Shown here in pieces: positions 1-64,000 of a DNA stretch of 64,000 nt. How positions within the stretch are numbered: position 1 is the first letter of the stretch; the number at the start of each line of letters is the position of its first letter. The stretch spans positions 1 to 64,000 of the forward strand of contig CALWHT010000023.1 in assembly GCA_944380515.1 (NCBI GenBank), read 5' to 3'. Position numbers and translations under genes: made by a program. The stretch is from an uncultured Roseburia sp. Lineage in GTDB: Bacteria; Bacillota; Clostridia; Lachnospirales; Lachnospiraceae. Under the pieces are notes generated by a model, which saw only the letters and a program-made list of their open reading frames with translations, made no database searches and was not told the origin of the DNA.

Positions 1-127
1 CTCCAATCTTGTAGTTCACACCGGTGTAGTACAGGATACGCTCGGTCAGAGTGGTCTTTCCGGCGTCAATGTGAGCCATAATACCGATGTTTCTGGTTCT
101 CTCTAATGGATATTCTCTTCCAGCCAA
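1..127 (-). CDS. fusA: Elongation factor G, N-terminal fragment (cut by window edge)
   Basis: Only the first 42 codons are inside the window. They encode the start of the GTPase that drives ribosomal translocation. The G1 P-loop region reads [14 protein letters not shown], typical of EF-G. I place the start at a TTG codon (127-125) because AGGAGG sits just upstream at 135-140 and the protein then begins [20 protein letters not shown], as expected for EF-G. It follows rpsG by about 70 nt in the str operon order rpsL-rpsG-fusA. The rest of the gene lies beyond position 1. Confidence 0.95.
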
Positions 128-197
128 GGTATTTCCTCCTTATTTTGCTAACGATATGCATTGTGCCACGAAAGCCGAAGCTCACGCGGCAGCATAA

Positions 198-668
198 TTA
201 GAAACGGTAATGCGCAAAAGCTTTGTTTGCCTCTGCCATTTTGTGCATATCTTCTTTTTTCTTCACGGATGCACCGGTATTGTTTGCCGCATCCATAATT
301 TCATTTGCAAGTCTTTCTTCCATCGTCTTCTCGCCTCTGTTGCGGGAGTACGTGGTCAGCCAGCGAAGTGCCAGCGCCTGACGGCGATCCGGTCTTACCT
401 CGATCGGCACCTGGTATGTCGCGCCGCCGATACGTCTTGCCTTTACCTCAAGTACAGGCATAACGTTGTTCATTGCCGCCTCAAATACCTCAAGAGCTGG
501 TTTCTCTGTCTTCTCCTCAACTCTTGCGAAAGCTCCGTATACAATCTTCTGCGCTACACCCTTCTTACCGTCTAACATGATGTTATTGATAAGCTTGGTA
601 ACCACTTTGTTGTTGTACAACGGGTCTGCTAATACGTCTCTTTTCTGAGTATGTCCTTTACGTGGCAC
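198..668 (-). CDS. rpsG: 30S ribosomal protein S7
   Basis: S7 is a primary 16S rRNA-binding protein that organises the 30S head. The sequence [20 protein letters not shown] and the later motif [15 protein letters not shown] are characteristic. I choose the GTG at 668-666 because AAGGAGG lies 8 nt upstream and this gives 156 residues, the usual S7 length; a longer frame exists upstream but would bury the ribosome binding site inside the gene. It is the second gene of the str operon. The 243-nt spacer from rpsL contains stem-loops that could serve S7 autoregulation, as known for the E. coli S12-S7 spacer; that role is inference here. Confidence 0.98.
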
Positions 669-700
669 GGTTCTTCCCTCCTTAATCATAATTTACTATA

Positions 701-783
701 CAGAAACATGTTTCTGCATCTACTGTGTCCGGTTTCCCGGCTCTCTACAGCATTGCTGCACCGCCGTACGGCGGAATGCTGTA
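701..783 (-). promoter_or_regulatory. Structured rpsL-rpsG intercistronic region
   Basis: Two inverted repeats lie between rpsL and rpsG. A perfect 16-nt palindrome occupies 701-716. A larger stem at 746-783 has 9-nt complementary arms (746-754 and 775-783) enclosing a second stem, CCGCC-GTAC-GGCGG, with a short bulge at 755-760. No T-run follows, so neither looks like a terminator. In E. coli, S7 binds the S12-S7 spacer to repress its own translation; a similar role here is inference from position. Confidence 0.4.
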
Positions 784-911
784 TCAGTGAACTTCATTTC
801 GATTAATTCAACGGTACTCACATAGTGTTCGTGCGGAAATCTATCAATTGTGATAATAATCCCAACACTTACTGTGATACTAACGGTTGCTTAATCCCAG
901 TAACGATCCTG

Positions 912-1331
912 TTACTTTGCAGCCTTCGGTCTCTTAGCGCCGTATTTGGAACGAGCCTGCTTTCTGTTAGCCACTCCTGCGGTATCAAGCGTACCACGGA
1001 TGATGTGATATCTGGTACCCGGTAAGTCCTTAACACGACCGCCACGAATCAGAACAACGCTGTGCTCCTGTAAGTTGTGTCCCTCTCCCGGAATGTAGCT
1101 TGTTACCTCGATTCCGTTGGAAAGACGAACTCTGGCGATTTTTCTAAGAGCTGAGTTAGGTTTCTTAGGAGTTGCTGTCTTAACAGCGGTACATACACCA
1201 CGCTTCTGCGGAGAAGACGTATTGGTCGGTCTTTTCTGCAGGGAATTGTATCCCTTCTGAAGTGCAGGTGCTGTAGACTTCTTTACAGATGTCTGACGTC
1301 CTTTTCTTACTAACTGGTTAAATGTTGGCAT
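912..1331 (-). CDS. rpsL: 30S ribosomal protein S12
   Basis: S12 sits in the decoding centre of the 30S subunit and influences accuracy. The start [12 protein letters not shown] and the loops [11 protein letters not shown] and GGRVKDLPG match the family; both streptomycin-associated lysines appear to be wild type. The start is the ATG at 1331-1329, giving 139 residues. The frame extends three codons upstream to a GTG, but that GTG is part of the ribosome binding site AGGAGGTG, so it is not the start. It is the first gene of the str operon, directly behind a perfect-consensus promoter. Confidence 0.98.
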
Positions 1332-1387
1332 TATTTTCACCTCCTGTTAAATTAAATATGCATTTTTACAAATATGCACGCTAAATC

Positions 1388-1416
1388 ATTATATAGGCGC
1401 AAACTCAGGATGTCAA
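1388..1416 (-). promoter_or_regulatory. SigA promoter of the str operon (rpsL-rpsG-fusA)
   Basis: Reading the minus strand, TTGACA (1416-1411) is followed after exactly 17 nt by TATAAT (1393-1388). Both hexamers match the SigA consensus perfectly. Transcription would start near 1381, about 50 nt before rpsL. The -35 lies only 26 nt past the stop codon of the upstream glycosyltransferase, and I see no terminator between them. Confidence 0.9.
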
Positions 1417-1442
1417 GCTTTTTTGTTACTCGGCAGGCCGCC

Positions 1443-3674
1443 TCAGAACTTTATGCCCTCCTTGCACACAATATATAATTTATCCAATTCCAACGCAATT
1501 TTATACTCCCCTTTCGGAATGTCCTTTTTCGAAAAGATAACTTCATAGCCTGCCAGCGCCAGCTGCTTTCTATCCGGATTCTGCTCCTGTAAATCAGGAC
1601 GCAGGCACCGGGCTGTCTTTACCATAAATACTTCACCATTTTCATGTATCAAAAGTATGCTTACTTTATTGTGATTATTGCTCTTTCTTTGTCTGTTATA
1701 AATCCATCCATTAATCTGAACATGTTCTGCCTTCTCCTCCACAAAATCCACGTGATAGACAAGAATTTCTTCTTTTTGCTCCACACGGCGATATTTGCTC
1801 AATTCTTTCTTTGACAGTCTTTTTATTTTTGCATGGGCAACCGCATTTTTCATGTCCATGGAAAAATCAACCTTGTCTGAAACCAAATTGGGATTATAGC
1901 ATGGATCGTAACCCTTTTGAAACTTTGGATGCTTTTGATATAAAAGTTGCATCTCACGCGCTCTGCGTTCTTCTTTTACCGCTGACGCACGATCCAGACC
2001 ACGGCTGACAGACTCATGATGAATGAGCGCAACGTCATTTCGAACCACATTAAAATATCCCAGCTCTACCAGCCGGAAACAAAGCGCCACATCGTTATAG
2101 GCCACGGACAATTCCTCATCAAATCCTCCTGCTTTGTCAAATTTCTCGCGCGCAATCATCAGGCATGCCCCCGTTACAGAGCAATAATTATAATCCAACA
2201 GGTTTCTGCCATAATAATAATTATAGCAGTCGCTTCCTCCATATAGGCAATGCGCCGGCCCAATGGGCAGATTCACAACACCGGAATGCTGGATCTGCAG
2301 TCCTTCCGGATAATATAATTTGCAGCTGACAGCTCCTGTATAAGACACCTGCGCCTGCCCCAGCAGGATAGAAAGCCATTGACCGGTCTGCGTGGTAAAA
2401 TAAGGATTCTGTTTTATCGTCGCACTTACCTCAACATCATCATTCAAAAAAAGCAGGAAATCTCCCTTTGCCTCTGCGGCGCCGATATTACACATTTTAG
2501 AAAAATTAAACTGCATTGGCTGATATAGATATTTTATTTCCCGGTTTTCTGCCGTTCGATAGTTTACCACAATATTCTCTATTTCCGTTCGGTTTTCTTC
2601 CTTGCTGCCATTATCCACAATAATAATCTCATAATTCTGGTATTCTGTATTTTTTACGATTCCCAAAAGGCACATGGAGAGCATCTCCACATTATCCTTT
2701 GATGGGATGATAACGGAAACCAACGGATTTCCCTGTGGGATATAAGTTACACGATGCTGGGAAACGGATGGTATCAAGGTGATTTCTCCTTTTTCCCCGC
2801 GCCGCTCCAACGCCTCCGCTTTTGCCTTTGCCGCAGCTTCCAGTGCATACGGCTTTGCCGCCATATCATTTGCTGTGGATTCCTCACGCATGCGCCAATG
2901 ATACAGTATTTTGGGCACATGCCCAATATGTGTTGTTTTTTCCATCACACGCAATACAAGATCGTAATCCTGTGAACCCTCGAAACCGACGCGAAGTCCT
3001 CCTACTTTCTCCAGGATCTCTCTGCGAAAAACAGAAAGATGACAGGTATACATAAAAGACATAAACGTCTGAGGCGACCAATCGGGCTTAAAAAACGGAT
3101 CGCTTCGTTTTTTCCCATTCTGACTGATTTTATCTTCATCAGAATAAATATAATCCAACGTCGAATCTTCATTCAGTTTTTTTGCAATCTCATAAAGTGC
3201 ATTTGGCGCATACAGATCGTCACAGTCACACAGCGCCACAAAATCGCCTTTTGCCGCACGGATGCCGTCATTCGTTGCTCGTGAAATATGTCCATTTTCC
3301 TTTCTGTAAATAACGGTAATTCCAGACCTTCCTTCATATTCGCCAAGCACTTCCCGCACCGATGCCTGCGAGGAAGCATCATCCACCAAAATAATTTCAA
3401 AATTATGATAGGTCTGCCCCAGCACCGAATTGATGCATGCCCGCAGCATACTGTCTTCTACATTATACACTGGAATAACCACGGAAAATAATGGCTCATA
3501 GTTCAACCTGGTGACTGCCATGACATCCGTTTCATTGGCTTCTATCCATATACTGTAGGCGCTTTTTTTAAAAATATGATTCAGGTCCACTTTTTGTCTT
3601 ACTTTATAAAACAACATATCCGGACCTTCATTTTTCCAGATATACCACGCCTTTTTCAGCCGGCTCCTTAACAT
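1443..3674 (-). CDS. Two-domain GT2 (GT-A fold) glycosyltransferase, 743 aa
   Basis: Two family 2 glycosyltransferase domains lie in tandem. The first begins near residue 63 (FSVVIPVYN) and has the metal-binding acidic cluster DCDD at 150-153. The second begins near residue 318 (VSVIIPSKDN) with the acidic motif NDDVE. A beta-rich C-terminal module of about 110 residues follows, without a recognisable catalytic motif. Such double-headed enzymes typically build repeating units of rhamnan or O-antigen-like polymers in the cytoplasm; the sugar cannot be told from sequence. AGGAGG precedes the ATG by 9 nt. It is the last gene of the envelope cluster, 25 nt after the methyltransferase gene, and likely co-transcribed with wzm/wzt. 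Confidence 0.85.
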   Translation of the reverse strand: MLRSRLKKAWYIWKNEGPDMLFYKVRQKVDLNHIFKKSAYSIWIEANETDVMAVTRLNYEPLFSVVIPVYNVEDSMLRACINSVLGQTYHNFEIILVDDASSQASVREVLGEYEGRSGITVIYRKENGHISRATNDGIRAAKGDFVALCDCDDLYAPNALYEIAKKLNEDSTLDYIYSDEDKISQNGKKRSDPFFKPDWSPQTFMSFMYTCHLSVFRREILEKVGGLRVGFEGSQDYDLVLRVMEKTTHIGHVPKILYHWRMREESTANDMAAKPYALEAAAKAKAEALERRGEKGEITLIPSVSQHRVTYIPQGNPLVSVIIPSKDNVEMLSMCLLGIVKNTEYQNYEIIIVDNGSKEENRTEIENIVVNYRTAENREIKYLYQPMQFNFSKMCNIGAAEAKGDFLLFLNDDVEVSATIKQNPYFTTQTGQWLSILLGQAQVSYTGAVSCKLYYPEGLQIQHSGVVNLPIGPAHCLYGGSDCYNYYYGRNLLDYNYCSVTGACLMIAREKFDKAGGFDEELSVAYNDVALCFRLVELGYFNVVRNDVALIHHESVSRGLDRASAVKEERRAREMQLLYQKHPKFQKGYDPCYNPNLVSDKVDFSMDMKNAVAHAKIKRLSKKELSKYRRVEQKEEILVYHVDFVEEKAEHVQINGWIYNRQRKSNNHNKVSILLIHENGEVFMVKTARCLRPDLQEQNPDRKQLALAGYEVIFSKKDIPKGEYKIALELDKLYIVCKEGIKF

Positions 3675-3699
3675 CTGTCTTTTCCTCCTATGAACAGAT

Positions 3700-5574
3700 C
3701 TATGCTTTTTTTAACACTCTGCGCAAAAATCTTTTCAGGCTTTTGGGCATCCGTTTTTTACATTTATCGATAAAGACGCTTCTTTGATGTATCTTCACAC
3801 GACATTCCAGCAAATCACGCCGATATCTTCCAATATTGCAATTCAAATATTGTATATCATCTGCCACCGCCAAAAACCAGCTTTCCGCATTTTTAATATC
3901 CGATCCCAAATTAATATTCTTTTTTGCATAATTGCCTGTATAAATATACTTTCGGTTTTCTCCATGCACATACTGCTGAAAATGATTGTCCATTTGACGG
4001 AACATACAGACTTTCTTTTCTGTCATATGAAACTCGTCCCAAAGCTGTGCTTCCGAAATTTTAATGTAATGAACGTTCTCACTGTAATAGTAGAACACGG
4101 TACGATAAATCAGATATTCGACCGGTATTGGGAAATCGAACACCCATTCATAGTCCAGACAAACCAGCTGGGCATCCGAACGGCGGATATAGTTGCTTAA
4201 AATACTGTCAACATTTGAAACACGCAGCGATTTCATGCCTGCGCTCACTTCCGAAATCTGCTCGGCATCCAGCAATCCAAATACCTTTTCAAAGGCATCT
4301 GTTACCTTAAAATCAACCAAAGCCTTTTCTGATTTGAAAAAGGCTCCATAAATACTGTCGACCGCACAGTGCATCGCCTGCAGGAACATCTGACTGTCCC
4401 CAAGGCTGCGATGAACCTCGTTTGCCAGACTCCTTCCGTTTTCAAACGCAAATACTGCCCGTCCTTCCTCTGACAAAAGCAGTTCTACCGGAACCGGTGC
4501 GCCTCCCCCCTCCTGCTTTGTTTCAAGCAGTGAATTTTCTTCGAGCAATTTTCTGCGGTTTGCAGCAAGCCGTTCCACATGCGCCGTCGCCTCCGGACAT
4601 AGTGCCTTTTTCTCCACATACCTTTGCCCATTCTCCCGCACAATAATCTTTGTACTGATTTGAAATTCCGGCGCTCTTTGCCTGTTATATTTTGCATACA
4701 CAACAGTTTCTTCCGGTGATGGAGACTGCCCGCATTCACTTATGACCAGAAAGGAATTGGCGAATTCATCAAACATCCCATCCTGGCAAATGCCGTCAAA
4801 AGCAAGTCTTTCATCAATCAATTCATATCGGTCATAATCATACGATACGCTCGGATAACGGACACTGCCAAAAGAAGGAAGGTTCTCATCGGAATATATT
4901 TCTGAGGGAAGTTTATAATCCGGCAGTGGATAATAGAAATGATTCAGAGAAAATCCTGCTTTCAGCAACATTTTTTGCAGTGTTTTATGCGAAAATGTCC
5001 GGAAATCGCTTGTAGCGGCATAATTCTCCAGGCCGTCAAAGCATCTGCCCGTATGCTCCTCAACCGCTCCGGCAAAATATTTCATCCCGTATTTATTTTC
5101 AATCGCCAAAAACATTTTTCCGCCGGGCTTCAGACAAGCTTTTGCTTTCGCAAGCATTTTCATGTAAACATCCCCGTCGGCATCCTTATATTGACCGGCA
5201 TAGCCAAGTCCGCCGATCAGTGTCACATAATCGAATTTTTCCGATAACCGTACTGTAAGAAAATCCTCATTGCAAATCGTCAGATTATCAAAGTGCCTGT
5301 TTCTTTCCCGGTTCACACAGGCGTCCGGCGCGGACGGCTCTATCGCTACAACCCTGGATACTTTTCGGCAAAAAAGCGCTGTAAGCGCACCGCACTCCGC
5401 TCCGATTTCAAGCAGTGACGCTTCCGGTTGAAACGGGTACCACTCCAGAAGATTTTCACGTATGTCCGACAGATGATACAGCACCGGCCATGTGCTTTCC
5501 TCCATCAGGCACGCCTGCCGCTCCCCTTTCTGCAATAGGTCCAGCAACTTCTGCTTCACGTTCTCATCTATCAT
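3700..5574 (-). CDS. Methyltransferase with kinase-like C-terminal region (possible WbdD-type chain terminator)
   Basis: The N-terminal ~200 residues form a class I SAM-dependent methyltransferase: motif I is LLEIGAECGA at 54-63, followed by an acidic motif II (VVAIEPS) and the post-motif LKPGGKMFLAIENK. From about residue 300 the pattern changes: a KIIVRENGQRYVEKKA strand resembles a kinase N-lobe, and LVCLDYEWVFDFP near residues 470-490 resembles the metal-binding segment of aminoglycoside-phosphotransferase-like kinases. The C-terminus is strongly basic and amphipathic (KKRMPKSLKRFLRRVLKKA). This order of methyltransferase, kinase and membrane-binding tail recalls E. coli WbdD, which caps O9a polymers. 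The start codon overlaps the wzt stop by 4 nt, which suits such a role. The kinase part is by-eye inference. Confidence 0.6.
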   Translation of the reverse strand: MIDENVKQKLLDLLQKGERQACLMEESTWPVLYHLSDIRENLLEWYPFQPEASLLEIGAECGALTALFCRKVSRVVAIEPSAPDACVNRERNRHFDNLTICNEDFLTVRLSEKFDYVTLIGGLGYAGQYKDADGDVYMKMLAKAKACLKPGGKMFLAIENKYGMKYFAGAVEEHTGRCFDGLENYAATSDFRTFSHKTLQKMLLKAGFSLNHFYYPLPDYKLPSEIYSDENLPSFGSVRYPSVSYDYDRYELIDERLAFDGICQDGMFDEFANSFLVISECGQSPSPEETVVYAKYNRQRAPEFQISTKIIVRENGQRYVEKKALCPEATAHVERLAANRRKLLEENSLLETKQEGGGAPVPVELLLSEEGRAVFAFENGRSLANEVHRSLGDSQMFLQAMHCAVDSIYGAFFKSEKALVDFKVTDAFEKVFGLLDAEQISEVSAGMKSLRVSNVDSILSNYIRRSDAQLVCLDYEWVFDFPIPVEYLIYRTVFYYYSENVHYIKISEAQLWDEFHMTEKKVCMFRQMDNHFQQYVHGENRKYIYTGNYAKKNINLGSDIKNAESWFLAVADDIQYLNCNIGRYRRDLLECRVKIHQRSVFIDKCKKRMPKSLKRFLRRVLKKA

Positions 5575-6851
5575 AATTCTACTTTCTCCACCGTCACCTG
5601 CGAATCAATATCAAACGTCCCGACTGTGTTCTGCTCGGACACCACCGTCAGATTCACGACGTCATAATGTCTGTCGTACACCGTAAACTGCCCGTTGTCA
5701 TAACCAGTGCATCCAAACGACACCAGATACTCCCCGCCCTGAAGCAGTGCTTTTTGCATAAAGGTGATAATATACTGTTCTCCCCTTTTCGCCAGCGGGA
5801 GTTCTACCTTTTCAAACATGGTATTGGTACCCGTAATTTCCGCTCCCTTTGCATTCTTTATGGTATAAGTAAAAATCGGATATTCGATGTCCTCCATAAA
5901 TTCTACTTTTACCTTAAAGCAAAACATACTTTTTTTCAGTATCATCCCGCTCAGCCTGCCGTTCTCATCGAAAATACCAAAATCGATAATCTTCGCCCTT
6001 CCATCGCCATAGATCAGGTGCTCCTCATTGAGCGAGAGCTGTGACATCCAGCTACCGGACGCGACCATCATCTGATTCTCGGACGCTCCCCTGCCCATCT
6101 CCTCTTTTTCATCATACTGATTTACAAGAATCTTTTTATAAATATCTACCATCTGCTTTGGATTACCCTGATTGACCACTTTTCCATGATTTAACACCAC
6201 CACATGGTCGCAATACTTAATTACACTGCTCATATCATGGGTAACAAGCAGAATGGTAGTCCCTTTCTTTTTAATATCATCCATTTTCTTAAAACATTTG
6301 GACTGAAAATAAATATCTCCGACACTCAGTGCCTCATCGACGATTAAAATATCCGGCTCCACATTGATTGCAAGCGCAAACGCAAGTCTTGCAAACATTC
6401 CGCTGGAATAATTCTTGACCGGCTGATAAATATAATCTCCAATTCCGGCAAATGCAATAATCTCCGGAACCTTCTCTTCCATCTGCTCATCAGTAAACCC
6501 CATGAGCATACCATTAAAATAAATATTTTCCATGCCGGTGTACTCACCATTAAACCCTGCGCCAAGCTCCAGCAGCGCTGAAACTTTTCCGTTTACCTCA
6601 ATCTGTCCCTTCGTCGGTGTCAATACTCCCGTCAATAATTTTAAAAGCGTTGATTTACCGGAGCCGTTGGTGCCAATAATACCCACCGTCTCCCCCCGCT
6701 TCACGGTAAAGCTTACTTCGGATAACGCGTAAAATTCTTCATACACTTTTTTGCGCGTCAAATGCAGGGCATCTTTCAAGCGATCCCCTTTCCCCCGATA
6801 TAATTTATACATCTTTGAAATATGTTCTACTTTTACTGCGTATTCACTCAT
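5571..6851 (-). CDS. wzt: Polysaccharide ABC exporter ATP-binding protein with C-terminal cargo-binding domain
   Basis: This is the nucleotide-binding subunit of an ABC-2 type polysaccharide exporter. Walker A is GTNGSGKST (60-68), the signature motif YSSGM (148-152), Walker B ILIVDEA (168-174), and the H-loop is LLVTHD. After the ATPase (to about residue 245) comes a beta-rich domain of about 160 residues, as in Wzt proteins that recognise the chemically capped end of the glycan. Length (426) fits Wzt with this domain rather than the short TagH/KpsT type. The downstream methyltransferase-kinase-like gene overlaps it by 4 nt, consistent with cap synthesis coupled to export. The permease gene lies 95 nt upstream. 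Confidence 0.88.
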   Translation of the reverse strand: MSEYAVKVEHISKMYKLYRGKGDRLKDALHLTRKKVYEEFYALSEVSFTVKRGETVGIIGTNGSGKSTLLKLLTGVLTPTKGQIEVNGKVSALLELGAGFNGEYTGMENIYFNGMLMGFTDEQMEEKVPEIIAFAGIGDYIYQPVKNYSSGMFARLAFALAINVEPDILIVDEALSVGDIYFQSKCFKKMDDIKKKGTTILLVTHDMSSVIKYCDHVVVLNHGKVVNQGNPKQMVDIYKKILVNQYDEKEEMGRGASENQMMVASGSWMSQLSLNEEHLIYGDGRAKIIDFGIFDENGRLSGMILKKSMFCFKVKVEFMEDIEYPIFTYTIKNAKGAEITGTNTMFEKVELPLAKRGEQYIITFMQKALLQGGEYLVSFGCTGYDNGQFTVYDRHYDVVNLTVVSEQNTVGTFDIDSQVTVEKVEL

Positions 6852-6946
6852 CTAAGCATCCCGTTGTAACTATATCTCTTGCCGTTACCTTTCTTTTTGT
6901 CAAATACGGTTCTATCTGTTTCTCCGAATGGCTCCTGACCAGACCA

Positions 6947-7792
6947 TCAGATCACATCTGAAAAATGCGGCTTTAAACTCATAAAAACCTTGCTCCCCAA
7001 CAAAAACAGCAGAATCGTCACAACCCAAAAGTACAGGGTCATTCCCATGTCCTCCCAAAACCAGACGTGATCAATCAGGGCATTGCGGTAACCCTTTACA
7101 ATATAATACATTGGGTTAAGCCGCAAAATCCCTATCAAAATCGGATGACTATCCGCAGCTTGCGCATCCTGCCACATAATGGGTGTAATCCAAATAAATA
7201 CCTGTATAAAAATATTAACCATTTGTCCCAAATCCCTGAAAAACGGAACAATCGCACCCGTAATCAGGATGAATGCGGCGGAAAATACCCACAAAGCGAA
7301 TATATAATACGGAATTTGAAGTATATAAATATCCGGAGCATACCCCGCCGCAAGAAAGATGATCAAGGTAAACAGGAACAAGATCAGATGGATTACTGTG
7401 GCAGTGACAATCTTAATCATCGGCAGAATACTGACGTTAAATACAATTTTTTTCACCAAATATCCGTACTCCATCAGCACATTCGTACCGCTCGTTACAA
7501 TATCGGAGAACAGAAACCAGGGCAACAGCCCTGAAATCAGCCACAACACAAACGGATATCCATTGACTTCATTGCTTGCGCCGCGCAGACCAACCGTAAA
7601 CACAAACCAGTAAACGCATATGGTCACAATCGGACTCACAAATGCCCAAAAAATGCCGAAATACGAATCTGCAAATCTTTTTTTCAGATCATTTTTTGAA
7701 AGCTCTTTAATCAGCTTTGTATTAGACATTACATCGTTCAGAATACTGACTGCTACAGGCATTCCCCTTTTTTTGGCGGCATTTTGCATCAT
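6947..7792 (-). CDS. wzm: Polysaccharide ABC exporter permease (ABC-2 type)
   Basis: This integral membrane permease is the partner of the downstream Wzt-like ATPase and probably moves an undecaprenyl-linked glycan across the membrane. About six hydrophobic segments are visible, beginning with FWAFVSPIVTICVYWFVF and ending with LYFWVVTILLFLLG. The conserved cytoplasmic amphipathic entry DLKKRFADSYFGIFWAF matches TagG/Wzm proteins. The start is uncertain. An ATG at 7792 has a weak GTGAGG upstream and is my choice; a GTG at 7807 would add five residues. Length (281) is normal for the family. Confidence 0.85.
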   Translation of the reverse strand: MMQNAAKKRGMPVAVSILNDVMSNTKLIKELSKNDLKKRFADSYFGIFWAFVSPIVTICVYWFVFTVGLRGASNEVNGYPFVLWLISGLLPWFLFSDIVTSGTNVLMEYGYLVKKIVFNVSILPMIKIVTATVIHLILFLFTLIIFLAAGYAPDIYILQIPYYIFALWVFSAAFILITGAIVPFFRDLGQMVNIFIQVFIWITPIMWQDAQAADSHPILIGILRLNPMYYIVKGYRNALIDHVWFWEDMGMTLYFWVVTILLFLLGSKVFMSLKPHFSDVI

Positions 7793-7840
7793 CTGCTGTA
7801 ACCTCACTTATCTCTTTACCAAAATATTTCTTTTCTTTAT

Positions 7841-9178
7841 TTAGGGCCAGTTAAATACGGCGTATTGAGATACATTATCATAATCGCTATCCCAATCCCC
7901 ATTGACGCCCTTCATGGTGCCGTACATGCGGACGGTTCCATCTGCTTTGCTAATCTTTCGTTTCAGCCCTGCATTGACATGTGAATTTGATCCAAACGTA
8001 ACTTCGTCATAAGTCATAAAATTGTGCAGGTATCTCACCTCTTTATCATCGGAAACCTTAAAGCAAATATTGGAAAATGTAGCATCTACCTTATCCCCGT
8101 TTAACCGACCGCTCGCCTCCAGTCTGGCGTAATTCCAATATGGATTATTCGCAAGACCAGGCTGGTAGAAGCTTCCTATTTTCTTATAATCCAGATAGAC
8201 GCCTCCCTTTCCTTTTTTGTCCACCGTAATCATCAGATGATAGGTCTTATTCTTCTTAAGCGCCTTTCCCGATGGTCTGACATAGCTTTGTCCGCCTGAA
8301 TTGTTTGTAGAAATATTCTCAATCAGCGTCACAGCCTTTCCCGCATATGGCGACACTGCATATTTATCGTACTGAATGCCATAGGACACTGCAGAAATAT
8401 TATTTCCGATGACAAGCTTTGCATGATAGCCGGTGCCGGAGCCGGTCAGCTTGACATCAGCCTCAATTGCCTTATAACACTTTGTATTCATAATCGTCTT
8501 GCCATTTTTCACCTTGACAGACAAGGTCTTGCTCCAATCGCTGCACTTGGTTTCGTCCGCAGGATTCGAGCCGCGATAGCTGCGCATGCGAACATAGTAT
8601 TTCTTGTTCGGCACCACGTCCAAAAGCTTTGCGCTCGTTGTGTTCTTTTTTACATAGCGTGTCTTCGTCTTGGATGCGGTAAATTTCTTGCTGGTGGAAT
8701 ACTGCAGGACATAGCCGGAAGCCGCAGTATTCTTGCCATAGGTTACCTTAATATAGGAAGGTGTCGGCGAAGTTGCCTTCTTGATCGCCGGCGGTGCAAA
8801 CTTCCACTGTGCATACAGGGTTATCGTTTTCCCGTTATTATTTGGGGTTGCCAGCAACGAAGCATCCGCTTTATTGGCATAGCTTGTCCCCTTGCCGTTT
8901 GACTTGGTGTTCCAGCCCGTAAAAGTATACCCTGTTCTCTTGAATTTATTCGCTTTCAATTTGATAGTCGTGTTGGATGTAACGACCTGGCTGCTCATAG
9001 AGCCTTTTCCCTTATTTGATTTGAAAATCACCGTAACCGAATACGTCTGCTCAACGGCAGTCGCATCTTCTCCTGCAATCGTCGTGTTTTCCGCAGCGTA
9101 TGCCGGCTGGATGTCCGTCTGCATGCCGAGCGCCAGAAAGAAAATGACAGCACACAGCACCATAAATTTCCTTTTCAT
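7841..9178 (-). CDS. Secreted InlB-repeat / FN3 surface protein, 445 aa
   Basis: A signal peptide with a hydrophobic core (MVLCAVIFFLALG) ends at AYA near residue 28. Residues about 47-127 resemble an InlB B-repeat (Listeria-Bacteroides repeat), with the typical GYTFTGWNTKSNGKGTSY and ITLYAQWKF. Residues 130-228 look like a fibronectin type III domain (SGYVLQYSTSKKFT, KKYYVRMRSYRG). The remainder is beta-rich and could be a lectin-like sandwich. No sortase signal or transmembrane anchor is visible, so it may be released or held by wall glycan. AAAGGAGGAG precedes the ATG, and a good SigA promoter sits in the 64-nt gap upstream. It lies between glycan-synthesis genes; function unknown. Confidence 0.8.
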   Translation of the reverse strand: MKRKFMVLCAVIFFLALGMQTDIQPAYAAENTTIAGEDATAVEQTYSVTVIFKSNKGKGSMSSQVVTSNTTIKLKANKFKRTGYTFTGWNTKSNGKGTSYANKADASLLATPNNNGKTITLYAQWKFAPPAIKKATSPTPSYIKVTYGKNTAASGYVLQYSTSKKFTASKTKTRYVKKNTTSAKLLDVVPNKKYYVRMRSYRGSNPADETKCSDWSKTLSVKVKNGKTIMNTKCYKAIEADVKLTGSGTGYHAKLVIGNNISAVSYGIQYDKYAVSPYAGKAVTLIENISTNNSGGQSYVRPSGKALKKNKTYHLMITVDKKGKGGVYLDYKKIGSFYQPGLANNPYWNYARLEASGRLNGDKVDATFSNICFKVSDDKEVRYLHNFMTYDEVTFGSNSHVNAGLKRKISKADGTVRMYGTMKGVNGDWDSDYDNVSQYAVFNWP

Positions 9179-9204
9179 AACCTACTCTCCTCCTTTTTAT
9201 TTTC

Positions 9205-9233
9205 ATTATAACATCAGCTTAAAGTGAGTTCAA
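9205..9233 (-). promoter_or_regulatory. SigA promoter for the secreted InlB-repeat gene and possibly wzm-wzt onward
   Basis: On the minus strand TTGAAC (9233-9228) is followed after 17 nt by a perfect TATAAT (9210-9205). Transcription would start near 9198, giving a short leader with AAAGGAGGAG before the ATG at 9178. It starts a few bases after the stop codon of the 814-aa glycosyltransferase gene. Confidence 0.7.
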
Positions 9234-9242
9234 TAAAAAATG

Positions 9243-11687
9243 TCAAAAGGTAAAATCCGCTCTTTCTATTTTCAGATTTGGATTGTAATAGGGGTCTGCC
9301 TGCTCAAGCAATTTCTTCCACTGCTTTTTAAAAAAAGTCCGATCCTGTTGACAGCACCTGTCGTTTTTTCCTGAAACAGGTCCCCTTCCCCTCTTAGGGC
9401 CGAAATAAAATACCTCCGCATTGGGCGTATAGACCACCAGAAAACCCGCGCTGCGTATTTTCAGGCAAAGGTCGACATCCTCCAATATTTCCAGGAAGTC
9501 TTCGGTCATACCACCCACACGCTCATAAACACTGCGTTTTACCATCATACATACATCGGAAACCGCCGAATAATTCTGTGCACAGATACTGCGGCTCGCA
9601 TAATCTACGGCATAACGCGACTTCCCCTGATAAATATAGCCCGCGATCCTCTCCTGGTCCAGAACAATCCCGGCATGATATATGGTATTGTCCGGACAGA
9701 TGATTTTGGTGCCTACTGCTCCCACGTCATTTCTCATGCAATACCCGAGCATTTCCTCTATCACGCACGGATCCGCCAGCTCCGTCTGCGCGTCCAGCAG
9801 GAGAACATATTCCCCCTGCGCAGACCTGCATCCAATATTATATAATTGCGCGGGCTTTTGATGCTCCTCCGCGGATACCGGCTTTATCGGGACATATTCT
9901 GATGAAAGCTTTCGGCAATACGCCTCGATGTTTTGTTCTTCGCTCTTATGCGCCACAAGGATGATCTCATAATGGCTGTAATTTGATAAGATAACAGACT
10001 CCACGCATTGTCTTACGCTCTCTGTCTGGCTCTGATTAACAATGATAACAACGGAAACCAGCGGTTTTTGCGGCCAATGATAATGTGTGCGGTACAGTCC
10101 GAAAAACTGTGCATGCTCTGCCTTCGCTGGTATCTGCAGCCTGTCAAAATGTGCCTGAACCGCTCTCCTTCCGGCTTCATATACATATAGCTTGCTCTGC
10201 TGATTGACTGCGGTGGACTCTATATGACAGCGCCAGTGATATAAAATTTTCGGAACGTGATAGACCGCTTTGGCCCTTTCACAGCAACGCAAAATAAAGT
10301 CATAATCCTGTGATCCGTCGTATTCACTTCGCAGTCCTCCAACCTCAAGTGCAATTTCCCGTCTTACTGCAAAAAGATGGCAAATATAGTTATTGCACAA
10401 CAGCAGATCCAAATTATAATCCGGTTTAAACTGGGGCTCCATATATTGCGTCCCGGATGCATCTGTTTTGTCTTCATCGGAATAAAGCGCATCAATTTGC
10501 GCATTTGCCTGAACAGCTTTTGCAAATGAGAACAACGCCTCCGGCGATATGGTATCATCATGATCCACCAGGACAAGAAAATCTCCTTCCGCCATCTGCA
10601 TGGCCGCATTTGTATTTTGTGAAATGCCCTCATTTTTTTCCAAAATCCGATAACGGATGCGCGGATCGTCCTTCTGATATTCCCGTACCAGCGCACTCAG
10701 CCTTTCTCCGCCATCCCCGCTGCCATCCGCAAAACAAAGTTCCCAATTGTCATACGTCTGACTTTGCACAGATGCAATGAGCTCCCGCAAAAACCTTTCC
10801 TGTGTGCAATATAAGGGGACTAAAATAGAAAATTTCGGGCGGTTTTGCCATTGCCTCTGCTCCATTTTCTGCTCCTTGAGCATTTTCTCCGTTAGTCTGT
10901 GCTTTTTACGCCAGCGCACGTAAGCGCGGTTCCTCCCCTGCGTCAACCGTCCCGCAATTCTTACCATGGTCGCCTGCATTCCGTTCTGCCTCAAAAAGCG
11001 AATGCTTTTTTTTATCAGTCTCCAGATTTTTAAGACATAGGTGTGTTTCTTTGACGGATGTAGTTTTACGCGCCCACAGCCTTTGCTGCCGCAGATTTCC
11101 AAATAAAATTTTTTTCCACAGATACCGTCTGCCTGCATCGAAAAAAACGTTTTTTCTCTTATTTCATCCTTAAGGCCAACGCACTCCGCATCTTTTTTCG
11201 AAAAATATTCTGTCTTTCCCTGCAATTCATTTCCATTGCCATCCATCAGCTTAAACTGCCAGTTTCCCTCGCCCATGCACCAGCCGGAAACATTTATTTT
11301 ATGATCTGTCACCCGGACATCCCCAATGAAATATTCCGGCTGACTTTGCAGCCGTTTTACTTTTTTTACGGAATATACGGCATCTGTATGCATCTTTCCG
11401 GCATAGGAGGACAAAATGCGCAGTTTTTTTGCCTGCTCCCATTGCTGCGGCAGGTGTACCGCTCCCACTACCTGCTCGCTGATCTCGTTCACACAGTTTC
11501 TGTATTTTTGATATATTTCTGCGCCCTGGTAAACCGTTCGTTCAACGGAAAGTTCTTTATCATCCAACCAGACCGACAGCGTATGGTTTCTTGCAGTTCC
11601 ATCGTAAAACCATCCGACAAACACCAGGATATCCGGACGACTTGCGTGAAACCTGATGGTATCTACCATAAATTTATGTGTATTCAT
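9243..11687 (-). CDS. Two-domain GT2 glycosyltransferase with N-terminal beta modules, 814 aa
   Basis: Residues 1 to about 210 form two small beta-rich modules (LVFVGWFYDG near 21-30 and KINVSGWCMGEG near 130-141) that resemble the C-terminal module of the 743-aa glycosyltransferase at 1443. Two GT-A domains follow. The first starts at FSILVPLYCTQ (286) with the acidic cluster DHDD (375-378) and the conserved SDEDKTD and GSQDYDFILR segments. The second starts near VSVVIIVNQSQ, and its acidic motif is weaker (LLDAQTEL), so it may have altered metal use. It probably helps assemble a surface polysaccharide. AAGGAG lies 6-7 nt before the ATG. A terminator precedes the gene with no room for a new promoter, so expression may depend on readthrough. 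Confidence 0.82.
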   Translation of the reverse strand: MNTHKFMVDTIRFHASRPDILVFVGWFYDGTARNHTLSVWLDDKELSVERTVYQGAEIYQKYRNCVNEISEQVVGAVHLPQQWEQAKKLRILSSYAGKMHTDAVYSVKKVKRLQSQPEYFIGDVRVTDHKINVSGWCMGEGNWQFKLMDGNGNELQGKTEYFSKKDAECVGLKDEIREKTFFSMQADGICGKKFYLEICGSKGCGRVKLHPSKKHTYVLKIWRLIKKSIRFLRQNGMQATMVRIAGRLTQGRNRAYVRWRKKHRLTEKMLKEQKMEQRQWQNRPKFSILVPLYCTQERFLRELIASVQSQTYDNWELCFADGSGDGGERLSALVREYQKDDPRIRYRILEKNEGISQNTNAAMQMAEGDFLVLVDHDDTISPEALFSFAKAVQANAQIDALYSDEDKTDASGTQYMEPQFKPDYNLDLLLCNNYICHLFAVRREIALEVGGLRSEYDGSQDYDFILRCCERAKAVYHVPKILYHWRCHIESTAVNQQSKLYVYEAGRRAVQAHFDRLQIPAKAEHAQFFGLYRTHYHWPQKPLVSVVIIVNQSQTESVRQCVESVILSNYSHYEIILVAHKSEEQNIEAYCRKLSSEYVPIKPVSAEEHQKPAQLYNIGCRSAQGEYVLLLDAQTELADPCVIEEMLGYCMRNDVGAVGTKIICPDNTIYHAGIVLDQERIAGYIYQGKSRYAVDYASRSICAQNYSAVSDVCMMVKRSVYERVGGMTEDFLEILEDVDLCLKIRSAGFLVVYTPNAEVFYFGPKRGRGPVSGKNDRCCQQDRTFFKKQWKKLLEQADPYYNPNLKIERADFTF

Positions 11688-11710
11688 ACACTGCTCCTTC
11701 CTGCTTTTGC

Positions 11711-11751
11711 CAAAAAGAAAACACCCTGTCTGTCAGGACCTGATGTTTTCC
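11711..11751 (-). terminator. Intrinsic terminator after the LRR surface protein gene
   Basis: On the minus strand, a 9-bp stem (arms 11742-11750 and 11717-11725, one G-T pair) with an internally pairable loop is followed by a T-rich run at 11716-11712. It lies 10 nt past the stop codon of the LRR protein gene. No promoter fits between it and the next gene, so it may be leaky. Confidence 0.75.
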
Positions 11752-11760
11752 TCTTTTTCA

Positions 11761-13371
11761 TTATGCCGCGCTGTACGCTTTTCTACTGGTTAAAATCATA
11801 TAAACCCCGAGAAGCATCACACCCATACATAAAATATACTTTGCATTCAGCCCCGGACCGGTTTTCGGAGTGTCATCCACAATATGGGTGCCGCCGCCCG
11901 ACTGACTGCCGGTTCCGCTTCCTCCTGTTGTCCCGCTTTCCCCGGTTCCGTCTGAATTGCTTCCGTTATCCGCAACCGTATAGGATGTATTCCCCGTATT
12001 TCCAGAGTTTCCTGTATTCCCGGAATTATCTGTACCGCCGGTACCCCCGGAATTCTCCGTATTCCCAGGATTCTCCGTGTTTCCCGGGTTTTCCGTATCT
12101 CCCGGATTCTCCGTATTCCCCGGGTTTTCCGTATCTCCCGGATTCTCCGTATTCCCGGGATTCTCCGTGTTTCCCGGGTTTTCCGTATCTCCCGGATTTT
12201 CTGTATTTCCGGGATTTTCTGTGTCTCCCGGATTCTCTGTATTTCCCGGGTCCTCCGTATCTCCCGGGTTCTCTGTGTCTCCCGGATTTTCCGTATCTCC
12301 GGGGCTCTCTGTATCTCCCGGATTTTCCGTATCTCCGGGGTTCTCTGTGTCTCCCGGATTTTCCGTATCTCCGGGGTTCTCTGTATCTCCCGGATCCTCC
12401 GTGTCTCCGCCGCCCCCTGTATAGTCTGTCACGACAATTTCACTGCCGTACTGTGCGAGCAGCGCTGCCGCAACCGGCGCAGTGCCCGGAATCTCAATGG
12501 CCTGTATGGATTGAAAAGCCTGTTCTCCAAAGTTTGAAACTGCGGAGCCAAGCACTAATGTTTCAATACTGCTTCCTGTGAAAGCATTCGTCTGAATGTC
12601 AGTTACACTCTCCGGAAGCGTAACAGTGCCAAGGCCGCAGCCGTAAAAGGAATTGGCGGAAATCATTTTTGTACCGTCATAGACAGATACGCTGGTGCTT
12701 CCCTGCGGGCAACGAACCAACGCCACTCCGCCTACTGTATAAAGGACATTATTATAGGAAGAAAAAAAGCTGTTCCCCTCCGCAACGTTAATTGCAGTCA
12801 TGTTGATACAGCCGTCAAAAGCGTCTGCGGCAATGCTTTTCGTACCTGCCGGAACCGCAAAGGAGGCCAGGGACTCACAATTCCGGAAAGCCTCTGCTCC
12901 GATTGAAGGCACGCCCGATGCCAAAGATACCGAGGATAAGGTACTGCAATCCGAAAATGCATTATCCGGAATACCCGCGCTGCTCTCCCAGGTAAGCAAT
13001 GATGCGCTGCTGCACCCGGAAAAGGCCGCTGTACCGACGCTCGTCACGGATGATGGCACCACAATGCTCTGAAGCGAGCTGCAGCCCGCAAAGGCATATT
13101 CCCCGATACTTGTCACTGAAGACGGAATTGAGACCGATGTTATTGAGGTATTTAAGAATGCATTATTGCCAATCGCGGTCACGGAACCATCCGCCGGGAT
13201 TGTTACAGCATTTTCAACTCCGCTGTATTCAACCAGAACACCGTTTTCAATCACAAACCCGTCCGAGCCCTCCGAGGCTTCTCCCGATTCCCCCGGATAT
13301 ACCATCACGATTAGCATTGCGATTACAAGTATGTAACCAATCTGCCGTTTGATTTTGTTTTTCAGTTTCAT
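11761..13371 (-). CDS. BspA-type leucine-rich-repeat surface protein with PKTG sorting signal
   Basis: An N-terminal signal segment (GYILVIAMLIVMVYPG) leads into about ten BspA-type (LRR_5) repeats to residue ~310, with units such as ITSVSIPSSVTSIGEYAFAG. A low-complexity stalk of about 20 six-residue units of the form NPGDTE or NPGNTE follows. The C-terminus carries DDTPKTGPG, a hydrophobic helix (YILCMGVMLLGVYMIL) and a short positive tail, which is a sortase signal of the (S/P/T)PXTG kind recognised by clostridial class B sortases. The class B sortase gene directly upstream is its probable partner. The start is the ATG at 13371 with AGGAG 9 nt upstream; a GTG six bases earlier is too close to that site. 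Confidence 0.85.
   Translation of the reverse strand: MKLKNKIKRQIGYILVIAMLIVMVYPGESGEASEGSDGFVIENGVLVEYSGVENAVTIPADGSVTAIGNNAFLNTSITSVSIPSSVTSIGEYAFAGCSSLQSIVVPSSVTSVGTAAFSGCSSASLLTWESSAGIPDNAFSDCSTLSSVSLASGVPSIGAEAFRNCESLASFAVPAGTKSIAADAFDGCINMTAINVAEGNSFFSSYNNVLYTVGGVALVRCPQGSTSVSVYDGTKMISANSFYGCGLGTVTLPESVTDIQTNAFTGSSIETLVLGSAVSNFGEQAFQSIQAIEIPGTAPVAAALLAQYGSEIVVTDYTGGGGDTEDPGDTENPGDTENPGDTENPGDTENPGDTESPGDTENPGDTENPGDTEDPGNTENPGDTENPGNTENPGDTENPGNTENPGNTENPGDTENPGNTENPGDTENPGNTENPGNTENSGGTGGTDNSGNTGNSGNTGNTSYTVADNGSNSDGTGESGTTGGSGTGSQSGGGTHIVDDTPKTGPGLNAKYILCMGVMLLGVYMILTSRKAYSAA
12062..12405 (-). repeat. 18-bp coding repeat array in the LRR protein stalk
   Basis: About nineteen imperfect 18-bp units encode the six-residue stalk repeat NPG(D/N)TE, recognisable on the plus strand as recurring ctccgtatctcccgggtt-like blocks. 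It causes long open frames on the opposite strand that are artefacts. Copy number is likely to vary between strains by slippage or recombination. Confidence 0.85.
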
Positions 13372-13397
13372 TTGCACTCTCTCCTAACATCCTTTAT

Positions 13398-14516
13398 TTA
13401 CTCTGCTTCCCTGCATTTTTTTGCTACCAGAAACAATCTGCCGTCTTCTACATAATTATTGCAGGTAGACAGCGTGAGAAGCTCCTCCCCGTAGGAGGGC
13501 AGTTCCTGATCCGCAAAAACCGAGAGTTGTATGATATTATCAAGAAAATTCTGATAGGTTTCCTCATTTTCCGCCTCAATAAAATCGTAATACCGGAAGC
13601 CTTCCTCATCCTGATATTTCACCTGCGCCCGACACACCGCGAAAATCTCATAGGTTCCTTTTTCATAGATGGTATCAAAGACGATTGTTTTGTGCTCCTT
13701 CCAGAAATCCTCATCGAGATATTTCTTTAAATCACCGAACATCTGCCCGCTTTTCATATTGTGCCCGTAAATAATGATATTGGTGCTGCGGTTGGTCAAA
13801 TCAGTCCTCGCATCCATAAACAGCGTACCGTTAATGTCCTCTCCGCCGTAAAAATCACGGTTGAGATAAAAATCCGACTGACTTTTTTTGAGCATGACCG
13901 GATAATCCACATGCGTCCCGTCAATCCGAATCCAGCCCGCAAAATCCTGATTTTCCTGAAGAATCGAACGATATTCCTCCAGTACCTCAGGTGCTGCCTG
14001 CTCCGGCGTATCCAATACCTCCTCGGTTTCCGCCGAAGCAGAGCGCACCATTTCCGGCGAGCTTTCCGCAAAAAATGTATTATTGCTGACCATTTCAGGT
14101 CCCTCAACGGAAACATTTCCCAGACTTTTCAGATAATCTTTTATCTGATTTCCGCTGTGATTTGTATAGTCGGCCCAGAAATACCATACGAAACAGACGA
14201 TGGCGCATATCAGGCATACAACACCCAGGATTTTCCGTCCCCGGTCCGTATTCACGACGACCTTCTGTTTCTTTATCCCTTTCTTAGTATTTTCCGCCAC
14301 AATGTCCGCAATGTCAAGAAAAAACTGCTGTCCTATCTTACTGTAAAATTTTATGCGCCGTTCACGTATCGCCTCGTAGAGCCGGAGCGCGGTGTCCGGC
14401 TCATAAATGTCTACCGAATGCGTAATCTTTTCAATTTTTTTAACATCCTCCACTCCCCGGACATATTCCTGGTACGTATCAAATTGAAATCGTCCTATTT
14501 TGTATCTTCCCGCCAT
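13398..14516 (-). CDS. srtB: Class B sortase
   Basis: This membrane-bound cysteine transpeptidase anchors surface proteins to peptidoglycan. The catalytic residues are visible: His252 in IIIYGHNM, Cys352 in LLTLSTCNNY, and Arg360 in EDGRLFL. The family feature WIRIDGTHVDYPVM is also present. A single transmembrane helix (ILGVVCLICAIVCFVWYFWA, about 96-115) is preceded by an unusually long ~90-residue cytoplasmic N-terminus, making 372 residues against roughly 220-250 in most SrtB enzymes. It sits between the giant repeat protein and the LRR-PKTG protein, and the latter is the likely substrate. AAGGAG lies 14 nt from the ATG, which is long. The symbol is used by class, not by orthology. Confidence 0.85.
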   Translation of the reverse strand: MAGRYKIGRFQFDTYQEYVRGVEDVKKIEKITHSVDIYEPDTALRLYEAIRERRIKFYSKIGQQFFLDIADIVAENTKKGIKKQKVVVNTDRGRKILGVVCLICAIVCFVWYFWADYTNHSGNQIKDYLKSLGNVSVEGPEMVSNNTFFAESSPEMVRSASAETEEVLDTPEQAAPEVLEEYRSILQENQDFAGWIRIDGTHVDYPVMLKKSQSDFYLNRDFYGGEDINGTLFMDARTDLTNRSTNIIIYGHNMKSGQMFGDLKKYLDEDFWKEHKTIVFDTIYEKGTYEIFAVCRAQVKYQDEEGFRYYDFIEAENEETYQNFLDNIIQLSVFADQELPSYGEELLTLSTCNNYVEDGRLFLVAKKCREAE

Positions 14517-14541
14517 GTACGAATATGCCGCTCCTTCTGTT

Positions 14542-17500
14542 TCAGATGGTTTGCCTTACTTCCGGTGACCAGCTTCCGTAAAATGTATCGCTTCCCGTCA
14601 CCAGATAAGCTCTTACCTTATAGGTATAGGTCTCGCCCGAAGTCAGATTGGTGTCAGTATAAACCGTGCTTCCGCTTCTGCGCGCAATACGTTTAAACTG
14701 TCCGTCAGAGCCCGCGCGGTAAATTTCATATCCGGTTGCCAGTCCGTCCGAACTCCAGCCGATCGTAATCGAAGAATTGGAGTTTCCGGTTACTGCCAGT
14801 GATGCCACCGCTCCCGGTTTAATACTGAATTTCACCTGCTTTGTCGCCGTATAATTTCCTTTTCCGGCAACGATAACCGCCGCCGCATTATTTCCCGGAT
14901 TCCTGTTGTTGGAATACATCAGTGTATAATCCTGTCCGGCTGTGAGCGTTCTGCCCGCATCACTGACGGTCAGCGTCGGCCGGATTTCACTTCCGGTATA
15001 AGTCTGCTGCGGAATGTCACTGAAGGTAACGCCGTTTAGGAGGCTCTTTCTTAAAATGGTATAGGTTACCTCCTGCGTGCCGGAATAATTTCCTTTTCCT
15101 GTCACTGTCAGTGTCGCGGTTCCCGCATTTATATTGCCAGCATAAGAAACCGTGTAATCCTCATCCTCTGTCAGTGCACCGCCGTTGAGCCACACTTCGG
15201 GAACCGGTTTGATTTCCTCGCCCGTATAAGTATAAGTAGAAGAAACATTCCTGATTTCAGCTCCGTCCAAACCGGAACGAATCACATTGAAATCTCTCTC
15301 AATTTCACCTGTATAATTTCCTTCTCCGGCAACAGTCATCGTATAAATATTGGACTGGCTGGACGGTAAAATTGTAACGGTATAATCCTCATCCTCCTTT
15401 AGGGTAATCTCTCCCCAGGTCAGTGTGATATCCTGCTTTAACTCCTCCTCATACGGCATACTCTCTTCAAAGCCCGTCATCACGATATCCTCATCGGAAA
15501 TATCTTTCGGCTCGATTTCAAAGGAAAGCTCTTTGCTGCCGCCGTAGGTTCCCGTTCCTTTGAGTAAAAGAATCTGCTCTCCGGCGTTGGTTCCATCGCT
15601 TCCTTCCTTGTACACAATCGTATAATCATCCGCGGTGAGCACCGTCTCTCCGATTTTAACTGCCGTAATTCCGAGGCTTTCCACCTCTATCCGGCTTCCC
15701 GTGTAGGTATAGGAATCCTGAAGGCCCTCCACCTCGGCATTTTCAATGCTACTGGCAATCCAGAAAGATGTCTGTCTGGAACCGGAAAAGCCGCCGATTC
15801 CTTCAATTGTCACAGCCACCTCACCGATTTCCGTATGATCGCCGGAAAATACGAGTCTGTAATCCACATTCGCCTGAAGCTCATAATCTCCGCAGGTCAT
15901 TTTCACTTCCGGCGTAATCGGCTCTCCCGTGTAGGACTGATTGTCAATCGGTTCCAGTATAATGTCCGCTGCCGCAATATCATGCTGTACGATGGAAAAG
16001 CCACAGGACACCATGCCGCTGAAGTTGCCCTTTCCTGTAATGTGCGCCACCGCATTTGAGCCGACCGACGTATTATTGCTGTAGGTTACCTCATAATCCG
16101 TTCCTGCGGCAAGCGGCGTTCCATTCCAGGTCACCGAAACCTCCGGGGTTACGCCCGTTCCACTTCCCATATACGGATAGGAGTTGCCATTCGTAAGGGA
16201 AGCGCTGATTTCCGGCGCATTCGTGATGTCAAACGGCGCTATCTCATACTCCGCCGTCCTGCTGCCCGTGTAATTTCCGATACCGGTAATGGTTACTGAC
16301 GCGGTTCCCTTATTTACGTTATCGCTGTAAACCAGCGTGTAATCTACGTTCTCCGTTAATGTCCGCACCTCGCTGTCGGTCGTTCCGTATTTGTGCTTCA
16401 CAGTGACAGACGGTCTCTTTTCCGTTCCGTCATAGGTATAGCTGTAATCGGAAAGGCTTACATCTATCGTGTCAGTTCCCGATGCGGGTTCGGAAATATC
16501 CTTCGCTTTAATCTGGAACTGAACCGTGCGGGCATCGCCTGTAATATTGTTTCCGTCAGGAGTAATCACGATATCGGCCGTACCTACGGAAACGACATTC
16601 GTTCCCGCCGTCACGGCATAATCACTCTCCTGCATCGTGTAGCTCTCGGAACCGCTCTGATATACCAGCTTCACCTCCGGGATAATCTCACTGCCCGTAT
16701 ATTCCCGATCCGCAAAGACTTCCGAATTTCCGTCCAGTATCTTTAGGTCCGCCATATTCTGCGGTTCGATGTCAAAGGTCACTACCTTGGCAATCGCGTC
16801 CTCATAAGAGCCGATTCCTGTGACAGTTACATATCCCTTCGTCCCGGCATTCGTATTTGCCCCGTAAATGACTTCGTAATCCTCACCCTCCGTAAGGCTC
16901 CGGTTATCCATGCTTACTGTAACGGCAGGTTTGATTGCAGTTCCGCGGTATTTATAGGAAGCTTCCACTCCGGCAACGTCAAACTGTCCGCCGTTTGCCA
17001 GAATCCGGAAGGTTCCCGTAGCGGTTCCCTCCATATAATCCATACCGGTGACGGTCACGCTCGCTTCTGTTCCGGCCGCGCCGTTGTTCCCGGTATATCT
17101 TGTAACGACATATTCTACCCCCTCCGTCAGGGTCTTCGTATAATCGCCGAGGGTATATGTTACAATCGGCACAGGCGTCAGAGGTTCTCCCGTCCAAACC
17201 TGATTTCCGACGGTAACCGTCGCGTCCTCCATCTTTCCCTTAACAGCAAAGCTCTTGCGGACGGTTCCTGCCAGCCCTTCTTTTCCGGTAATAATCAGTG
17301 TCATATTACCGAGCGCCTTGTCATTTCCTTCGTAGGAAACGTCGTACTGCTCCCTGGGCACTTCCTGTCCGTCTAACGTAACTTTGATGTCTCCGTCATC
17401 GAAAGTAAACGGCGTAATTGTATCTGTGTTTTTGTCGTAACGCGCCGCGTCGAAATACACCTCCGGAATATCCACGACCGCGCCTTCAATGCTCGCAGTA

Positions 17501-20500
17501 ATTTCGAAGATTTTCTGCACCGTGCCCGTAAAATTACCCTGGCCGTGTATGAAAATATTCGCCGTTCCGCTCGCCGTGTTGTTTGTATAGGTTAAGTTAT
17601 AGTCCTGCCCGTTGACCAGCAAATCTCTTCCGTACCGAAGCTGCGGTACCGGAGTTACCGGATTGCCGCTCTGCTCGGGCTGCGGGGGAATTTCCTCCAT
17701 GGAAAAGCCATTGGCAAATGATGTGCCGGAGCCGATGCTTCTCGGGCTGATAATAAAATTGGAGCTTCTCGTTCCGGTATAATTTCCGATTCCCGTAACT
17801 GTAACCGGAACCGTGCCCGCATTGATATTGTTCACGTCCGCACTGCCGTAAGTTAACGTATACTCGGTATTTTCCTCTAATTTGGTACTTCCGAAACTAA
17901 CCTCAACGTCAGGCGTGATTCTGCTTCCCGTGTATACGGCGGAATAGCTTCCGTCCGTCTTGCCGCCAACAGCAAGCGTTACATCCGTCTCCGAAATATT
18001 CTTCGGCGCAATCGTAAACTGGAAGGTTTTTGTCCCGGCATAATAGCCGATACCCTTTACCGTAATGGAAGCTGTTCCGGCATTCGTGTTGTTTTCATAT
18101 GCGACCGCGTAATCCTCACCCTCCACAAGCGTTCCGATGCCGACTCTTGTCACCGTAACCTCCGGCTCATAAGCGGAACCTTTGTAAATGAAAGTATTTC
18201 CGTCATCCGGGCAGGATACCGTAATCTGACTCTCATCCTCAATCGAAAGGGCGATTTGGAATTTAGCCGTTGTGCTGCCTTTAAAGTTGCCCCTTCCTGT
18301 GATTGTAACAGTTGCCTCGCCGATACTCATATTATTCTGATAGCTCAGCGTATAGTCGGCGGAGGTCAATGTATAGTCTCCGTAGGTAATCTCCGGCACC
18401 GGAGTAACTCCGATTCCGGTAAAGCCCTGCGGCTCAATCTCGGCTACCTCGACATCGTCATCGCTTATATCCTTCTGCTCAATCTCAAAAGTAGTTCCGG
18501 TGTATTCGCCCGTATAGTTCCCTGTTCCTTCAATGATTACTTCCGCTGTTCCGACATTTACGTTGTCCTCATAGCTCACGGTATAATCGCTGCCCTTCTG
18601 CAGCGTCACCGAACCAGTCGTTCCATTTCTCGTGAAATCCACGCGCAGATTCGGCTGCTCTATTTCACTTCCCGTAAAGGTCACCGGAGCGGTTATATTC
18701 TGCACACTGACCGTTCCTCCGTCCGCACTATCCGTCGAAATATCACGCGGCCGGATAATAAACGTAACGTCCCTTGTGCTTCCCGCATAGGTTCCAAGTC
18801 CGGTAATGGTAACACTTGCCTCTCCTGCGTCCACATTGTTGCTGTAATCCGCATTGGAATATTTATAGTCCGTCCCCTTTTTCAGCGCAACGGTTTTCGA
18901 CTCATCTGCGTATACCGTAACCTCCGGATATAACGCACTTCCGGTATAAACGGCATCCGCCACTTCCACGACAGCGTCATCTAAGGTTTTTCCGGTAATC
19001 CGGAAGGCAAGCGTTTTTGTCCCGGTAAAGTTTCCTGTTCCGCGGAGCAAAACAGTCGCGTTGTCCGTCACCTTATCATTGTTATTATAGGAACCAATCG
19101 TATAGTCGCTGGCCGTCAGATTTTTTCCGTTATATACCAGGTTGATATCTGCGTAACCCAGCGTTACGGCCTGGTTTTCATATACCTTTTCAATGTCTCC
19201 GGCAAGCTCTGCCTCGTCAAGGCTCCTCGGCGCGATCGTAAATGTATGCTGGACATCCGTGCCATCGGAGACATAGCAGCCGTTTGCCGTCGGGAACGCC
19301 GTCCATTCCTTCGCCTGGATTTTAACCGTCGGCGCCGAACTGGCACTCTTTTCCGCCGCATTCACATTATTCGTGTATACCGCATCATAGTCTACGCCCT
19401 GCTCCAGGACAGTTTTCGGCGTGAGTATGCCGTTCGGATCGGAAACCTCCAGATTTTCAAGCGTGATCTCATCGCCGGTATAGGTGACGTCCTCCACACC
19501 CTGCACGTTGCAGTCGCTTAATTTCTTCGCGATCAGGTACCGGTACGAAGCAGTGCCCGTGTAATCGCCCTTTCCGTTCAGTATCAGCTGTGCCGTCTCC
19601 GTTCCCTTCGACATATCCCTATTGTCTTTGTAGGAAATCTCATAATCCCTGCCTTCCAGCAGCGTATTGCCCGCCTGATCCGTCACTGTCACCGCAAGCT
19701 CCACCTCATTGCCTCCAGCATACCACAGCATACCGAGATATGGACCGTTATAAGCTGCCACGAGACCGTCCTGTCCCGCGTTGACTTCCAGCTTCACCGT
19801 CTCAATCGGGATTTTGTTAATGGTAAATGTTGTCTGCAAAAATCCCGTATAGTTTCCCTTGCCGTCCACGTTTACGGTTACGGTTCCCGCATCCACCTGA
19901 TTCGGAGAATAATCCACTGTATAGTCTGTGTCCTTGAGCAGCTCTTTCCCACTTTCCGTATGAGTAAGTTTCAGCCCCGGATCAATGTCATGCCCCGTGT
20001 AGGTATATACGGTACCTTTTGTAAGCTCCAGCTTGATCCGATCCGGATGATCCTGATCCGATAACGGACATGCCTTTACCTCATAGCTCAGCGTCTTTGT
20101 TCCTGTAAAGTTTCCGGAAGCCGGACTAACGGTAATGTTATAACTCCCACTCCCCTGCGTGGGTGACGACTCAATATCGTAGGAAACATTATAGTCAGTT
20201 CCTGCCTCCAACGCACTGCCCTGATAGTTGACTGTTACCTCCGGCTTCATCCCCGCAACATCGGGAGAGTAGAAAATAGAATTTTCATACTGGTATTCTA
20301 TTTCATTGTTTGTGTCCAGATCTGCCGGCTTTATAGTAAATGCGTCATCAATCGTCTTACTTCCGCCGTAGCTTCCGATGCCTGTAATCGTAACGCTCGC
20401 CTTTCCCGCGTTTATATTATTATTATATGTAACCGTGTAATCCCTGCCCTCAACAAGCCCGGCTGCTGCTCCGCCATTCGTCAGCACCACCGGAGGCTCC

Positions 20501-22896
20501 AAGGCACTGCCCGTATAGGTAATATCAGAGATTGACTCTATTCCTTTAAACGCTGTCGCAATGTCATTCGTGCCGATGGCAAAGGAAACCTGGCGTGTAC
20601 CGGTGAAGTTTCCTTTTCCGAGCAGCGTCAGCGTACCGGTATTTCCGTCCACCGTGATCGTACTGTCAATCGTATAATCCGTATTTTTCTCCAAAGTCCT
20701 TCCGTTATACGTTACCGTCATATCCGGCAGATCACTTTCGGTAAAAGCCCCGCCTGTCGGTTTTGCAACACCGATATCCACAATAACATCCGTTCCGATC
20801 ACGTCATGGTCTCCGTTGTTAATATCCTTCGCGATGATTTCAAATTGGGTCGACGCGGTTCCCGCGTATTCCCCTTTACCTGTCACGGTTACCGTTGCGT
20901 TCCCAACAGCATCGTTATCGCTGTACGCAATATCATAATCAATGTCGGCCCGAAGCTCAAAATCATATCCCGGGATTTTCACCCGCACCTCCGGCTGCCA
21001 TTCCGTTCCCTTATAAATATATTGTGCGGATGCCAATATCAATTCCGCATTGGTGATGGAGGTCGGCAGCACAGTGTCAATGGAATCCTTATAGTTCCCC
21101 TGACCTGTAATAGTTACCGTCACCCTCCCCGTTTTCTCGTCTGTAGAAGAAGACAACGTATAATCAGTATCCTTTGCCAGCGTCATGCCGCTATTGGAGC
21201 TGTCCTTCACCGTAATAATCTGGCTTAAATCGTCTCCGTCAAGCGCACTCTCATTCATTTCCACCGTAATTCTGCCGGTATCCGTAAGACTCTCCGGTTC
21301 AATAGTAAAGGTTTCCGTTCTGGAACCCGCATAGGAATTTGCGCCGGTAATCGTGATATTATAGGTATTTGCATCCTGCATGGTCGGTGTCTCATATTTC
21401 ACGGAATAATCCGTAGCCTTCACCAGCTCCGTCTGTCCGTCCTTCGCTGTCACATGAATCACCGGCTCTAATGCCTCCCCGGTATAAACCGCGGTTTCAA
21501 TCACAACCGTCGTCTCGGCAATATTCGGTTTTACCGTAACCGTACAGGTATCCAGCTTCGTACCTTCCCCGTCGGAAATAGAAATCTCAGCGCTGCCGGC
21601 CGCATTCGCCGTCACCAGTCCCGAGCCGTCCACCGATGCAACTTCTCCGTTATCGGAAGCCCATGTATAGACAACGTCCGTTTCACCATCATTGATGGAT
21701 AACTGCTGCGTTTCACCTACGCCCAGGGTCAGCGTATCCATGCTGATGGTCGGCTGCCCGCCTGCCCGCGGAGCTGCTTTCACAGACTTCCGCAGAGGCA
21801 GTCCGTTGCTGCCCGTCTGCTTTTTGTCCTTCTGCTCCGTCGTCGGCTGCTCGACTATCTCCGTATTATCGGGAATTTCTGTCGTCGGCTGCTCCACTAT
21901 CTCCGTATTATCGGGAATTTCTGTTCCCGGCTGCTCGCCTGTCTCCGTATTATCGGTGATTTCCGTTCCCGGCTGCTCCACCGTCTCCGTATTATCGGGG
22001 ATTTCCGTTCCCGGCTGCTCGGCTGTCTCCGTATTATCGGGGATTTCCGTTCCCGGCTGCTCCACCGTCTCCGTATTATCGGGGATTTCCGTTCCCGGCT
22101 GATCCACTGTCTCCGTATTATCAGGAATTTCCGTTCCCGGCTGATCCACTGTCTCCGTATTATCAGGAATTTCTGTCCCCGGCTGACCGCCGCTCTCTGT
22201 ATTATCGGGAGCTTCCGTTCCCGGCTGATCACTGCCGTTTTCCGTCGATATGCCTGTGTCCGAACCGCTCTTTGAAAAGGTTTCTCTCAAATGCTGAATA
22301 ATTCCGGCTTCCTCCTGAGCAACATCGTATGTAATCGCCTGTATCGTAAGATATTTTTCCTCGGAAGCCATGTCTTTCCAGGCACCATCCTCCGCTTTCA
22401 CATAGGTCTTTCCGCTTCCGCTGCCTTCATCCGCATAAAAGGAAACGCCCTCACCCTCCAGCGTCACAATCACGGAAAATGCCGTACCCGGCTCCAGCTC
22501 CACGGAATCAATGTTGAACTCCACGCTGTTTGTACCCTCGGTAAGCTGATATACCTCCTCCGAGCCCACAAACTGCCCCGCGTCGGGTATCCCCTCCGCG
22601 GGATTGACATAATAGGAGACCGTCGCTTTCACTCCTGACGCCTCCTCCTGCGTATGCACGTCAAAAGAAATCCTCTCGAGAATTTCATTTCCGCCGTCCG
22701 CATTTTGATTTGCCGTAAATACCGCCGCCGCAGTTTTCACTTCAACCTGTGAGGCTTCCCCCTCTCCGCCATACTGATACGTATGCCAGGTTTTTGTTCC
22801 CTCCGCTTTTACCGTTGTCGGCCACTGAACCAGGGTCACAACAAGACACAGGGTCAATACTGCTGCTAAACTTCTTTTCCATACATCCTTGTACAT
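14542..22896 (-). CDS. Giant secreted repeat protein (MBG-like repeats, Big_2, FN3), 2784 aa
   Basis: A signal peptide (SLAAVLTLCLVVTLVQW, cleaved near VKA) is followed by a ~170-residue beta domain. Next come about nine 14-residue threonine/proline units (QPGTEIPDNTETVE). A bacterial Ig-like Big_2 domain is recognisable at GSAEISISDGEG. More than twenty ~85-90-residue repeats follow, each with a TYTG(S/E)EI(T/K)P motif and a GKGNYTGT motif, as in MBG-type domains. A C-terminal fibronectin type III domain (TIGWSSDGLATGYEIYRAG) ends the protein. No LPXTG-like signal is visible, although a sortase gene follows 25 nt downstream, so anchoring is unexplained. I choose the second ATG (22896), which has AAGGAG 8 nt upstream; the first ATG is only 2 nt from it. 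An adhesin or fibrous surface layer role is inference. Confidence 0.85.
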   Translation of the reverse strand: MYKDVWKRSLAAVLTLCLVVTLVQWPTTVKAEGTKTWHTYQYGGEGEASQVEVKTAAAVFTANQNADGGNEILERISFDVHTQEEASGVKATVSYYVNPAEGIPDAGQFVGSEEVYQLTEGTNSVEFNIDSVELEPGTAFSVIVTLEGEGVSFYADEGSGSGKTYVKAEDGAWKDMASEEKYLTIQAITYDVAQEEAGIIQHLRETFSKSGSDTGISTENGSDQPGTEAPDNTESGGQPGTEIPDNTETVDQPGTEIPDNTETVDQPGTEIPDNTETVEQPGTEIPDNTETAEQPGTEIPDNTETVEQPGTEITDNTETGEQPGTEIPDNTEIVEQPTTEIPDNTEIVEQPTTEQKDKKQTGSNGLPLRKSVKAAPRAGGQPTISMDTLTLGVGETQQLSINDGETDVVYTWASDNGEVASVDGSGLVTANAAGSAEISISDGEGTKLDTCTVTVKPNIAETTVVIETAVYTGEALEPVIHVTAKDGQTELVKATDYSVKYETPTMQDANTYNITITGANSYAGSRTETFTIEPESLTDTGRITVEMNESALDGDDLSQIITVKDSSNSGMTLAKDTDYTLSSSTDEKTGRVTVTITGQGNYKDSIDTVLPTSITNAELILASAQYIYKGTEWQPEVRVKIPGYDFELRADIDYDIAYSDNDAVGNATVTVTGKGEYAGTASTQFEIIAKDINNGDHDVIGTDVIVDIGVAKPTGGAFTESDLPDMTVTYNGRTLEKNTDYTIDSTITVDGNTGTLTLLGKGNFTGTRQVSFAIGTNDIATAFKGIESISDITYTGSALEPPVVLTNGGAAAGLVEGRDYTVTYNNNINAGKASVTITGIGSYGGSKTIDDAFTIKPADLDTNNEIEYQYENSIFYSPDVAGMKPEVTVNYQGSALEAGTDYNVSYDIESSPTQGSGSYNITVSPASGNFTGTKTLSYEVKACPLSDQDHPDRIKLELTKGTVYTYTGHDIDPGLKLTHTESGKELLKDTDYTVDYSPNQVDAGTVTVNVDGKGNYTGFLQTTFTINKIPIETVKLEVNAGQDGLVAAYNGPYLGMLWYAGGNEVELAVTVTDQAGNTLLEGRDYEISYKDNRDMSKGTETAQLILNGKGDYTGTASYRYLIAKKLSDCNVQGVEDVTYTGDEITLENLEVSDPNGILTPKTVLEQGVDYDAVYTNNVNAAEKSASSAPTVKIQAKEWTAFPTANGCYVSDGTDVQHTFTIAPRSLDEAELAGDIEKVYENQAVTLGYADINLVYNGKNLTASDYTIGSYNNNDKVTDNATVLLRGTGNFTGTKTLAFRITGKTLDDAVVEVADAVYTGSALYPEVTVYADESKTVALKKGTDYKYSNADYSNNVDAGEASVTITGLGTYAGSTRDVTFIIRPRDISTDSADGGTVSVQNITAPVTFTGSEIEQPNLRVDFTRNGTTGSVTLQKGSDYTVSYEDNVNVGTAEVIIEGTGNYTGEYTGTTFEIEQKDISDDDVEVAEIEPQGFTGIGVTPVPEITYGDYTLTSADYTLSYQNNMSIGEATVTITGRGNFKGSTTAKFQIALSIEDESQITVSCPDDGNTFIYKGSAYEPEVTVTRVGIGTLVEGEDYAVAYENNTNAGTASITVKGIGYYAGTKTFQFTIAPKNISETDVTLAVGGKTDGSYSAVYTGSRITPDVEVSFGSTKLEENTEYTLTYGSADVNNINAGTVPVTVTGIGNYTGTRSSNFIISPRSIGSGTSFANGFSMEEIPPQPEQSGNPVTPVPQLRYGRDLLVNGQDYNLTYTNNTASGTANIFIHGQGNFTGTVQKIFEITASIEGAVVDIPEVYFDAARYDKNTDTITPFTFDDGDIKVTLDGQEVPREQYDVSYEGNDKALGNMTLIITGKEGLAGTVRKSFAVKGKMEDATVTVGNQVWTGEPLTPVPIVTYTLGDYTKTLTEGVEYVVTRYTGNNGAAGTEASVTVTGMDYMEGTATGTFRILANGGQFDVAGVEASYKYRGTAIKPAVTVSMDNRSLTEGEDYEVIYGANTNAGTKGYVTVTGIGSYEDAIAKVVTFDIEPQNMADLKILDGNSEVFADREYTGSEIIPEVKLVYQSGSESYTMQESDYAVTAGTNVVSVGTADIVITPDGNNITGDARTVQFQIKAKDISEPASGTDTIDVSLSDYSYTYDGTEKRPSVTVKHKYGTTDSEVRTLTENVDYTLVYSDNVNKGTASVTITGIGNYTGSRTAEYEIAPFDITNAPEISASLTNGNSYPYMGSGTGVTPEVSVTWNGTPLAAGTDYEVTYSNNTSVGSNAVAHITGKGNFSGMVSCGFSIVQHDIAAADIILEPIDNQSYTGEPITPEVKMTCGDYELQANVDYRLVFSGDHTEIGEVAVTIEGIGGFSGSRQTSFWIASSIENAEVEGLQDSYTYTGSRIEVESLGITAVKIGETVLTADDYTIVYKEGSDGTNAGEQILLLKGTGTYGGSKELSFEIEPKDISDEDIVMTGFEESMPYEEELKQDITLTWGEITLKEDEDYTVTILPSSQSNIYTMTVAGEGNYTGEIERDFNVIRSGLDGAEIRNVSSTYTYTGEEIKPVPEVWLNGGALTEDEDYTVSYAGNINAGTATLTVTGKGNYSGTQEVTYTILRKSLLNGVTFSDIPQQTYTGSEIRPTLTVSDAGRTLTAGQDYTLMYSNNRNPGNNAAAVIVAGKGNYTATKQVKFSIKPGAVASLAVTGNSNSSITIGWSSDGLATGYEIYRAGSDGQFKRIARRSGSTVYTDTNLTSGETYTYKVRAYLVTGSDTFYGSWSPEVRQTI
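21836..22233 (-). repeat. 42-bp coding repeat array in the giant surface protein
   Basis: About nine near-identical 42-bp units encode the 14-residue block QPGTEIPDNTETVE. They form a threonine/proline-rich flexible linker between the N-terminal domain and the Ig-like region. Units differ at only a few positions, pointing to recent expansion. These are coding repeats without spacers and are not a CRISPR array. Confidence 0.85.
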
Positions 22897-22947
22897 AAGC
22901 ATATCTCCTTAGTCCCGATCTTTTTCGTATAAAAACCTCTATCTACT

Positions 22948-22974
22948 TTATCGGTCTTTTTTAGCCTTCCGTTA
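22948..22974 (-). promoter_or_regulatory. Possible Sigma-D/FliA-type promoter for the surface-protein operon
   Basis: On the minus strand TAAC (22974-22971) is followed after 16 nt by CCGATAA (22954-22948), which resembles the motility sigma factor pattern TAAA-N15-CCGATA. A poor SigA-like alternative exists further upstream, with a TTGACA at 23025-23020 but no good -10. Neither is convincing alone. Confidence 0.25.
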
Positions 22975-23003
22975 ACTCCCCCGGGCAATTTTTTGTCTGC
23001 TAT

Positions 23004-23025
23004 TTGACACACATTTTTCTGTCAA
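23004..23025. repeat. Inverted repeat TTGACA-N10-TGTCAA in the rpoC/surface-operon gap
   Basis: Two perfect 6-nt complementary arms (23004-23009 and 23020-23025) are separated by 10 nt, just past the rpoC terminator and upstream of the giant surface protein gene. It could be an operator or a chance pairing; the minus-strand arm also reads as a consensus -35. Confidence 0.3.
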
Positions 23026-23052
23026 CCTTCGGGCAGTAAATCCTGTGAATTG

Positions 23053-23082
23053 AAAAAGGCACCGCCTGCGGCAGTACCTTTT
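23053..23082 (-). terminator. Intrinsic terminator after rpoC
   Basis: On the minus strand a 9-bp GC-rich stem (GGTACTGCC / GGCGGTGCC, two G-T pairs) with a GCA loop is extended by AAAA/TTTT pairing and a T-run. It starts 8 nt after the rpoC stop codon and ends the rpoBC operon. Confidence 0.9.
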
Positions 23083-23089
23083 CCCGGCT

Positions 23090-26000
23090 TTATTCTTCTG
23101 TTGTAAGCTCTTCCGGCTGCAAACTGTCACTCACGGCAGTCTCGCCGTCGATGGCAGCTTCGCCGTCAAAGTCATCAAAATCATCAAAGTCGTCAAACAT
23201 GATATCGTCGTCCCTGCTCACATCGGAATCCAGTTTAATATTCCGATACCGCTTCATGCCGGTTCCCGCCGGAATCAGCTTACCGATAATCACGTTCTCC
23301 TTCATACCGATTAACGGGTCAACCTTACCCTTGATGGCTGCCTCCGTCAGAACCTTCGTGGTCTCCTGGAAGGATGCCGCAGACAGGAAGGAATTGGTTG
23401 CCAGAGACGCTTTGGTAATACCAAGCAGTACCTGCTTGCCCTCTGCCGGCTCTTTTCCCTCCGCGATCAGTTTTTCATTTGTATCCTCAAAGTCAAGCGT
23501 ATCCACAAGTACGCCCGGCAGCATATCCGAATCGCCGTTTGTCTCTACGCGCACCTTCTGCAGCATCTGGCGCACAATGACCTCAATATGCTTATCGTTA
23601 ATTTCCACACCCTGCAGACGGTATACACGCTGCACCTCACGCAGCATATAATCCTGCACGGCACGCACACCTTTGATCTTTAAGATATCGTGCGGATTTA
23701 CGGAACCCTCTGTCAGCTCGTCGCCGGCCTCGAGCACCGCTCCGTCCACAATCTTGATTCTGGAGCCATACGGAATCAAATATGCTTTTGTCTCACCGGT
23801 CTCATGATTGGTAACGACAATCTCACGTTTTTTCTTCGTGTCCTTGATGGTCGCTACGCCGCCGAATTCGGTGATAATCGCAAGACCCTTCGGTTTTCTG
23901 GCCTCAAAAATTTCCTCGACACGGGGAAGACCCTGTGTGATGTCGTTTCCGGCCACACCGCCCGTATGGAAGGTACGCATCGTAAGCTGCGTACCCGGCT
24001 CACCGATGGACTGCGCCGCAATGATACCGATGGCCTCACCCACCTGTACCGCCTGCCCGGTTGCCATGTTCGCCCCGTAGCACTTTGCGCACACACCCAT
24101 GTGGGAGCGGCAGGATAATACGGTACGGATTTTGATTTTCTTCAACGGCTCACCGTTTTCGTCCACGCCCTTGCTCATAATGGCAGCCGCGCGCTTCGGC
24201 GTAATCATATGGTTCGCTTTCACCAGAACGTTTCCGTCCTTATCGCAGATGGTATTGCAGGAGAAACGTCCTGTAATACGCTCCTGAAGGCTTTCGATTT
24301 CTTCTTTTCCGTCCATGAACGCGGTTACCCACATACCCGGAATCTCTCTTTCCGTTCCCTCGCAGCAATCGGACTCGCGTACAATCATGTGCTGGGAAAC
24401 GTCAACCAGACGTCTTGTCAGGTATCCGGAGTCCGCTGTACGAAGCGCCGTATCGGAAAGACCCTTGCGGGCACCGTGCGCGGACATGAAGTACTCCAAT
24501 ACGTCCAGACCTTCACGGAAGTTTGACTTAATCGGCAGCTCAATCGTCCTACCGGTCGTATCCGCCATCAGGCCTCGCATACCGGCAAGCTGCTTAATCT
24601 GTTTATCAGAACCACGGGCTCCGGAGTCCGCCATCATGAAGATGTTATTGTACTTATCCAAACCGGAAAGCAGCGCATGCGTCAGCTCCTCGTCCGTCTC
24701 CTTCCAGGTCTCGACAACCTCTTTGTAACGCTCCTCCTCCGTAATCAGACCTCGCTTATACTGTTTCATAATGCGGTCTACGGTATCCTGCGCATTCTGA
24801 ATCATCTGCGGCTTCTGCGGAGGCACGGTCATATCGGAAATCGACACCGTCATGGCTGCTCTTGTGGAATATTTATATCCCATCGCCTTTACGGCATCCA
24901 ATACCTCTGCCGTCTTCGTCGCGCCATGAATATTAATTACCTTTTCCAGAATCTGCTTATTCTGTTTCTTGGCAACTAAAAAATCTACCTCAAGCTTGAG
25001 CTCGTTGCCCGGAATACTCCTGTCTACAAAGCCCAGATCCTGCGGAATAATCTCGTTGAAAATAAAGCGGCCGAGCGTAGATTCCACATTGCCGGAAAGA
25101 ACGGTTCCATCCGGCATCTTTTTCGTCATACGCACCGTAATTCTGGAATGAAGCGTCACCGCCCCGTTCTCGTATGCCAGAATCGCTTCGTTTACATTCT
25201 TGAAAAACTTGCCCTCACCCTTTGCTCCCGGACGCTCCTGCGTCAGGTAATAAATACCGAGCACCATATCCTGGGACGGAACAGCCACCAGACCTCCGTC
25301 GGAGGGTTTTAACAGGTTATTCGGAGAAAGCAGCATAAAACGGCACTCTGCCTGCGCTTCCACCGACAGCGGAAGATGAACCGCCATCTGGTCACCGTCG
25401 AAGTCGGCATTGAACGCGGTACATACCAGCGGGTGAAGCTTGATTGCCTTACCTTCTACCAGAATCGGCTCAAACGCCTGAATACCGAGCCGATGCAGTG
25501 TAGGAGCACGGTTTAACATAACCGGATGCTCTTTGATGACATCCTCAAGCACATCCCAAACCTCGGTCTGGAGACGCTCAACCATTTTCTTTGCGCTCTT
25601 GATATTATGAGCGGTTCCGTTTGCTACCAGCTCTTTCATCACGAACGGCTTAAACAGCTCGATTGCCATTTCCTTCGGCAGACCGCACTGATAGATTTTT
25701 AATTTCGGCTCTACACAGATAACGGAACGTCCGGAGTAGTCTACTCGTTTTCCGAGCAGATTCTGACGGAAACGTCCGGATTTACCCTTTAACATATCGG
25801 ACAACGACTTTAACGCACGGTTACCCGGTCCCGTTACCGGACGGCCGCGGCGTCCGTTGTCAATCAGAGCGTCGACAGCCTCCTGGAGCATACGCTTCTC
25901 GTTGCGCACGATAATGTCAGGCGCACCCAGCTCCAGCAGCCTTCTCAAACGGTTATTTCTATTGATAATTCTTCTATATAAGTCATTCAGATCCGAGGTT

Positions 26001-26776
26001 GCAAAACGGCCGCCGTCCAGCTGAACCATCGGACGCAAATCCGGCGGAATCACCGGAATGACCGTCATAATCATCCATTCCGGTTTATTTCCTGATTCAC
26101 GAAAGGCCTCTACAACCTCAAGCCTTTTGATAATTCTCGCGCGCTTCTGGCCGGTTGCGTCGGCAAGCTCCGCCTTAAGCTCCGCGGAATCCTTTTCCAG
26201 ATCAATGGCCTCAAGCAGCTCCTGAATTGCCTCTGCACCCATTCCAACACGGAACGCATTGCCATACTGCTCTCTGGCTTCCTGATACTCTCCCTCGGAA
26301 AGCACCTGTTTATACTGCAGTGCGGTATTTCCCGCATCCAACACAATGTAGGACGCAAAGTAGAGCACCTTTTCCAGAGTTCTCGGAGATAAGTCCAAAA
26401 TCAGCCCCATGCGGGAGGGGATTCCCTTAAAGTACCAGATATGGGAAACCGGTGCCGCAAGCTCGATGTGCCCCATACGCTCCCTGCGGACGCTGGCCTT
26501 TGTGATTTCAACGCCGCATCGGTCGCAGACAACGCCCTTATAACGGATTTTCTTATATTTTCCGCAGTGACACTCCCAGTCCTTGCTCGGTCCAAATATT
26601 TTCTCGCAGAACAGACCGTCCTTTTCCGGCTTTAAGGTTCGGTAGTTAATCGTCTCCGGCTTTTTTACTTCGCCTCTGGACCATTCCCGAATCTTTTCCG
26701 GTGATGCCAAACCGATTTTAATGGCATCGAATGAGATAGACTGACCTGACGTTTCTTTACTCATTGTTTCTGGCAT
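23090..26776 (-). CDS. rpoC: DNA-directed RNA polymerase subunit beta'
   Basis: This is the catalytic clamp subunit of RNA polymerase. The N-terminal zinc ribbon is visible with cysteines at 69, 71, 84 and 87 ([15 protein letters not shown]). The Mg2+-binding catalytic loop is [12 protein letters not shown], with NADFDGD at 456-462. The bridge helix and trigger loop region ([16 protein letters not shown]) is intact. The C-terminus ends in an Asp/Glu/Phe-rich tail ([17 protein letters not shown]), common in clostridia. At 1228 residues it has normal length for Firmicutes. AAGGGAG lies 7 nt before the ATG. It follows rpoB by 74 nt and ends at a strong terminator. Confidence 0.99.
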
Positions 26777-26850
26777 TGTGACACTCCCTTCTTTCTATCT
26801 ATATCATGCATCATTTTCGTCACAGGATCGAACCCTCGTTTCGGCAGCAA

Positions 26851-30711
<3,861 letters not shown>

Positions 30712-30885
30712 TGACGTTTCACCTCTCGTTTTTATTTTAAAGCTGCCGCGGGCAAAATGCGGCATGTGGGCACTCATGATTCACTACATATAGTAGTACT
30801 CGGCGCATGCTTACCACAAAACATGCGAAAGGCTTATTATTTCCGCAAAAAAAGCGCAATAAGTCCACTGCACCACAATAGTGCA
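30712..30885 (-). promoter_or_regulatory. Long structured 5' leader of rpoB
   Basis: From the predicted start near 30885 to the rpoB ATG there are about 175 untranslated nt. Short hairpins are visible on the minus strand, for example GCAC-N7-GTGC, GCATG-N12-CATGC and ACTAC-N5-GTAGT. None has a T-run, so this is not a simple attenuator. Any regulatory role is inference. Confidence 0.35.
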
Positions 30886-30891
30886 ACGTAT

Positions 30892-30921
30892 ATGATAGCA
30901 CAATAGCAAGTACGCCGTCAA
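30892..30921 (-). promoter_or_regulatory. SigA promoter of rpoB-rpoC
   Basis: On the minus strand TTGACG (30921-30916) is followed after 18 nt by TATCAT (30897-30892), each one mismatch from consensus. It lies just downstream of the terminator of the flagellin-like gene, so rpoBC is transcribed independently of rplJL. Confidence 0.75.
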
Positions 30922-30941
30922 GCAATTTTTCCCATAAATTG

Positions 30942-30981
30942 AAAAAAGGACAGATATCATCTTCCGTGATATCTGCCCTTT
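30942..30981 (-). terminator. Intrinsic terminator after the flagellin-like gene
   Basis: A 15-bp stem (30967-30981 paired with 30945-30959, one G-T pair) with a 7-nt loop is followed by six T on the minus strand. It separates the flagellin-like gene from the rpoB promoter. Confidence 0.9.
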
Positions 30982-30988
30982 GGTTCAC

Positions 30989-31759
30989 TTATGCAAACAT
31001 AGCGTGCAGCTTATTCTGTTCTTCTTCCTGTTTCTTTTTCTGCATAAACAATGCATATTCCTGCAGCGTCTCCTGCTTCTTTTGCTCCGAAATTGCCTGC
31101 GGTATATCCAAATCCTCCAAACGGCTTTTGGCAGCCGTCGTGTTCAGCGAGGCATCTGTATTGTAGTTGTACGCATACTCCAGCGCGTTGCTCTGCGCTC
31201 CGGCACTGCTTCTCGCCGCGCTCACCGTCTCCAGCGCTTTATCAATGTCGGCAATATCAAAATTTCCTGTCACATCAAAGTCCGCAATTCCGAGAGCTGC
31301 CAGTGTTGCATCCGCAGTGGATACCGCCATTGACGCACCGTCCGCATTTGTGGCAATCTGAAACTCTGTGTTGCTGCCGTCTAGTAACGGCTTTGTGTTA
31401 AAGGTGGTCTGAGACGCAATATCCGAAATTCCCTGCTTCAACTGGTCGATTTCCATCTGGATATTCGCCCGATCCGAGTCCGTTACCACTGCGGTGTTCG
31501 ATGCCTGTACCGCAAGCTCTCGAATCCGCTGAAGATAATCGGTAATTCCCTCCATAGCTCCGTCCGCAACCTTTAGCATATCCTGGGCGGAACCGATGTT
31601 TTTTGCGCCGGCGTTCAGTCCACGTACCTGGGCGTCTTCTTTTTCAACAATGGAAAGCTCCGCCGCGCCGTCAGCCGCGCTCTGAATTTTTTTGCCTGAT
31701 GCAATCTTACCGTAATCGGCGTAAGATGAACCGCTGCTAATTGCTCCTATACTGCTCAT
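30989..31759 (-). CDS. Atypical flagellin-like protein, 256 aa
   Basis: The D1-type helices of flagellin are recognisable. At the N-terminus are SGKKIQSAADGAAELSI and GMLKVADGA-like heptads ending in RIRELAVQASNT. At the C-terminus is AKSRLEDLDIPQAISEQKKQ, equivalent to the usual RSRIRDADVAEE segment. It departs from canonical flagellin in two ways. The N-terminal D0 part (MRINHN...) is shortened by about 30 residues. The C-terminus ends in a charged KKKQEEEQNKLHAMFA instead of the hydrophobic polymerisation helix. It may be a minor or specialised filament protein, or a non-polymerising derivative. GGAGG lies 8 nt before the ATG. It has its own SigA promoter and terminator and sits between rplL and rpoB, an unusual place for a motility gene. 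Confidence 0.75.
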   Translation of the reverse strand: MSSIGAISSGSSYADYGKIASGKKIQSAADGAAELSIVEKEDAQVRGLNAGAKNIGSAQDMLKVADGAMEGITDYLQRIRELAVQASNTAVVTDSDRANIQMEIDQLKQGISDIASQTTFNTKPLLDGSNTEFQIATNADGASMAVSTADATLAALGIADFDVTGNFDIADIDKALETVSAARSSAGAQSNALEYAYNYNTDASLNTTAAKSRLEDLDIPQAISEQKKQETLQEYALFMQKKKQEEEQNKLHAMFA

Positions 31760-31802
31760 TGCCGATTCCTCCCTCCTCTTGATATAAGGTCATTTTTTCT
31801 TT

Positions 31803-31831
31803 ATTGTAGCACAGGATTTGCGCGGGGACAA
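31803..31831 (-). promoter_or_regulatory. SigA-type promoter of the flagellin-like gene
   Basis: On the minus strand TTGTCC (31831-31826) is followed after 17 nt by TACAAT (31808-31803), about 44 nt upstream of the ATG. It does not resemble a Sigma-D/FliA promoter, which is unexpected for a late flagellar gene. Confidence 0.6.
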
Positions 31832-31839
31832 GAGGGCAG

Positions 31840-31999
31840 TGCAAAAAGAGTGTGCGGACTTCGCGCGGAGTGTGTTCTTTTGGCAGCTTCGCAGACGCGC
31901 TAACCGGCTTCGCCAGTCAGCACGCGGCTGTCGCCGCCCGCGACACCCGCAAGTATGCAGACCTCGCGCGGAGCACACTCCGCGCGGCGCGTTGCGCCT
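31840..31999. repeat. GC-rich palindromic intergenic element between rplL and the flagellin-like gene
   Basis: This stretch is much richer in G and C than its neighbours and seems non-coding. It contains a perfect 9-bp inverted repeat, CGCGCGGAG-CACA-CTCCGCGCG (31965-31986). A ~24-nt segment around 31849-31872 is repeated in imperfect form around 31954-31977; both share tcgcgcggag preceded by a purine-variable tgcNgac. The bounded repeats suggest a dispersed palindromic element of the REP or miniature mobile type, but no transposase or target duplication is seen. Confidence 0.45.
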
Positions 32000-32007
32000 T
32001 CAAAAAC

Positions 32008-32055
32008 AAAAAAAGACAGGAACTTCCGTGCAAGCACGAGTCCCTGTCTTTTTTG
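32008..32055. terminator. Intrinsic terminator after rplL (bidirectional shape)
   Basis: A 12-bp outer stem, AAAAAAGACAGG paired with CCTGTCTTTTTT, encloses an inner CGTG-CACG hairpin. T-runs follow on both strands. It starts about 25 nt after the rplL stop on the minus strand and separates rplJL from the flagellin-like gene. Confidence 0.88.
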
Positions 32056-32079
32056 TTTTCTCAGTCCGCTGTATTACGA

Positions 32080-32457
32080 CTATTTTAAAGTTACTTTTGC
32101 GCCTTCTGCCTCAAGTTTAGCCTTGATGTCCTCAGCGGTAGCCTTGTCAGCTGCCTCTTTTAATACCTTCGGAGCGCCGTCTACAAGGTCTTTTGCTTCT
32201 TTTAAGCCTAAGCCGGTAGCTTCACGAACAACTTTGATAACCTTAACTTTGTTCGGGCCAACCTCGGTCAGCTCTACGTCGAACTCTGTCTTCTCCTCAG
32301 CTGCTGCTGCCTCACCGCCGCCTGCTGCTGCAACTACAACGCCTGCTGCTGCGGATACACCGAACTCTTCTTCGCAAGCTTTTACCAGTTCATTTAACTC
32401 TAATACGCTTAACTCTTTGATCGCATCGATAAATTCTGCTGTTGTCAATTTTGCCAT
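32080..32457 (-). CDS. rplL: 50S ribosomal protein L7/L12
   Basis: This is the multicopy ribosomal stalk protein that recruits translational GTPases. The N-terminal dimerisation helix region ([21 protein letters not shown]), the alanine-rich hinge, and the C-terminal domain with [19 protein letters not shown] are all present. At 125 residues it is of standard length. It is co-transcribed with rplJ (83-nt gap) from the promoter at 33459-33487 and followed by a strong terminator. Confidence 0.98.
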
Positions 32458-32540
32458 TATCTTTTTCCTCCATTATCATTGATTTTGACGGCAGTCACTG
32501 CCGCGTTCAGATATCATTTCCTTCCGGATATCCCAGACAA

Positions 32541-33125
32541 TTATTCTGCCGGGGTCTCTGCCGGTTCTTCTGCAGCTGCTGCTTCTTCTGCCGGAGCAGC
32601 TTCCTCCGCCGGAGCCGCCGCTACTTCTGCGTCTGCTGCCGCACCGCCTTTTTCCGCAATCTGATTGAGAACGCGGGCAAGGTTGGTAATCGGAGACTGC
32701 ATGCTTCCAAGTAATCTGGAAAGCAGTTCTTCTCTTGACGGCACTGCCGCGATTGCTTTCATGCCTGTCTCATCATAAAAGCTGCCTTCTACAACACCGG
32801 CTTTGATTTCAAGTGCCGGAGCAGTCTTTGCAAACTTTGCAAGAACTCTTGCCGGAGCGGTTGCGTCTGTCGTAGAGATTGCGAAAGCATTCGGTCCTTC
32901 CAGAACGTCCTTTAAGCTTTCGAACTCTGTACCTTCGATCGCACGGCTTACCAGGGTATTCTTGTATACCTTGTAAGTCACTCCAGCTTCTCTTAAGGCT
33001 TTACGCAACTGTGTGTCTTCTGCCACGGTAAGTCCACGGTAGTCAACAACTACAACCGACTGCGCGTCTTTGATGTTTTCAGAAATCTCCTGTACGATAG
33101 GCTGTTTAAGTTCTACTTTTGCCAC
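32541..33125 (-). CDS. rplJ: 50S ribosomal protein L10 with acidic Ala/Glu tail
   Basis: L10 anchors L7/L12 dimers to the ribosome. The core (VAKVELKQPIVQEISENIKD, VVVDYRGLTVAEDTQLRKAL, VYKNTLVSRAIEGT) is typical. After the L12-binding helix there is a ~35-residue tail made almost only of Ala, Glu and Pro (AAPAEEAAPAEEAAAAEEP), making 194 residues compared with about 165-175 in most bacteria. The start is the GTG at 33125 with AGGAGGTG 8 nt upstream; the long upstream open frame runs through the leader and is not coding. L10-L12 complexes usually repress this operon through the leader. Confidence 0.97.
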   Translation of the reverse strand: MAKVELKQPIVQEISENIKDAQSVVVVDYRGLTVAEDTQLRKALREAGVTYKVYKNTLVSRAIEGTEFESLKDVLEGPNAFAISTTDATAPARVLAKFAKTAPALEIKAGVVEGSFYDETGMKAIAAVPSREELLSRLLGSMQSPITNLARVLNQIAEKGGAAADAEVAAAPAEEAAPAEEAAAAEEPAETPAE

Positions 33126-33280
33126 GAATCGTGCACCTCCTTTTATTATTTTTGACGACGGGAAACTTTCCGCCGTACCGCACCGGGCAATCTGCCCAAT
33201 GCCTACTGCATAAAAGACTTTGAGGTATGTCAAACCGATTCTTCCGAAGCACAGACGCCGTGTCTGCCCTCCACGGAAAT

Positions 33281-33455
33281 AAAAAAACTCTCTGCAAAGA
33301 CAGAGAGGGTCGGTTAAAAATTCACTCTTAGATTATCGCTAACACTAAGATTCCCTCGGTAGGTCGTCTTACGTTTGCGCCCTGCGGCACCTACTGTCTT
33401 CGGCATATATGCAAGTCGCTGTCTGCGCCGGCTTCGCCGGACACATTCAACGCCT
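33281..33455 (-). promoter_or_regulatory. L10 leader of rplJL with attenuator hairpin
   Basis: The ~330-nt 5' region of rplJ is non-coding and structured, in the position of the Firmicute ribosomal L10 leader. At its downstream end is a perfect 7-bp hairpin (33301-33307 with 33288-33294) followed by seven T on the minus strand, 33287-33281. That is an intrinsic terminator about 155 nt before the rplJ start and fits premature termination as the control mechanism. The leader identity is by position and layout; I did not align it to the RNA family. Confidence 0.7.
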
Positions 33456-33458
33456 TGC

Positions 33459-33487
33459 ATTATAACATTGTATATTACGGCTGTCAA
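33459..33487 (-). promoter_or_regulatory. SigA promoter of rplJ-rplL
   Basis: On the minus strand TTGACA (33487-33482) is followed after exactly 17 nt by TATAAT (33464-33459). Both are perfect consensus. It lies about 40 nt past the rplA stop codon, with no clear terminator between. Confidence 0.92.
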
Positions 33488-33527
33488 CAAAATTCTGCCG
33501 CAATCTTAAATGATTTTTTGACGAAAA

Positions 33528-34223
33528 TTACTGTGCAATCTTTGTCACGTTTAATTTTACGCCCGGTCCCATCGTAGAAGCAAGCGTCGCGCTTCTGATG
33601 TACTGACCTTTTAAGCTTGCAGGCTTCGCCTTGTTGATAGCACCCATAAGGGTCTGGAAGTTGTCGCTCAACTGCTCTTCTGTGAAAGAAGCTTTTCCCA
33701 CTGGCACATGGATAATGTTTGTTTTGTCCAATCTGTACTCAATCTTACCAGCCTTGATGTCGTTGACAGCCTTCGTCACATCCATCGTAACCGTTCCTGC
33801 TTTCGGGTTCGGCATTAAGCCCTTCGGTCCAAGGACACGTCCCAGACGTCCTACCACACCCATCATATCAGGCGTAGCAACAACAACGTCGAAATCAAGC
33901 CATCCTTCGTTCTGAATCTTCGGAATCAATTCCTCTCCGCCAACGAAGTCTGCTCCCGCTGCCTGTGCCTCGTCCAGCTTGGTTCCCTTTGCAAAAACCA
34001 AAACCTTTACGGTCTTTCCGGTTCCGTGCGGCAGTACAACCGCGCCGCGAATCTGCTGCTCTGCATGACGACCATCACAACCGGTTCTGATGTGAAGCTC
34101 GATTGTTTCATCAAATTTCGCTGTAGCGTTTTTCTTTACCAGGCTGATTGCCTCAGCAACATCATACTGAGCAGCCTTATCAAAACCCTTTACAGCTTCC
34201 TGATATTTCTTTCCTCTTTTCAT
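33528..34223 (-). CDS. rplA: 50S ribosomal protein L1
   Basis: L1 forms the mobile stalk near the ribosomal E site and is a translational repressor in many bacteria. The sequence contains the family signatures [20 protein letters not shown] and [20 protein letters not shown]. At 231 residues it has standard length. AGGAGG lies 9 nt before the ATG. It is the last gene of the rpmG-secE-nusG-rplK-rplA unit. The 161-nt gap from rplK holds two hairpins that could be involved in regulation. Confidence 0.98.
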
Positions 34224-34241
34224 TTAAAAAAACCTCCTGGT

Positions 34242-34351
34242 GGTGATATCGGGAGAGGGTCCCTCCCACATACTTGTTCAAATTCATTTACGGGAAACGC
34301 CGGTTCTGCGCCCCCTTATTTTCTCAGAAGAACACCGCTTTTGCGTTCTTC
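34242..34351 (-). promoter_or_regulatory. Hairpins in the rplK-rplA intercistronic gap
   Basis: Two stems are visible on the minus strand. One has 10-nt perfect arms TCAGAAGAAC / GTTCTTCTGA around an 11-nt loop (34321-34351). The other is a 7-bp GC-rich stem, GGGAGGG-ACC-CTCTCCC, placed shortly before the rplA ribosome binding site. Neither has a T-run. L1 is known in other bacteria to bind its own mRNA; a link here is inference. Confidence 0.3.
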
Positions 34352-34384
34352 TGATGCATTGTCGTCCACGCGCGACGATTCTGT

Positions 34385-34810
34385 TTATTCCTCTACAGCA
34401 ACGCCCATGCTTCTTGCGGTTCCCGCAATCATGCTCATTGCAGCCTCTAAGGATGCCGCATTTAAATCCGGCATTTTCAGCTCTGCGATTTCCTGGATCT
34501 TCGCTTTGGAAATTGTCGCAACCTTAGTCTTGTTCGGCGTAGCGGAACCGGACTTGATGTTGCAGGCCTTCTTAATTAATACGGGTGCAGGCGGTGTCTT
34601 GGTCACGAAGCTGAAGCTTCTGTCTGCATATACCGTAATTACTACCGGGATAATTAAGTCTCCCTGATCAGCGGTTCTCGCATTGAACTGCTTTGTGAAC
34701 TCTACGATGTTCACACCGTGCTGTCCAAGTGCAGGTCCAACCGGAGGAGCCGGTGTAGCCTTGCCGGCCGGAATCTGCAGTTTGATATATCCTTCTACTT
34801 TCTTTGCCAT
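34385..34810 (-). CDS. rplK: 50S ribosomal protein L11
   Basis: L11 binds the GTPase-associated centre of 23S rRNA and is needed for RelA-type stringent signalling. The N-terminal [20 protein letters not shown] and the C-terminal [14 protein letters not shown] are diagnostic. The length, 141 residues, is standard. It lies between nusG (64-nt gap) and rplA. Confidence 0.98.
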
Positions 34811-34874
34811 TGGAATTGCCTCCTTATTTCATTTTCCAACATATACCGGGGCGTTCCCCGGTTTCGTACTTTGC

Positions 34875-35393
34875 TCAGTTGCTGAGCTTTACATCTGCGA
34901 AACTTATTTCTACCGGCGTCTCGCGGCCGAAAAGTTCTACATTGATGGTTACGCTCTGTTTGCTGTGGTTCATCGCCTGAATAACGCCGATGGTATCCTT
35001 CCAGACGCCTCCCGTCACCACGACGGTGTCCCCTTCCTTAAAGTCAACCTCAATGTTTTCCGTCTTGATTCCCAAGGGCTTCATTTCCATGTCGGTAAGC
35101 GGTACCGGCTTGCTTCCCGGACCGACAAATCCGGTGACGCCACGGGTATTTCTGACAACATACCAGGTATCGTCGTTCATAATCATATGAATCAGCACAT
35201 AGCCCGGAAACATCTTCTTTGACACGGATTTCTTGGCGCCGTTTTTTATTTCGACAACGTCCTGCATCGGAACACGGACCTCTAAAATCTGGTCCTCCAG
35301 ATGTCTGTTTTCAATTGTCTTGTCAATGTTCGCTTTTACCTTATTCTCATAACCTGAGTAGGTATGAACAACATACCAGTGTGCCTCTGCCAT
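34875..35393 (-). CDS. nusG: Transcription termination/antitermination factor NusG
   Basis: NusG binds the RNA polymerase clamp and modulates pausing and termination. The N-terminal NGN domain reads AEAHWYVVHTYSGYENKVK and FPGYVLIHMIMNDDTWYVVR. The C-terminal KOW domain includes FKEGDTVVVTGGVWKDTIG. The length, 172 residues, is typical. It follows secE by 18 nt. Confidence 0.97.
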   Translation of the reverse strand: MAEAHWYVVHTYSGYENKVKANIDKTIENRHLEDQILEVRVPMQDVVEIKNGAKKSVSKKMFPGYVLIHMIMNDDTWYVVRNTRGVTGFVGPGSKPVPLTDMEMKPLGIKTENIEVDFKEGDTVVVTGGVWKDTIGVIQAMNHSKQSVTINVELFGRETPVEISFADVKLSN

Positions 35394-35411
35394 AAAATCA
35401 CTCCGCCTCCA

Positions 35412-35627
35412 TTAAAAACTAATACCTACAAGGAAATCAACACCATACGAAATGATGAAATCCATAAGTGCGATGATAAGACCCAATACAACAGATACCG
35501 CGATAACTGCCGTGGTCTGTCTTACCAGTGATTTTTTGTCCGGCCAGATAATTTTCTTAAATTCGGCCGAAAGACCGGTGAACCAGTTCTCCTTCGGAGC
35601 TTTCTCTATCTTCTCGGTTTCTCCCAT
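35412..35627 (-). CDS. secE: Preprotein translocase subunit SecE
   Basis: This small essential subunit of the SecYEG channel clamps SecY. The 71-residue protein has the conserved cytoplasmic helix AEFKKIIWPDKKSLVRQT followed by a single transmembrane helix (AVSVVLGLIIALMDFIISYG), the normal single-span Firmicute form. It is placed between rpmG and nusG as usual. Confidence 0.96.
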   Translation of the reverse strand: MGETEKIEKAPKENWFTGLSAEFKKIIWPDKKSLVRQTTAVIAVSVVLGLIIALMDFIISYGVDFLVGISF

Positions 35628-35650
35628 TTTCTCACTCCTTTATCGCTGTC

Positions 35651-35800
35651 TTATTTGGTTTCCTTGTGTAACGTGTGAGTTCTGCAGAATCTGCAATACT
35701 TCTTTGTCTCCATTCTGTCCGGATGAGCTTTCTTGTCTTTTGTCGTATTATAGTTACGATTCTTGCACTCCGTACATGCCAATGTTATTTTTGTGCGCAC
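35651..35800 (-). CDS. rpmG: 50S ribosomal protein L33
   Basis: A 49-residue protein translated from a GTG at 35800 with GGAGGTG 6 nt upstream. It begins [20 protein letters not shown] and has two CxxC pairs (CTEC and CRFC), so it is the zinc-ribbon form of L33. It is the first annotated gene of the rpmG-secE-nusG-rplK-rplA unit and lies 23 nt before secE. Confidence 0.95.
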
Positions 35801-35814
35801 AACTTCCACCTCCA

Positions 35815-35919
35815 TTAAAATTCTTTGTGCTTTTTTGCCTTCTGCCCGTTCCCGGCAGTTTTCTTAAGAAGCAGCGACAGCTTCCTAAAAAAAGGCATAA
35901 AAAAAAGACCTACTTCCAT
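35815..35919 (-). CDS. Candidate leaderless small ORF in the rpmG leader (34 aa)
   Basis: From an ATG at 35919, only about three bases after the predicted transcription start, an open frame encodes a 34-residue basic peptide beginning [14 protein letters not shown] and ending KKHKEF. Its TAA directly abuts the GGAGG of rpmG. It has no ribosome binding site of its own, so it would need leaderless initiation. It may be a leader peptide or chance; I do not recognise it. Confidence 0.25.
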
Positions 35920-35928
35920 CGCCAATCT

Positions 35929-35957
35929 AATATAACACAATCCTATATTTGCGTCAA
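35929..35957 (-). promoter_or_regulatory. SigA promoter of rpmG-secE-nusG-rplK-rplA
   Basis: On the minus strand TTGACG (35957-35952) is followed after 17 nt by TATATT (35934-35929), each one mismatch from consensus. Transcription would start near 35922. It is divergent from the FliD-like gene, which starts about 205 nt away on the plus strand. Confidence 0.82.
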
Positions 35958-36163
35958 TAACTTTTTGCTTTTCGTTTCAAAAGCTTTTTTCACATTTTCT
36001 TCACATTCCCTCTAATATTTTTTGCCCTATTCTCCGAAATAGAACTAAAGAGTGCATATATCTTTGTTTTATTTCCCCTACATCTGTCAGTTGCTGGCGC
36101 ACGGATGCAGCCTTTTACAACCGACAGCGTATATTATTTCATGGAAGAAAGGAGGGGTTTCTT

Positions 36164-37459
36164 ATGGCCGCCATTGACAGCGCCTATCATTATTACCTGA
36201 GCACTTATGGCACTTCCGGCGTTTCACGTTATGATACGCACAAGAAAAGCCAGCTTCGTGCAATTTATAACCAGATGGTAAAAACAAACAAAGACGCTCC
36301 TCTGTATAAGTTCAAAAATCCGGGGGATGTGAAGAAGTTCGCGATTGACGTTAAGGAACATACCCGTTCGATGCAAAATGTCATCGCTTCCCTCTCCGAC
36401 TCCGGCGAGGGAATCGAAAGTGTCTTTCACAAAAAAATTGCTCAGTCCTCCGATGAGGATGTCGTAAGCGCAGAGTTTATCGGTCAGAATCAGGATATCG
36501 ACAGTTCCATGCATTTTGACGTGGAGGTACAGCAGCTTGCCGCCCCGCAGGTAAATCTGGGCGTATTTCTCGTAAGCGGCAGGCACGACATCAAGCCCGG
36601 CTCCTACAGCTTCGACCTGACGACCGATTTGAATTCCTATGAGTTCCAATATACGGTAGGCGAACGCGACACCAATCGCGATGTTCAGGAAAAGCTTATG
36701 CGGCTGATCGGTTCCGCAGGTGTCGGAATCAAGGCCGAGATTGTCGAGGATGAGGAAGGGCGCGGCGCGCTTCGGCTGGAATCGCGGCAGACAGGGCTCT
36801 CCGAAAACCAGAATTATCTTTTTGAGATACTCCCTTCGGCAGACAGCGCCTCCATTCGTGCCATGCGCACGCTCGGAATTGATAATATCCAGCAGATGGC
36901 CCGCAATTCTTCTTTTTTACTGAACGGCACGGAGCACACCTCGCTGTCAAATACCTTTACGGTAAATAACGAATTTGAGCTTACGTTAAACAGACCGAGT
37001 GAAAACGGCTCTGCCGCGCAGATAGGCTTTAAGGCAAATGCAGACGCCATCGCGGATAATGTGCAGTCTCTGGTGAACGTATATAATAACCTGATTCAGC
37101 TCGGCTATGATTACGCCGACACACAGCAGTCGGGGCGGCTGGTCCGCAATTTGTCAAACGCGGTGAAGCCTTACTATAATGAATTCGAGGCATACGGCCT
37201 GCAGCTTGAGAAAGACGGCAGGATCACCGTTGACCGCAGCCTTTTAACGGATGCGGTAACCTCAGAGGATGCCGGGAACTGCTTTACCGCTCTGAACCAC
37301 TTTAAGGACGACTTAAACAACGTGGCTGCCGAAACGTCGGTAGACCCGTTGAGCTACGCCGATAAAGTATTAATTGCCTACAAGAATCCGGTACATAATT
37401 TTACGGCGCCTTATGTGTCCTCCATTTATTCGGGAATGATGCTCGACCGGTATTGTTAA
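36164..37459 (+). CDS. FliD-like flagellar cap protein, 431 aa
   Basis: The only confident plus-strand gene. The middle and C-terminal parts resemble FliD (hook-associated protein 2). Features are FDVEVQQLAAPQ near residue 118, ASSFLLNGTE-type NSSFLLNGTEHTS, and the C-terminal helical ADNVQSLVNVYNNLIQLGYD with SRLVRNL-like SGRLVRNLSN. The N-terminus (SAYHYYLSTYGTSGVSRYD) lacks the usual GIDTNSIV start, so this is a divergent member. It would form or resemble the cap that folds flagellin at the filament tip. AAGGAGGGG lies 6 nt before the ATG. No other flagellar assembly genes are in the window except the flagellin-like gene about 5 kb away. Its 3' end converges with the glycosyltransferase genes on a shared terminator. 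Confidence 0.6.
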   Translation: MAAIDSAYHYYLSTYGTSGVSRYDTHKKSQLRAIYNQMVKTNKDAPLYKFKNPGDVKKFAIDVKEHTRSMQNVIASLSDSGEGIESVFHKKIAQSSDEDVVSAEFIGQNQDIDSSMHFDVEVQQLAAPQVNLGVFLVSGRHDIKPGSYSFDLTTDLNSYEFQYTVGERDTNRDVQEKLMRLIGSAGVGIKAEIVEDEEGRGALRLESRQTGLSENQNYLFEILPSADSASIRAMRTLGIDNIQQMARNSSFLLNGTEHTSLSNTFTVNNEFELTLNRPSENGSAAQIGFKANADAIADNVQSLVNVYNNLIQLGYDYADTQQSGRLVRNLSNAVKPYYNEFEAYGLQLEKDGRITVDRSLLTDAVTSEDAGNCFTALNHFKDDLNNVAAETSVDPLSYADKVLIAYKNPVHNFTAPYVSSIYSGMMLDRYC

Positions 37460-37478
37460 TCGCACGGCTTATGATCAT

Positions 37479-37536
37479 AAACCGGGCGCCGCATTTACTG
37501 TATACAACATCAGACAGTAAATGCGGCGCCCGGTTT
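37479..37536. terminator. Strong convergent terminator, 23-bp perfect stem
   Basis: Arms 37479-37501 and 37514-37536 are perfectly complementary over 23 nt with a 12-nt loop. A T-rich run (ttcttttc) follows on the plus strand, serving the FliD-like gene. On the minus strand the tail is less T-rich, but the stem probably also stops transcription from the glycosyltransferase genes. Confidence 0.92.
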
Positions 37537-37542
37537 TTCTTT

Positions 37543-38724
37543 TCAGGTATTCGTTTCCACTGAATTGTCAGCCACGATTTGAAGCATGGTACGGATTCTT
37601 TCTATATAATTATGATGCTCCCTGACCTTTCTGCAGCCGTTTTCGGCAATGCTGCGGCGTTCTTCCTCATGCGCGAGATAATACGCCGCCTTTTCGCACA
37701 AATCCTCCACTCCGTCAAAGCAGACCAAATCTTCCCCTTCTTTAAAGTAATACGGCAGCTCCGCCTGATAGTTGGTCATCAAAAAGCCCCCAGCCCCCAA
37801 TACATCCCAGACGCGAAGCGGAATTCCGCTCTTAATGTTCGGGATTGTAAAGTTCAGGTTAATTTTAGACATGTAAAACACTTTCGGCAGGACGCTCCAG
37901 TAATCCACAGAGCCGCAGTACTGAATCCTCAGCAGGTCGCTTACGTCGCTGTTGCTGTACACATTGACGCGAAAGCGTTTTGACAATTCAATCAGCGCCC
38001 GGCGCCGCTCAACCTCAGCGATTTTAAAGCCAAGCACCGTAGTCTGAAAAATCAGCCCCAAATCCGAAAAGGAGCCCTCGGATTTTTCCAGCCGAAAATA
38101 TTCCTGAAGCTGCTCGAGTATATCCGTCGTCAGCATCGGCTCTACAATATTCGCCCCGCTGACGTTTAACTGCGCTTCAATCACGGCATCAAAATATCCC
38201 CTTAAGTACTCCGGCAGCTTTTTCTTTAACCTGTCATAGGAATTTCTTTCGTAAAGGCTCCCCACAAACGCGATGTCTCCCCGGTATTTCGGCAAATCCT
38301 CCGCTTCCTTAAGGACGGTTTCTATCCGGTCTGCATCCACCGCCAGCGGAAGATACCAGATATGTTTCACTCCCATTTCCCGAAATTCCAGATAGTTGGT
38401 TTTGTCAAACGTAAAAATATAGTTGCAGCTATGGAACACCGACTCGTGGTACATGCTGATCAACGGATTGTCACAGCTCCAGGACACATACGGAATCCCC
38501 CGTCTCTGACAGACATTGGAAATCAGCGCAAAGTAGTTGACCGTAAATACCATGTCATAATGATTTTCCGCCAATTTGCGTTCAATCACCTGCTCAAATT
38601 CCGGATCTATGTCATAGCTCCCCAGCTTCTGCTCGATATTATCCACCGTATGTCCCAGCAAAAGGAAGGTCTGCTCGATGTCTCTGTAATTGTACGCTTT
38701 CCAGCGGTACATCAATATATGCAT
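37543..38724 (-). CDS. CgeB-like glycosyltransferase (group 1 type), 393 aa
   Basis: The protein resembles the CgeB/DUF3880 group of GT-B glycosyltransferases. The N-terminal half has FTVNYFALISNVCQRRGIPY and WSCDNPLISMY. The C-terminal nucleotide-sugar half has INLNFTIPNIKSGIPLRVWD, LGAGGFLMTNYQAELPYYF and DLVCFDGVEDL. The ATG at 38724 is chosen because GGGAGG lies 5 nt upstream and the protein then starts MHILMYRWKAYN; the frame extends 39 codons further without a ribosome site. Such proteins occur in spore-coat and flagellin glycosylation loci. Its position beside a FliD-like gene favours flagellin modification, by inference. A second relative lies 32 nt upstream. Confidence 0.78.
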   Translation of the reverse strand: MHILMYRWKAYNYRDIEQTFLLLGHTVDNIEQKLGSYDIDPEFEQVIERKLAENHYDMVFTVNYFALISNVCQRRGIPYVSWSCDNPLISMYHESVFHSCNYIFTFDKTNYLEFREMGVKHIWYLPLAVDADRIETVLKEAEDLPKYRGDIAFVGSLYERNSYDRLKKKLPEYLRGYFDAVIEAQLNVSGANIVEPMLTTDILEQLQEYFRLEKSEGSFSDLGLIFQTTVLGFKIAEVERRRALIELSKRFRVNVYSNSDVSDLLRIQYCGSVDYWSVLPKVFYMSKINLNFTIPNIKSGIPLRVWDVLGAGGFLMTNYQAELPYYFKEGEDLVCFDGVEDLCEKAAYYLAHEEERRSIAENGCRKVREHHNYIERIRTMLQIVADNSVETNT

Positions 38725-38756
38725 ATATTCCTCCCGTATCTTGCGCTTCCCTCGTG

Positions 38757-39947
38757 CTAAAAATAGTAATCCAGATATTCCAGAATCCAGTCTGCGCGGT
38801 TTTTCCACGTATGACGCTCCTTTGCGGCAAGATATCCACAATCCGCCATGTGCTGTGCTTCTTCCATGTGGCCAAATAAACGATATACCCGCTCCGGCAG
38901 TGTACGGATGTCCTTTAAGGAGAACATCACCAGCTCTTTTCCGTCCACAAATTCTCTGTTCAGGTAGGCGGAATCGTCCGTTACGACTGCCGCACCAGCC
39001 AGCATGCCGTTGAAAATCCGGTCGTGCGCCCCCGCCTTAAACCAGGTCATCGTGTTTAAGACGACCTTGCTGTCATTCATCAGCGGAAGTATCTGCGGGG
39101 CCAAAACCTTCCCTCCATATGTCAGATACGGGTTGTCGCTCCATTCACACTGATTCCAGCCAACGCCGTATGCCGTCACCCGGATTCCGCTCTCCACCAG
39201 AATACGCACTGCCTGTTCCCGGAAAAAGGACGTTGCATAGGAATCCAGAAAGCGCATTTTTACGATAATTTCATGCAGCCGCTGGTCGGAGAGATCATCC
39301 CTCTCTGTTTTTATGTAGTCCTCAATAGCCGCCTCCGTTGTTTTTTCGGGATGGCGCACCAATTCTCCCAGAACCTCCTGCGCCAGCGCAGCGCCGTCCA
39401 CCTCCGGAATAGAGGTTAAATCGGGGATCATTTTATCCACTGTGTAAATCGGAAGCGCCCCCGCATAGAGCACATCGATGCCACGCTCCTTAAGTGGCTT
39501 GTGCTTACAGCGCAGCTCCACTCCGGCATGCGGCAAAAAGTCCGTCCTGCGGATATTCGAAAAAAAACGCCGGATGTACTTTACATGATTGCGGTCGGTA
39601 CAGAGAATCAGGGCCGTACCCGGCGCATTGCGCAGCGGCTTTTCATAGTGAAACGGATGATCCATCAGAATATCCACATACGGAATTTCAAAGGCTTCCC
39701 AGAGATTTCTGCCGTCCGGAAGGGCAAGATTGTAGCCGAGATTATTAAAGGTAACACAGCAGAAGCTCTGTTCGGACGGCTGCCCCTCACGCAGCAGCTC
39801 TAAAAGTGCCTGCTTGCTCTGCCTCTCAAGACGGGCATCGTAAACAAAGGAGGCAAAGCCCAGCGCCTCGAAGACAGTTTTCAGTTCTTCGGTAAAGAGG
39901 TCTAAGGTGTCGTAGACACCGGTGAAATAGATGATGGTTTTTTTCAT
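38757..39947 (-). CDS. CgeB-like glycosyltransferase, 396 aa
   Basis: This is a second, divergent GT-B protein of the same type as its downstream neighbour. Visible features are PYVDILMDHPFHY, ALILCTDRNHVKYIRRFF, RVTAYGVGWNQCEW and the C-terminal MLAGAAVVTDDSAYLNREF / ELVMFSLKDIRTLPERVY. The start is the ATG at 39947 with AAGGAGG 6 nt upstream. It begins 41 nt after the jetC stop codon and no terminator lies between, so it could be transcribed from the Wadjet operon. Flagellin or other surface glycosylation is the likely role; substrate unknown. Confidence 0.72.
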   Translation of the reverse strand: MKKTIIYFTGVYDTLDLFTEELKTVFEALGFASFVYDARLERQSKQALLELLREGQPSEQSFCCVTFNNLGYNLALPDGRNLWEAFEIPYVDILMDHPFHYEKPLRNAPGTALILCTDRNHVKYIRRFFSNIRRTDFLPHAGVELRCKHKPLKERGIDVLYAGALPIYTVDKMIPDLTSIPEVDGAALAQEVLGELVRHPEKTTEAAIEDYIKTERDDLSDQRLHEIIVKMRFLDSYATSFFREQAVRILVESGIRVTAYGVGWNQCEWSDNPYLTYGGKVLAPQILPLMNDSKVVLNTMTWFKAGAHDRIFNGMLAGAAVVTDDSAYLNREFVDGKELVMFSLKDIRTLPERVYRLFGHMEEAQHMADCGYLAAKERHTWKNRADWILEYLDYYF

Positions 39948-39988
39948 AGAATACCTCCTTTTGCTGTTACCGTGCCGCAGTACCACCG

Positions 39989-42900
39989 CTAAAATATCAG
40001 CTGCTGCTGTACGACCTCAATCTGCGATGCTATCATGGTTTCCACATCATCTCCACGCAAATGGTCTGCCTTCAGATACTGCATCCCGCTTCGAAGGCTC
40101 GCCGCGATCAGATTCAGCACATAAATATTGTCAAAACGGCTGTAAATGGACTCCCCTCCAAGTCCGGACAGACAAATCAGCTGCGTATTTGTTTTCTTCG
40201 CCATGTCCATCAGCGGCTTAAGCAGATGTGCCGCGTTGGTCTGTGCAAAAGGATTATCCATTAAAAGCACTTTCCCTTCATTCCTGTCTGCAAAAATATC
40301 CGACTCATCACGTCTCATATAATACAGCAGGCTCGTCAAAATAACAAACGCGGATAAAAATCCCTCACCGCCGGAATTTTTTGCCACCTCCGCCCATGTG
40401 ATGGCATACTCCCTGTATTCCTCAATCTTATACAGCCGTATCTGCACATTTCCAATTCCGACCACCGTATCATATAAGCTTTTCGTGGTAATCCGCATGC
40501 CGAAATATTCTTCCGCATTTTCGTTTCTCTCAAAAATTTCAATCGCCTTCTGTGTCAATTCCTCCAGATAATCTTTCAGGCGCATGCGGTAAATACCCTC
40601 ATTTTCCTCCCAGTCCGGAAGTATCAACTTAAGCATTTTGACCGGCTTTTCACGTATCGTAATTGTGGAGCTGCGGTCAATCTGGCCTAAATTATCATGC
40701 ACCTCGTGCAGATAGTCGAATAAAAGCTCTATCATGTTGTCCCGTTCCTGCCAGATAAAGGAAATATCCACCTCCAATTTTTCCATCAGGGAACGGTAGG
40801 ACTGCAGCGTGGTTTCCAGTTGAGCAAGCACCGGTTCCGCATCAGGCGCAAGCTCCAGCAGAACCTCCAGCGGCTTGCGGTAGAAATCCTCCGAAAAGCT
40901 CTCCACCCGAAGCATCTGGTTGATCTCCTTTGCCAGCTTATCGCCTGCAGCGCGGCGCTCTTCCACACCGATTCTGTAGTCTCGCACCAATCTCCCACAG
41001 AATGCATCCAATCCACTGCGCTCCATCTCCGAGAAGTCCTCCTCAAAGGTTTCCTCTTCCCGCTGTGTCAGCTCGGAAAATTCGGCCAGCGCGGTCAAAA
41101 CTGACGCATACATAGACGCACGTTTTTCCAACTCCTCCGTTTCCCTCTTCTTTTCCTCCAGCATATACTCATACTGCCGCAGCTTTCCTTCAAAATCCTC
41201 CGTAACAATCAGCTCCTGCTGCAGCGGTTCACTCTCACCGCACTCATTTCGCATCTGCTGCATTTTCCATTTCAGCTGCTCGGCCAGACAGGCCAGTTCT
41301 TTATCCTCCCGGTTCCAGAGCGTTTCCTTTTCCTCCTTTTTTTCCAGGAATCCCGCAAGCAGCAGCTCCTGATGCTGCTCCTCGCTGCGGCTGTAAACAG
41401 TGCCAGTCCATGCCTCTTCCGAAAGCTGATACTTATTGCCCAGATGCGCAAGATCAGCACGCGCCCTCTCCAGCCGCTTTCCCGTCGCTGCCATTCTCTC
41501 CTCAAGCTCTCTGCGCTCCGCAGAAAAGCTTTGCGTAATCGCCTGATACCGCGCTTCCGCCTCCGTAAGTTCTTCGGGTTTCATGCAAACGGCTGCCGCT
41601 TCCCCTGACACCGTCTGTTCGTTTTCAAACTCCAGATAGCCGCTCCGCTTTTCCGTCAGCATTTTTTTCCGCTCCAGAAGTCCCAGCTCCTGATTGCGCA
41701 GGGTCTCCAGCCGTTGCTCCAGCTTTTCCTGCTGTTGTCGCCTGAGACGTTGACGCTCCTGAATACGTTCCGCCTCTCTCTTGCAGCGCATAAGCTCCGT
41801 CCGTTGCTCCCCGTACTTTTCATATTGGACGCAGAGAGCCAAAAAGTCCTCCTGTCTGCGCGCCAGATATTCCTGCTCCCGCTCCGCCCCGGCAATCCTG
41901 TCTGAAAGGCGGCTCATCTCTGTCTCAAGCGCGGCCAACTCCTCCGCGAGTCTTTTGCCCTCATGCTCAAGCCCGGACAGTTCCTGCTGCGTACGGGAGA
42001 GCGCTTTTTCATTTTCCTGAAAAACCGCTTCCTCAAGTATCTGGCCGCGGACGGTCTCAAGCCGCGCAAAATACTCATCATACTCCTTTTTCTTCTGCGC
42101 AATGCCATTCTTAAGCCGTTCCATCCGGCGTTCTTTCCCCGCCAGCATCTCCTTAAGCGCTTCCTCGTCCAAAAGGTTCTCATTGAAGACTACGTAGAAA
42201 TGTACGCCCGCCATGGCAACCACCGGAGAATGGCCGGCTTCTGAAGCGTCTGTCAGCTCCTCCCGCAGCAGCAGCGGAATCGGAACAGACGTATATACCT
42301 TCTCCCCGCAGGCAGCCAGCTTCTCCATCTCCGCACGGGATAAAATCAGCGCATACGGCAAAAACGGACAGTTCCTTACAAGCGCCGTATTTTCTGCCTC
42401 GCTGTTTCCATTCTTTTTCAGCCACTCCATACCATAAACATAATGAACGCCCAGACCATCCAAAAGCTCCTGAAACTCCTCCGGAAGTTCCAGAACTTTT
42501 CCCTGTGTCAGTCGGATGTACTCGCCGTGTACCTCGTTGTATTCCTTTTCCAGCGCACTTCTGTCACGGTCTGTTTCCTCCAGCTTCCGCTCAGACGCCC
42601 GCTCTATTTTTTCCCGCTGATACAAATCCGTTTCCGGCAAATCCAGATACCGCAGAATGGTCTTGCGCACCCGGGTCTCTTCTTCCAGCGCTTCCTTTTT
42701 CTTCTGCTGCTCAAGCAGCGCATGCCTGCAATCCGAAAGCCGGACGGCCGTTTCCTCCTGTCCGCGTATCAGCGCCCGCCTCCGTTCTTTGGCGGCCTCC
42801 GTCTCCTTTTTCATCTGCACCAGCACACGCTTCTTCTCTGTACACTCTTTCTCGTAAGCGCTCTTTAAAATCTCCAGACTGCCTGCCTCATATTCCCCGA

Positions 42901-44419
42901 GAATATTGCGGGCGAGCTTCTCATCATATCTTTGGTTAAAATGCGACTCCTGCCTGTCAAAAAAGGAAATTTCCGTTTCCTTTTTCTTTATCTGCTCCCG
43001 AATGCGGATGTAATCCTCCCCGAGCCTGCGCTGCTGTTCCTTTTCCTCCGCCAGCCGCGCCCTCTCCTGTGCGGTATTTTCCCTGTTTTGCAAAAGCCCG
43101 TCTTCCGTTTCCCCAAGCTCCCTCTCATAATGGCTCAAAAGCTTCCCGCCCAACAGCCTGCGCTCCGGCTCGAGATCCTGTTCCCGCTGTTTTGCAACCG
43201 CAAGGCTCTCTCTGATATGCGCAAATTCCCGTTGTTCCTCATCCACAAGCTCCTGCTGCTTTGCACAGGCCAGGAGATGAAGCAGCCTTTCCGTCTCCTG
43301 AAGCTGCCGCATGACCGACTCCCGCTCCATTTCAATCATTGCGCGGTTGCCCTGATGAAGCTTTTCCTCCTCCCAAAGCCCATAAATTTCTGCGGAAAGC
43401 TTCTCATAGACTACCTGCGAAATCCGTTGCTTTAACTCCTGAGTCTCCTCGACTGCGCAAGCCTGCTTTCTGTTGTATTCCTCCTGTAATTCCCCCATTC
43501 TGGCATAAAATGCCGCAATGCGGCTCTCCAATGCCTGTACGTTTTCCTCTTTTTCCCGACGCACCAGCGCAATCTGCTGTATGCCCCCGACCTGCTCTTC
43601 AAACCGGCGGATGGTGTCACGCCGCTGAATCTTGGATTGATTATCCCTGTATTGTCTGACATATTTCCCGACAATATTCTGAAACTCCTTCATACGGTTT
43701 CTCTCTTTATTGAGCTTGCTCTCCACCGCCTCCAGAAACCATTTTTCCGTCAGACCTTTTTCATCCCGGCAATCCGCAAATAAATCCGACAAACCGGATT
43801 CCTTCAAATTAACCTTCTTGATGATCGTCTCCCATTCCCGGTAAAAAATCTGATATTCCTCCAGGCGTTCAAAATACTGCCTTGCCTGGGACGCATTTCC
43901 CATATCATAGCAGTAAAACCGCATGGAACGGTCTTTCCTGTACTGCTCGAACAGCTGTCTGCACGCCCCGAAGCTTTTTAACACAATTTCTTTTTTATTT
44001 TTCTCAACCACAGGCAGATGAAAAATATCCTGCATGCAGCGTTCCCGGTATTCACTGATAAAATTTATCATTTCAAGCTCGTCCGCAGATGCCGCATTTT
44101 CCTCTGATATTTCCTGGCTTTTCCGGACCATCATTCCTGTCAGCACATACCCCGCGCCCCCGTCCAGCTTCCATTCCACCAGAATAAAGGTCGGCTTGTT
44201 TGTCGTAAAATAGCTTTTAAACAGCCGGTCCCTGGTATCCCGGTAGCGCTTATGCACAAACGGTGCTGTAAGCATCTGAACAAGCACGGATTTTCCTCCG
44301 CCGTTGCGCAGGGAAAATAAAGTGCTTTCTCCGTTCAGATGAAACACCTCGTCACTGATGCGTATCGCATTGTGGTTATAATTCAGATTAATCAGACGTA
44401 TCGCATTTATTTTACTCAT
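39989..44419 (-). CDS. jetC: Wadjet SMC-like ATPase JetC
   Basis: JetC is the MukB-like motor of the Wadjet plasmid-defense condensin, which extrudes DNA loops until a circular plasmid is recognised. Walker A is RNGGGKS (GGGKS at 40-44). The ABC signature is NSGGEGF (1348-1354) and Walker B is VLLMDNPF (Asp1388). Between them lie about 1000 residues of coiled coil rich in Glu, Arg and Gln. Length 1476 fits large Wadjet SMC proteins. The start is the ATG at 44419 with GGAGG 5 nt upstream, overlapping the jetB stop by 8 nt. The upstream genes jetD, jetA and jetB complete the system. Identification is from motifs and gene set. Confidence 0.9.
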   Translation of the reverse strand: MSKINAIRLINLNYNHNAIRISDEVFHLNGESTLFSLRNGGGKSVLVQMLTAPFVHKRYRDTRDRLFKSYFTTNKPTFILVEWKLDGGAGYVLTGMMVRKSQEISEENAASADELEMINFISEYRERCMQDIFHLPVVEKNKKEIVLKSFGACRQLFEQYRKDRSMRFYCYDMGNASQARQYFERLEEYQIFYREWETIIKKVNLKESGLSDLFADCRDEKGLTEKWFLEAVESKLNKERNRMKEFQNIVGKYVRQYRDNQSKIQRRDTIRRFEEQVGGIQQIALVRREKEENVQALESRIAAFYARMGELQEEYNRKQACAVEETQELKQRISQVVYEKLSAEIYGLWEEEKLHQGNRAMIEMERESVMRQLQETERLLHLLACAKQQELVDEEQREFAHIRESLAVAKQREQDLEPERRLLGGKLLSHYERELGETEDGLLQNRENTAQERARLAEEKEQQRRLGEDYIRIREQIKKKETEISFFDRQESHFNQRYDEKLARNILGEYEAGSLEILKSAYEKECTEKKRVLVQMKKETEAAKERRRALIRGQEETAVRLSDCRHALLEQQKKKEALEEETRVRKTILRYLDLPETDLYQREKIERASERKLEETDRDRSALEKEYNEVHGEYIRLTQGKVLELPEEFQELLDGLGVHYVYGMEWLKKNGNSEAENTALVRNCPFLPYALILSRAEMEKLAACGEKVYTSVPIPLLLREELTDASEAGHSPVVAMAGVHFYVVFNENLLDEEALKEMLAGKERRMERLKNGIAQKKKEYDEYFARLETVRGQILEEAVFQENEKALSRTQQELSGLEHEGKRLAEELAALETEMSRLSDRIAGAEREQEYLARRQEDFLALCVQYEKYGEQRTELMRCKREAERIQERQRLRRQQQEKLEQRLETLRNQELGLLERKKMLTEKRSGYLEFENEQTVSGEAAAVCMKPEELTEAEARYQAITQSFSAERRELEERMAATGKRLERARADLAHLGNKYQLSEEAWTGTVYSRSEEQHQELLLAGFLEKKEEKETLWNREDKELACLAEQLKWKMQQMRNECGESEPLQQELIVTEDFEGKLRQYEYMLEEKKRETEELEKRASMYASVLTALAEFSELTQREEETFEEDFSEMERSGLDAFCGRLVRDYRIGVEERRAAGDKLAKEINQMLRVESFSEDFYRKPLEVLLELAPDAEPVLAQLETTLQSYRSLMEKLEVDISFIWQERDNMIELLFDYLHEVHDNLGQIDRSSTITIREKPVKMLKLILPDWEENEGIYRMRLKDYLEELTQKAIEIFERNENAEEYFGMRITTKSLYDTVVGIGNVQIRLYKIEEYREYAITWAEVAKNSGGEGFLSAFVILTSLLYYMRRDESDIFADRNEGKVLLMDNPFAQTNAAHLLKPLMDMAKKTNTQLICLSGLGGESIYSRFDNIYVLNLIAASLRSGMQYLKADHLRGDDVETMIASQIEVVQQQLIF

Positions 44420-45125
44420 CGCTGCCTCCAAGCATCCGGCGCACTCTGTGATAGTTGTTTTGGTTCAGCAGATTCCAGTCCATAAAATGATCCAGTTTTT
44501 TTGTGGTTTTAATCATTTCGTCCTCCTCCACATACTCTATCAATCCCTGCTTTTGCAGAAAGCTCAGTATATGATGCAGCAGCCCCTCTTTCGTCGTCTT
44601 TGCCTTCGACCCCCTCTCATCCGAGCGCAACGCCTCGTAAGCCTCAAGCATACCCGAAAACGCGGTGCCCGCCGCCCCGTCCGTGTCCTGGCTCTCCCGC
44701 TGCGCTCCCTCCCGCAGTCGTTCGGTAACGCAATTCTGCAGCTCGCCGACCCTCATATAGTCCCGCGCCTTGCTGGTACTGCCCTGCCCGTCAAAAAATT
44801 CCACCAACAGGGTGAGGATCACAAACTGCGAAAGGTAATAATCCCGGTTGGCTGCACCCGATTTACACAGCTCCGCCTTAAGGCGCGCTTTCGAATAGCC
44901 CAGGAAATCATTTTCCTCCCCCGGAATCAGATAAACGACGCCCGCATAGCGCTCAACCATGCACTGCGCCGCCTCCCCCTGGCTTTTCACAAGATTCTGC
45001 ACCTGTTCATTTTCCGTATAAGCCCGGTACAGCCGCTCCTCATCCTCCTCCGACAGCTCATGATACTCCAGCAGGTAATAGAATATCTCCTGCGCTGTGC
45101 GGATATCTTCCATCTCATACGCCAC
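44412..45125 (-). CDS. jetB: Wadjet subunit JetB
   Basis: This 237-residue, mainly helical, acidic protein sits between JetA and JetC and overlaps jetC by 8 nt. JetB is the KITE-type (MukE-like) winged-helix subunit that bridges the kleisin JetA and the JetC heads. The C-terminal part (KEGLLHHILSFLQKQGLIEY followed by VEEDEMIKTTKKLDHFMDW) looks like a winged-helix wing and extension. The name rests mostly on operon position, size and fold impression; the residues alone are not diagnostic to me. Confidence 0.82.
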   Translation of the reverse strand: MAYEMEDIRTAQEIFYYLLEYHELSEEDEERLYRAYTENEQVQNLVKSQGEAAQCMVERYAGVVYLIPGEENDFLGYSKARLKAELCKSGAANRDYYLSQFVILTLLVEFFDGQGSTSKARDYMRVGELQNCVTERLREGAQRESQDTDGAAGTAFSGMLEAYEALRSDERGSKAKTTKEGLLHHILSFLQKQGLIEYVEEDEMIKTTKKLDHFMDWNLLNQNNYHRVRRMLGGSDE

Positions 45126-45146
45126 TGTACGTCCCTCCGTTTCTCC

Positions 45147-46760
45147 CTATGATTCCGTGAGCGCCCGAATCAGCACATTCGAGCACCGGATGCATTTTTC
45201 GCGCCCCTGTTCATCCCTTACCCCGTCAAACACAACTGTATTTCCGTCCTCGATGCGGTAAATTTCCACTCCTTTAAGCGTTTTTAACTCCTGACGCTTT
45301 TCTGTTAAATCCAGCAGCATTTCGTTGAGCTGGAAGCTGTCCGCGCGCTCCGAGAGAAATTCGCTCCGTTCCTTTTTCAGCGCGTCAATACTGATTTCCC
45401 GGGTTTTGATCAGCTCCACCATAATTTCTTTAAATATTTCGACATTTGGGATGAAAAGCCCACGCTCCTGCTCCGTCATCGCATTTTGCAGGGACAACAG
45501 ACTGATCTCTCCCTCCCGCACCGCCCGCGTCACCAGAAAACCCAGGCTCTCCTCATAACTCCGAAGCCTCTCCGCCAGCTTCCTCTCCTGCTCGCGCTCC
45601 CATTCCTCCCCGTCAAAATCCAAAAGCTCTTCATTTTCCTCTCCTTTGCGCACACGGGCCGGCTGCCAGACCTCCAGCGCTTTGTTGAGATTATAAATTT
45701 TTCCGGGCTCCTGGTTAAATAATGGGCGCAGGAAATAGTCCGTATGCGTCAGTCCCCGCGCATCGGAAAGAAGCTTTTCATACACCTCCGTACGAAAGGA
45801 AAAACGTTTAATCAAAGACATTTGGCTAATCTGCTCCAGTTCCTTTGTATACAGGGCCTTCAAATCAAAATGATGATTCAAAATCTTCTGATGTTCATCA
45901 ATTGTCCGTGTCAGGTAGCTTTCAATCGTCCTGAGGTTTTGAAGCGTTTCCTCCTCCCGCGGGGTCAGATGGCGCACGTTGATATTTTCATTCTCCAATT
46001 CCGCCGCGCGGGCTGCAACCATTTCCCGGTAGCTTTGAAACTTCTTTTTTGTGTCGGCAATGGTTTCTAAGTTTTCCGTTAAAATTTCCTGATAATCACT
46101 CACGGAATAGCTGAGCGCATTTCTCCGTATCCTTCCCATCGCCTCCTGAATTTTCTGGAGCTGGATACGCAGGAGATTAAACACATTTTTAATCTCATCC
46201 ACCGCCTTATCATAGCTCTGCTTCTCCAGATGCATTTTAAAAATCATCTCATGGATGGTCAGCTTCATGTTGTTTTCAATTTCAAGTGTCCCCAATAAAA
46301 GGTTATAGCCGTCATCCGTCAGATAATACGAGGTGCGCCTGACTTCAGAATCCACATATACCACACGGTTTGCCACATAGCTGATATTCATGATTTTATA
46401 TGCATTCTGCTCAAACTCAAAGCCGTCAAAATACATGGCCCGGCCCTCATTGGACAAAATGACATTGACGATAAAATCTCCCAGCAGTTTACTGTCCTCA
46501 TAGGACATCGGCTTGCCCAGATACTGTATATTGAGGTTATCAATAAACGCGCCTATGTCGTCCATCGTACAGATTTCTTCCCGCAGCGACTGCTCCATAA
46601 TGTATAAAAGAACCGCAAACAACAGATTTATCTGCTCGTCCAGCTTTTTAAAGCCGTATTTCTGCCAGGTACCCTTCTGGATGCTGTTAGAAATCAGTAC
46701 ACAGTACAATCCGACATTTTTCATCCGTCTGGGAAATTGTTTTAAAAATTCATACTGCAT
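45147..46760 (-). CDS. jetA: Wadjet subunit JetA (kleisin-like)
   Basis: JetA is the kleisin that connects the JetC heads. This 537-residue protein opens with a helical winged-helix-like region (LDEQINLLFAVLLYIMEQSL) and continues with long helices, including a coiled-coil part (about 170-320). The C-terminal region (KGVEIYRIEDGNTVVFDGVR) is beta-rich. It starts 11 nt inside the end of jetD and ends 21 nt before jetB, so the four genes are translationally linked. The call is by gene order and architecture. Confidence 0.83.
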   Translation of the reverse strand: MQYEFLKQFPRRMKNVGLYCVLISNSIQKGTWQKYGFKKLDEQINLLFAVLLYIMEQSLREEICTMDDIGAFIDNLNIQYLGKPMSYEDSKLLGDFIVNVILSNEGRAMYFDGFEFEQNAYKIMNISYVANRVVYVDSEVRRTSYYLTDDGYNLLLGTLEIENNMKLTIHEMIFKMHLEKQSYDKAVDEIKNVFNLLRIQLQKIQEAMGRIRRNALSYSVSDYQEILTENLETIADTKKKFQSYREMVAARAAELENENINVRHLTPREEETLQNLRTIESYLTRTIDEHQKILNHHFDLKALYTKELEQISQMSLIKRFSFRTEVYEKLLSDARGLTHTDYFLRPLFNQEPGKIYNLNKALEVWQPARVRKGEENEELLDFDGEEWEREQERKLAERLRSYEESLGFLVTRAVREGEISLLSLQNAMTEQERGLFIPNVEIFKEIMVELIKTREISIDALKKERSEFLSERADSFQLNEMLLDLTEKRQELKTLKGVEIYRIEDGNTVVFDGVRDEQGREKCIRCSNVLIRALTES

Positions 46761-47790
46761 CTTCCCTGCCCGCTTCCTCTTCGCCGCGCCTTAAGTCCCG
46801 CTCCGTTAAGCACTCCTGCGGTATATAGCGCCCCGCCTTTAATATATCCTTCATCCGTTTTACACACCCGGCGCAAAAATAAGAATAAAAATGCCCCGAG
46901 AGCTCCTGATTTTGCTTTTCCTTCATTTTCGGGAGACGCAGAAGCCAGGATTGCTCCGTTTCCCCACCCATCTCTTTTTGAAGCATTTCCTCATACGCCT
47001 TTGTGAAAGGGCGGATTTCACAACGCCCGGAAAACAAATCCGCCAGGTTTTCATAAATTCCAATACCCTCATAATCCAAATCTCCAAAATAATAAAGCTT
47101 ATTTTGCGGATGTGTCATGTAAGGCTCCACGCAAATCTCAAAATCCAAAAAAGAGCGGAGAATTCCCTTCCCCGCCCCGTAAATTAAGGTACCGATTTCC
47201 ATTCCAAGAATTGCAGAGCCGCCCGAGAGCAGATGGCGTCTCATGGTGTAAAACGTGTCTTTATTTTCCACGATCAAAAGGTTCTGCGGTGTCGCCCGGC
47301 TGCCGGAATAGTATGCAAGCGGCTCGCTTGTCTCATAATAATTCAGATCAGAGGGTTCTATCCCACACCGCTTTAAAATTGTGCCTCCATGCCCTTTTTT
47401 CAGAAATTTTTCCTGCTTCCAAATCGCGTAGCTCCGCTCGTTCACGGAAACCGGTTCCCGCAGCTCGTCCCCGCGGCCGCGCAGAAACGCATCCAGCATC
47501 CGCACATATTGTCTGTCCTTTTCATATTCGGGCAAATGCCTGCGATAGTAGTCCACGGAAATAGCCGGTGTCAGACGGTAGTCCAATTCTTCTTCCAGCT
47601 CACTGTAATCCTTTTGTTCTTCACGAATCCAATATTCCAGGTAAAGCGCGGGTTTCTTTCCGTTTTTTCCGGATGCCTTCACCGGCATAAGCCGCCCGGC
47701 GTCAAGCTCTGAGCGTATGCGCTCATAAAGCTCACTATAGCTTTCGCCGCGCTGCTGCGCTGCAAGTTCCTCCAATTTCACGCGCTTCAT
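46750..47790 (-). CDS. jetD: Wadjet nuclease JetD (TOPRIM)
   Basis: JetD is the topoisomerase VI-like nuclease that cuts plasmid DNA held by the Wadjet condensin. The TOPRIM motifs are visible: Glu175 in NLLIVENKDTF, and Asp237/Asp239 in YYFGDLDYEGIGIYENL. The N-terminal ~160 residues would carry the winged-helix DNA-binding part. GGGAGG lies 5 nt before the ATG. It is the first gene of the operon here, giving the order D-A-B-C, behind a SigA promoter at 47839-47867. Confidence 0.9.
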   Translation of the reverse strand: MKRVKLEELAAQQRGESYSELYERIRSELDAGRLMPVKASGKNGKKPALYLEYWIREEQKDYSELEEELDYRLTPAISVDYYRRHLPEYEKDRQYVRMLDAFLRGRGDELREPVSVNERSYAIWKQEKFLKKGHGGTILKRCGIEPSDLNYYETSEPLAYYSGSRATPQNLLIVENKDTFYTMRRHLLSGGSAILGMEIGTLIYGAGKGILRSFLDFEICVEPYMTHPQNKLYYFGDLDYEGIGIYENLADLFSGRCEIRPFTKAYEEMLQKEMGGETEQSWLLRLPKMKEKQNQELSGHFYSYFCAGCVKRMKDILKAGRYIPQECLTERDLRRGEEEAGREDAV

Positions 47791-47838
47791 GCATACCTCC
47801 CTGCCGGAATATCTTTTATAAACATTCAGTTAGTTATA

Positions 47839-47867
47839 AGTATATATTCAGAGACAGGAAATGGCAA
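47839..47867 (-). promoter_or_regulatory. SigA promoter of jetDABC
   Basis: On the minus strand TTGCCA (47867-47862) is followed after 17 nt by TATACT (47844-47839), each one mismatch from consensus. It starts about 12 nt after the rdrB stop. No terminator is visible before it, so RADAR transcripts may also read into jetD. Confidence 0.68.
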
Positions 47868-47879
47868 ATGTTTTTTTAT

Positions 47880-50381
47880 TTATTCAGGGAGTCGGTGCAT
47901 AAAGCTCTGCTGGTTTCCATGCTCACGCACATCGTCCAGCCATTGGTACACCATTTGTTTTCGATATCCTTCCCTCTCAAGCGCACAGCTCATCAGCGCG
48001 TATTCATTTTCCAACGAAGTATAAAACACTCCCTTGTCATCTGTATTGACAGAAACATGCAGCTGCGGACATTCCTCCAGCTTCTCTGCATCTACTGTCA
48101 GGCCCAAATTGAACATTCTGGTAATGGGGTGCTCCCCATAGTTTTGCATAGCGCTTATCAGGAGATTTGAACTGGGATTCGCCTCAATACTGATTCCAAG
48201 CGCCGCAACCTGATTTTGCATTGCCCTCTGCAGATTTTTGACCCCCTCAATATATAAATCCGAAACCTGAAATACCATTCTTTGATCCCCTTTGTGCCTG
48301 ATATCCGCTGAAAAATGATAATAATATACCAGCAGAGCTGTTTCTTTTCTGACCCTGATTTCACTCCCGTCTGTCAGCTGCTCATTCGCCCAGTGCTCCC
48401 TGAAGTACCGATATGGATTTTCGTATTTTCCTGTTTGATATAAATCCGGATGGTCTCCGCGCAGCTTCCACGCTTCGTAATAGGTATCTATATCATACCA
48501 GACGCACTCCTTATCCATATACGGACTGTACAGAATCCGAAAATACTTCTCATATTCACTGCGCAGGAACCCCTTTAAATTCTCACTCTCTCTGATGTCG
48601 TATTCGATTAGCTTATGATACATCCACACCACGTTATCCAGATAATCCTGGAGGGGCAGACAAATACTGTTGCCTTTTCTCTCGTACCATTTCTGTACAT
48701 CCAGACCGAGAACCGTCGCGTGCCCCAGCCGGTCTCCATTGCGCATATTGAGAAAAAGGATTGCCTCATCCACAGCCCGCAGGCCGTCCGCAAAATCAAG
48801 CCAGTCCTCACCCACATGGTACGTCATTTTCCACTGCATTACCTCAGCCCACAGCGATTGCTTCACCACATGCTGTGTCAGCCACCGGAAAACGGGACCA
48901 AACACCTCCGGCCTGCAGCCGATTTCATTTGAGCACGCGTCGATGCCAAGAACCCTGGCCGCGCTCTCCGGCTCAAGCTCACGGAATTTTATCAGCTGCC
49001 GTGCCGTCTCCTCCAGTCTCCGGCGAAATGCGGCATGGCGGCATTCCGGCAAAAGCCCGCTCTTTTCCTCCGGCAGCTTATCCTCCTTTTTCGGGAAATG
49101 AAACACATAGTAAAAATTACACGGGCTTTCCCTGGGGAAATAATACTCCCGGATAAAGGCATCGTAACAGCTTATCATTTTCCGATTCTCCAACGCCGTC
49201 GGCGCAGGTATTATCCGCAGCTCCAGTGAACGCATATTGCCCGACTCCAGACTCCCAACGACCGCATGCTGCACCATTCTCCGGGTATCCGGCATGTCTG
49301 ATAAAAAAGCGCTTTTTCTTCTGTTGTAGATACTGAAATTTACAAACCCGATATTTTCATTTACCTGAACCAGCTCCTCACGCAGTCTGATTTGGATCAC
49401 CAGATATGCGTAAAACCAGTTTTTCATAATATCCGGAATGGTTTCCCCTGCCACTTTCCCGCACAGCATATGGTACATAAGCTCACGCTCTCCCCAAAAC
49501 TCCCCCTCTATTTTGTTTGCAGCCTGCTTTGTATTCGCATAATCAGTCAGGTTCAGGATTCTCAATGCCTCAATATATCCCTGTACTTTCTCCTTATAAA
49601 GCCAGACAGGCGCATCCTCCGAGAGCATTTCCCTCACATCATCCTCGCGCGGAGCTCCTTTCCAGTCATTTTCCGCCCCGGACTGCATCTGGTAAATATT
49701 AAGAAACAAATATACCCGTATCAGCGCCGCCTGAAAATGCATCCTTTCCAGGGAATCCTCCTGATATTCCGCAGAATAATGCAGACGCGTTTTCCTCCGC
49801 TTCGCGTCAATTTCGCGCAGCGCCGCGGCATAACGGCTATCCGTTAAATCGTTCATCAATTTCAGCCAGATTAATTTAAAAGCAGGCGCAGAGCCAAACA
49901 GATGAAAATGATTGTCGGATATCCCCTTCTGCATGATACGGTTAAGCTGCAGATTATCGTGCCCGATAACCGTATCCCATGCAAATTCCTGCCAGGCCGG
50001 CTGCCCTTTTTCCGTCCTGTATGCCAAAAACGCACAAATCGATAAATCCTCCCCGATAAAGCCCACAAGCTCTCTCCACTCCAACAATTTTTCGTAACGG
50101 CAGATCGGCTCATTTTCCCTCACCAGCAGATAATCCTTCACCAGCTCCTTGAGCGCCCGGAAAACATTCAGCCCATTTTCCCCGCTGCCTTGCCCCAGGG
50201 AATTTTGAAGATAACGGTAAAGCCCTTTTGTCTCGGATTCTGTCAGATGCCGGAGCGTTCCCAACGCGAGCGCGTCAAATTCCTTTTCTGGAAATCTCCG
50301 ATAGTCAAAATCCCCGCAAAGGATATTATGGGAGGAAACCTTCTGGAAATACATGGAAAGAATAATATTTAGATTATTCAT
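47880..50381 (-). CDS. rdrB: RADAR adenosine deaminase RdrB
   Basis: This is a divergent member of the adenosine deaminase family and the effector half of RADAR. Metal and catalytic motifs appear in the right order: HxH in SDNHFHLFGS (His158, His160), YHVGED (His522, Glu525), RLGHAT (His554), EANPSSN (736-739 PSSN), EHP (751-752) and NTDDKG (Asp781, Asp782). Large insertions between the motifs bring it to 833 residues, far longer than housekeeping deaminases (about 340) but as expected for RdrB. RADAR was first described as editing adenosine to inosine in RNA; later work emphasised conversion of ATP to ITP. The start overlaps the rdrA stop by 4 nt. Confidence 0.9.
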   Translation of the reverse strand: MNNLNIILSMYFQKVSSHNILCGDFDYRRFPEKEFDALALGTLRHLTESETKGLYRYLQNSLGQGSGENGLNVFRALKELVKDYLLVRENEPICRYEKLLEWRELVGFIGEDLSICAFLAYRTEKGQPAWQEFAWDTVIGHDNLQLNRIMQKGISDNHFHLFGSAPAFKLIWLKLMNDLTDSRYAAALREIDAKRRKTRLHYSAEYQEDSLERMHFQAALIRVYLFLNIYQMQSGAENDWKGAPREDDVREMLSEDAPVWLYKEKVQGYIEALRILNLTDYANTKQAANKIEGEFWGERELMYHMLCGKVAGETIPDIMKNWFYAYLVIQIRLREELVQVNENIGFVNFSIYNRRKSAFLSDMPDTRRMVQHAVVGSLESGNMRSLELRIIPAPTALENRKMISCYDAFIREYYFPRESPCNFYYVFHFPKKEDKLPEEKSGLLPECRHAAFRRRLEETARQLIKFRELEPESAARVLGIDACSNEIGCRPEVFGPVFRWLTQHVVKQSLWAEVMQWKMTYHVGEDWLDFADGLRAVDEAILFLNMRNGDRLGHATVLGLDVQKWYERKGNSICLPLQDYLDNVVWMYHKLIEYDIRESENLKGFLRSEYEKYFRILYSPYMDKECVWYDIDTYYEAWKLRGDHPDLYQTGKYENPYRYFREHWANEQLTDGSEIRVRKETALLVYYYHFSADIRHKGDQRMVFQVSDLYIEGVKNLQRAMQNQVAALGISIEANPSSNLLISAMQNYGEHPITRMFNLGLTVDAEKLEECPQLHVSVNTDDKGVFYTSLENEYALMSCALEREGYRKQMVYQWLDDVREHGNQQSFMHRLPE

Positions 50382-53071
50382 GTACCCGCCTTCCTCTCCG
50401 TATCTTCCGGCAATACCTTAAACGATATGGCGCTCTTTAGGGCCGTGACCAGCATAGACGAAATGTTCACCCTGACCTCATCGTCTTTTATTGCACGGAT
50501 CATTTTGATATAGGGACAGTTATCAAAATGTTTCGCATAGCCCGGTGCGTGTTTCTCCTCATCGTCCAGGTCTTTCACCGTATAAAAGTCATCCTCTGCC
50601 TTCAGTTGACTTTCCACTACAGTGTATAAATCCTGAAGGCATACGAGCAGCTCTTCCTCACGGTATTTTTTCTTCGAGGCACTTCTCCTGGTTCTCTTCC
50701 ACACATTATACGCCAAATCCAGATCATAAAACGGAAACGCAACTTCTGGCTCAAGGGAGGCTCCCTTACACTTTCCAAACTCCGATTCCTCCCGCAGAAT
50801 TTCAGACAGAATGTCCTTTAAAATATCTTTCTGGGCAGCCTTCATTGAAAGATGCTCCGCAATTATGTCTGCCAGCCCCGAGGCAATATTGCTTTCCAGC
50901 CTTTCCTGTTCCCTCTGGTAATTTAAGGACTTTGTGACAAATCCCATGACATCCAGCTGCGCTTCCCCCGTCCCGCTGACTTTTATCACATATCTCTCCT
51001 GCACATCAGCAGACTTTTGCGCATTCTTGTCATCGGCTTCGGCTTCTGTCTTTTTCTCATACTGCTGAATAACCGGAGCATATGCAAATTGATAATTGAT
51101 TCCCTGATAGTAATCACCCTCCCGATGAACAAAAAGCATGTCCAGGCACTGCAATACCTCAAGCACATGTTCTTTGTTCATCCACTTGCCCAGTTCAACT
51201 TTCCACTTTTGTTTGTCCCCGGTTCTTCTGGTAAGGTTCTTCTTCCGCAAGTCTTCCAACCCGTCCAATTCAAACACTGTTTCCAGCTTTTCCAGCGATA
51301 CCTCCCTGCTATAGCCAAGGCGTGTCGGACATGGGACATTATTGATTATGATATTGATTTCGGGCAGTGCCTGCCCGCACCATTCATTGGAAAAGGAACC
51401 TCCCAGAAAACCTGCCAGTCTTTTTCTGTACTTTTTCCTCCGTTCTTCATCAGGATTATAGCGCAGATGCAGATACTCCCGGACCATCTCCGAGGTAAAG
51501 GATGCCAGCACACAGGAAATAAACGGCTTGTCATCTAGGTTCTCCCTGCCCCATCGATATATTTTTTCCAGCAAATCCCCATAGGCATATGGCTTCCCAT
51601 CAATATCACCAAATACAATGTTATCCTGGCTTCTGCTCATATTCACAAAATACATGGCACGTCTTTCAAGATCGCGATCCGCCAATTTTTCAAAAGCATC
51701 TCTACGGTCACGCAACAGACTATTCTGTGCTAAGCGAATCGAAATATCTTCATTGAATCTCTGATGATTTTGGTCGTAAGCACGCAAGATTTCCCGATTT
51801 ACTTCATTTTCCTCCGCATTCCCCCTATTGGTCAGCCCTGCATAATCCACGGCAACAAGCGATTCTAAAAACTCATTGTAGGCAACAAGGTCCCGCACCG
51901 TTTCCGTCTCACAAAAATGACGCTTCAGCCCGCACCCGTCATAATAGATATGCATAAGTTCCGCTACTTTGCACATAAGAAACGTCTTTACGGGCATATC
52001 AATCCTTATTTCATTTTTATTTTTATCTTTATCCTTTTTCCTTATAACAATCTCAACCTGACTGCCCAGCTTTTTAATGTCCGGCATATACATTCTCTGG
52101 GAAAAATGAAACAGCTTCGTCATATAATCATTGGCTAAAGCCTTGCAATGCTGGTAAAGCCCGCTCTCCGGCACGTTTGCCAGATACGCCATTTCCCGCA
52201 GGAAATGCTCCTCACAGACCATCCGCATCTGGTTGTAATCCATCGTCAGCAGGATGATAAGCCTGTGATGTGAAAAGTACTTTTGCAGCTGTTCCAACAT
52301 CTCGTATCCATGACGCAGATTTAAATCAAAATCATCAATGGAAATTACAATATATTCATAATCGGCTCTGCTTTTCTGCAAGTGCAGCAAATCATCAATA
52401 AACTCTCCGATATTTTTCCGGACGTCATAACCGCTCGCCAAATGCTTCATCATCCCCGCAACCGACCAATTTCTTTTTTCTTCGTCATTCAAAGTGACAG
52501 AAAAATATCGCTCAAAAATAAGCCTCAGCCGCTCCGCCAGCTCCACTTTCTGCATGTCCGCCGCAAAGCCGCTCTCATTTCTTTCTCCCGCGAACGCACG
52601 GTAGATATTGACAAGAATCAGTTCAAATAAATCCTCCTTCTCTCCCAAAAGCGATGCGTCAATCGGGTCTAAAATGTGAAAATAAAATCTTTTTCCTGCC
52701 AGCGTCTCCCGCTTTCCTGCTTCCAACGTCAGAGCAAGCCATCTCTGTTTTTCTGCATCCAAGCAAAGAGAGCTTAAAATCCGGCAGAATTCCTCCATTG
52801 CCGTCGTCTTACCAGCGCCGCGGCGACCAATGAATGCAAGTATGTTCCTTTTTTCCCTTGGAATGAATCTCTTTTCATTTTCTTTTAAAAGCGCTTCTTC
52901 TTCCAGCGCCGCATCAAACAGCTCACGCAGGCCGCTCAGATAATTATTCTCATAGAAAGGATATTCTATCTCCCTGATTACCTGGAGACCGTCTTCTTTG
53001 CGCTCCTTGTATCTCTCCTCCCAGCCGGTTTTTATAATTTCCAGTTTTTTTGTATTCCCATGTAATTTCAT
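50378..53071 (-). CDS. rdrA: RADAR ATPase RdrA
   Basis: This large 897-residue P-loop ATPase is paired with the deaminase RdrB by a 4-nt overlap. Walker A is GRRGAGKTT (82-90). Walker B is YIVISIDDFDL, near residue 250. STAND/KAP-like spacing and a long alpha-rich C-terminal half follow. RdrA assembles into rings and is thought to sense infection and deliver substrate to the giant RdrB shell. A good ribosome site GAGGAGG precedes the ATG. A strong intrinsic terminator lies between this gene and the TPR gene upstream, with no evident promoter after it, so expression may be attenuated. Confidence 0.88.
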   Translation of the reverse strand: MKLHGNTKKLEIIKTGWEERYKERKEDGLQVIREIEYPFYENNYLSGLRELFDAALEEEALLKENEKRFIPREKRNILAFIGRRGAGKTTAMEEFCRILSSLCLDAEKQRWLALTLEAGKRETLAGKRFYFHILDPIDASLLGEKEDLFELILVNIYRAFAGERNESGFAADMQKVELAERLRLIFERYFSVTLNDEEKRNWSVAGMMKHLASGYDVRKNIGEFIDDLLHLQKSRADYEYIVISIDDFDLNLRHGYEMLEQLQKYFSHHRLIILLTMDYNQMRMVCEEHFLREMAYLANVPESGLYQHCKALANDYMTKLFHFSQRMYMPDIKKLGSQVEIVIRKKDKDKNKNEIRIDMPVKTFLMCKVAELMHIYYDGCGLKRHFCETETVRDLVAYNEFLESLVAVDYAGLTNRGNAEENEVNREILRAYDQNHQRFNEDISIRLAQNSLLRDRRDAFEKLADRDLERRAMYFVNMSRSQDNIVFGDIDGKPYAYGDLLEKIYRWGRENLDDKPFISCVLASFTSEMVREYLHLRYNPDEERRKKYRKRLAGFLGGSFSNEWCGQALPEINIIINNVPCPTRLGYSREVSLEKLETVFELDGLEDLRKKNLTRRTGDKQKWKVELGKWMNKEHVLEVLQCLDMLFVHREGDYYQGINYQFAYAPVIQQYEKKTEAEADDKNAQKSADVQERYVIKVSGTGEAQLDVMGFVTKSLNYQREQERLESNIASGLADIIAEHLSMKAAQKDILKDILSEILREESEFGKCKGASLEPEVAFPFYDLDLAYNVWKRTRRSASKKKYREEELLVCLQDLYTVVESQLKAEDDFYTVKDLDDEEKHAPGYAKHFDNCPYIKMIRAIKDDEVRVNISSMLVTALKSAISFKVLPEDTERKAGT

Positions 53072-53102
53072 TTTTCCCTCCTCATTTGTAGTTTTATTGT
53101 TT

Positions 53103-53153
53103 CAAAAAAATTGCACGTATACTACTTTAAATACTGTAATACCGTGCAATTTT
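53103..53153 (-). terminator. Strong terminator or attenuator immediately upstream of rdrA
   Basis: Directly after the TPR gene stop, an 11-bp perfect stem (53143-53153 with 53107-53117) encloses a second six-pair stem (TATTAC / GTAGTA). A run of seven T follows on the minus strand at 53110-53104. Only about 30 nt remain before the rdrA ATG, including its ribosome site, so no new promoter fits. It may therefore act as a regulated attenuator for rdrAB, or set the ratio to the upstream genes. Confidence 0.85.
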
Positions 53154-54416
53154 CTAAGCCTGTTCCGCCAGTTTCAGATACTCATCTGCCTCTTTGGGCA
53201 TATCAATCTCCCGGTATGCCCTCGCAAGATACTGGTAAGCCTGCCTGCTGCTCATCTTCTTTTCCGCAAGCCCAATCATCTGCTCCGCTTTGTCCCCATA
53301 CATTTCGAAATAAAATCGGGTATACTGATTTTGCGTGCTTTTACCGCCATCTATGCCTTTTCGCAACTCGAGTGCCGCATTTGCGCTTAAAATAGCATTA
53401 TAATAATCCTTCTTTTCCAGATTAATATAGCACTTATGAATATTCACTTTAAACATATATTCCTGTTCCAGTGGATCCAGATAATTGCTCTTTCCCTCTA
53501 AATATCCCAGACACTCATCAAAGCGCGCAAGCGCCTCTATCCACTCCTTTTTCCGGTAAGCGCTTCTTGCCAGCTTATAGGTGTTACGGTACTTTGGCAT
53601 ATAGCCATGTGCTTTCCGATATATCTCATCCGTCTCTTCTTCTAAAAACTCATACTCCTCACAGCGTTTGCCCAACCAATAGTAGACGCTGTACATATAC
53701 TTTTTTCGCCCTTCCTGCTTTAAGGCACGCTGAAACGCATCAATCGCATCCCTGGTATAGGTTTTTGAAATCTCATAAATAAAGCCCAGCAACACCCAGC
53801 CATTGGAAAAATCCGGGAAATCGTCCAGAAAAGCCAACCCCTCGGCCGCCAGTTCGTTTACATAATATACAACCGCTTGTTTGTACAAATACTTCGCCAA
53901 GTTCGCTTTTTGCTTGCAAAACATCCTTGCATACCGCATATGGCAATTATTCTCATAAGCAGGATTTTTCTTTATGATATCCACAAGGTCGTCAGCCGCG
54001 TTCTCAAACCGCTTTCCTGCGTCTTCCAGGACTTCTTTCATAGCCGGTTGATCTGTGATTGCCCTGAAATACTGTAAATTTACTCCTGCCTGCAATAGCC
54101 CGTGCTTTAAAAAGATTTCTTCCAGCTTTTCATAGCATTCTTCCAACGCTGTTTGTGAAATTGCATCCTGCAGCTTCTGATGCAAGATGCCCAATTTCTC
54201 ACGCTGATCTGCCGCTTCCGGCAAATCCTCTGACAGAATCTCATATCTGCCGGTACATTCTGCATCTGTTTCTATTTCTGCCACTTTATCGGAATCTACC
54301 GTTTTATTATATTCATACACATAAACACCAGCCAATCGCAAAAACTCTGCGAAGAGCTGGTAGTCCATCCGTCTGTCATTTTCGTATGATAATTCAACTG
54401 ATGCAAACTTGTTCAT
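53154..54416 (-). CDS. TPR-repeat protein of the RADAR operon, 420 aa
   Basis: Residues ~100-420 consist of helical tetratricopeptide-like repeats, for example WVLLGFIYEISKTYTRDAID followed by AFQRALKQEG, and YYWLGKRCEEYEFL. The first ~85 residues look alpha/beta (ASVELSY, a helix, then AGVYVYEYN), faintly like a TIR-type start, though I see no clear catalytic glutamate. I choose the ATG at 54416 with GGAG 9 nt upstream; a TTG five codons earlier overlaps that site. It lies between the membrane protein gene and rdrA. I know of no TPR protein as a standard RADAR part, so it may be an accessory sensor or a regulator. Function unknown. Confidence 0.7.
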   Translation of the reverse strand: MNKFASVELSYENDRRMDYQLFAEFLRLAGVYVYEYNKTVDSDKVAEIETDAECTGRYEILSEDLPEAADQREKLGILHQKLQDAISQTALEECYEKLEEIFLKHGLLQAGVNLQYFRAITDQPAMKEVLEDAGKRFENAADDLVDIIKKNPAYENNCHMRYARMFCKQKANLAKYLYKQAVVYYVNELAAEGLAFLDDFPDFSNGWVLLGFIYEISKTYTRDAIDAFQRALKQEGRKKYMYSVYYWLGKRCEEYEFLEEETDEIYRKAHGYMPKYRNTYKLARSAYRKKEWIEALARFDECLGYLEGKSNYLDPLEQEYMFKVNIHKCYINLEKKDYYNAILSANAALELRKGIDGGKSTQNQYTRFYFEMYGDKAEQMIGLAEKKMSSRQAYQYLARAYREIDMPKEADEYLKLAEQA

Positions 54417-54532
54417 AGGCACACTCTCCAAGTTCCTGAATGGACTCTCTAGTCTCTATTAGTATATTAAACAACTAATAAAAAATGTTTGTCCACCACG
54501 TCCTGAAATTATTCTTCTCTGTTTCAGAGCTT

Positions 54533-55198
54533 TTATGCAGATTTGCTCATACTTTCTTCGTTTGGCTCCAAGTGCTTCTGTATGAACCAATCAGCCGCAT
54601 ACTCTTCTTTCTTCCAGTAATTTTTCCTCCACCGTCTAAGAAATGCCGCCGCAAGCACTATCCAAAGCACAAAATGTTTGTTGTAGCACACAATACCTGA
54701 CACAACCGTTACAAACGCCATATTCTTACAAATCAAAGCCGCCGAGGCATAGTTATGAATCCTCGAATAGGTCTTGTCCGCCTGAATTTCACTGTAAATA
54801 TATGTAGAATATTTTGCGACCTTTTCCTGCAGTGCGGCTGAATCACCCCCGGTCTCTGCCGTCTGTACTGATGTAAAATCTTTAAAATCAGCTATTCCCG
54901 CATTCCCAAGTGCCAGTGCCAGCCGCTCATAATATAATTTCAACGGATTCCCACATAAAAACCAGCTTGTCCTCTTTATAGATACGCTTAATATGAAATC
55001 TGTGACTTCCGATATTGCGATTCCAAGAACATAACCAAACAATATGATTGCCCCGACAAGGTATCCTGCATACGAGGTGAACAGCTTATTGCCCAGAGCA
55101 ATATTTTCTGTATTGAACAACAAAATGATAAGCATACAACTACCCGGCACCGCATAGCCTAATAAGTCATATAATGTCATCTTTTGCAAAACTTCCAT
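54533..55198 (-). CDS. Four-helix membrane protein of the RADAR operon, 221 aa
   Basis: Two hydrophobic helices near the N-terminus (VPGSCMLIILLFN and YLVGAIILFGYVLGIAI) and two near the C-terminus (MAFVTVVSGIVCYN and FVLWIVLAAAFL) flank a ~85-residue soluble region. A GGGGTGAT ribosome site precedes the ATG. It is the first gene behind the promoter at 55251-55279. RADAR loci often carry a small membrane protein of Csx27-like or SLATT type; this could be an equivalent, but I cannot assign it to either from the residues. Confidence 0.65.
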   Translation of the reverse strand: MEVLQKMTLYDLLGYAVPGSCMLIILLFNTENIALGNKLFTSYAGYLVGAIILFGYVLGIAISEVTDFILSVSIKRTSWFLCGNPLKLYYERLALALGNAGIADFKDFTSVQTAETGGDSAALQEKVAKYSTYIYSEIQADKTYSRIHNYASAALICKNMAFVTVVSGIVCYNKHFVLWIVLAAAFLRRWRKNYWKKEEYAADWFIQKHLEPNEESMSKSA

Positions 55199-55247
55199 TC
55201 AATCACCCCGCTGAAAGCACATCATCCAAACATAAGCCCTGCTTGTC

Positions 55248-55279
55248 CCAATTATACTACATGTGATAAATTGGGGCAA
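55248..55279 (-). promoter_or_regulatory. SigA promoter of the RADAR operon with overlapping inverted repeat
   Basis: On the minus strand TTGCCC (55279-55274) is followed after 17 nt by a perfect TATAAT (55256-55251). An inverted repeat with 7-nt arms CCCAATT / AATTGGG (55269-55275 and 55248-55254) brackets the spacer and overlaps both hexamers, a classical operator geometry. Transcription would start near 55245, about 45 nt before the first gene. Confidence 0.7.
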
Positions 55280-55364
55280 TAACCATTTATTATTTTCATG
55301 AAAGTCTAAAAACTCAAACAATTGTATAAAACTCTCATCTCGCTTTTATTAGATCATTTGCAAT

Positions 55365-56510
55365 TTACAGGTTTTTTAGCCTCTCCTCCGCCGGACCATA
55401 GCCGCCGCATTTTTCATAGTAATATTTCGCCTCGCTTATTTTGCCGAGGCACTCGTATATAACCCCGACATTGTACCAGGCTGCGTAGGAATTAACCCCT
55501 TTGCTCCTGCATGTACGGTGCCGTGCCGCCTTTTGAAATTCCTCCACCGCCTCATCAAAAAGAGCGTTGTTCATGTAAATCAGCCCCATCAAAAACTGAA
55601 AATCAGCGCTTGCCCCAAACTCTGCATATACATTTTTCAAAAAAAGGGCAGCCTCTGCCTGTCCGCTGTTGAGCAGCGCGTAGCCATAGGTCTCGACCAT
55701 GTCGATGACATATTCCAGCCTGGGATTTAAGTCAAAGGACAGCCCTAACGCAAAATAACGGCACGCCTTTCCATAATCTCCCGCCATGTACCAGCCCTTC
55801 CCGAGCTGATATAAAATATACGGTATCTGCGCATTCTTCTGCAGGGGCGAATGCTCCCCACCTTTTTCTTCCAGCATCCTCCAGGCTGCCTTTGCGGCCT
55901 TTTTCCCTCCGGCAGTTTCCAGAACAAGCGCCTCAAGCTCCCGCTCCAGCAGACGGATATTGCGCTCCGCCTTTTTCTTCCGTTCTTCTTCGGGCAAATC
56001 ATAGCCGGTATGTACCAGCGTCACCGGCGTTTGAAACGTCTCGAAATCGCTTCCGTCCAAAGCAGTCACCTGCTCATGGATTCTGCCCTCATAATGAAAG
56101 AGGTCTTTCCGGAAAATACGGTTGAGCCATTCGTCCGTCTCCTGCCTTACACCGTTTCTCTCAAATACATTTTTCCGATACACCCGTCCTACCGAAGCCG
56201 GATGCTGCTTAAGCAAACGTGAAAGTTCCGCAAGCTGTTCTGCGTCAAAAGCCTCCATATATTCATCCGCGTCAACCACCATGACAACATCGTTGGAAGC
56301 TTTCGAAACGGCAAAGTTTTTCGCCGCCGCAAAATCGTCACACCACACAAAATCATAGATATTTCTGGTGTAACGCGACGCAATCTCCTTTGTAGCGTCT
56401 GCAGAACCGGTATCCGCGACGATGATTTCAAATCCAAGCGGCTGTAAGGCTTCCAGACAGCGGGCAATATTTTTTTCTTCATTCTTTGTTATGATACAGA
56501 CTGACAGCAT
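55365..56510 (-). CDS. GT2 glycosyltransferase with C-terminal TPR repeats, 381 aa
   Basis: The N-terminal ~200 residues are a GT-A domain of the SunS-like group: LSVCIITKNEEKNIARCLEA at the start, the acidic motif VVDADEYME (about 100-108), and the acceptor-loop region RIHEQV. The C-terminal half holds TPR-like repeats (YILYQLGKGWYMAGDYGKAC, FLMGLIYMNNALFDEA, YNVGVIYECLGKISEAKYYY). GT2-TPR proteins commonly transfer sugars to proteins or peptides, including flagellin in clostridia. It follows the MntA/HepT pair by 54 nt and precedes the RADAR promoter; no strong terminator is visible between. Confidence 0.82.
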   Translation of the reverse strand: MLSVCIITKNEEKNIARCLEALQPLGFEIIVADTGSADATKEIASRYTRNIYDFVWCDDFAAAKNFAVSKASNDVVMVVDADEYMEAFDAEQLAELSRLLKQHPASVGRVYRKNVFERNGVRQETDEWLNRIFRKDLFHYEGRIHEQVTALDGSDFETFQTPVTLVHTGYDLPEEERKKKAERNIRLLERELEALVLETAGGKKAAKAAWRMLEEKGGEHSPLQKNAQIPYILYQLGKGWYMAGDYGKACRYFALGLSFDLNPRLEYVIDMVETYGYALLNSGQAEAALFLKNVYAEFGASADFQFLMGLIYMNNALFDEAVEEFQKAARHRTCRSKGVNSYAAWYNVGVIYECLGKISEAKYYYEKCGGYGPAEERLKNL

Positions 56511-56564
56511 GTGTTCTTTTTATCCTTTCAATAACAATAACCGACAGATGCTTATAAGAACAGC

Positions 56565-56969
56565 CTATTCCTTGTAATATACCGCCGCCTTTTTCATAAA
56601 ATCTTCCATTAATTGATAGTACCCTGACGTGATGTCCTGAAAATATTTCAGTGCCAATTCCCCATCATAATCATGTGCCAGATTATTCCTCGCTCTCAGC
56701 ATCTCCAGCCACATATCATCCTCAATCAGCCCTACGCTGCATGCCACACGAAGCGTCTCCCGCGGCGAACCGGTAGCGTATTCCAACACTCCGTGATATT
56801 CGGTAATAATATCTTTCATGACCTTCCATGCCAAATCAAACGCCAGGTTAAACATCTGTACCGTACCGCTGAGGACAAATTTGTCACTTGCATCCTTTCC
56901 TTTCGCCTCTGCTAAATTTTGCAGACTCCTGCAAAAGCTGCGATAGCGGTTAATAGATTTTTCTTGCAT
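56565..56969 (-). CDS. HepT-like HEPN protein (nucleotidyltransferase substrate-binding)
   Basis: A 134-residue helical HEPN protein. It has the motif RNNLAHDY (Arg94, His99, Tyr101), that is RX4HXY, the active site of HepT RNase toxins. The tyrosine in that motif is the residue adenylylated by MntA antitoxins. The gene overlaps the nucleotidyltransferase gene by 20 nt, as is usual for MNT-HEPN pairs. It belongs to the HI0074-like substrate-binding group, whose members are not all proven toxins. Confidence 0.82.
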   Translation of the reverse strand: MQEKSINRYRSFCRSLQNLAEAKGKDASDKFVLSGTVQMFNLAFDLAWKVMKDIITEYHGVLEYATGSPRETLRVACSVGLIEDDMWLEMLRARNNLAHDYDGELALKYFQDITSGYYQLMEDFMKKAAVYYKE

Positions 56970-57222
56970 ATCTATCCATATCCTCCTTCAAATACTGATT
57001 CCGGCACAAATCATATTCAAACAAATCAATCTTCTTGAGCGTCATGATTTCATCAATCTGCTCCCGCAATTTTTCCATATCCACTGGACCATATATAATA
57101 AAATCCAAATCACTGTACTTAGTTGCAGTACCTTTTGCATAAGAGCCAAAAAGCGCCAGATGCTCCACATGGTTTTCTTTACAAATCATCGTAACCTGCT
57201 CAATAATCTCCTCTACTGTCAT
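56950..57222 (-). CDS. MntA-like minimal nucleotidyltransferase antitoxin
   Basis: A 90-residue minimal nucleotidyltransferase of the Pol beta superfamily. The motif is FGSYAKGTATKYSDLDF (Gly26-Ser27, Asp38, Asp40) with a third acidic residue at Asp66 in KIDLFEY. MntA proteins add AMP to the tyrosine of the HepT RX4HXY motif and silence it. I choose the ATG at 57222, with GGAG 7 nt upstream, over a TTG nine codons earlier. The pair is placed between glycan genes and next to the RADAR/Wadjet island. Confidence 0.85.
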   Translation of the reverse strand: MTVEEIIEQVTMICKENHVEHLALFGSYAKGTATKYSDLDFIIYGPVDMEKLREQIDEIMTLKKIDLFEYDLCRNQYLKEDMDRYARKIY

Positions 57223-57245
57223 GTTACTACTCCGCTTCTCCTCCC

Positions 57246-57344
57246 TCAAACACGCGGTTTTAAAGACTGCCCACTATCTCTCCGTTCTTTTTGTCCGCCC
57301 TGAACGGCAGCAGCACTGCTTCTACCATTAGCGTCAAATGACAT
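57246..57344 (-). CDS. Possible 32-aa ORF upstream of mntA
   Basis: An ATG at 57344 opens 32 codons encoding a hydrophilic peptide (MSFDANGRSSAAAVQGGQKE, then a basic end) that stops at 57246, inside the 162-nt gap between the methyltransferase and mntA genes. A weak AAGG lies upstream. I do not recognise it; it may be a remnant or chance. Nothing else is evident in the gap apart from a poor TTGACG-like -35 without a good -10. Confidence 0.15.
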   Translation of the reverse strand: MSFDANGRSSAAAVQGGQKERRDSGQSLKPRV

Positions 57345-57384
57345 TCTATCATTAACCTTCCGTATTTTAGAATTAAACCGACTT

Positions 57385-58122
57385 CTACTTTTTACACACG
57401 CAGAAAATACTCGAGCATAACTCCGGGTACTGCTGCCCTAATGAATAACACCCGTCCAGATACTCCTGTGAAATGATATCCGTTTCCAGCAATCGGTCCC
57501 ACTGAAAATTTGCCAATGCCTTGAAAAAGATTCCTGATTTGTGTAACACCTGTAATCCAGACTTCTTTATCTCTGTTTCCAATGTATCCATACAGTATGT
57601 AATACGATGCCCATGCGCACGTTCCGCCTCCGTTACCGCTGTGTTAGATTCAATTAATCCCATTTTTACAGCAATTTGCCTTGAGGGCGCATTGGCGTTC
57701 GGACATGCCACAAACAATATACCATCATCCGCTAACCATTCTTCCCGGATTTTCTTCAAAAGTCCAACCCGGTCATCGATATGTTCTAATACATGTGTCA
57801 AAAAAATATTTTCATATTTTTGATTTAAAATGGCATTTTCAAACATAGATTGTATGTATGTGATATTATCATATCCCTGTAACCTTTTCCTGGCCTCTGT
57901 TATCGCTTCTTCTGACGCTTCTATACAGGTTACCGAATCAAAAAGCTTAGCGATACGTTCTGTAAAAGCCCCCTGATAACATCCCAGTTCAAGCGCATTT
58001 CCCCTCCGAAAAAATGGTGTAAATGCCTTTATCATATAAGGATGCATCACATCAAAATCAAAACTATAGGCATACTTACGTCCGCTATTATCTTTTGTTT
58101 CCTTATCGTAATCTCTGTTCAT
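57385..58122 (-). CDS. Class I SAM-dependent methyltransferase, 245 aa
   Basis: Motif I is ALELGCYQGAFTERI (about 44-58), followed by CIEASEEAI (motif II) and the post-motif ILFVACPNANAP, as in Methyltransf_11/23-type enzymes. VLEHIDDRVGLLKKI matches the usual VLEHI(P/D)D segment. It probably methylates a sugar in the glycan made by this cluster; substrate unknown. It overlaps the beta-propeller gene upstream by 4 nt, showing tight coupling. Confidence 0.82.
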   Translation of the reverse strand: MNRDYDKETKDNSGRKYAYSFDFDVMHPYMIKAFTPFFRRGNALELGCYQGAFTERIAKLFDSVTCIEASEEAITEARKRLQGYDNITYIQSMFENAILNQKYENIFLTHVLEHIDDRVGLLKKIREEWLADDGILFVACPNANAPSRQIAVKMGLIESNTAVTEAERAHGHRITYCMDTLETEIKKSGLQVLHKSGIFFKALANFQWDRLLETDIISQEYLDGCYSLGQQYPELCSSIFCVCKK

Positions 58123-59054
58123 TCAAGTTCCTCCAATTTTGCCAATCCAAACCCGCTTTTTCCAAATCCGTTGCCATTATAGAGCAAAAATAATTCATTA
58201 TCCATTATAAACACATTCGGGTAACATAACATTTCACTATCCCATCCGCTCTCGGAGCACCCAAAATTCAAACATTCGTCACAGCGTTTCCAACTATATA
58301 AATCTTTTGATTTTGCATAGCCAAGCCGATAACTCCGTCGACTATTTGTGCGAAAATCATACGAATACCTCCAGCAAAAAAACATATGGTACATACCATT
58401 ATAATACGCAACCGTCGGTAATGCCTGCGATTCGTCCTCTATACAATCTTCTATCAGTCGTTTGCCGTCACGCCTCCATTCTATTCCATCCTCTGAAACA
58501 GCATGTCCTATTTTATAAATTCTGTCAGGGTCTGCACCCGGTTTATAAACTTTCCAATCCTCTCCATATATGTACCACATATGAAATAGCCCGTTAAATT
58601 TCCGCACAAATCCATCTATCACCAAAAACGGCTCTCTCAACGAACTTGTAAGTACAGGTCCATCTCCCACTCGCTGAAACGTTTCTCCATTATCCAGCGA
58701 TTGCGCCAGGCCAATTCCCGTATCTACCGATACTGATACACGCCTTGACCAACCACTTGTATAAGCCAAAATTTTACCATCTGCTTTTAACGGGCTAAAC
58801 GGAAAAATCCCATGCTCATCAAAACAACCGAGCTTGCCATCCGGGATAATCTGCCGCTCCACACGCATTACCTCTTTAAAATCTTTGGAAAAATCCGCAA
58901 AACACACATAGCTGATTAACTTATCACCATCTTTTTTGCAATCCGAAAAATACACTCTTATAAAATGGCGAAACTCAAGCGCCTGCGGGGACTTGGCATA
59001 TGAAAAGCCATATTCTTCGGGCGTGAATATTTTCCCATATCTTCTCCACTTCAT
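58119..59054 (-). CDS. Five-bladed beta-propeller, GH43/GH130-like protein (paralog 1), 311 aa
   Basis: Repeated blade signatures are visible: FIRVYFSDCKKDG, GIGLAQSLDNGETFQRVGDG, RKFNGLFHMWYIYGEDW, AVSEDGIEWRRDGK, YYNGMYHMFFCWR and LGYAKSKDLYSWKR. They are typical of the glycoside hydrolase 32/43/62/68/130 propeller superfamily. The length of 311 residues leaves a single domain without signal peptide, so it acts in the cytoplasm. It is a paralog of the next gene, and the pair overlap by 4 nt. Members of this type recur in surface-glycan loci without a proven role; they may be transferases or phosphorylases instead of hydrolases. Confidence 0.7.
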   Translation of the reverse strand: MKWRRYGKIFTPEEYGFSYAKSPQALEFRHFIRVYFSDCKKDGDKLISYVCFADFSKDFKEVMRVERQIIPDGKLGCFDEHGIFPFSPLKADGKILAYTSGWSRRVSVSVDTGIGLAQSLDNGETFQRVGDGPVLTSSLREPFLVIDGFVRKFNGLFHMWYIYGEDWKVYKPGADPDRIYKIGHAVSEDGIEWRRDGKRLIEDCIEDESQALPTVAYYNGMYHMFFCWRYSYDFRTNSRRSYRLGYAKSKDLYSWKRCDECLNFGCSESGWDSEMLCYPNVFIMDNELFLLYNGNGFGKSGFGLAKLEELE

Positions 59055-60025
59055 TCTAATTCTCCTAAAAGCTCCGCAAGCCCAAAGCCGCTTTTCCCAA
59101 CCTCATTTCCAAGATACAGCATATAAGTCTTGCCTTCACACTCAAACACATGCGGATAGGCAACCATTTCCGAATCCCAGTCACCAGCATCCGGGGATAT
59201 ATCTATCCCGGCTTTTTCATCCTCCCGAATCCAATGATATAAATCCTCTGAACGGGCATAACCAATTCGATAGCTGTTCTTCGCATTCTTCCGAAAATCA
59301 GTGTGATTCCGGTAGCAAAAAAACATATGATACACTCCATTTTTTTCAATCACATCACCGCAAGCCTGGGATTCATAAGCCCCCAGTTTATCCTCGAGAA
59401 TGTTTCGGTTGCACTTTTTCCAATCGATTCCATTATCCGATTCCGCCATGCGTAATTTATAACAAATCTCCGGTCTTATCTGCTCTTTTGTCCAACCAGC
59501 TCCAGCCGAATAAAACATATACCATTTTCCATCATAAATACGTACCTTGGGAGAACATATCATGTATGGCTCATAAAGCGAGCTTGTCAATACAGGGCCC
59601 TTGCCGATTTTTTCAAATGTCTCCCCGTTATCTCTGCTTACCGCACATCCTATGGATACATTAAAGGGAACCGATTCACATCTTGTGACTCCCCCATAAT
59701 ATCCATATAGCAACCCATTATGCTTTACCACGGAAAAAGGATAGGTTCCAAATTCATCAAATTCTCCAAGTCCTCCTAAATTCAAAACCGGGTTGTCTGC
59801 GACTTTGATAATTTTCATTGGATTCTTTCTGTCTAAATCCACATATGATACACGGCTCACGGTCTTTCCAAACTCATCCGGCTTTTCTCTGCAGCAAAAA
59901 TAAACACGTATTTTATCCTCAAATAAAACCGTATTTTCCCCTTGGGCAAAATTCCATCTCCAGTACGGACGCTCTGTACATTCCTCGGGGTTAAATACAA
60001 GCCCTTTTTTCTTCCATTCAAACAT
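59051..60025 (-). CDS. Five-bladed beta-propeller, GH43/GH130-like protein (paralog 2), 324 aa
   Basis: This has the same architecture as its downstream neighbour: KIRVYFCCREKPDEFGKTVS, GCAVSRDNGETFEKIGKGP, YDGKWYMFYSAGAGW, AESDNGIDWKKCN, KNGVYHMFFCYRNHTDF and IGYARSEDLYHWIRED. The two share the blade positions, the SYRxGYA(K/R)S segment and the C-terminal GKSGFGLA, so they are a tandem duplication that has diverged. The start is the ATG at 60025 with AAGGAGA 6 nt upstream; it overlaps the GNAT gene by 8 nt. Cytoplasmic; exact reaction unknown. Confidence 0.7.
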   Translation of the reverse strand: MFEWKKKGLVFNPEECTERPYWRWNFAQGENTVLFEDKIRVYFCCREKPDEFGKTVSRVSYVDLDRKNPMKIIKVADNPVLNLGGLGEFDEFGTYPFSVVKHNGLLYGYYGGVTRCESVPFNVSIGCAVSRDNGETFEKIGKGPVLTSSLYEPYMICSPKVRIYDGKWYMFYSAGAGWTKEQIRPEICYKLRMAESDNGIDWKKCNRNILEDKLGAYESQACGDVIEKNGVYHMFFCYRNHTDFRKNAKNSYRIGYARSEDLYHWIREDEKAGIDISPDAGDWDSEMVAYPHVFECEGKTYMLYLGNEVGKSGFGLAELLGELE

Positions 60026-60464
60026 TTCCAATCTCCTTTTCCATATAGAACGATTCCAATGAAGCCTCACCTGTCACTTGAAAACCATTTGCTTTGTAAA
60101 ATCGAATGGCATCCTCATTTTCTTTGTCTACTTCAAGTTTTAATATTTGAAATCCTCTTTGTTCACATTCATTACATATGAACTTTAAAGCTTTACTTCC
60201 AATTCCTCTTCCTCTGCATTCTTTTTTCATTGCAATCAAGGACAGATATGCATTCCGTTTTTCCGGGTCATTCGCATAAAATGAAAAAAAGCCTACTTCT
60301 CTGTTTTCCTCCAATATCTTATAAGTCAACGCATATTGCTGCAATTTGCAGGCATAAATATCGAGATTTCCTACCCTTATGTCCAGCGGTCTAATAAAAC
60401 TATTCCCATAGGTAAACAGAATTTCTTTAATTTCATTTAGCATTTCAAGTTGTATGAACTGCAA
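60018..60464 (-). CDS. GNAT-family N-acetyltransferase, 148 aa
   Basis: The acetyl-CoA-binding motif is RGRGIGSKALKFI (Q/RxxGxG/A), preceded by a beta-4 strand LSLIAMKKEC and followed by ILKLEVDKENEDAIRFYKANGF. In this setting it may acetylate the amino group made by the aminotransferase at 63051, by analogy with 4-amino-4,6-dideoxyhexose pathways. The start is a TTG (60464) right after the wbqC stop, with GGAG 8 nt upstream; an ATG seven codons later has no ribosome site. Confidence 0.82.
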   Translation of the reverse strand: MQFIQLEMLNEIKEILFTYGNSFIRPLDIRVGNLDIYACKLQQYALTYKILEENREVGFFSFYANDPEKRNAYLSLIAMKKECRGRGIGSKALKFICNECEQRGFQILKLEVDKENEDAIRFYKANGFQVTGEASLESFYMEKEIGNV

Positions 60465-61175
60465 TTATCCCTCTCCCTCCAACAGGCGATACTTCTTTAA
60501 CATGCCCCCCACCACCTCTGTAGAATTAAACATCATAACATCAAGAATTGACAGTCCCGGCAAAAAATTGTTTCCAAATTGCCTGTATTCTTGAAATTCC
60601 GTCTGGATAAAACGTAATTCGATTCCCTTCTGCAAAAAGGACGATGCCTGATACAATTTGATCCCGCCAATAGCATTGATATACATTTCTGCATTCCGTT
60701 CCATACAGATTGCCTGAACCTTATCCTGTCCTTTCAGCATATTATCATAGTTCAGCGTGGACGAAACCAAAATTGGCGTTTCAATGTTAAGATATTTACA
60801 AACTAACAGAACGGAATGATATATGTACTCAAACAGATTCTCTGTTTCACAAAAAATAATCCGTCTTACCAAATCAATTGTCTGCTCATAATACGGTGCT
60901 TTCCGATATGCTGTTTGAATTTGCCGGAACAGCTTGTTTCTGTCAAAATTATCTGCCAAAAAGCGCTCTCTTACATCCAGAAAATCAGAAGCCTTTTTTA
61001 ATGGCAGCGTGATATATGTATCTGTCCCATTCTGCAAAATCCTGTTGCGGTTAATCCAACCCTTTTTGGTATATTGGATATTATCATATATAACAAATTC
61101 ATCCACTGCGTCAATAAGCTGAAAATAACCAATATATGGCAGAAAGTACGGCTGCATAATACCTAATTTTTTCAT
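60465..61175 (-). CDS. WbqC-like protein, 236 aa
   Basis: The sequence opens KKLGIMQPYFLPYIGYFQLI followed by DEFVIYDNIQYTKKGWINRN, the typical start of the WbqC family found in O-antigen and other glycan loci. ETPILVSSTLNYDN and YINAIGGIKLYQ are further family-like segments. Biochemical evidence for the family is limited; roles in attaching acyl or amino-acid groups to amino sugars have been proposed. It overlaps the glycosyltransferase gene upstream by 4 nt and abuts the GNAT gene. Confidence 0.8.
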   Translation of the reverse strand: MKKLGIMQPYFLPYIGYFQLIDAVDEFVIYDNIQYTKKGWINRNRILQNGTDTYITLPLKKASDFLDVRERFLADNFDRNKLFRQIQTAYRKAPYYEQTIDLVRRIIFCETENLFEYIYHSVLLVCKYLNIETPILVSSTLNYDNMLKGQDKVQAICMERNAEMYINAIGGIKLYQASSFLQKGIELRFIQTEFQEYRQFGNNFLPGLSILDVMMFNSTEVVGGMLKKYRLLEGEG

Positions 61176-63046
61176 ATTTCTTCTCCCGCCAGATCAATTA
61201 TCTGCTGCAAAATATTTCCCAATTCTTCATCGCTTGTCGTCATCTGTTCTATTCTCTGAAGCGCTTTTCTGCTTTGACTTTCCCTAAAAGCACTGTCATC
61301 CCGATACCTTTTGACAAGCGCCGGAAATTCTTCCTGTCGTCTTACAATAAAGTCAGGCCCGGCAACAGATGCCACATCCCCCTCATCTACTGTAAGCACC
61401 GGTATTCCCAAACTCATTGACATAGCAGCGCCATTTCCACCGCCCAGCCTCGGAGGATTTATAAATAAATCCATCATTCCCAGCCAATTTATTAAATCAT
61501 CCTTTCCTCCCAGGAAGATAACCCTTTCCCTCTGTCCAATTCCAGCTTCTATCTTTTTCTGAAATTCGGCATCTAACTCTCCATAAAATATCAAACACAC
61601 ATCCTTCATATCATTTAATATCTCACCAAGTATTGCCAAAAATTCGGGCTTACAATCAAACTTCAAACGATTACCAACTATGCCGAGGCAAAATGCCTCT
61701 TCTGCAATTCCATACGCGTACCTTTGCGCCGGCTGCCAGGGCTTTTCATACGGAAATAAAAACTCTATTTCCTTAACACACGTCCCATCGGCTTCTAAAT
61801 ATCGTTTATCTCTCAAATCCTCAGGCGAAGTGGCAGGTATATAATTTACAACGGCATCTGCCTTTACTGCCGGATATCCTGACGAACATCTCGTGTATAT
61901 GTATGCAGTAAAATTTTTCATCAATCCTGTATAATATGTATTTGCCCCAAAGTTCCACACAAGTTGGGGCTTCATCCGGTAAACTGCCTGCATAAGCAGA
62001 CGCATTTCATCCACATTTTCTTTTTTTATCATCAACTGATAGCCCAGTATGGAGACACCCCCATATTCGTAGCTGAATTGTCCATTTAAATTATAATTAA
62101 AGTTCATTTTTGCCCCATTGGCATCCAGTCCAACGTTTTTCAGCAAACCCACATCTGCCGGAACTCCAGCAACCAACAGCAGTACTTCTTTATCCAATAC
62201 CGAAATGAATATCCTGGCCATTTCAAGGATTAACCTTGTCGGGGCATGCGCTTCAGCAAGAAGTGTTTGTGCTACCAAGACTACAGGTCCGTCCTCCCGT
62301 TCCTTGAACGTATATTTATTGCCCACCGACCCGACAAGCTGCTCCATTCTCTCCCCCAAATATTCATTCCACTTCCACGCAAACGCAAAATCTTTTTCCC
62401 CCTCCTGAAACTGGGATATACAGACCTGTTCAAACAGGTTTATTTCCAAAAACAAATCATCCGCCTGCTCTGCTTCCAGTTCCAATCTTGTTTTTGCACA
62501 GAATGGATATAATTTCCTGTCATTTGTAATTAGATATAAATAATACTCTAAACTATAAAGAATATCTTTTTCATATTCTCTCTCTAAAAAATCCAGCAAA
62601 TCAGACAGCTTCCCTGTTTCTTTGATTTCAGAATAATCTTCAATCACCCTCTCCGCTTTCTCCGGCGTTTGAATACTTGCTAATAAATCCTTTAAAAAAT
62701 CTCGAATCCAATTTTGGTTTTCCATAAATTCACTTTTTTCCTTCAACTGTATCCCAGAAACTCTTTCCAAAAATAAATCATCTCCTCTTACAGCATTCAG
62801 CTCCAATCTTGTTTTCACGCAAATGAGATATAATTCCCTGTCATTTGTAATGGAATATAAGTAATACTCTAAGCTATAAAGAATATCTTTTTCATACTCT
62901 CCCTCTAAAAAATCCAGCAAATCAGACAGTTTCCCTGTTTCTTTGATTTTAAAATAATCTTCAATCACACGCTCCGCTTTCTCCGGCGTTTGAATACTTG
63001 CTAATAAATCCTTTAAAAAATCCCGAATCCAATTTTGGTTTTCCAT
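61172..63046 (-). CDS. Glycosyltransferase with tandemly duplicated N-terminal domain, 624 aa
   Basis: The C-terminal part is a GT-B domain. It has VVLVAQTLLAEAHAPTRLI near residue 250, YAYGIAEEAFCLGIVGNRL, and the donor-side segment VIFLGGKDDLINWLGMMDLF with NPPRLGGGNGAAMSMSLG. The N-terminal ~200 residues are two near-identical copies of a ~100-residue helical module beginning MENQNWIRDFLKDLLASIQT (residues 1 and 108), unlike most glycosyltransferases. Both copies begin with Met and are preceded by similar purine-rich DNA, so an internal start at 62725 is possible. It may glycosylate protein, with the helical module as a docking part. The downstream WbqC-like gene overlaps it by 4 nt. Confidence 0.72.
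   Translation of the reverse strand: MENQNWIRDFLKDLLASIQTPEKAERVIEDYFKIKETGKLSDLLDFLEGEYEKDILYSLEYYLYSITNDRELYLICVKTRLELNAVRGDDLFLERVSGIQLKEKSEFMENQNWIRDFLKDLLASIQTPEKAERVIEDYSEIKETGKLSDLLDFLEREYEKDILYSLEYYLYLITNDRKLYPFCAKTRLELEAEQADDLFLEINLFEQVCISQFQEGEKDFAFAWKWNEYLGERMEQLVGSVGNKYTFKEREDGPVVLVAQTLLAEAHAPTRLILEMARIFISVLDKEVLLLVAGVPADVGLLKNVGLDANGAKMNFNYNLNGQFSYEYGGVSILGYQLMIKKENVDEMRLLMQAVYRMKPQLVWNFGANTYYTGLMKNFTAYIYTRCSSGYPAVKADAVVNYIPATSPEDLRDKRYLEADGTCVKEIEFLFPYEKPWQPAQRYAYGIAEEAFCLGIVGNRLKFDCKPEFLAILGEILNDMKDVCLIFYGELDAEFQKKIEAGIGQRERVIFLGGKDDLINWLGMMDLFINPPRLGGGNGAAMSMSLGIPVLTVDEGDVASVAGPDFIVRRQEEFPALVKRYRDDSAFRESQSRKALQRIEQMTTSDEELGNILQQIIDLAGEEI
62407..63046 (-). repeat. 321-bp in-frame tandem duplication in the glycosyltransferase gene
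   Basis: The segment from 63046 downward repeats from 62725 downward with very few changes over about 280 bp, then diverges. The register is 321 nt (107 codons), so the frame is kept. The ~18 nt before each Met codon are also alike (ggaaaaa..gtaaatttatgg versus ggaaaaaagtgaatttatgg), so the duplication probably took in the start region. Confidence 0.85.
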
Positions 63047-63050
63047 AAAT

Positions 63051-64000
63051 TTACCTTTTTCCTCTGACTGTAGCCTGCACTATTCCAGCAATTCGCTCCA
63101 CCTGCGCTAAATCCAACTCTGCATACAAAGGTAGCACAAGTATCCTCTTTGAATAATCCCGCGCCTTCTCCAACGCATGCAAACGATATTTATTGCGAAA
63201 ACATGCCGCATCTGCCGTAATGGGGTAGAAATATTTTCTCGCGTAAATATTTTCTTTCCTTAGTTCTAAATATACTTTATCTCTCATATCCCCGCTTTCA
63301 AATAATACCGGCATATATGCGTAATTGGGCTCCAGTCCCTCTCGATAGCGGTTCAATGTGATCTGTTTACACTCCGACAAATATTTCTGATAAGCTTCAA
63401 AGACAAGCTTTCTCTTTCGTATATTTTCATCCATGTATCTTAAATTACAAATTCCCATTGCCGCAGAAAATTCATTCATCTTTGCATTCGCGCCTACAGA
63501 AACTACGAGATCCTCCGCTCTTATTCCAAAATTTTTTAAATTGTATAACTTTTCATACTGCTCCTGATTTTTAACGCATACACATCCTCCCTCAATCGTG
63601 TGATATACCTTGGTTGCATGAAAACTAAATACGGAAAGATGCCCGTAGCTGCCAATCCCTTTTCCAAGATAGTTCTCACCAAACGCATGCGCCGCGTCAT
63701 ATAATATCTTCAGATCATATTTATAAGCAAGCATTTCAATTTGCTGCACATTACAAACATTTCCATACACATGCACCGGTAAAATTGCTACCGTTTTTTC
63801 AGTAATAAGCTCTTCTATCTTATTTTCATCAATAGTATAATCATCTTTTATATCACAAAAAATGGGGACCAGACCATTGCGGATAATTGCATGTGTGGTA
63901 GAAATAAAAGTAAACGGCGTTGTTATCACCTCTCCCCCTCTCGGAAGATTCAAAGACTGCAGCGCCAATTCAAGCGCCATATGCCCGTTTACCATCAATG
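63051..64000 (-). CDS. DegT/DnrJ/EryC1/StrS-family sugar aminotransferase (5' end outside window)
   Basis: This PLP-dependent enzyme transfers an amino group to a nucleotide keto-sugar. Family features are VNGHMALELAL, ITTPFTFISTTHAIIRNGL, PVHVYGNVCN, ILYDAAHAFGE, and the PLP lysine in SFHATKVYHTIEGG. PNYAYMPVLF and RKYFYPI are in the C-terminal part. The usual catalytic HATK replaces the more common H(K/P)TK. The frame runs off position 64000, so the first ~50 residues are missing. The stop is 4 nt before the glycosyltransferase gene. With the GNAT and WbqC-like genes downstream it suggests synthesis of an N-acylated amino sugar such as a 4-amino-4,6-dideoxyhexose. Confidence 0.88.
   Translation of the reverse strand, partial: LMVNGHMALELALQSLNLPRGGEVITTPFTFISTTHAIIRNGLVPIFCDIKDDYTIDENKIEELITEKTVAILPVHVYGNVCNVQQIEMLAYKYDLKILYDAAHAFGENYLGKGIGSYGHLSVFSFHATKVYHTIEGGCVCVKNQEQYEKLYNLKNFGIRAEDLVVSVGANAKMNEFSAAMGICNLRYMDENIRKRKLVFEAYQKYLSECKQITLNRYREGLEPNYAYMPVLFESGDMRDKVYLELRKENIYARKYFYPITADAACFRNKYRLHALEKARDYSKRILVLPLYAELDLAQVERIAGIVQATVRGKR

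Follow-up and report, generated by a model that had tools for sequence, protein, structure and literature searches.

Gene content of the locus

The window, the 64,000-nucleotide stretch of uncultured Roseburia sp. DNA analysed here, carries a tandem gene pair that, judged from its sequence, is almost certainly RADAR. The pair lies with six further genes in one island:

39955..55375, minus strand: island of 15,421 bp (15.4 kb) with eight genes, flanked by two glycosyltransferase genes
39989..44431, minus strand: jetC of type III Wadjet, 1480 aa (PADLOC JetC3, E=0, 1950.7 bits)
44412..45125, minus strand: jetB of type III Wadjet, 237 aa (PADLOC JetB3, 1.4e-125; Pfam DUF6063)
45147..46760, minus strand: jetA of type III Wadjet, 537 aa (PADLOC JetA3, 2.5e-260)
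46750..47790, minus strand: jetD of type III Wadjet, 346 aa (PADLOC JetD3, 4.2e-120), 89 bp downstream of rdrB
47880..50381, minus strand: rdrB, RADAR-type adenosine deaminase, 833 aa, ATG start (PADLOC, NCBIfam, PDB)
50378..53071, minus strand: rdrA, AAA+ ATPase, 897 aa, ATG start (PADLOC, NCBIfam, PDB)
53154..54431, minus strand: TPR-repeat protein gene, 425 aa, TTG start (in-frame ATG 5 codons later), directly upstream of rdrA
54533..55198, minus strand: Csx27-like small membrane protein gene, 221 aa, inside the island
55251..55279, minus strand: promoter-like site TTGCCC-17-TATAAT, matching the consensus at 10/12 positions and lying 53 bp ahead of the Csx27-like gene

The original prediction of an 897-aa ATPase and an 833-aa deaminase overlapping by 4 nt was exact in its coordinates: rdrA and rdrB lie in tandem on the same strand and share positions 50378-50381. 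Its placement of the pair next to core genes is not simply so, as this RADAR copy sits inside the 15.4-kb inserted island. Alignment to the nearest genome, which belongs to the same genus (G041, stretch L216), revealed an island-free junction, with positions 1-1961 corresponding to window positions 38006-39954 at 95% and positions 1962-3126, directly continuing, corresponding to 55376-56537 at 91%. Because the RADAR cassette is absent from this nearest relative, it has been recently gained or kept. The ORFs of all eight island genes are open. Repeats were sought at the island ends, where the longest exact run in common was 10 nt, which is not convincing, and there was no Rfam match at the gathering score in 39800-55500.

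Transcription probably proceeds in the order Csx27-like, TPR, RdrA, RdrB and then type III Wadjet, and the promoter-like site is a candidate for the operon start. Any single site of this kind is weak evidence because shuffles also give many (34 in the region versus 19.8, sd 4.4, in shuffles). The Wadjet set is complete, consisting of four adjacent genes whose best PADLOC match is in each case type III. Wadjet type III (JetABCD) is a system separate from RADAR, and a conserved RADAR-Wadjet module was ruled out, given that a jet homologue was present in 0/107 related loci within the stretches compared.

The RdrA and RdrB proteins and their relatives

Both proteins were recognized as RADAR components by several routes. 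RdrB matched the RdrB models of PADLOC (1.3e-39) and NCBIfam (6.2e-59) and, as a single sequence, an RdrB structure in the PDB (8.7e-28). When a profile was used against the PDB, E. coli RdrB came out on top at 6.2e-51 (177 bits) and the runner-up, an ordinary adenosine deaminase, reached no more than 1.7e-6 (30 bits), so that a housekeeping deaminase is not the closest match. For RdrA the corresponding values were 2.8e-12 (PADLOC RdrA), 2.4e-20 (NCBIfam RdrA) and 5.8e-5 (single sequence, E. coli RdrA), and its profile gave two E. coli RdrA entries as sole strong matches (4.7e-29 and 5.1e-29) versus 0.098 for the next, leaving no unrelated ATPase family as a competitor. These matches support the RADAR identity that had been proposed. 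The pairing of rdrA with rdrB is not due to chance because it was found again in many genomes.

The deaminase motifs named beforehand (HxH, HxGE, RxGH, PSSN, HP and TDD) were all located, in order: HxH at 158, HVGE at 522, RLGH at 551-554, NPSSN at 735-739, HP at 751 and NTDD at 779. Together they supply the catalytic-set residues H158, H160, H522, E525, H554, D781 and D782. In the alignment with E. coli RdrB, H522, E525 and H554 fall on H498, E501 and H530, and thus the catalytic residues are in register; the numbers of E501 and H530 come from PMC9994260, and that of H498 from our own count along the alignment. The protein is also, as anticipated, more than twice the normal length (833 aa versus 323-364 positions in ordinary adenosine deaminase models). 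The interval from HxH to HxGE is 364 residues in the window, 355 in the Aliivibrio RdrB and 348 in the Salmonella RdrB, both of which pass the NCBIfam model, and the interval from HxGE to RxGH is 29 in all three. On the basis of length and motif spacing only, the deaminase core appears to contain large insertions.

RdrA carries Walker A at 82-89 (GRRGAGKT), Walker B aspartates D246/D247 and sensor-1 D278. Its G87-K88-T89 align with E. coli G81-K82-T83, D246/D247 with D221/D222, and D278 with sensor-1 D253; the E. coli numbers are those of PMC9994260, and the aligned stretch leaves out sensor 2 (E. coli R377). Residues G82, R84, G85, G87, K88, D246, D247 and D249 were invariant in 48/48 aligned RdrAs. 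Of 89 long RdrAs, 88 have a Walker A that fits G-x-R/K-G-x-G-K-S/T, the exception being L066 with ARRGEGKT, and 69/89 passed a stricter regular expression (Walker A plus DDxD). The window thus has in common with E. coli and C. rodentium RADAR (RdrA 8fnt, 8hr7; RdrB 8fnw, 8fnv) the tandem rdrA-rdrB order, the AAA+ Walker A, Walker B and sensor-1 residues and the deaminase catalytic residues. It differs from them in its low identity, in an added TPR gene and in the RdrB three-fold interface glutamates E595-E597, which E. coli RADAR requires and which align to D, K and E in the window, within a low-identity stretch of the alignment.

The RdrA and RdrB names rest on homology because the scores are far under the NCBIfam equivalog cut-offs (200.3 of 800 bits for RdrB, NF041744; 72.6 of 600 bits for RdrA, NF041743). 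When NF041744 was applied to 10 other RdrBs, only those of Aliivibrio (969.6) and Salmonella (900.6) passed; since the remaining 8/10 scored 161-217, the RdrB cut-off marks one branch. We conclude that the window pair belongs to a divergent RADAR branch overlooked by curated naming. An alignment-based scan of 84,980 species genomes detected relatives of the window RdrB in 310 stretches, where a single-protein scan of genome contigs had given none. Given that so many stretches encode relatives while the naming model passes 2/10 RdrBs, we infer that RADAR is probably under-counted in Clostridia and Bacteroidota. The view that RADAR is found mainly in proteobacteria was too narrow, as PMC9994260 lists 75 genera in 7 phyla.

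For comparison we assembled the best 80 of the 310 relatives and 27 others, a sample that is not random. The RdrB tree contains 97/108 rows, after removal of 10 loci whose RdrB was identical to another's and of L134 (<700 aa). Three of 18 family genomes with a match were left out, having a short weak stretch only (E 7.5e-5 to 9.1e-4). There was no match among 50,697 phage records. Three relatives came from viral contigs, of which only L223 also has an rdrA match, and none had a TPR-family match within the stretches compared. Seven plasmid records matched, and 6 were taken into the set (L062-L067).

By strict regular expression, all five motif patterns were found in 88/97 tree-set RdrBs. In L064-L066 the PSSN pattern alone was missing; L078, L084 and L103 have RMGH instead of RLGH; L132 has no [NST]DD; and L109 is a shorter copy of 751 aa in which HxH fell outside the searched range. 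In L056, where a TPR gene adjoins, the region spanning RLGH to PSSN is missing, and with it the final catalytic His; because of this gap its deaminase is probably broken.

The TPR and Csx27-like genes

Within the genomes searched, the TPR gene is genetically linked to rdrAB and absent elsewhere. In one part of the RdrB tree, 39/40 determinable loci have a TPR homologue directly 5' of rdrA, compared with 0/36 outside it; in 21/97 tree rows its presence was not judgeable, with rdrA absent, short or broken, or with <1.5 kb of DNA before rdrA. This distribution corresponds to 2 gains or losses on the RdrB tree, unknown rows being uncounted, and 2 on the RdrA tree (76 rows). The distance between the TPR gene and rdrA ranged from -88 to 172 nt in 39/39 loci, among which RdrA identity to that of the window drops to 14%. 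When the upstream genes were clustered independently of the TPR profile, the TPR family covered 39 loci and the next largest family 5. A profile of the TPR protein's N-terminal domain matched in 8/394 family genomes, 8/8 of the matches lying at the RADAR TPR gene, though 6/8 were themselves profile rows and at most 11 first-look candidates were scored per genome. An iterated TPR profile was dropped after it drifted to generic TPR proteins, including the window glycosyltransferase at 55365-56510 (1.1e-34); our counts derive from the pre-iteration profile and gene position, plus the independent clustering. One locus on a long branch within the TPR part of the tree, L137, is without the gene. Because 36/36 determinable loci outside the TPR part are also without it, and because RADAR is presented as a two-protein system in PMC9994260, the TPR gene is not in the universal RADAR core. 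In the literature searched, a body that leaves out the founding RADAR paper, we found no mention of a TPR partner of RADAR.

With E up to 1 allowed, TPR_2 repeats were detected in 28/36 family members, the best value being 6.4e-12, but weakly in the window protein (best 0.0023). In the PDB, profile matches were to designed and natural TPR proteins. The window protein had no PADLOC or NCBIfam match, and the TPR proteins of 4 relatives were likewise without a PADLOC match. Comparison of the N-terminus with 24 TIR domains using hhalign gave scores of 18.6-18.7 (P 0.008-0.012, probability 4-5%), versus 14.7-16.6 for receiver domains and 8.5-10.2 for controls with one side reversed. This TIR similarity is not significant, because TIR against receiver, which are different families, scores 21.9. 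A PDB search with the N-terminal domain of one TPR protein gave a best value of 0.049, and TIR_2 had no match in the window's genome at E up to 0.01. Median RdrA length was 890 aa at TPR-positive loci (n=39) versus 911 aa (n=37). Since RdrA is not clearly shortened, no domain has obviously been handed from it to the TPR protein.

The Csx27 profile of PADLOC matched the window protein at E=0.001 and six homologues at 2.3e-9 (L045:16175-16882) to 9.8e-4 (L047). The Csx27-like gene is upstream of the TPR gene in the window, L045 and L046 and downstream of rdrB in L047, L071, L074, L075, L081, L082 and L126; all 10 distinct loci with it also have the TPR gene. Its product is probably a RADAR accessory, optional and located in the membrane. 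Csx27-associated RADAR (rdrABC) is a described subtype (PMC7699616; see also PMC11676413) that has, like the window, a Csx27-like membrane gene in the operon, the window adding the TPR gene. In SLATT-associated RADAR (rdrABCD in PMC7699616), the comparable element is a SLATT/DUF4231-like gene, which follows rdrB in the relatives L099, L101 and L124 and is absent from the window. The original reading of a RADAR pair therefore stands as to identity but was incomplete, as the operon also has a conserved TPR gene and a Csx27-like gene and lies in an island with a type III Wadjet.

Possible functions of the operon

Taken as a whole, the locus is likely to be an anti-phage operon of divergent-branch RADAR with the TPR protein as an extra conserved subunit. 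Phage protection has been demonstrated for the RADAR systems of E. coli, C. rodentium and S. suis, and formation of ITP/dITP and a giant complex for that of E. coli (PMC9994260). By homology, and in view of the kept catalytic residues, a heptameric RdrA AAA+ ring would dock onto a dodecameric RdrB deaminase shell, phage infection would lead the assembly to turn ATP/dATP into ITP/dITP, and these products would spoil the nucleotide pool and thereby limit phage replication. The TPR protein might bind a phage product or the helical C-terminal domain of RdrA and so license ring activity or docking.

That the TPR protein functions as part of RADAR is very likely, and we give about even weight to its being a sensor or adaptor. 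Possible, if doubtful, is a more specific version in which it is the RADAR trigger in this branch. It would then be a receptor subunit in its own right, combining a TPR sensor arm with an N-terminal domain of degenerate TIR-like (Rossmann-type) character, and would recognize a phage product and switch on RdrA-RdrB. If this were true, RADAR would exist in a split-receptor form. The activator of RADAR is stated as a gap among the study limitations in PMC9994260, and a third protein kept beside rdrA across deep divergence offers a direct genetic handle on activation.

The same protein could instead be a brake that, as long as the cell is not infected, stays bound to RdrA or RdrB and blocks ITP production, and that infection removes or titrates away. 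The position of its gene ahead of rdrA in all 39 loci would suit an antitoxin-like protein encoded first, and a brake would be useful, as RdrB overexpression is toxic without infection (PMC9994260). However, the 36 determinable loci that manage without the gene indicate that RADAR does not as a rule require a dedicated brake, and we consider this reading unlikely.

It is quite unlikely that the locus is plain two-gene RADAR and the TPR gene a merely co-inherited neighbour whose function lies elsewhere. In favour of this, TPR proteins form a common and varied group, L137 does without the gene, and RdrA of the TPR loci is of nearly undiminished length. A mere neighbour would nevertheless have to account for a position that stays fixed down to 14% RdrA identity, for the few changes on both trees and for the finding that no match to the TPR N-terminal domain lies away from RADAR among the 394 genomes.

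In the preferred reading the substrate would be mononucleotides. A deaminase with RNA as its main substrate, the original proposal for C. rodentium RADAR, is very improbable. A-to-I RNA editing was claimed in the first RADAR report, according to PMC9994260 and PMC7699616, yet PMC9994260 found ATP-to-ITP conversion, with >99% of adenosines unedited, and the mapped active-site residues are the same in the window RdrB. Conversion of ATP to ITP is also the activity of Cad1, the CARF-fused adenosine deaminase of type III CRISPR (PMC12669630). It differs from the window RdrB, in which no CARF_ADA match was found at E up to 0.001; the relative L062 has a weak one (3.6e-6). Finally, although the altered interface glutamates and the damaged RdrB of the TPR-positive relative L056 could point to a decayed or repurposed locus that has lost phage defence, this is most improbable given the eight open ORFs, the catalytic residues kept in both window proteins and the absence of the cassette from the nearest relative, which indicates recent gain or retention.

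Identity of the RADAR pair

The original prediction read two overlapping ORFs as a RADAR system, and the positions of both, together with their 4-nt overlap, were confirmed exactly. The features concerned are as follows.

39955-55375, minus strand: island of 15,421 bp, whose uninterrupted site is found in G041, the nearest same-genus genome (L216 junction 1961/1962)
47880-50381, minus strand: deaminase ORF (rdrB), 833 aa
50378-53071, minus strand: ATPase ORF (rdrA), 897 aa, overlapping the deaminase ORF by 4 nt
53154-54431, minus strand: TPR-repeat gene, 425 aa, directly 5' of rdrA
54533-55198, minus strand: Csx27-like gene, 221 aa, matching PADLOC Csx27 at 0.001

PADLOC identified the ATPase as RdrA (2.8e-12) and the deaminase as RdrB (1.3e-39). 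The NCBIfam models gave 72.6 bits for RdrA (cut-off 600) and 200.3 bits for RdrB (cut-off 800). A profile of 17 RdrBs matched the solved E. coli RdrB at 6.2e-51 and then ordinary adenosine deaminases from 1.7e-6, indicating that the closest solved match is RdrB and not a housekeeping enzyme. Likewise, a profile of 48 RdrAs matched the solved E. coli RdrA at 4.7e-29; with a second-best match at 0.098, an unrelated ATPase family is not favored.

As predicted, the window RdrB carries the deaminase motifs in order: HxH at 158, HVGE (HxGE) at 522, RLGH (RxGH) at 551, NPSSN (PSSN) at 735, HP at 751 and NTDD (TDD) at 779. The catalytic residues also align, with H522/E525/H554 of the window RdrB on E. 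coli RdrB H498/E501/H530, and G87-K88-T89, D246/D247 and D278 of the window RdrA on E. coli RdrA G81-K82-T83, D221/D222 and sensor-1 D253; sensor 2 falls beyond the stretch that aligns. The catalytic roles of these E. coli residues are those given in PMC9994260, except for H498, whose number was counted from the alignment. Counting against identity, glutamates E595-E597 of the E. coli three-fold interface align, in a low-identity stretch, to D, K and E of the window RdrB. Weak similarity does not by itself argue against RADAR, since the RADARs tested in PMC9994260 share only 22-28% identity within conserved parts.

Ten further RdrBs were scored against the NCBIfam cut-off of 800. Those of Aliivibrio (969.6) and Salmonella (900.6) lay above it and the other eight scored 161-217, which places the window RdrB in a broad set beyond the reach of the curated name. 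Counting the window's own genome each time, RdrB matches were present in 5 of the 62 genomes of the genus and in 18 of the 397 of the family; 3 of the 18 consist of a short weak stretch only. An alignment scan of a large genome-contig collection reduced 382 candidate stretches to 310 RdrB relatives, and the best 80 of these include Lachnospiraceae, other Clostridia, Bacteroidota and a Fusobacteriaceae.

Linkage of the TPR gene to rdrA

The loci compared, a non-random sample, were the best 80 of 310 relatives plus 27 others (L041-L147). With the window these make 108, of which 97 remained after removal of 10 with duplicate RdrBs and one with a short RdrB. The TPR family stands beside rdrA in 39 of the 97, is absent from 37, and is not judgeable in 21. 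One part of the RdrB tree (46 rows) holds all 39, together with one locus lacking the gene and six not judgeable; the other 51 rows comprise 36 without it and 15 not judgeable. With not-judgeable rows excluded, TPR presence needs two changes on the RdrB tree and two on the 76-row RdrA tree. One gain and one loss (in L137) is the simplest history but not the only one, because deep forks are partly unresolved in these trees, which were built by a quick method with long branches flagged.

Across all 39 loci, the distance from the TPR stop to the rdrA start ranges from -88 to 172 nt. A control clustering made without the TPR profile, using ORFs of 120 aa or more on the strand of rdrA and no further than 2.5 kb 5' of it, recovered the TPR family in 39 loci; the second-largest family had five. 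A profile of the N-terminal domain matched in 8 of 394 family genomes (at most 11 first-look candidates scored per genome), each time at a TPR gene belonging to RADAR. Six of the eight are the profile's own rows (the window, or identical to L068, L076, L099, L104 or L124), and what carries information is that no match lay away from RADAR. With E up to 1 allowed, 28 of 36 family members showed TPR_2 repeats, the best at 6.4e-12; the match in the window protein was weak (0.0023). The window protein had no match in NCBIfam, and neither it nor four relatives matched PADLOC at E up to 1. In L077, a second family gene (8275-9516, 413 aa, 1.5e-46) lies 3' of rdrB in addition to the 5' copy.

A five-motif regular expression was passed by 88 of the 97 RdrBs. 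Among the nine misses, three lack the PSSN pattern alone (two of these pass NCBIfam), three carry RMGH, L132 lacks [NST]DD, and L109 is a 751-aa copy with HxH outside the range searched. The ninth, L056 (RdrB at 8271-10754), belongs to a TPR-type RADAR; its deaminase is probably inactive, since the RLGH-to-PSSN stretch is absent. A strict Walker A plus DDxD expression was passed by 69 of 89 long RdrAs; in 19 of the 20 misses the Walker A follows G-x-R-G-x-G-K-S/T, and the other, L066, has ARRGEGKT.

Two RADARs occur in each of three genomes, G237, G405 and G424, the last carrying L056 and L061. One contig carries two TPR-type RADARs, L102 and L116, separated by about 33 kb. A second RdrB group (L057-L061, L063) lacks the TPR gene, and its RdrA is longer, at 942-1130 aa.

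Possible role of the TPR protein

By homology, both steps having been demonstrated elsewhere, RdrA rings would dock on the RdrB shell, and phage infection would lead to deamination of ATP and dATP to ITP and dITP. What is new in the window's RADAR is the retained third protein. TPR arms typically bind proteins. For this reason, and because PMC9994260 describes the activator of RADAR as unknown, we consider a sensor or adaptor for RdrA the likeliest role, with about an even chance of being correct; that the protein acts as a brake, the main rival, seems rather unlikely. Median RdrA length is 890 aa with the TPR gene versus 911 aa without, and RdrA is thus not clearly shorter, which counts against a simple transfer of its own proposed sensor domain.

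In the alignment of N-terminal domains, a strand-helix-strand pattern surrounds an invariant Gly within the first 76-151 residues, and to the eye one member resembles the beginning of a TIR domain. Against 24 TIR domains, the profile scored 18.6-18.7 (P 0.008-0.012, probability 4-5%), compared to 14.7-16.6 with receiver domains and 8.5-10.2 for controls with one side reversed. Because TIR against receiver, two distinct families, scores higher still (21.9), the TIR likeness is no more than a lead, for which a generic Rossmann-like pattern would account equally well.

A literature search outside the founding RADAR paper listed no TPR partner of RADAR; the gene may have been noticed earlier. We gave the gene no letter because rdrC and rdrD are already in use. 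The Csx27-like gene occurs in 10 distinct loci, all 10 with the TPR gene, and its homologues match PADLOC Csx27 at up to 2.3e-9. A Csx27-associated subtype of RADAR has already been described (PMC7699616, PMC11676413). A small gene 3' of rdrB forms a nine-locus cluster; DUF4231 was weakly matched in L099 (11110-11745), L101 (11153-11779) and L124 (10969-11553), one of which also matched SLATT_1, and the L079 member had no Pfam match.

The island and its insertion site

G041 bases 1-1961 correspond to window 38006-39954 (95%) and bases 1962-3126 to 55376-56537 (91%). All eight genes of the island lie on one strand; alongside rdrA, rdrB and the TPR and Csx27-like genes they comprise the jetDABC set of a type III Wadjet (PADLOC). 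Since jet genes were not found on the stretches compared from 107 related loci, the Wadjet neighbor is particular to this island. By family searches none of the eight encodes an integrase or transposase, and the island ends show no convincing repeats.

The site lies in a row of glycosyltransferase genes, with a FliD-like gene also in the flanks. In two other same-genus genomes the same flanks lie no more than 54 bp (L219) and 517 bp (L218) apart, and three others have different DNA there. Same-genus G023 (L221 4568-8927) has two unrelated ORFs in this position, of 619 and 730 aa; the first weakly matches a ZorA-like protein (6.8e-4), and insertions may be frequent at this site, making it a possible hot spot. 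Just outside the island, window 56565-57249 holds a small pair, a nucleotidyltransferase (NTP_transf_2) and an NTase substrate-binding-like protein, which we take to be of the MNT-HEPN kind.
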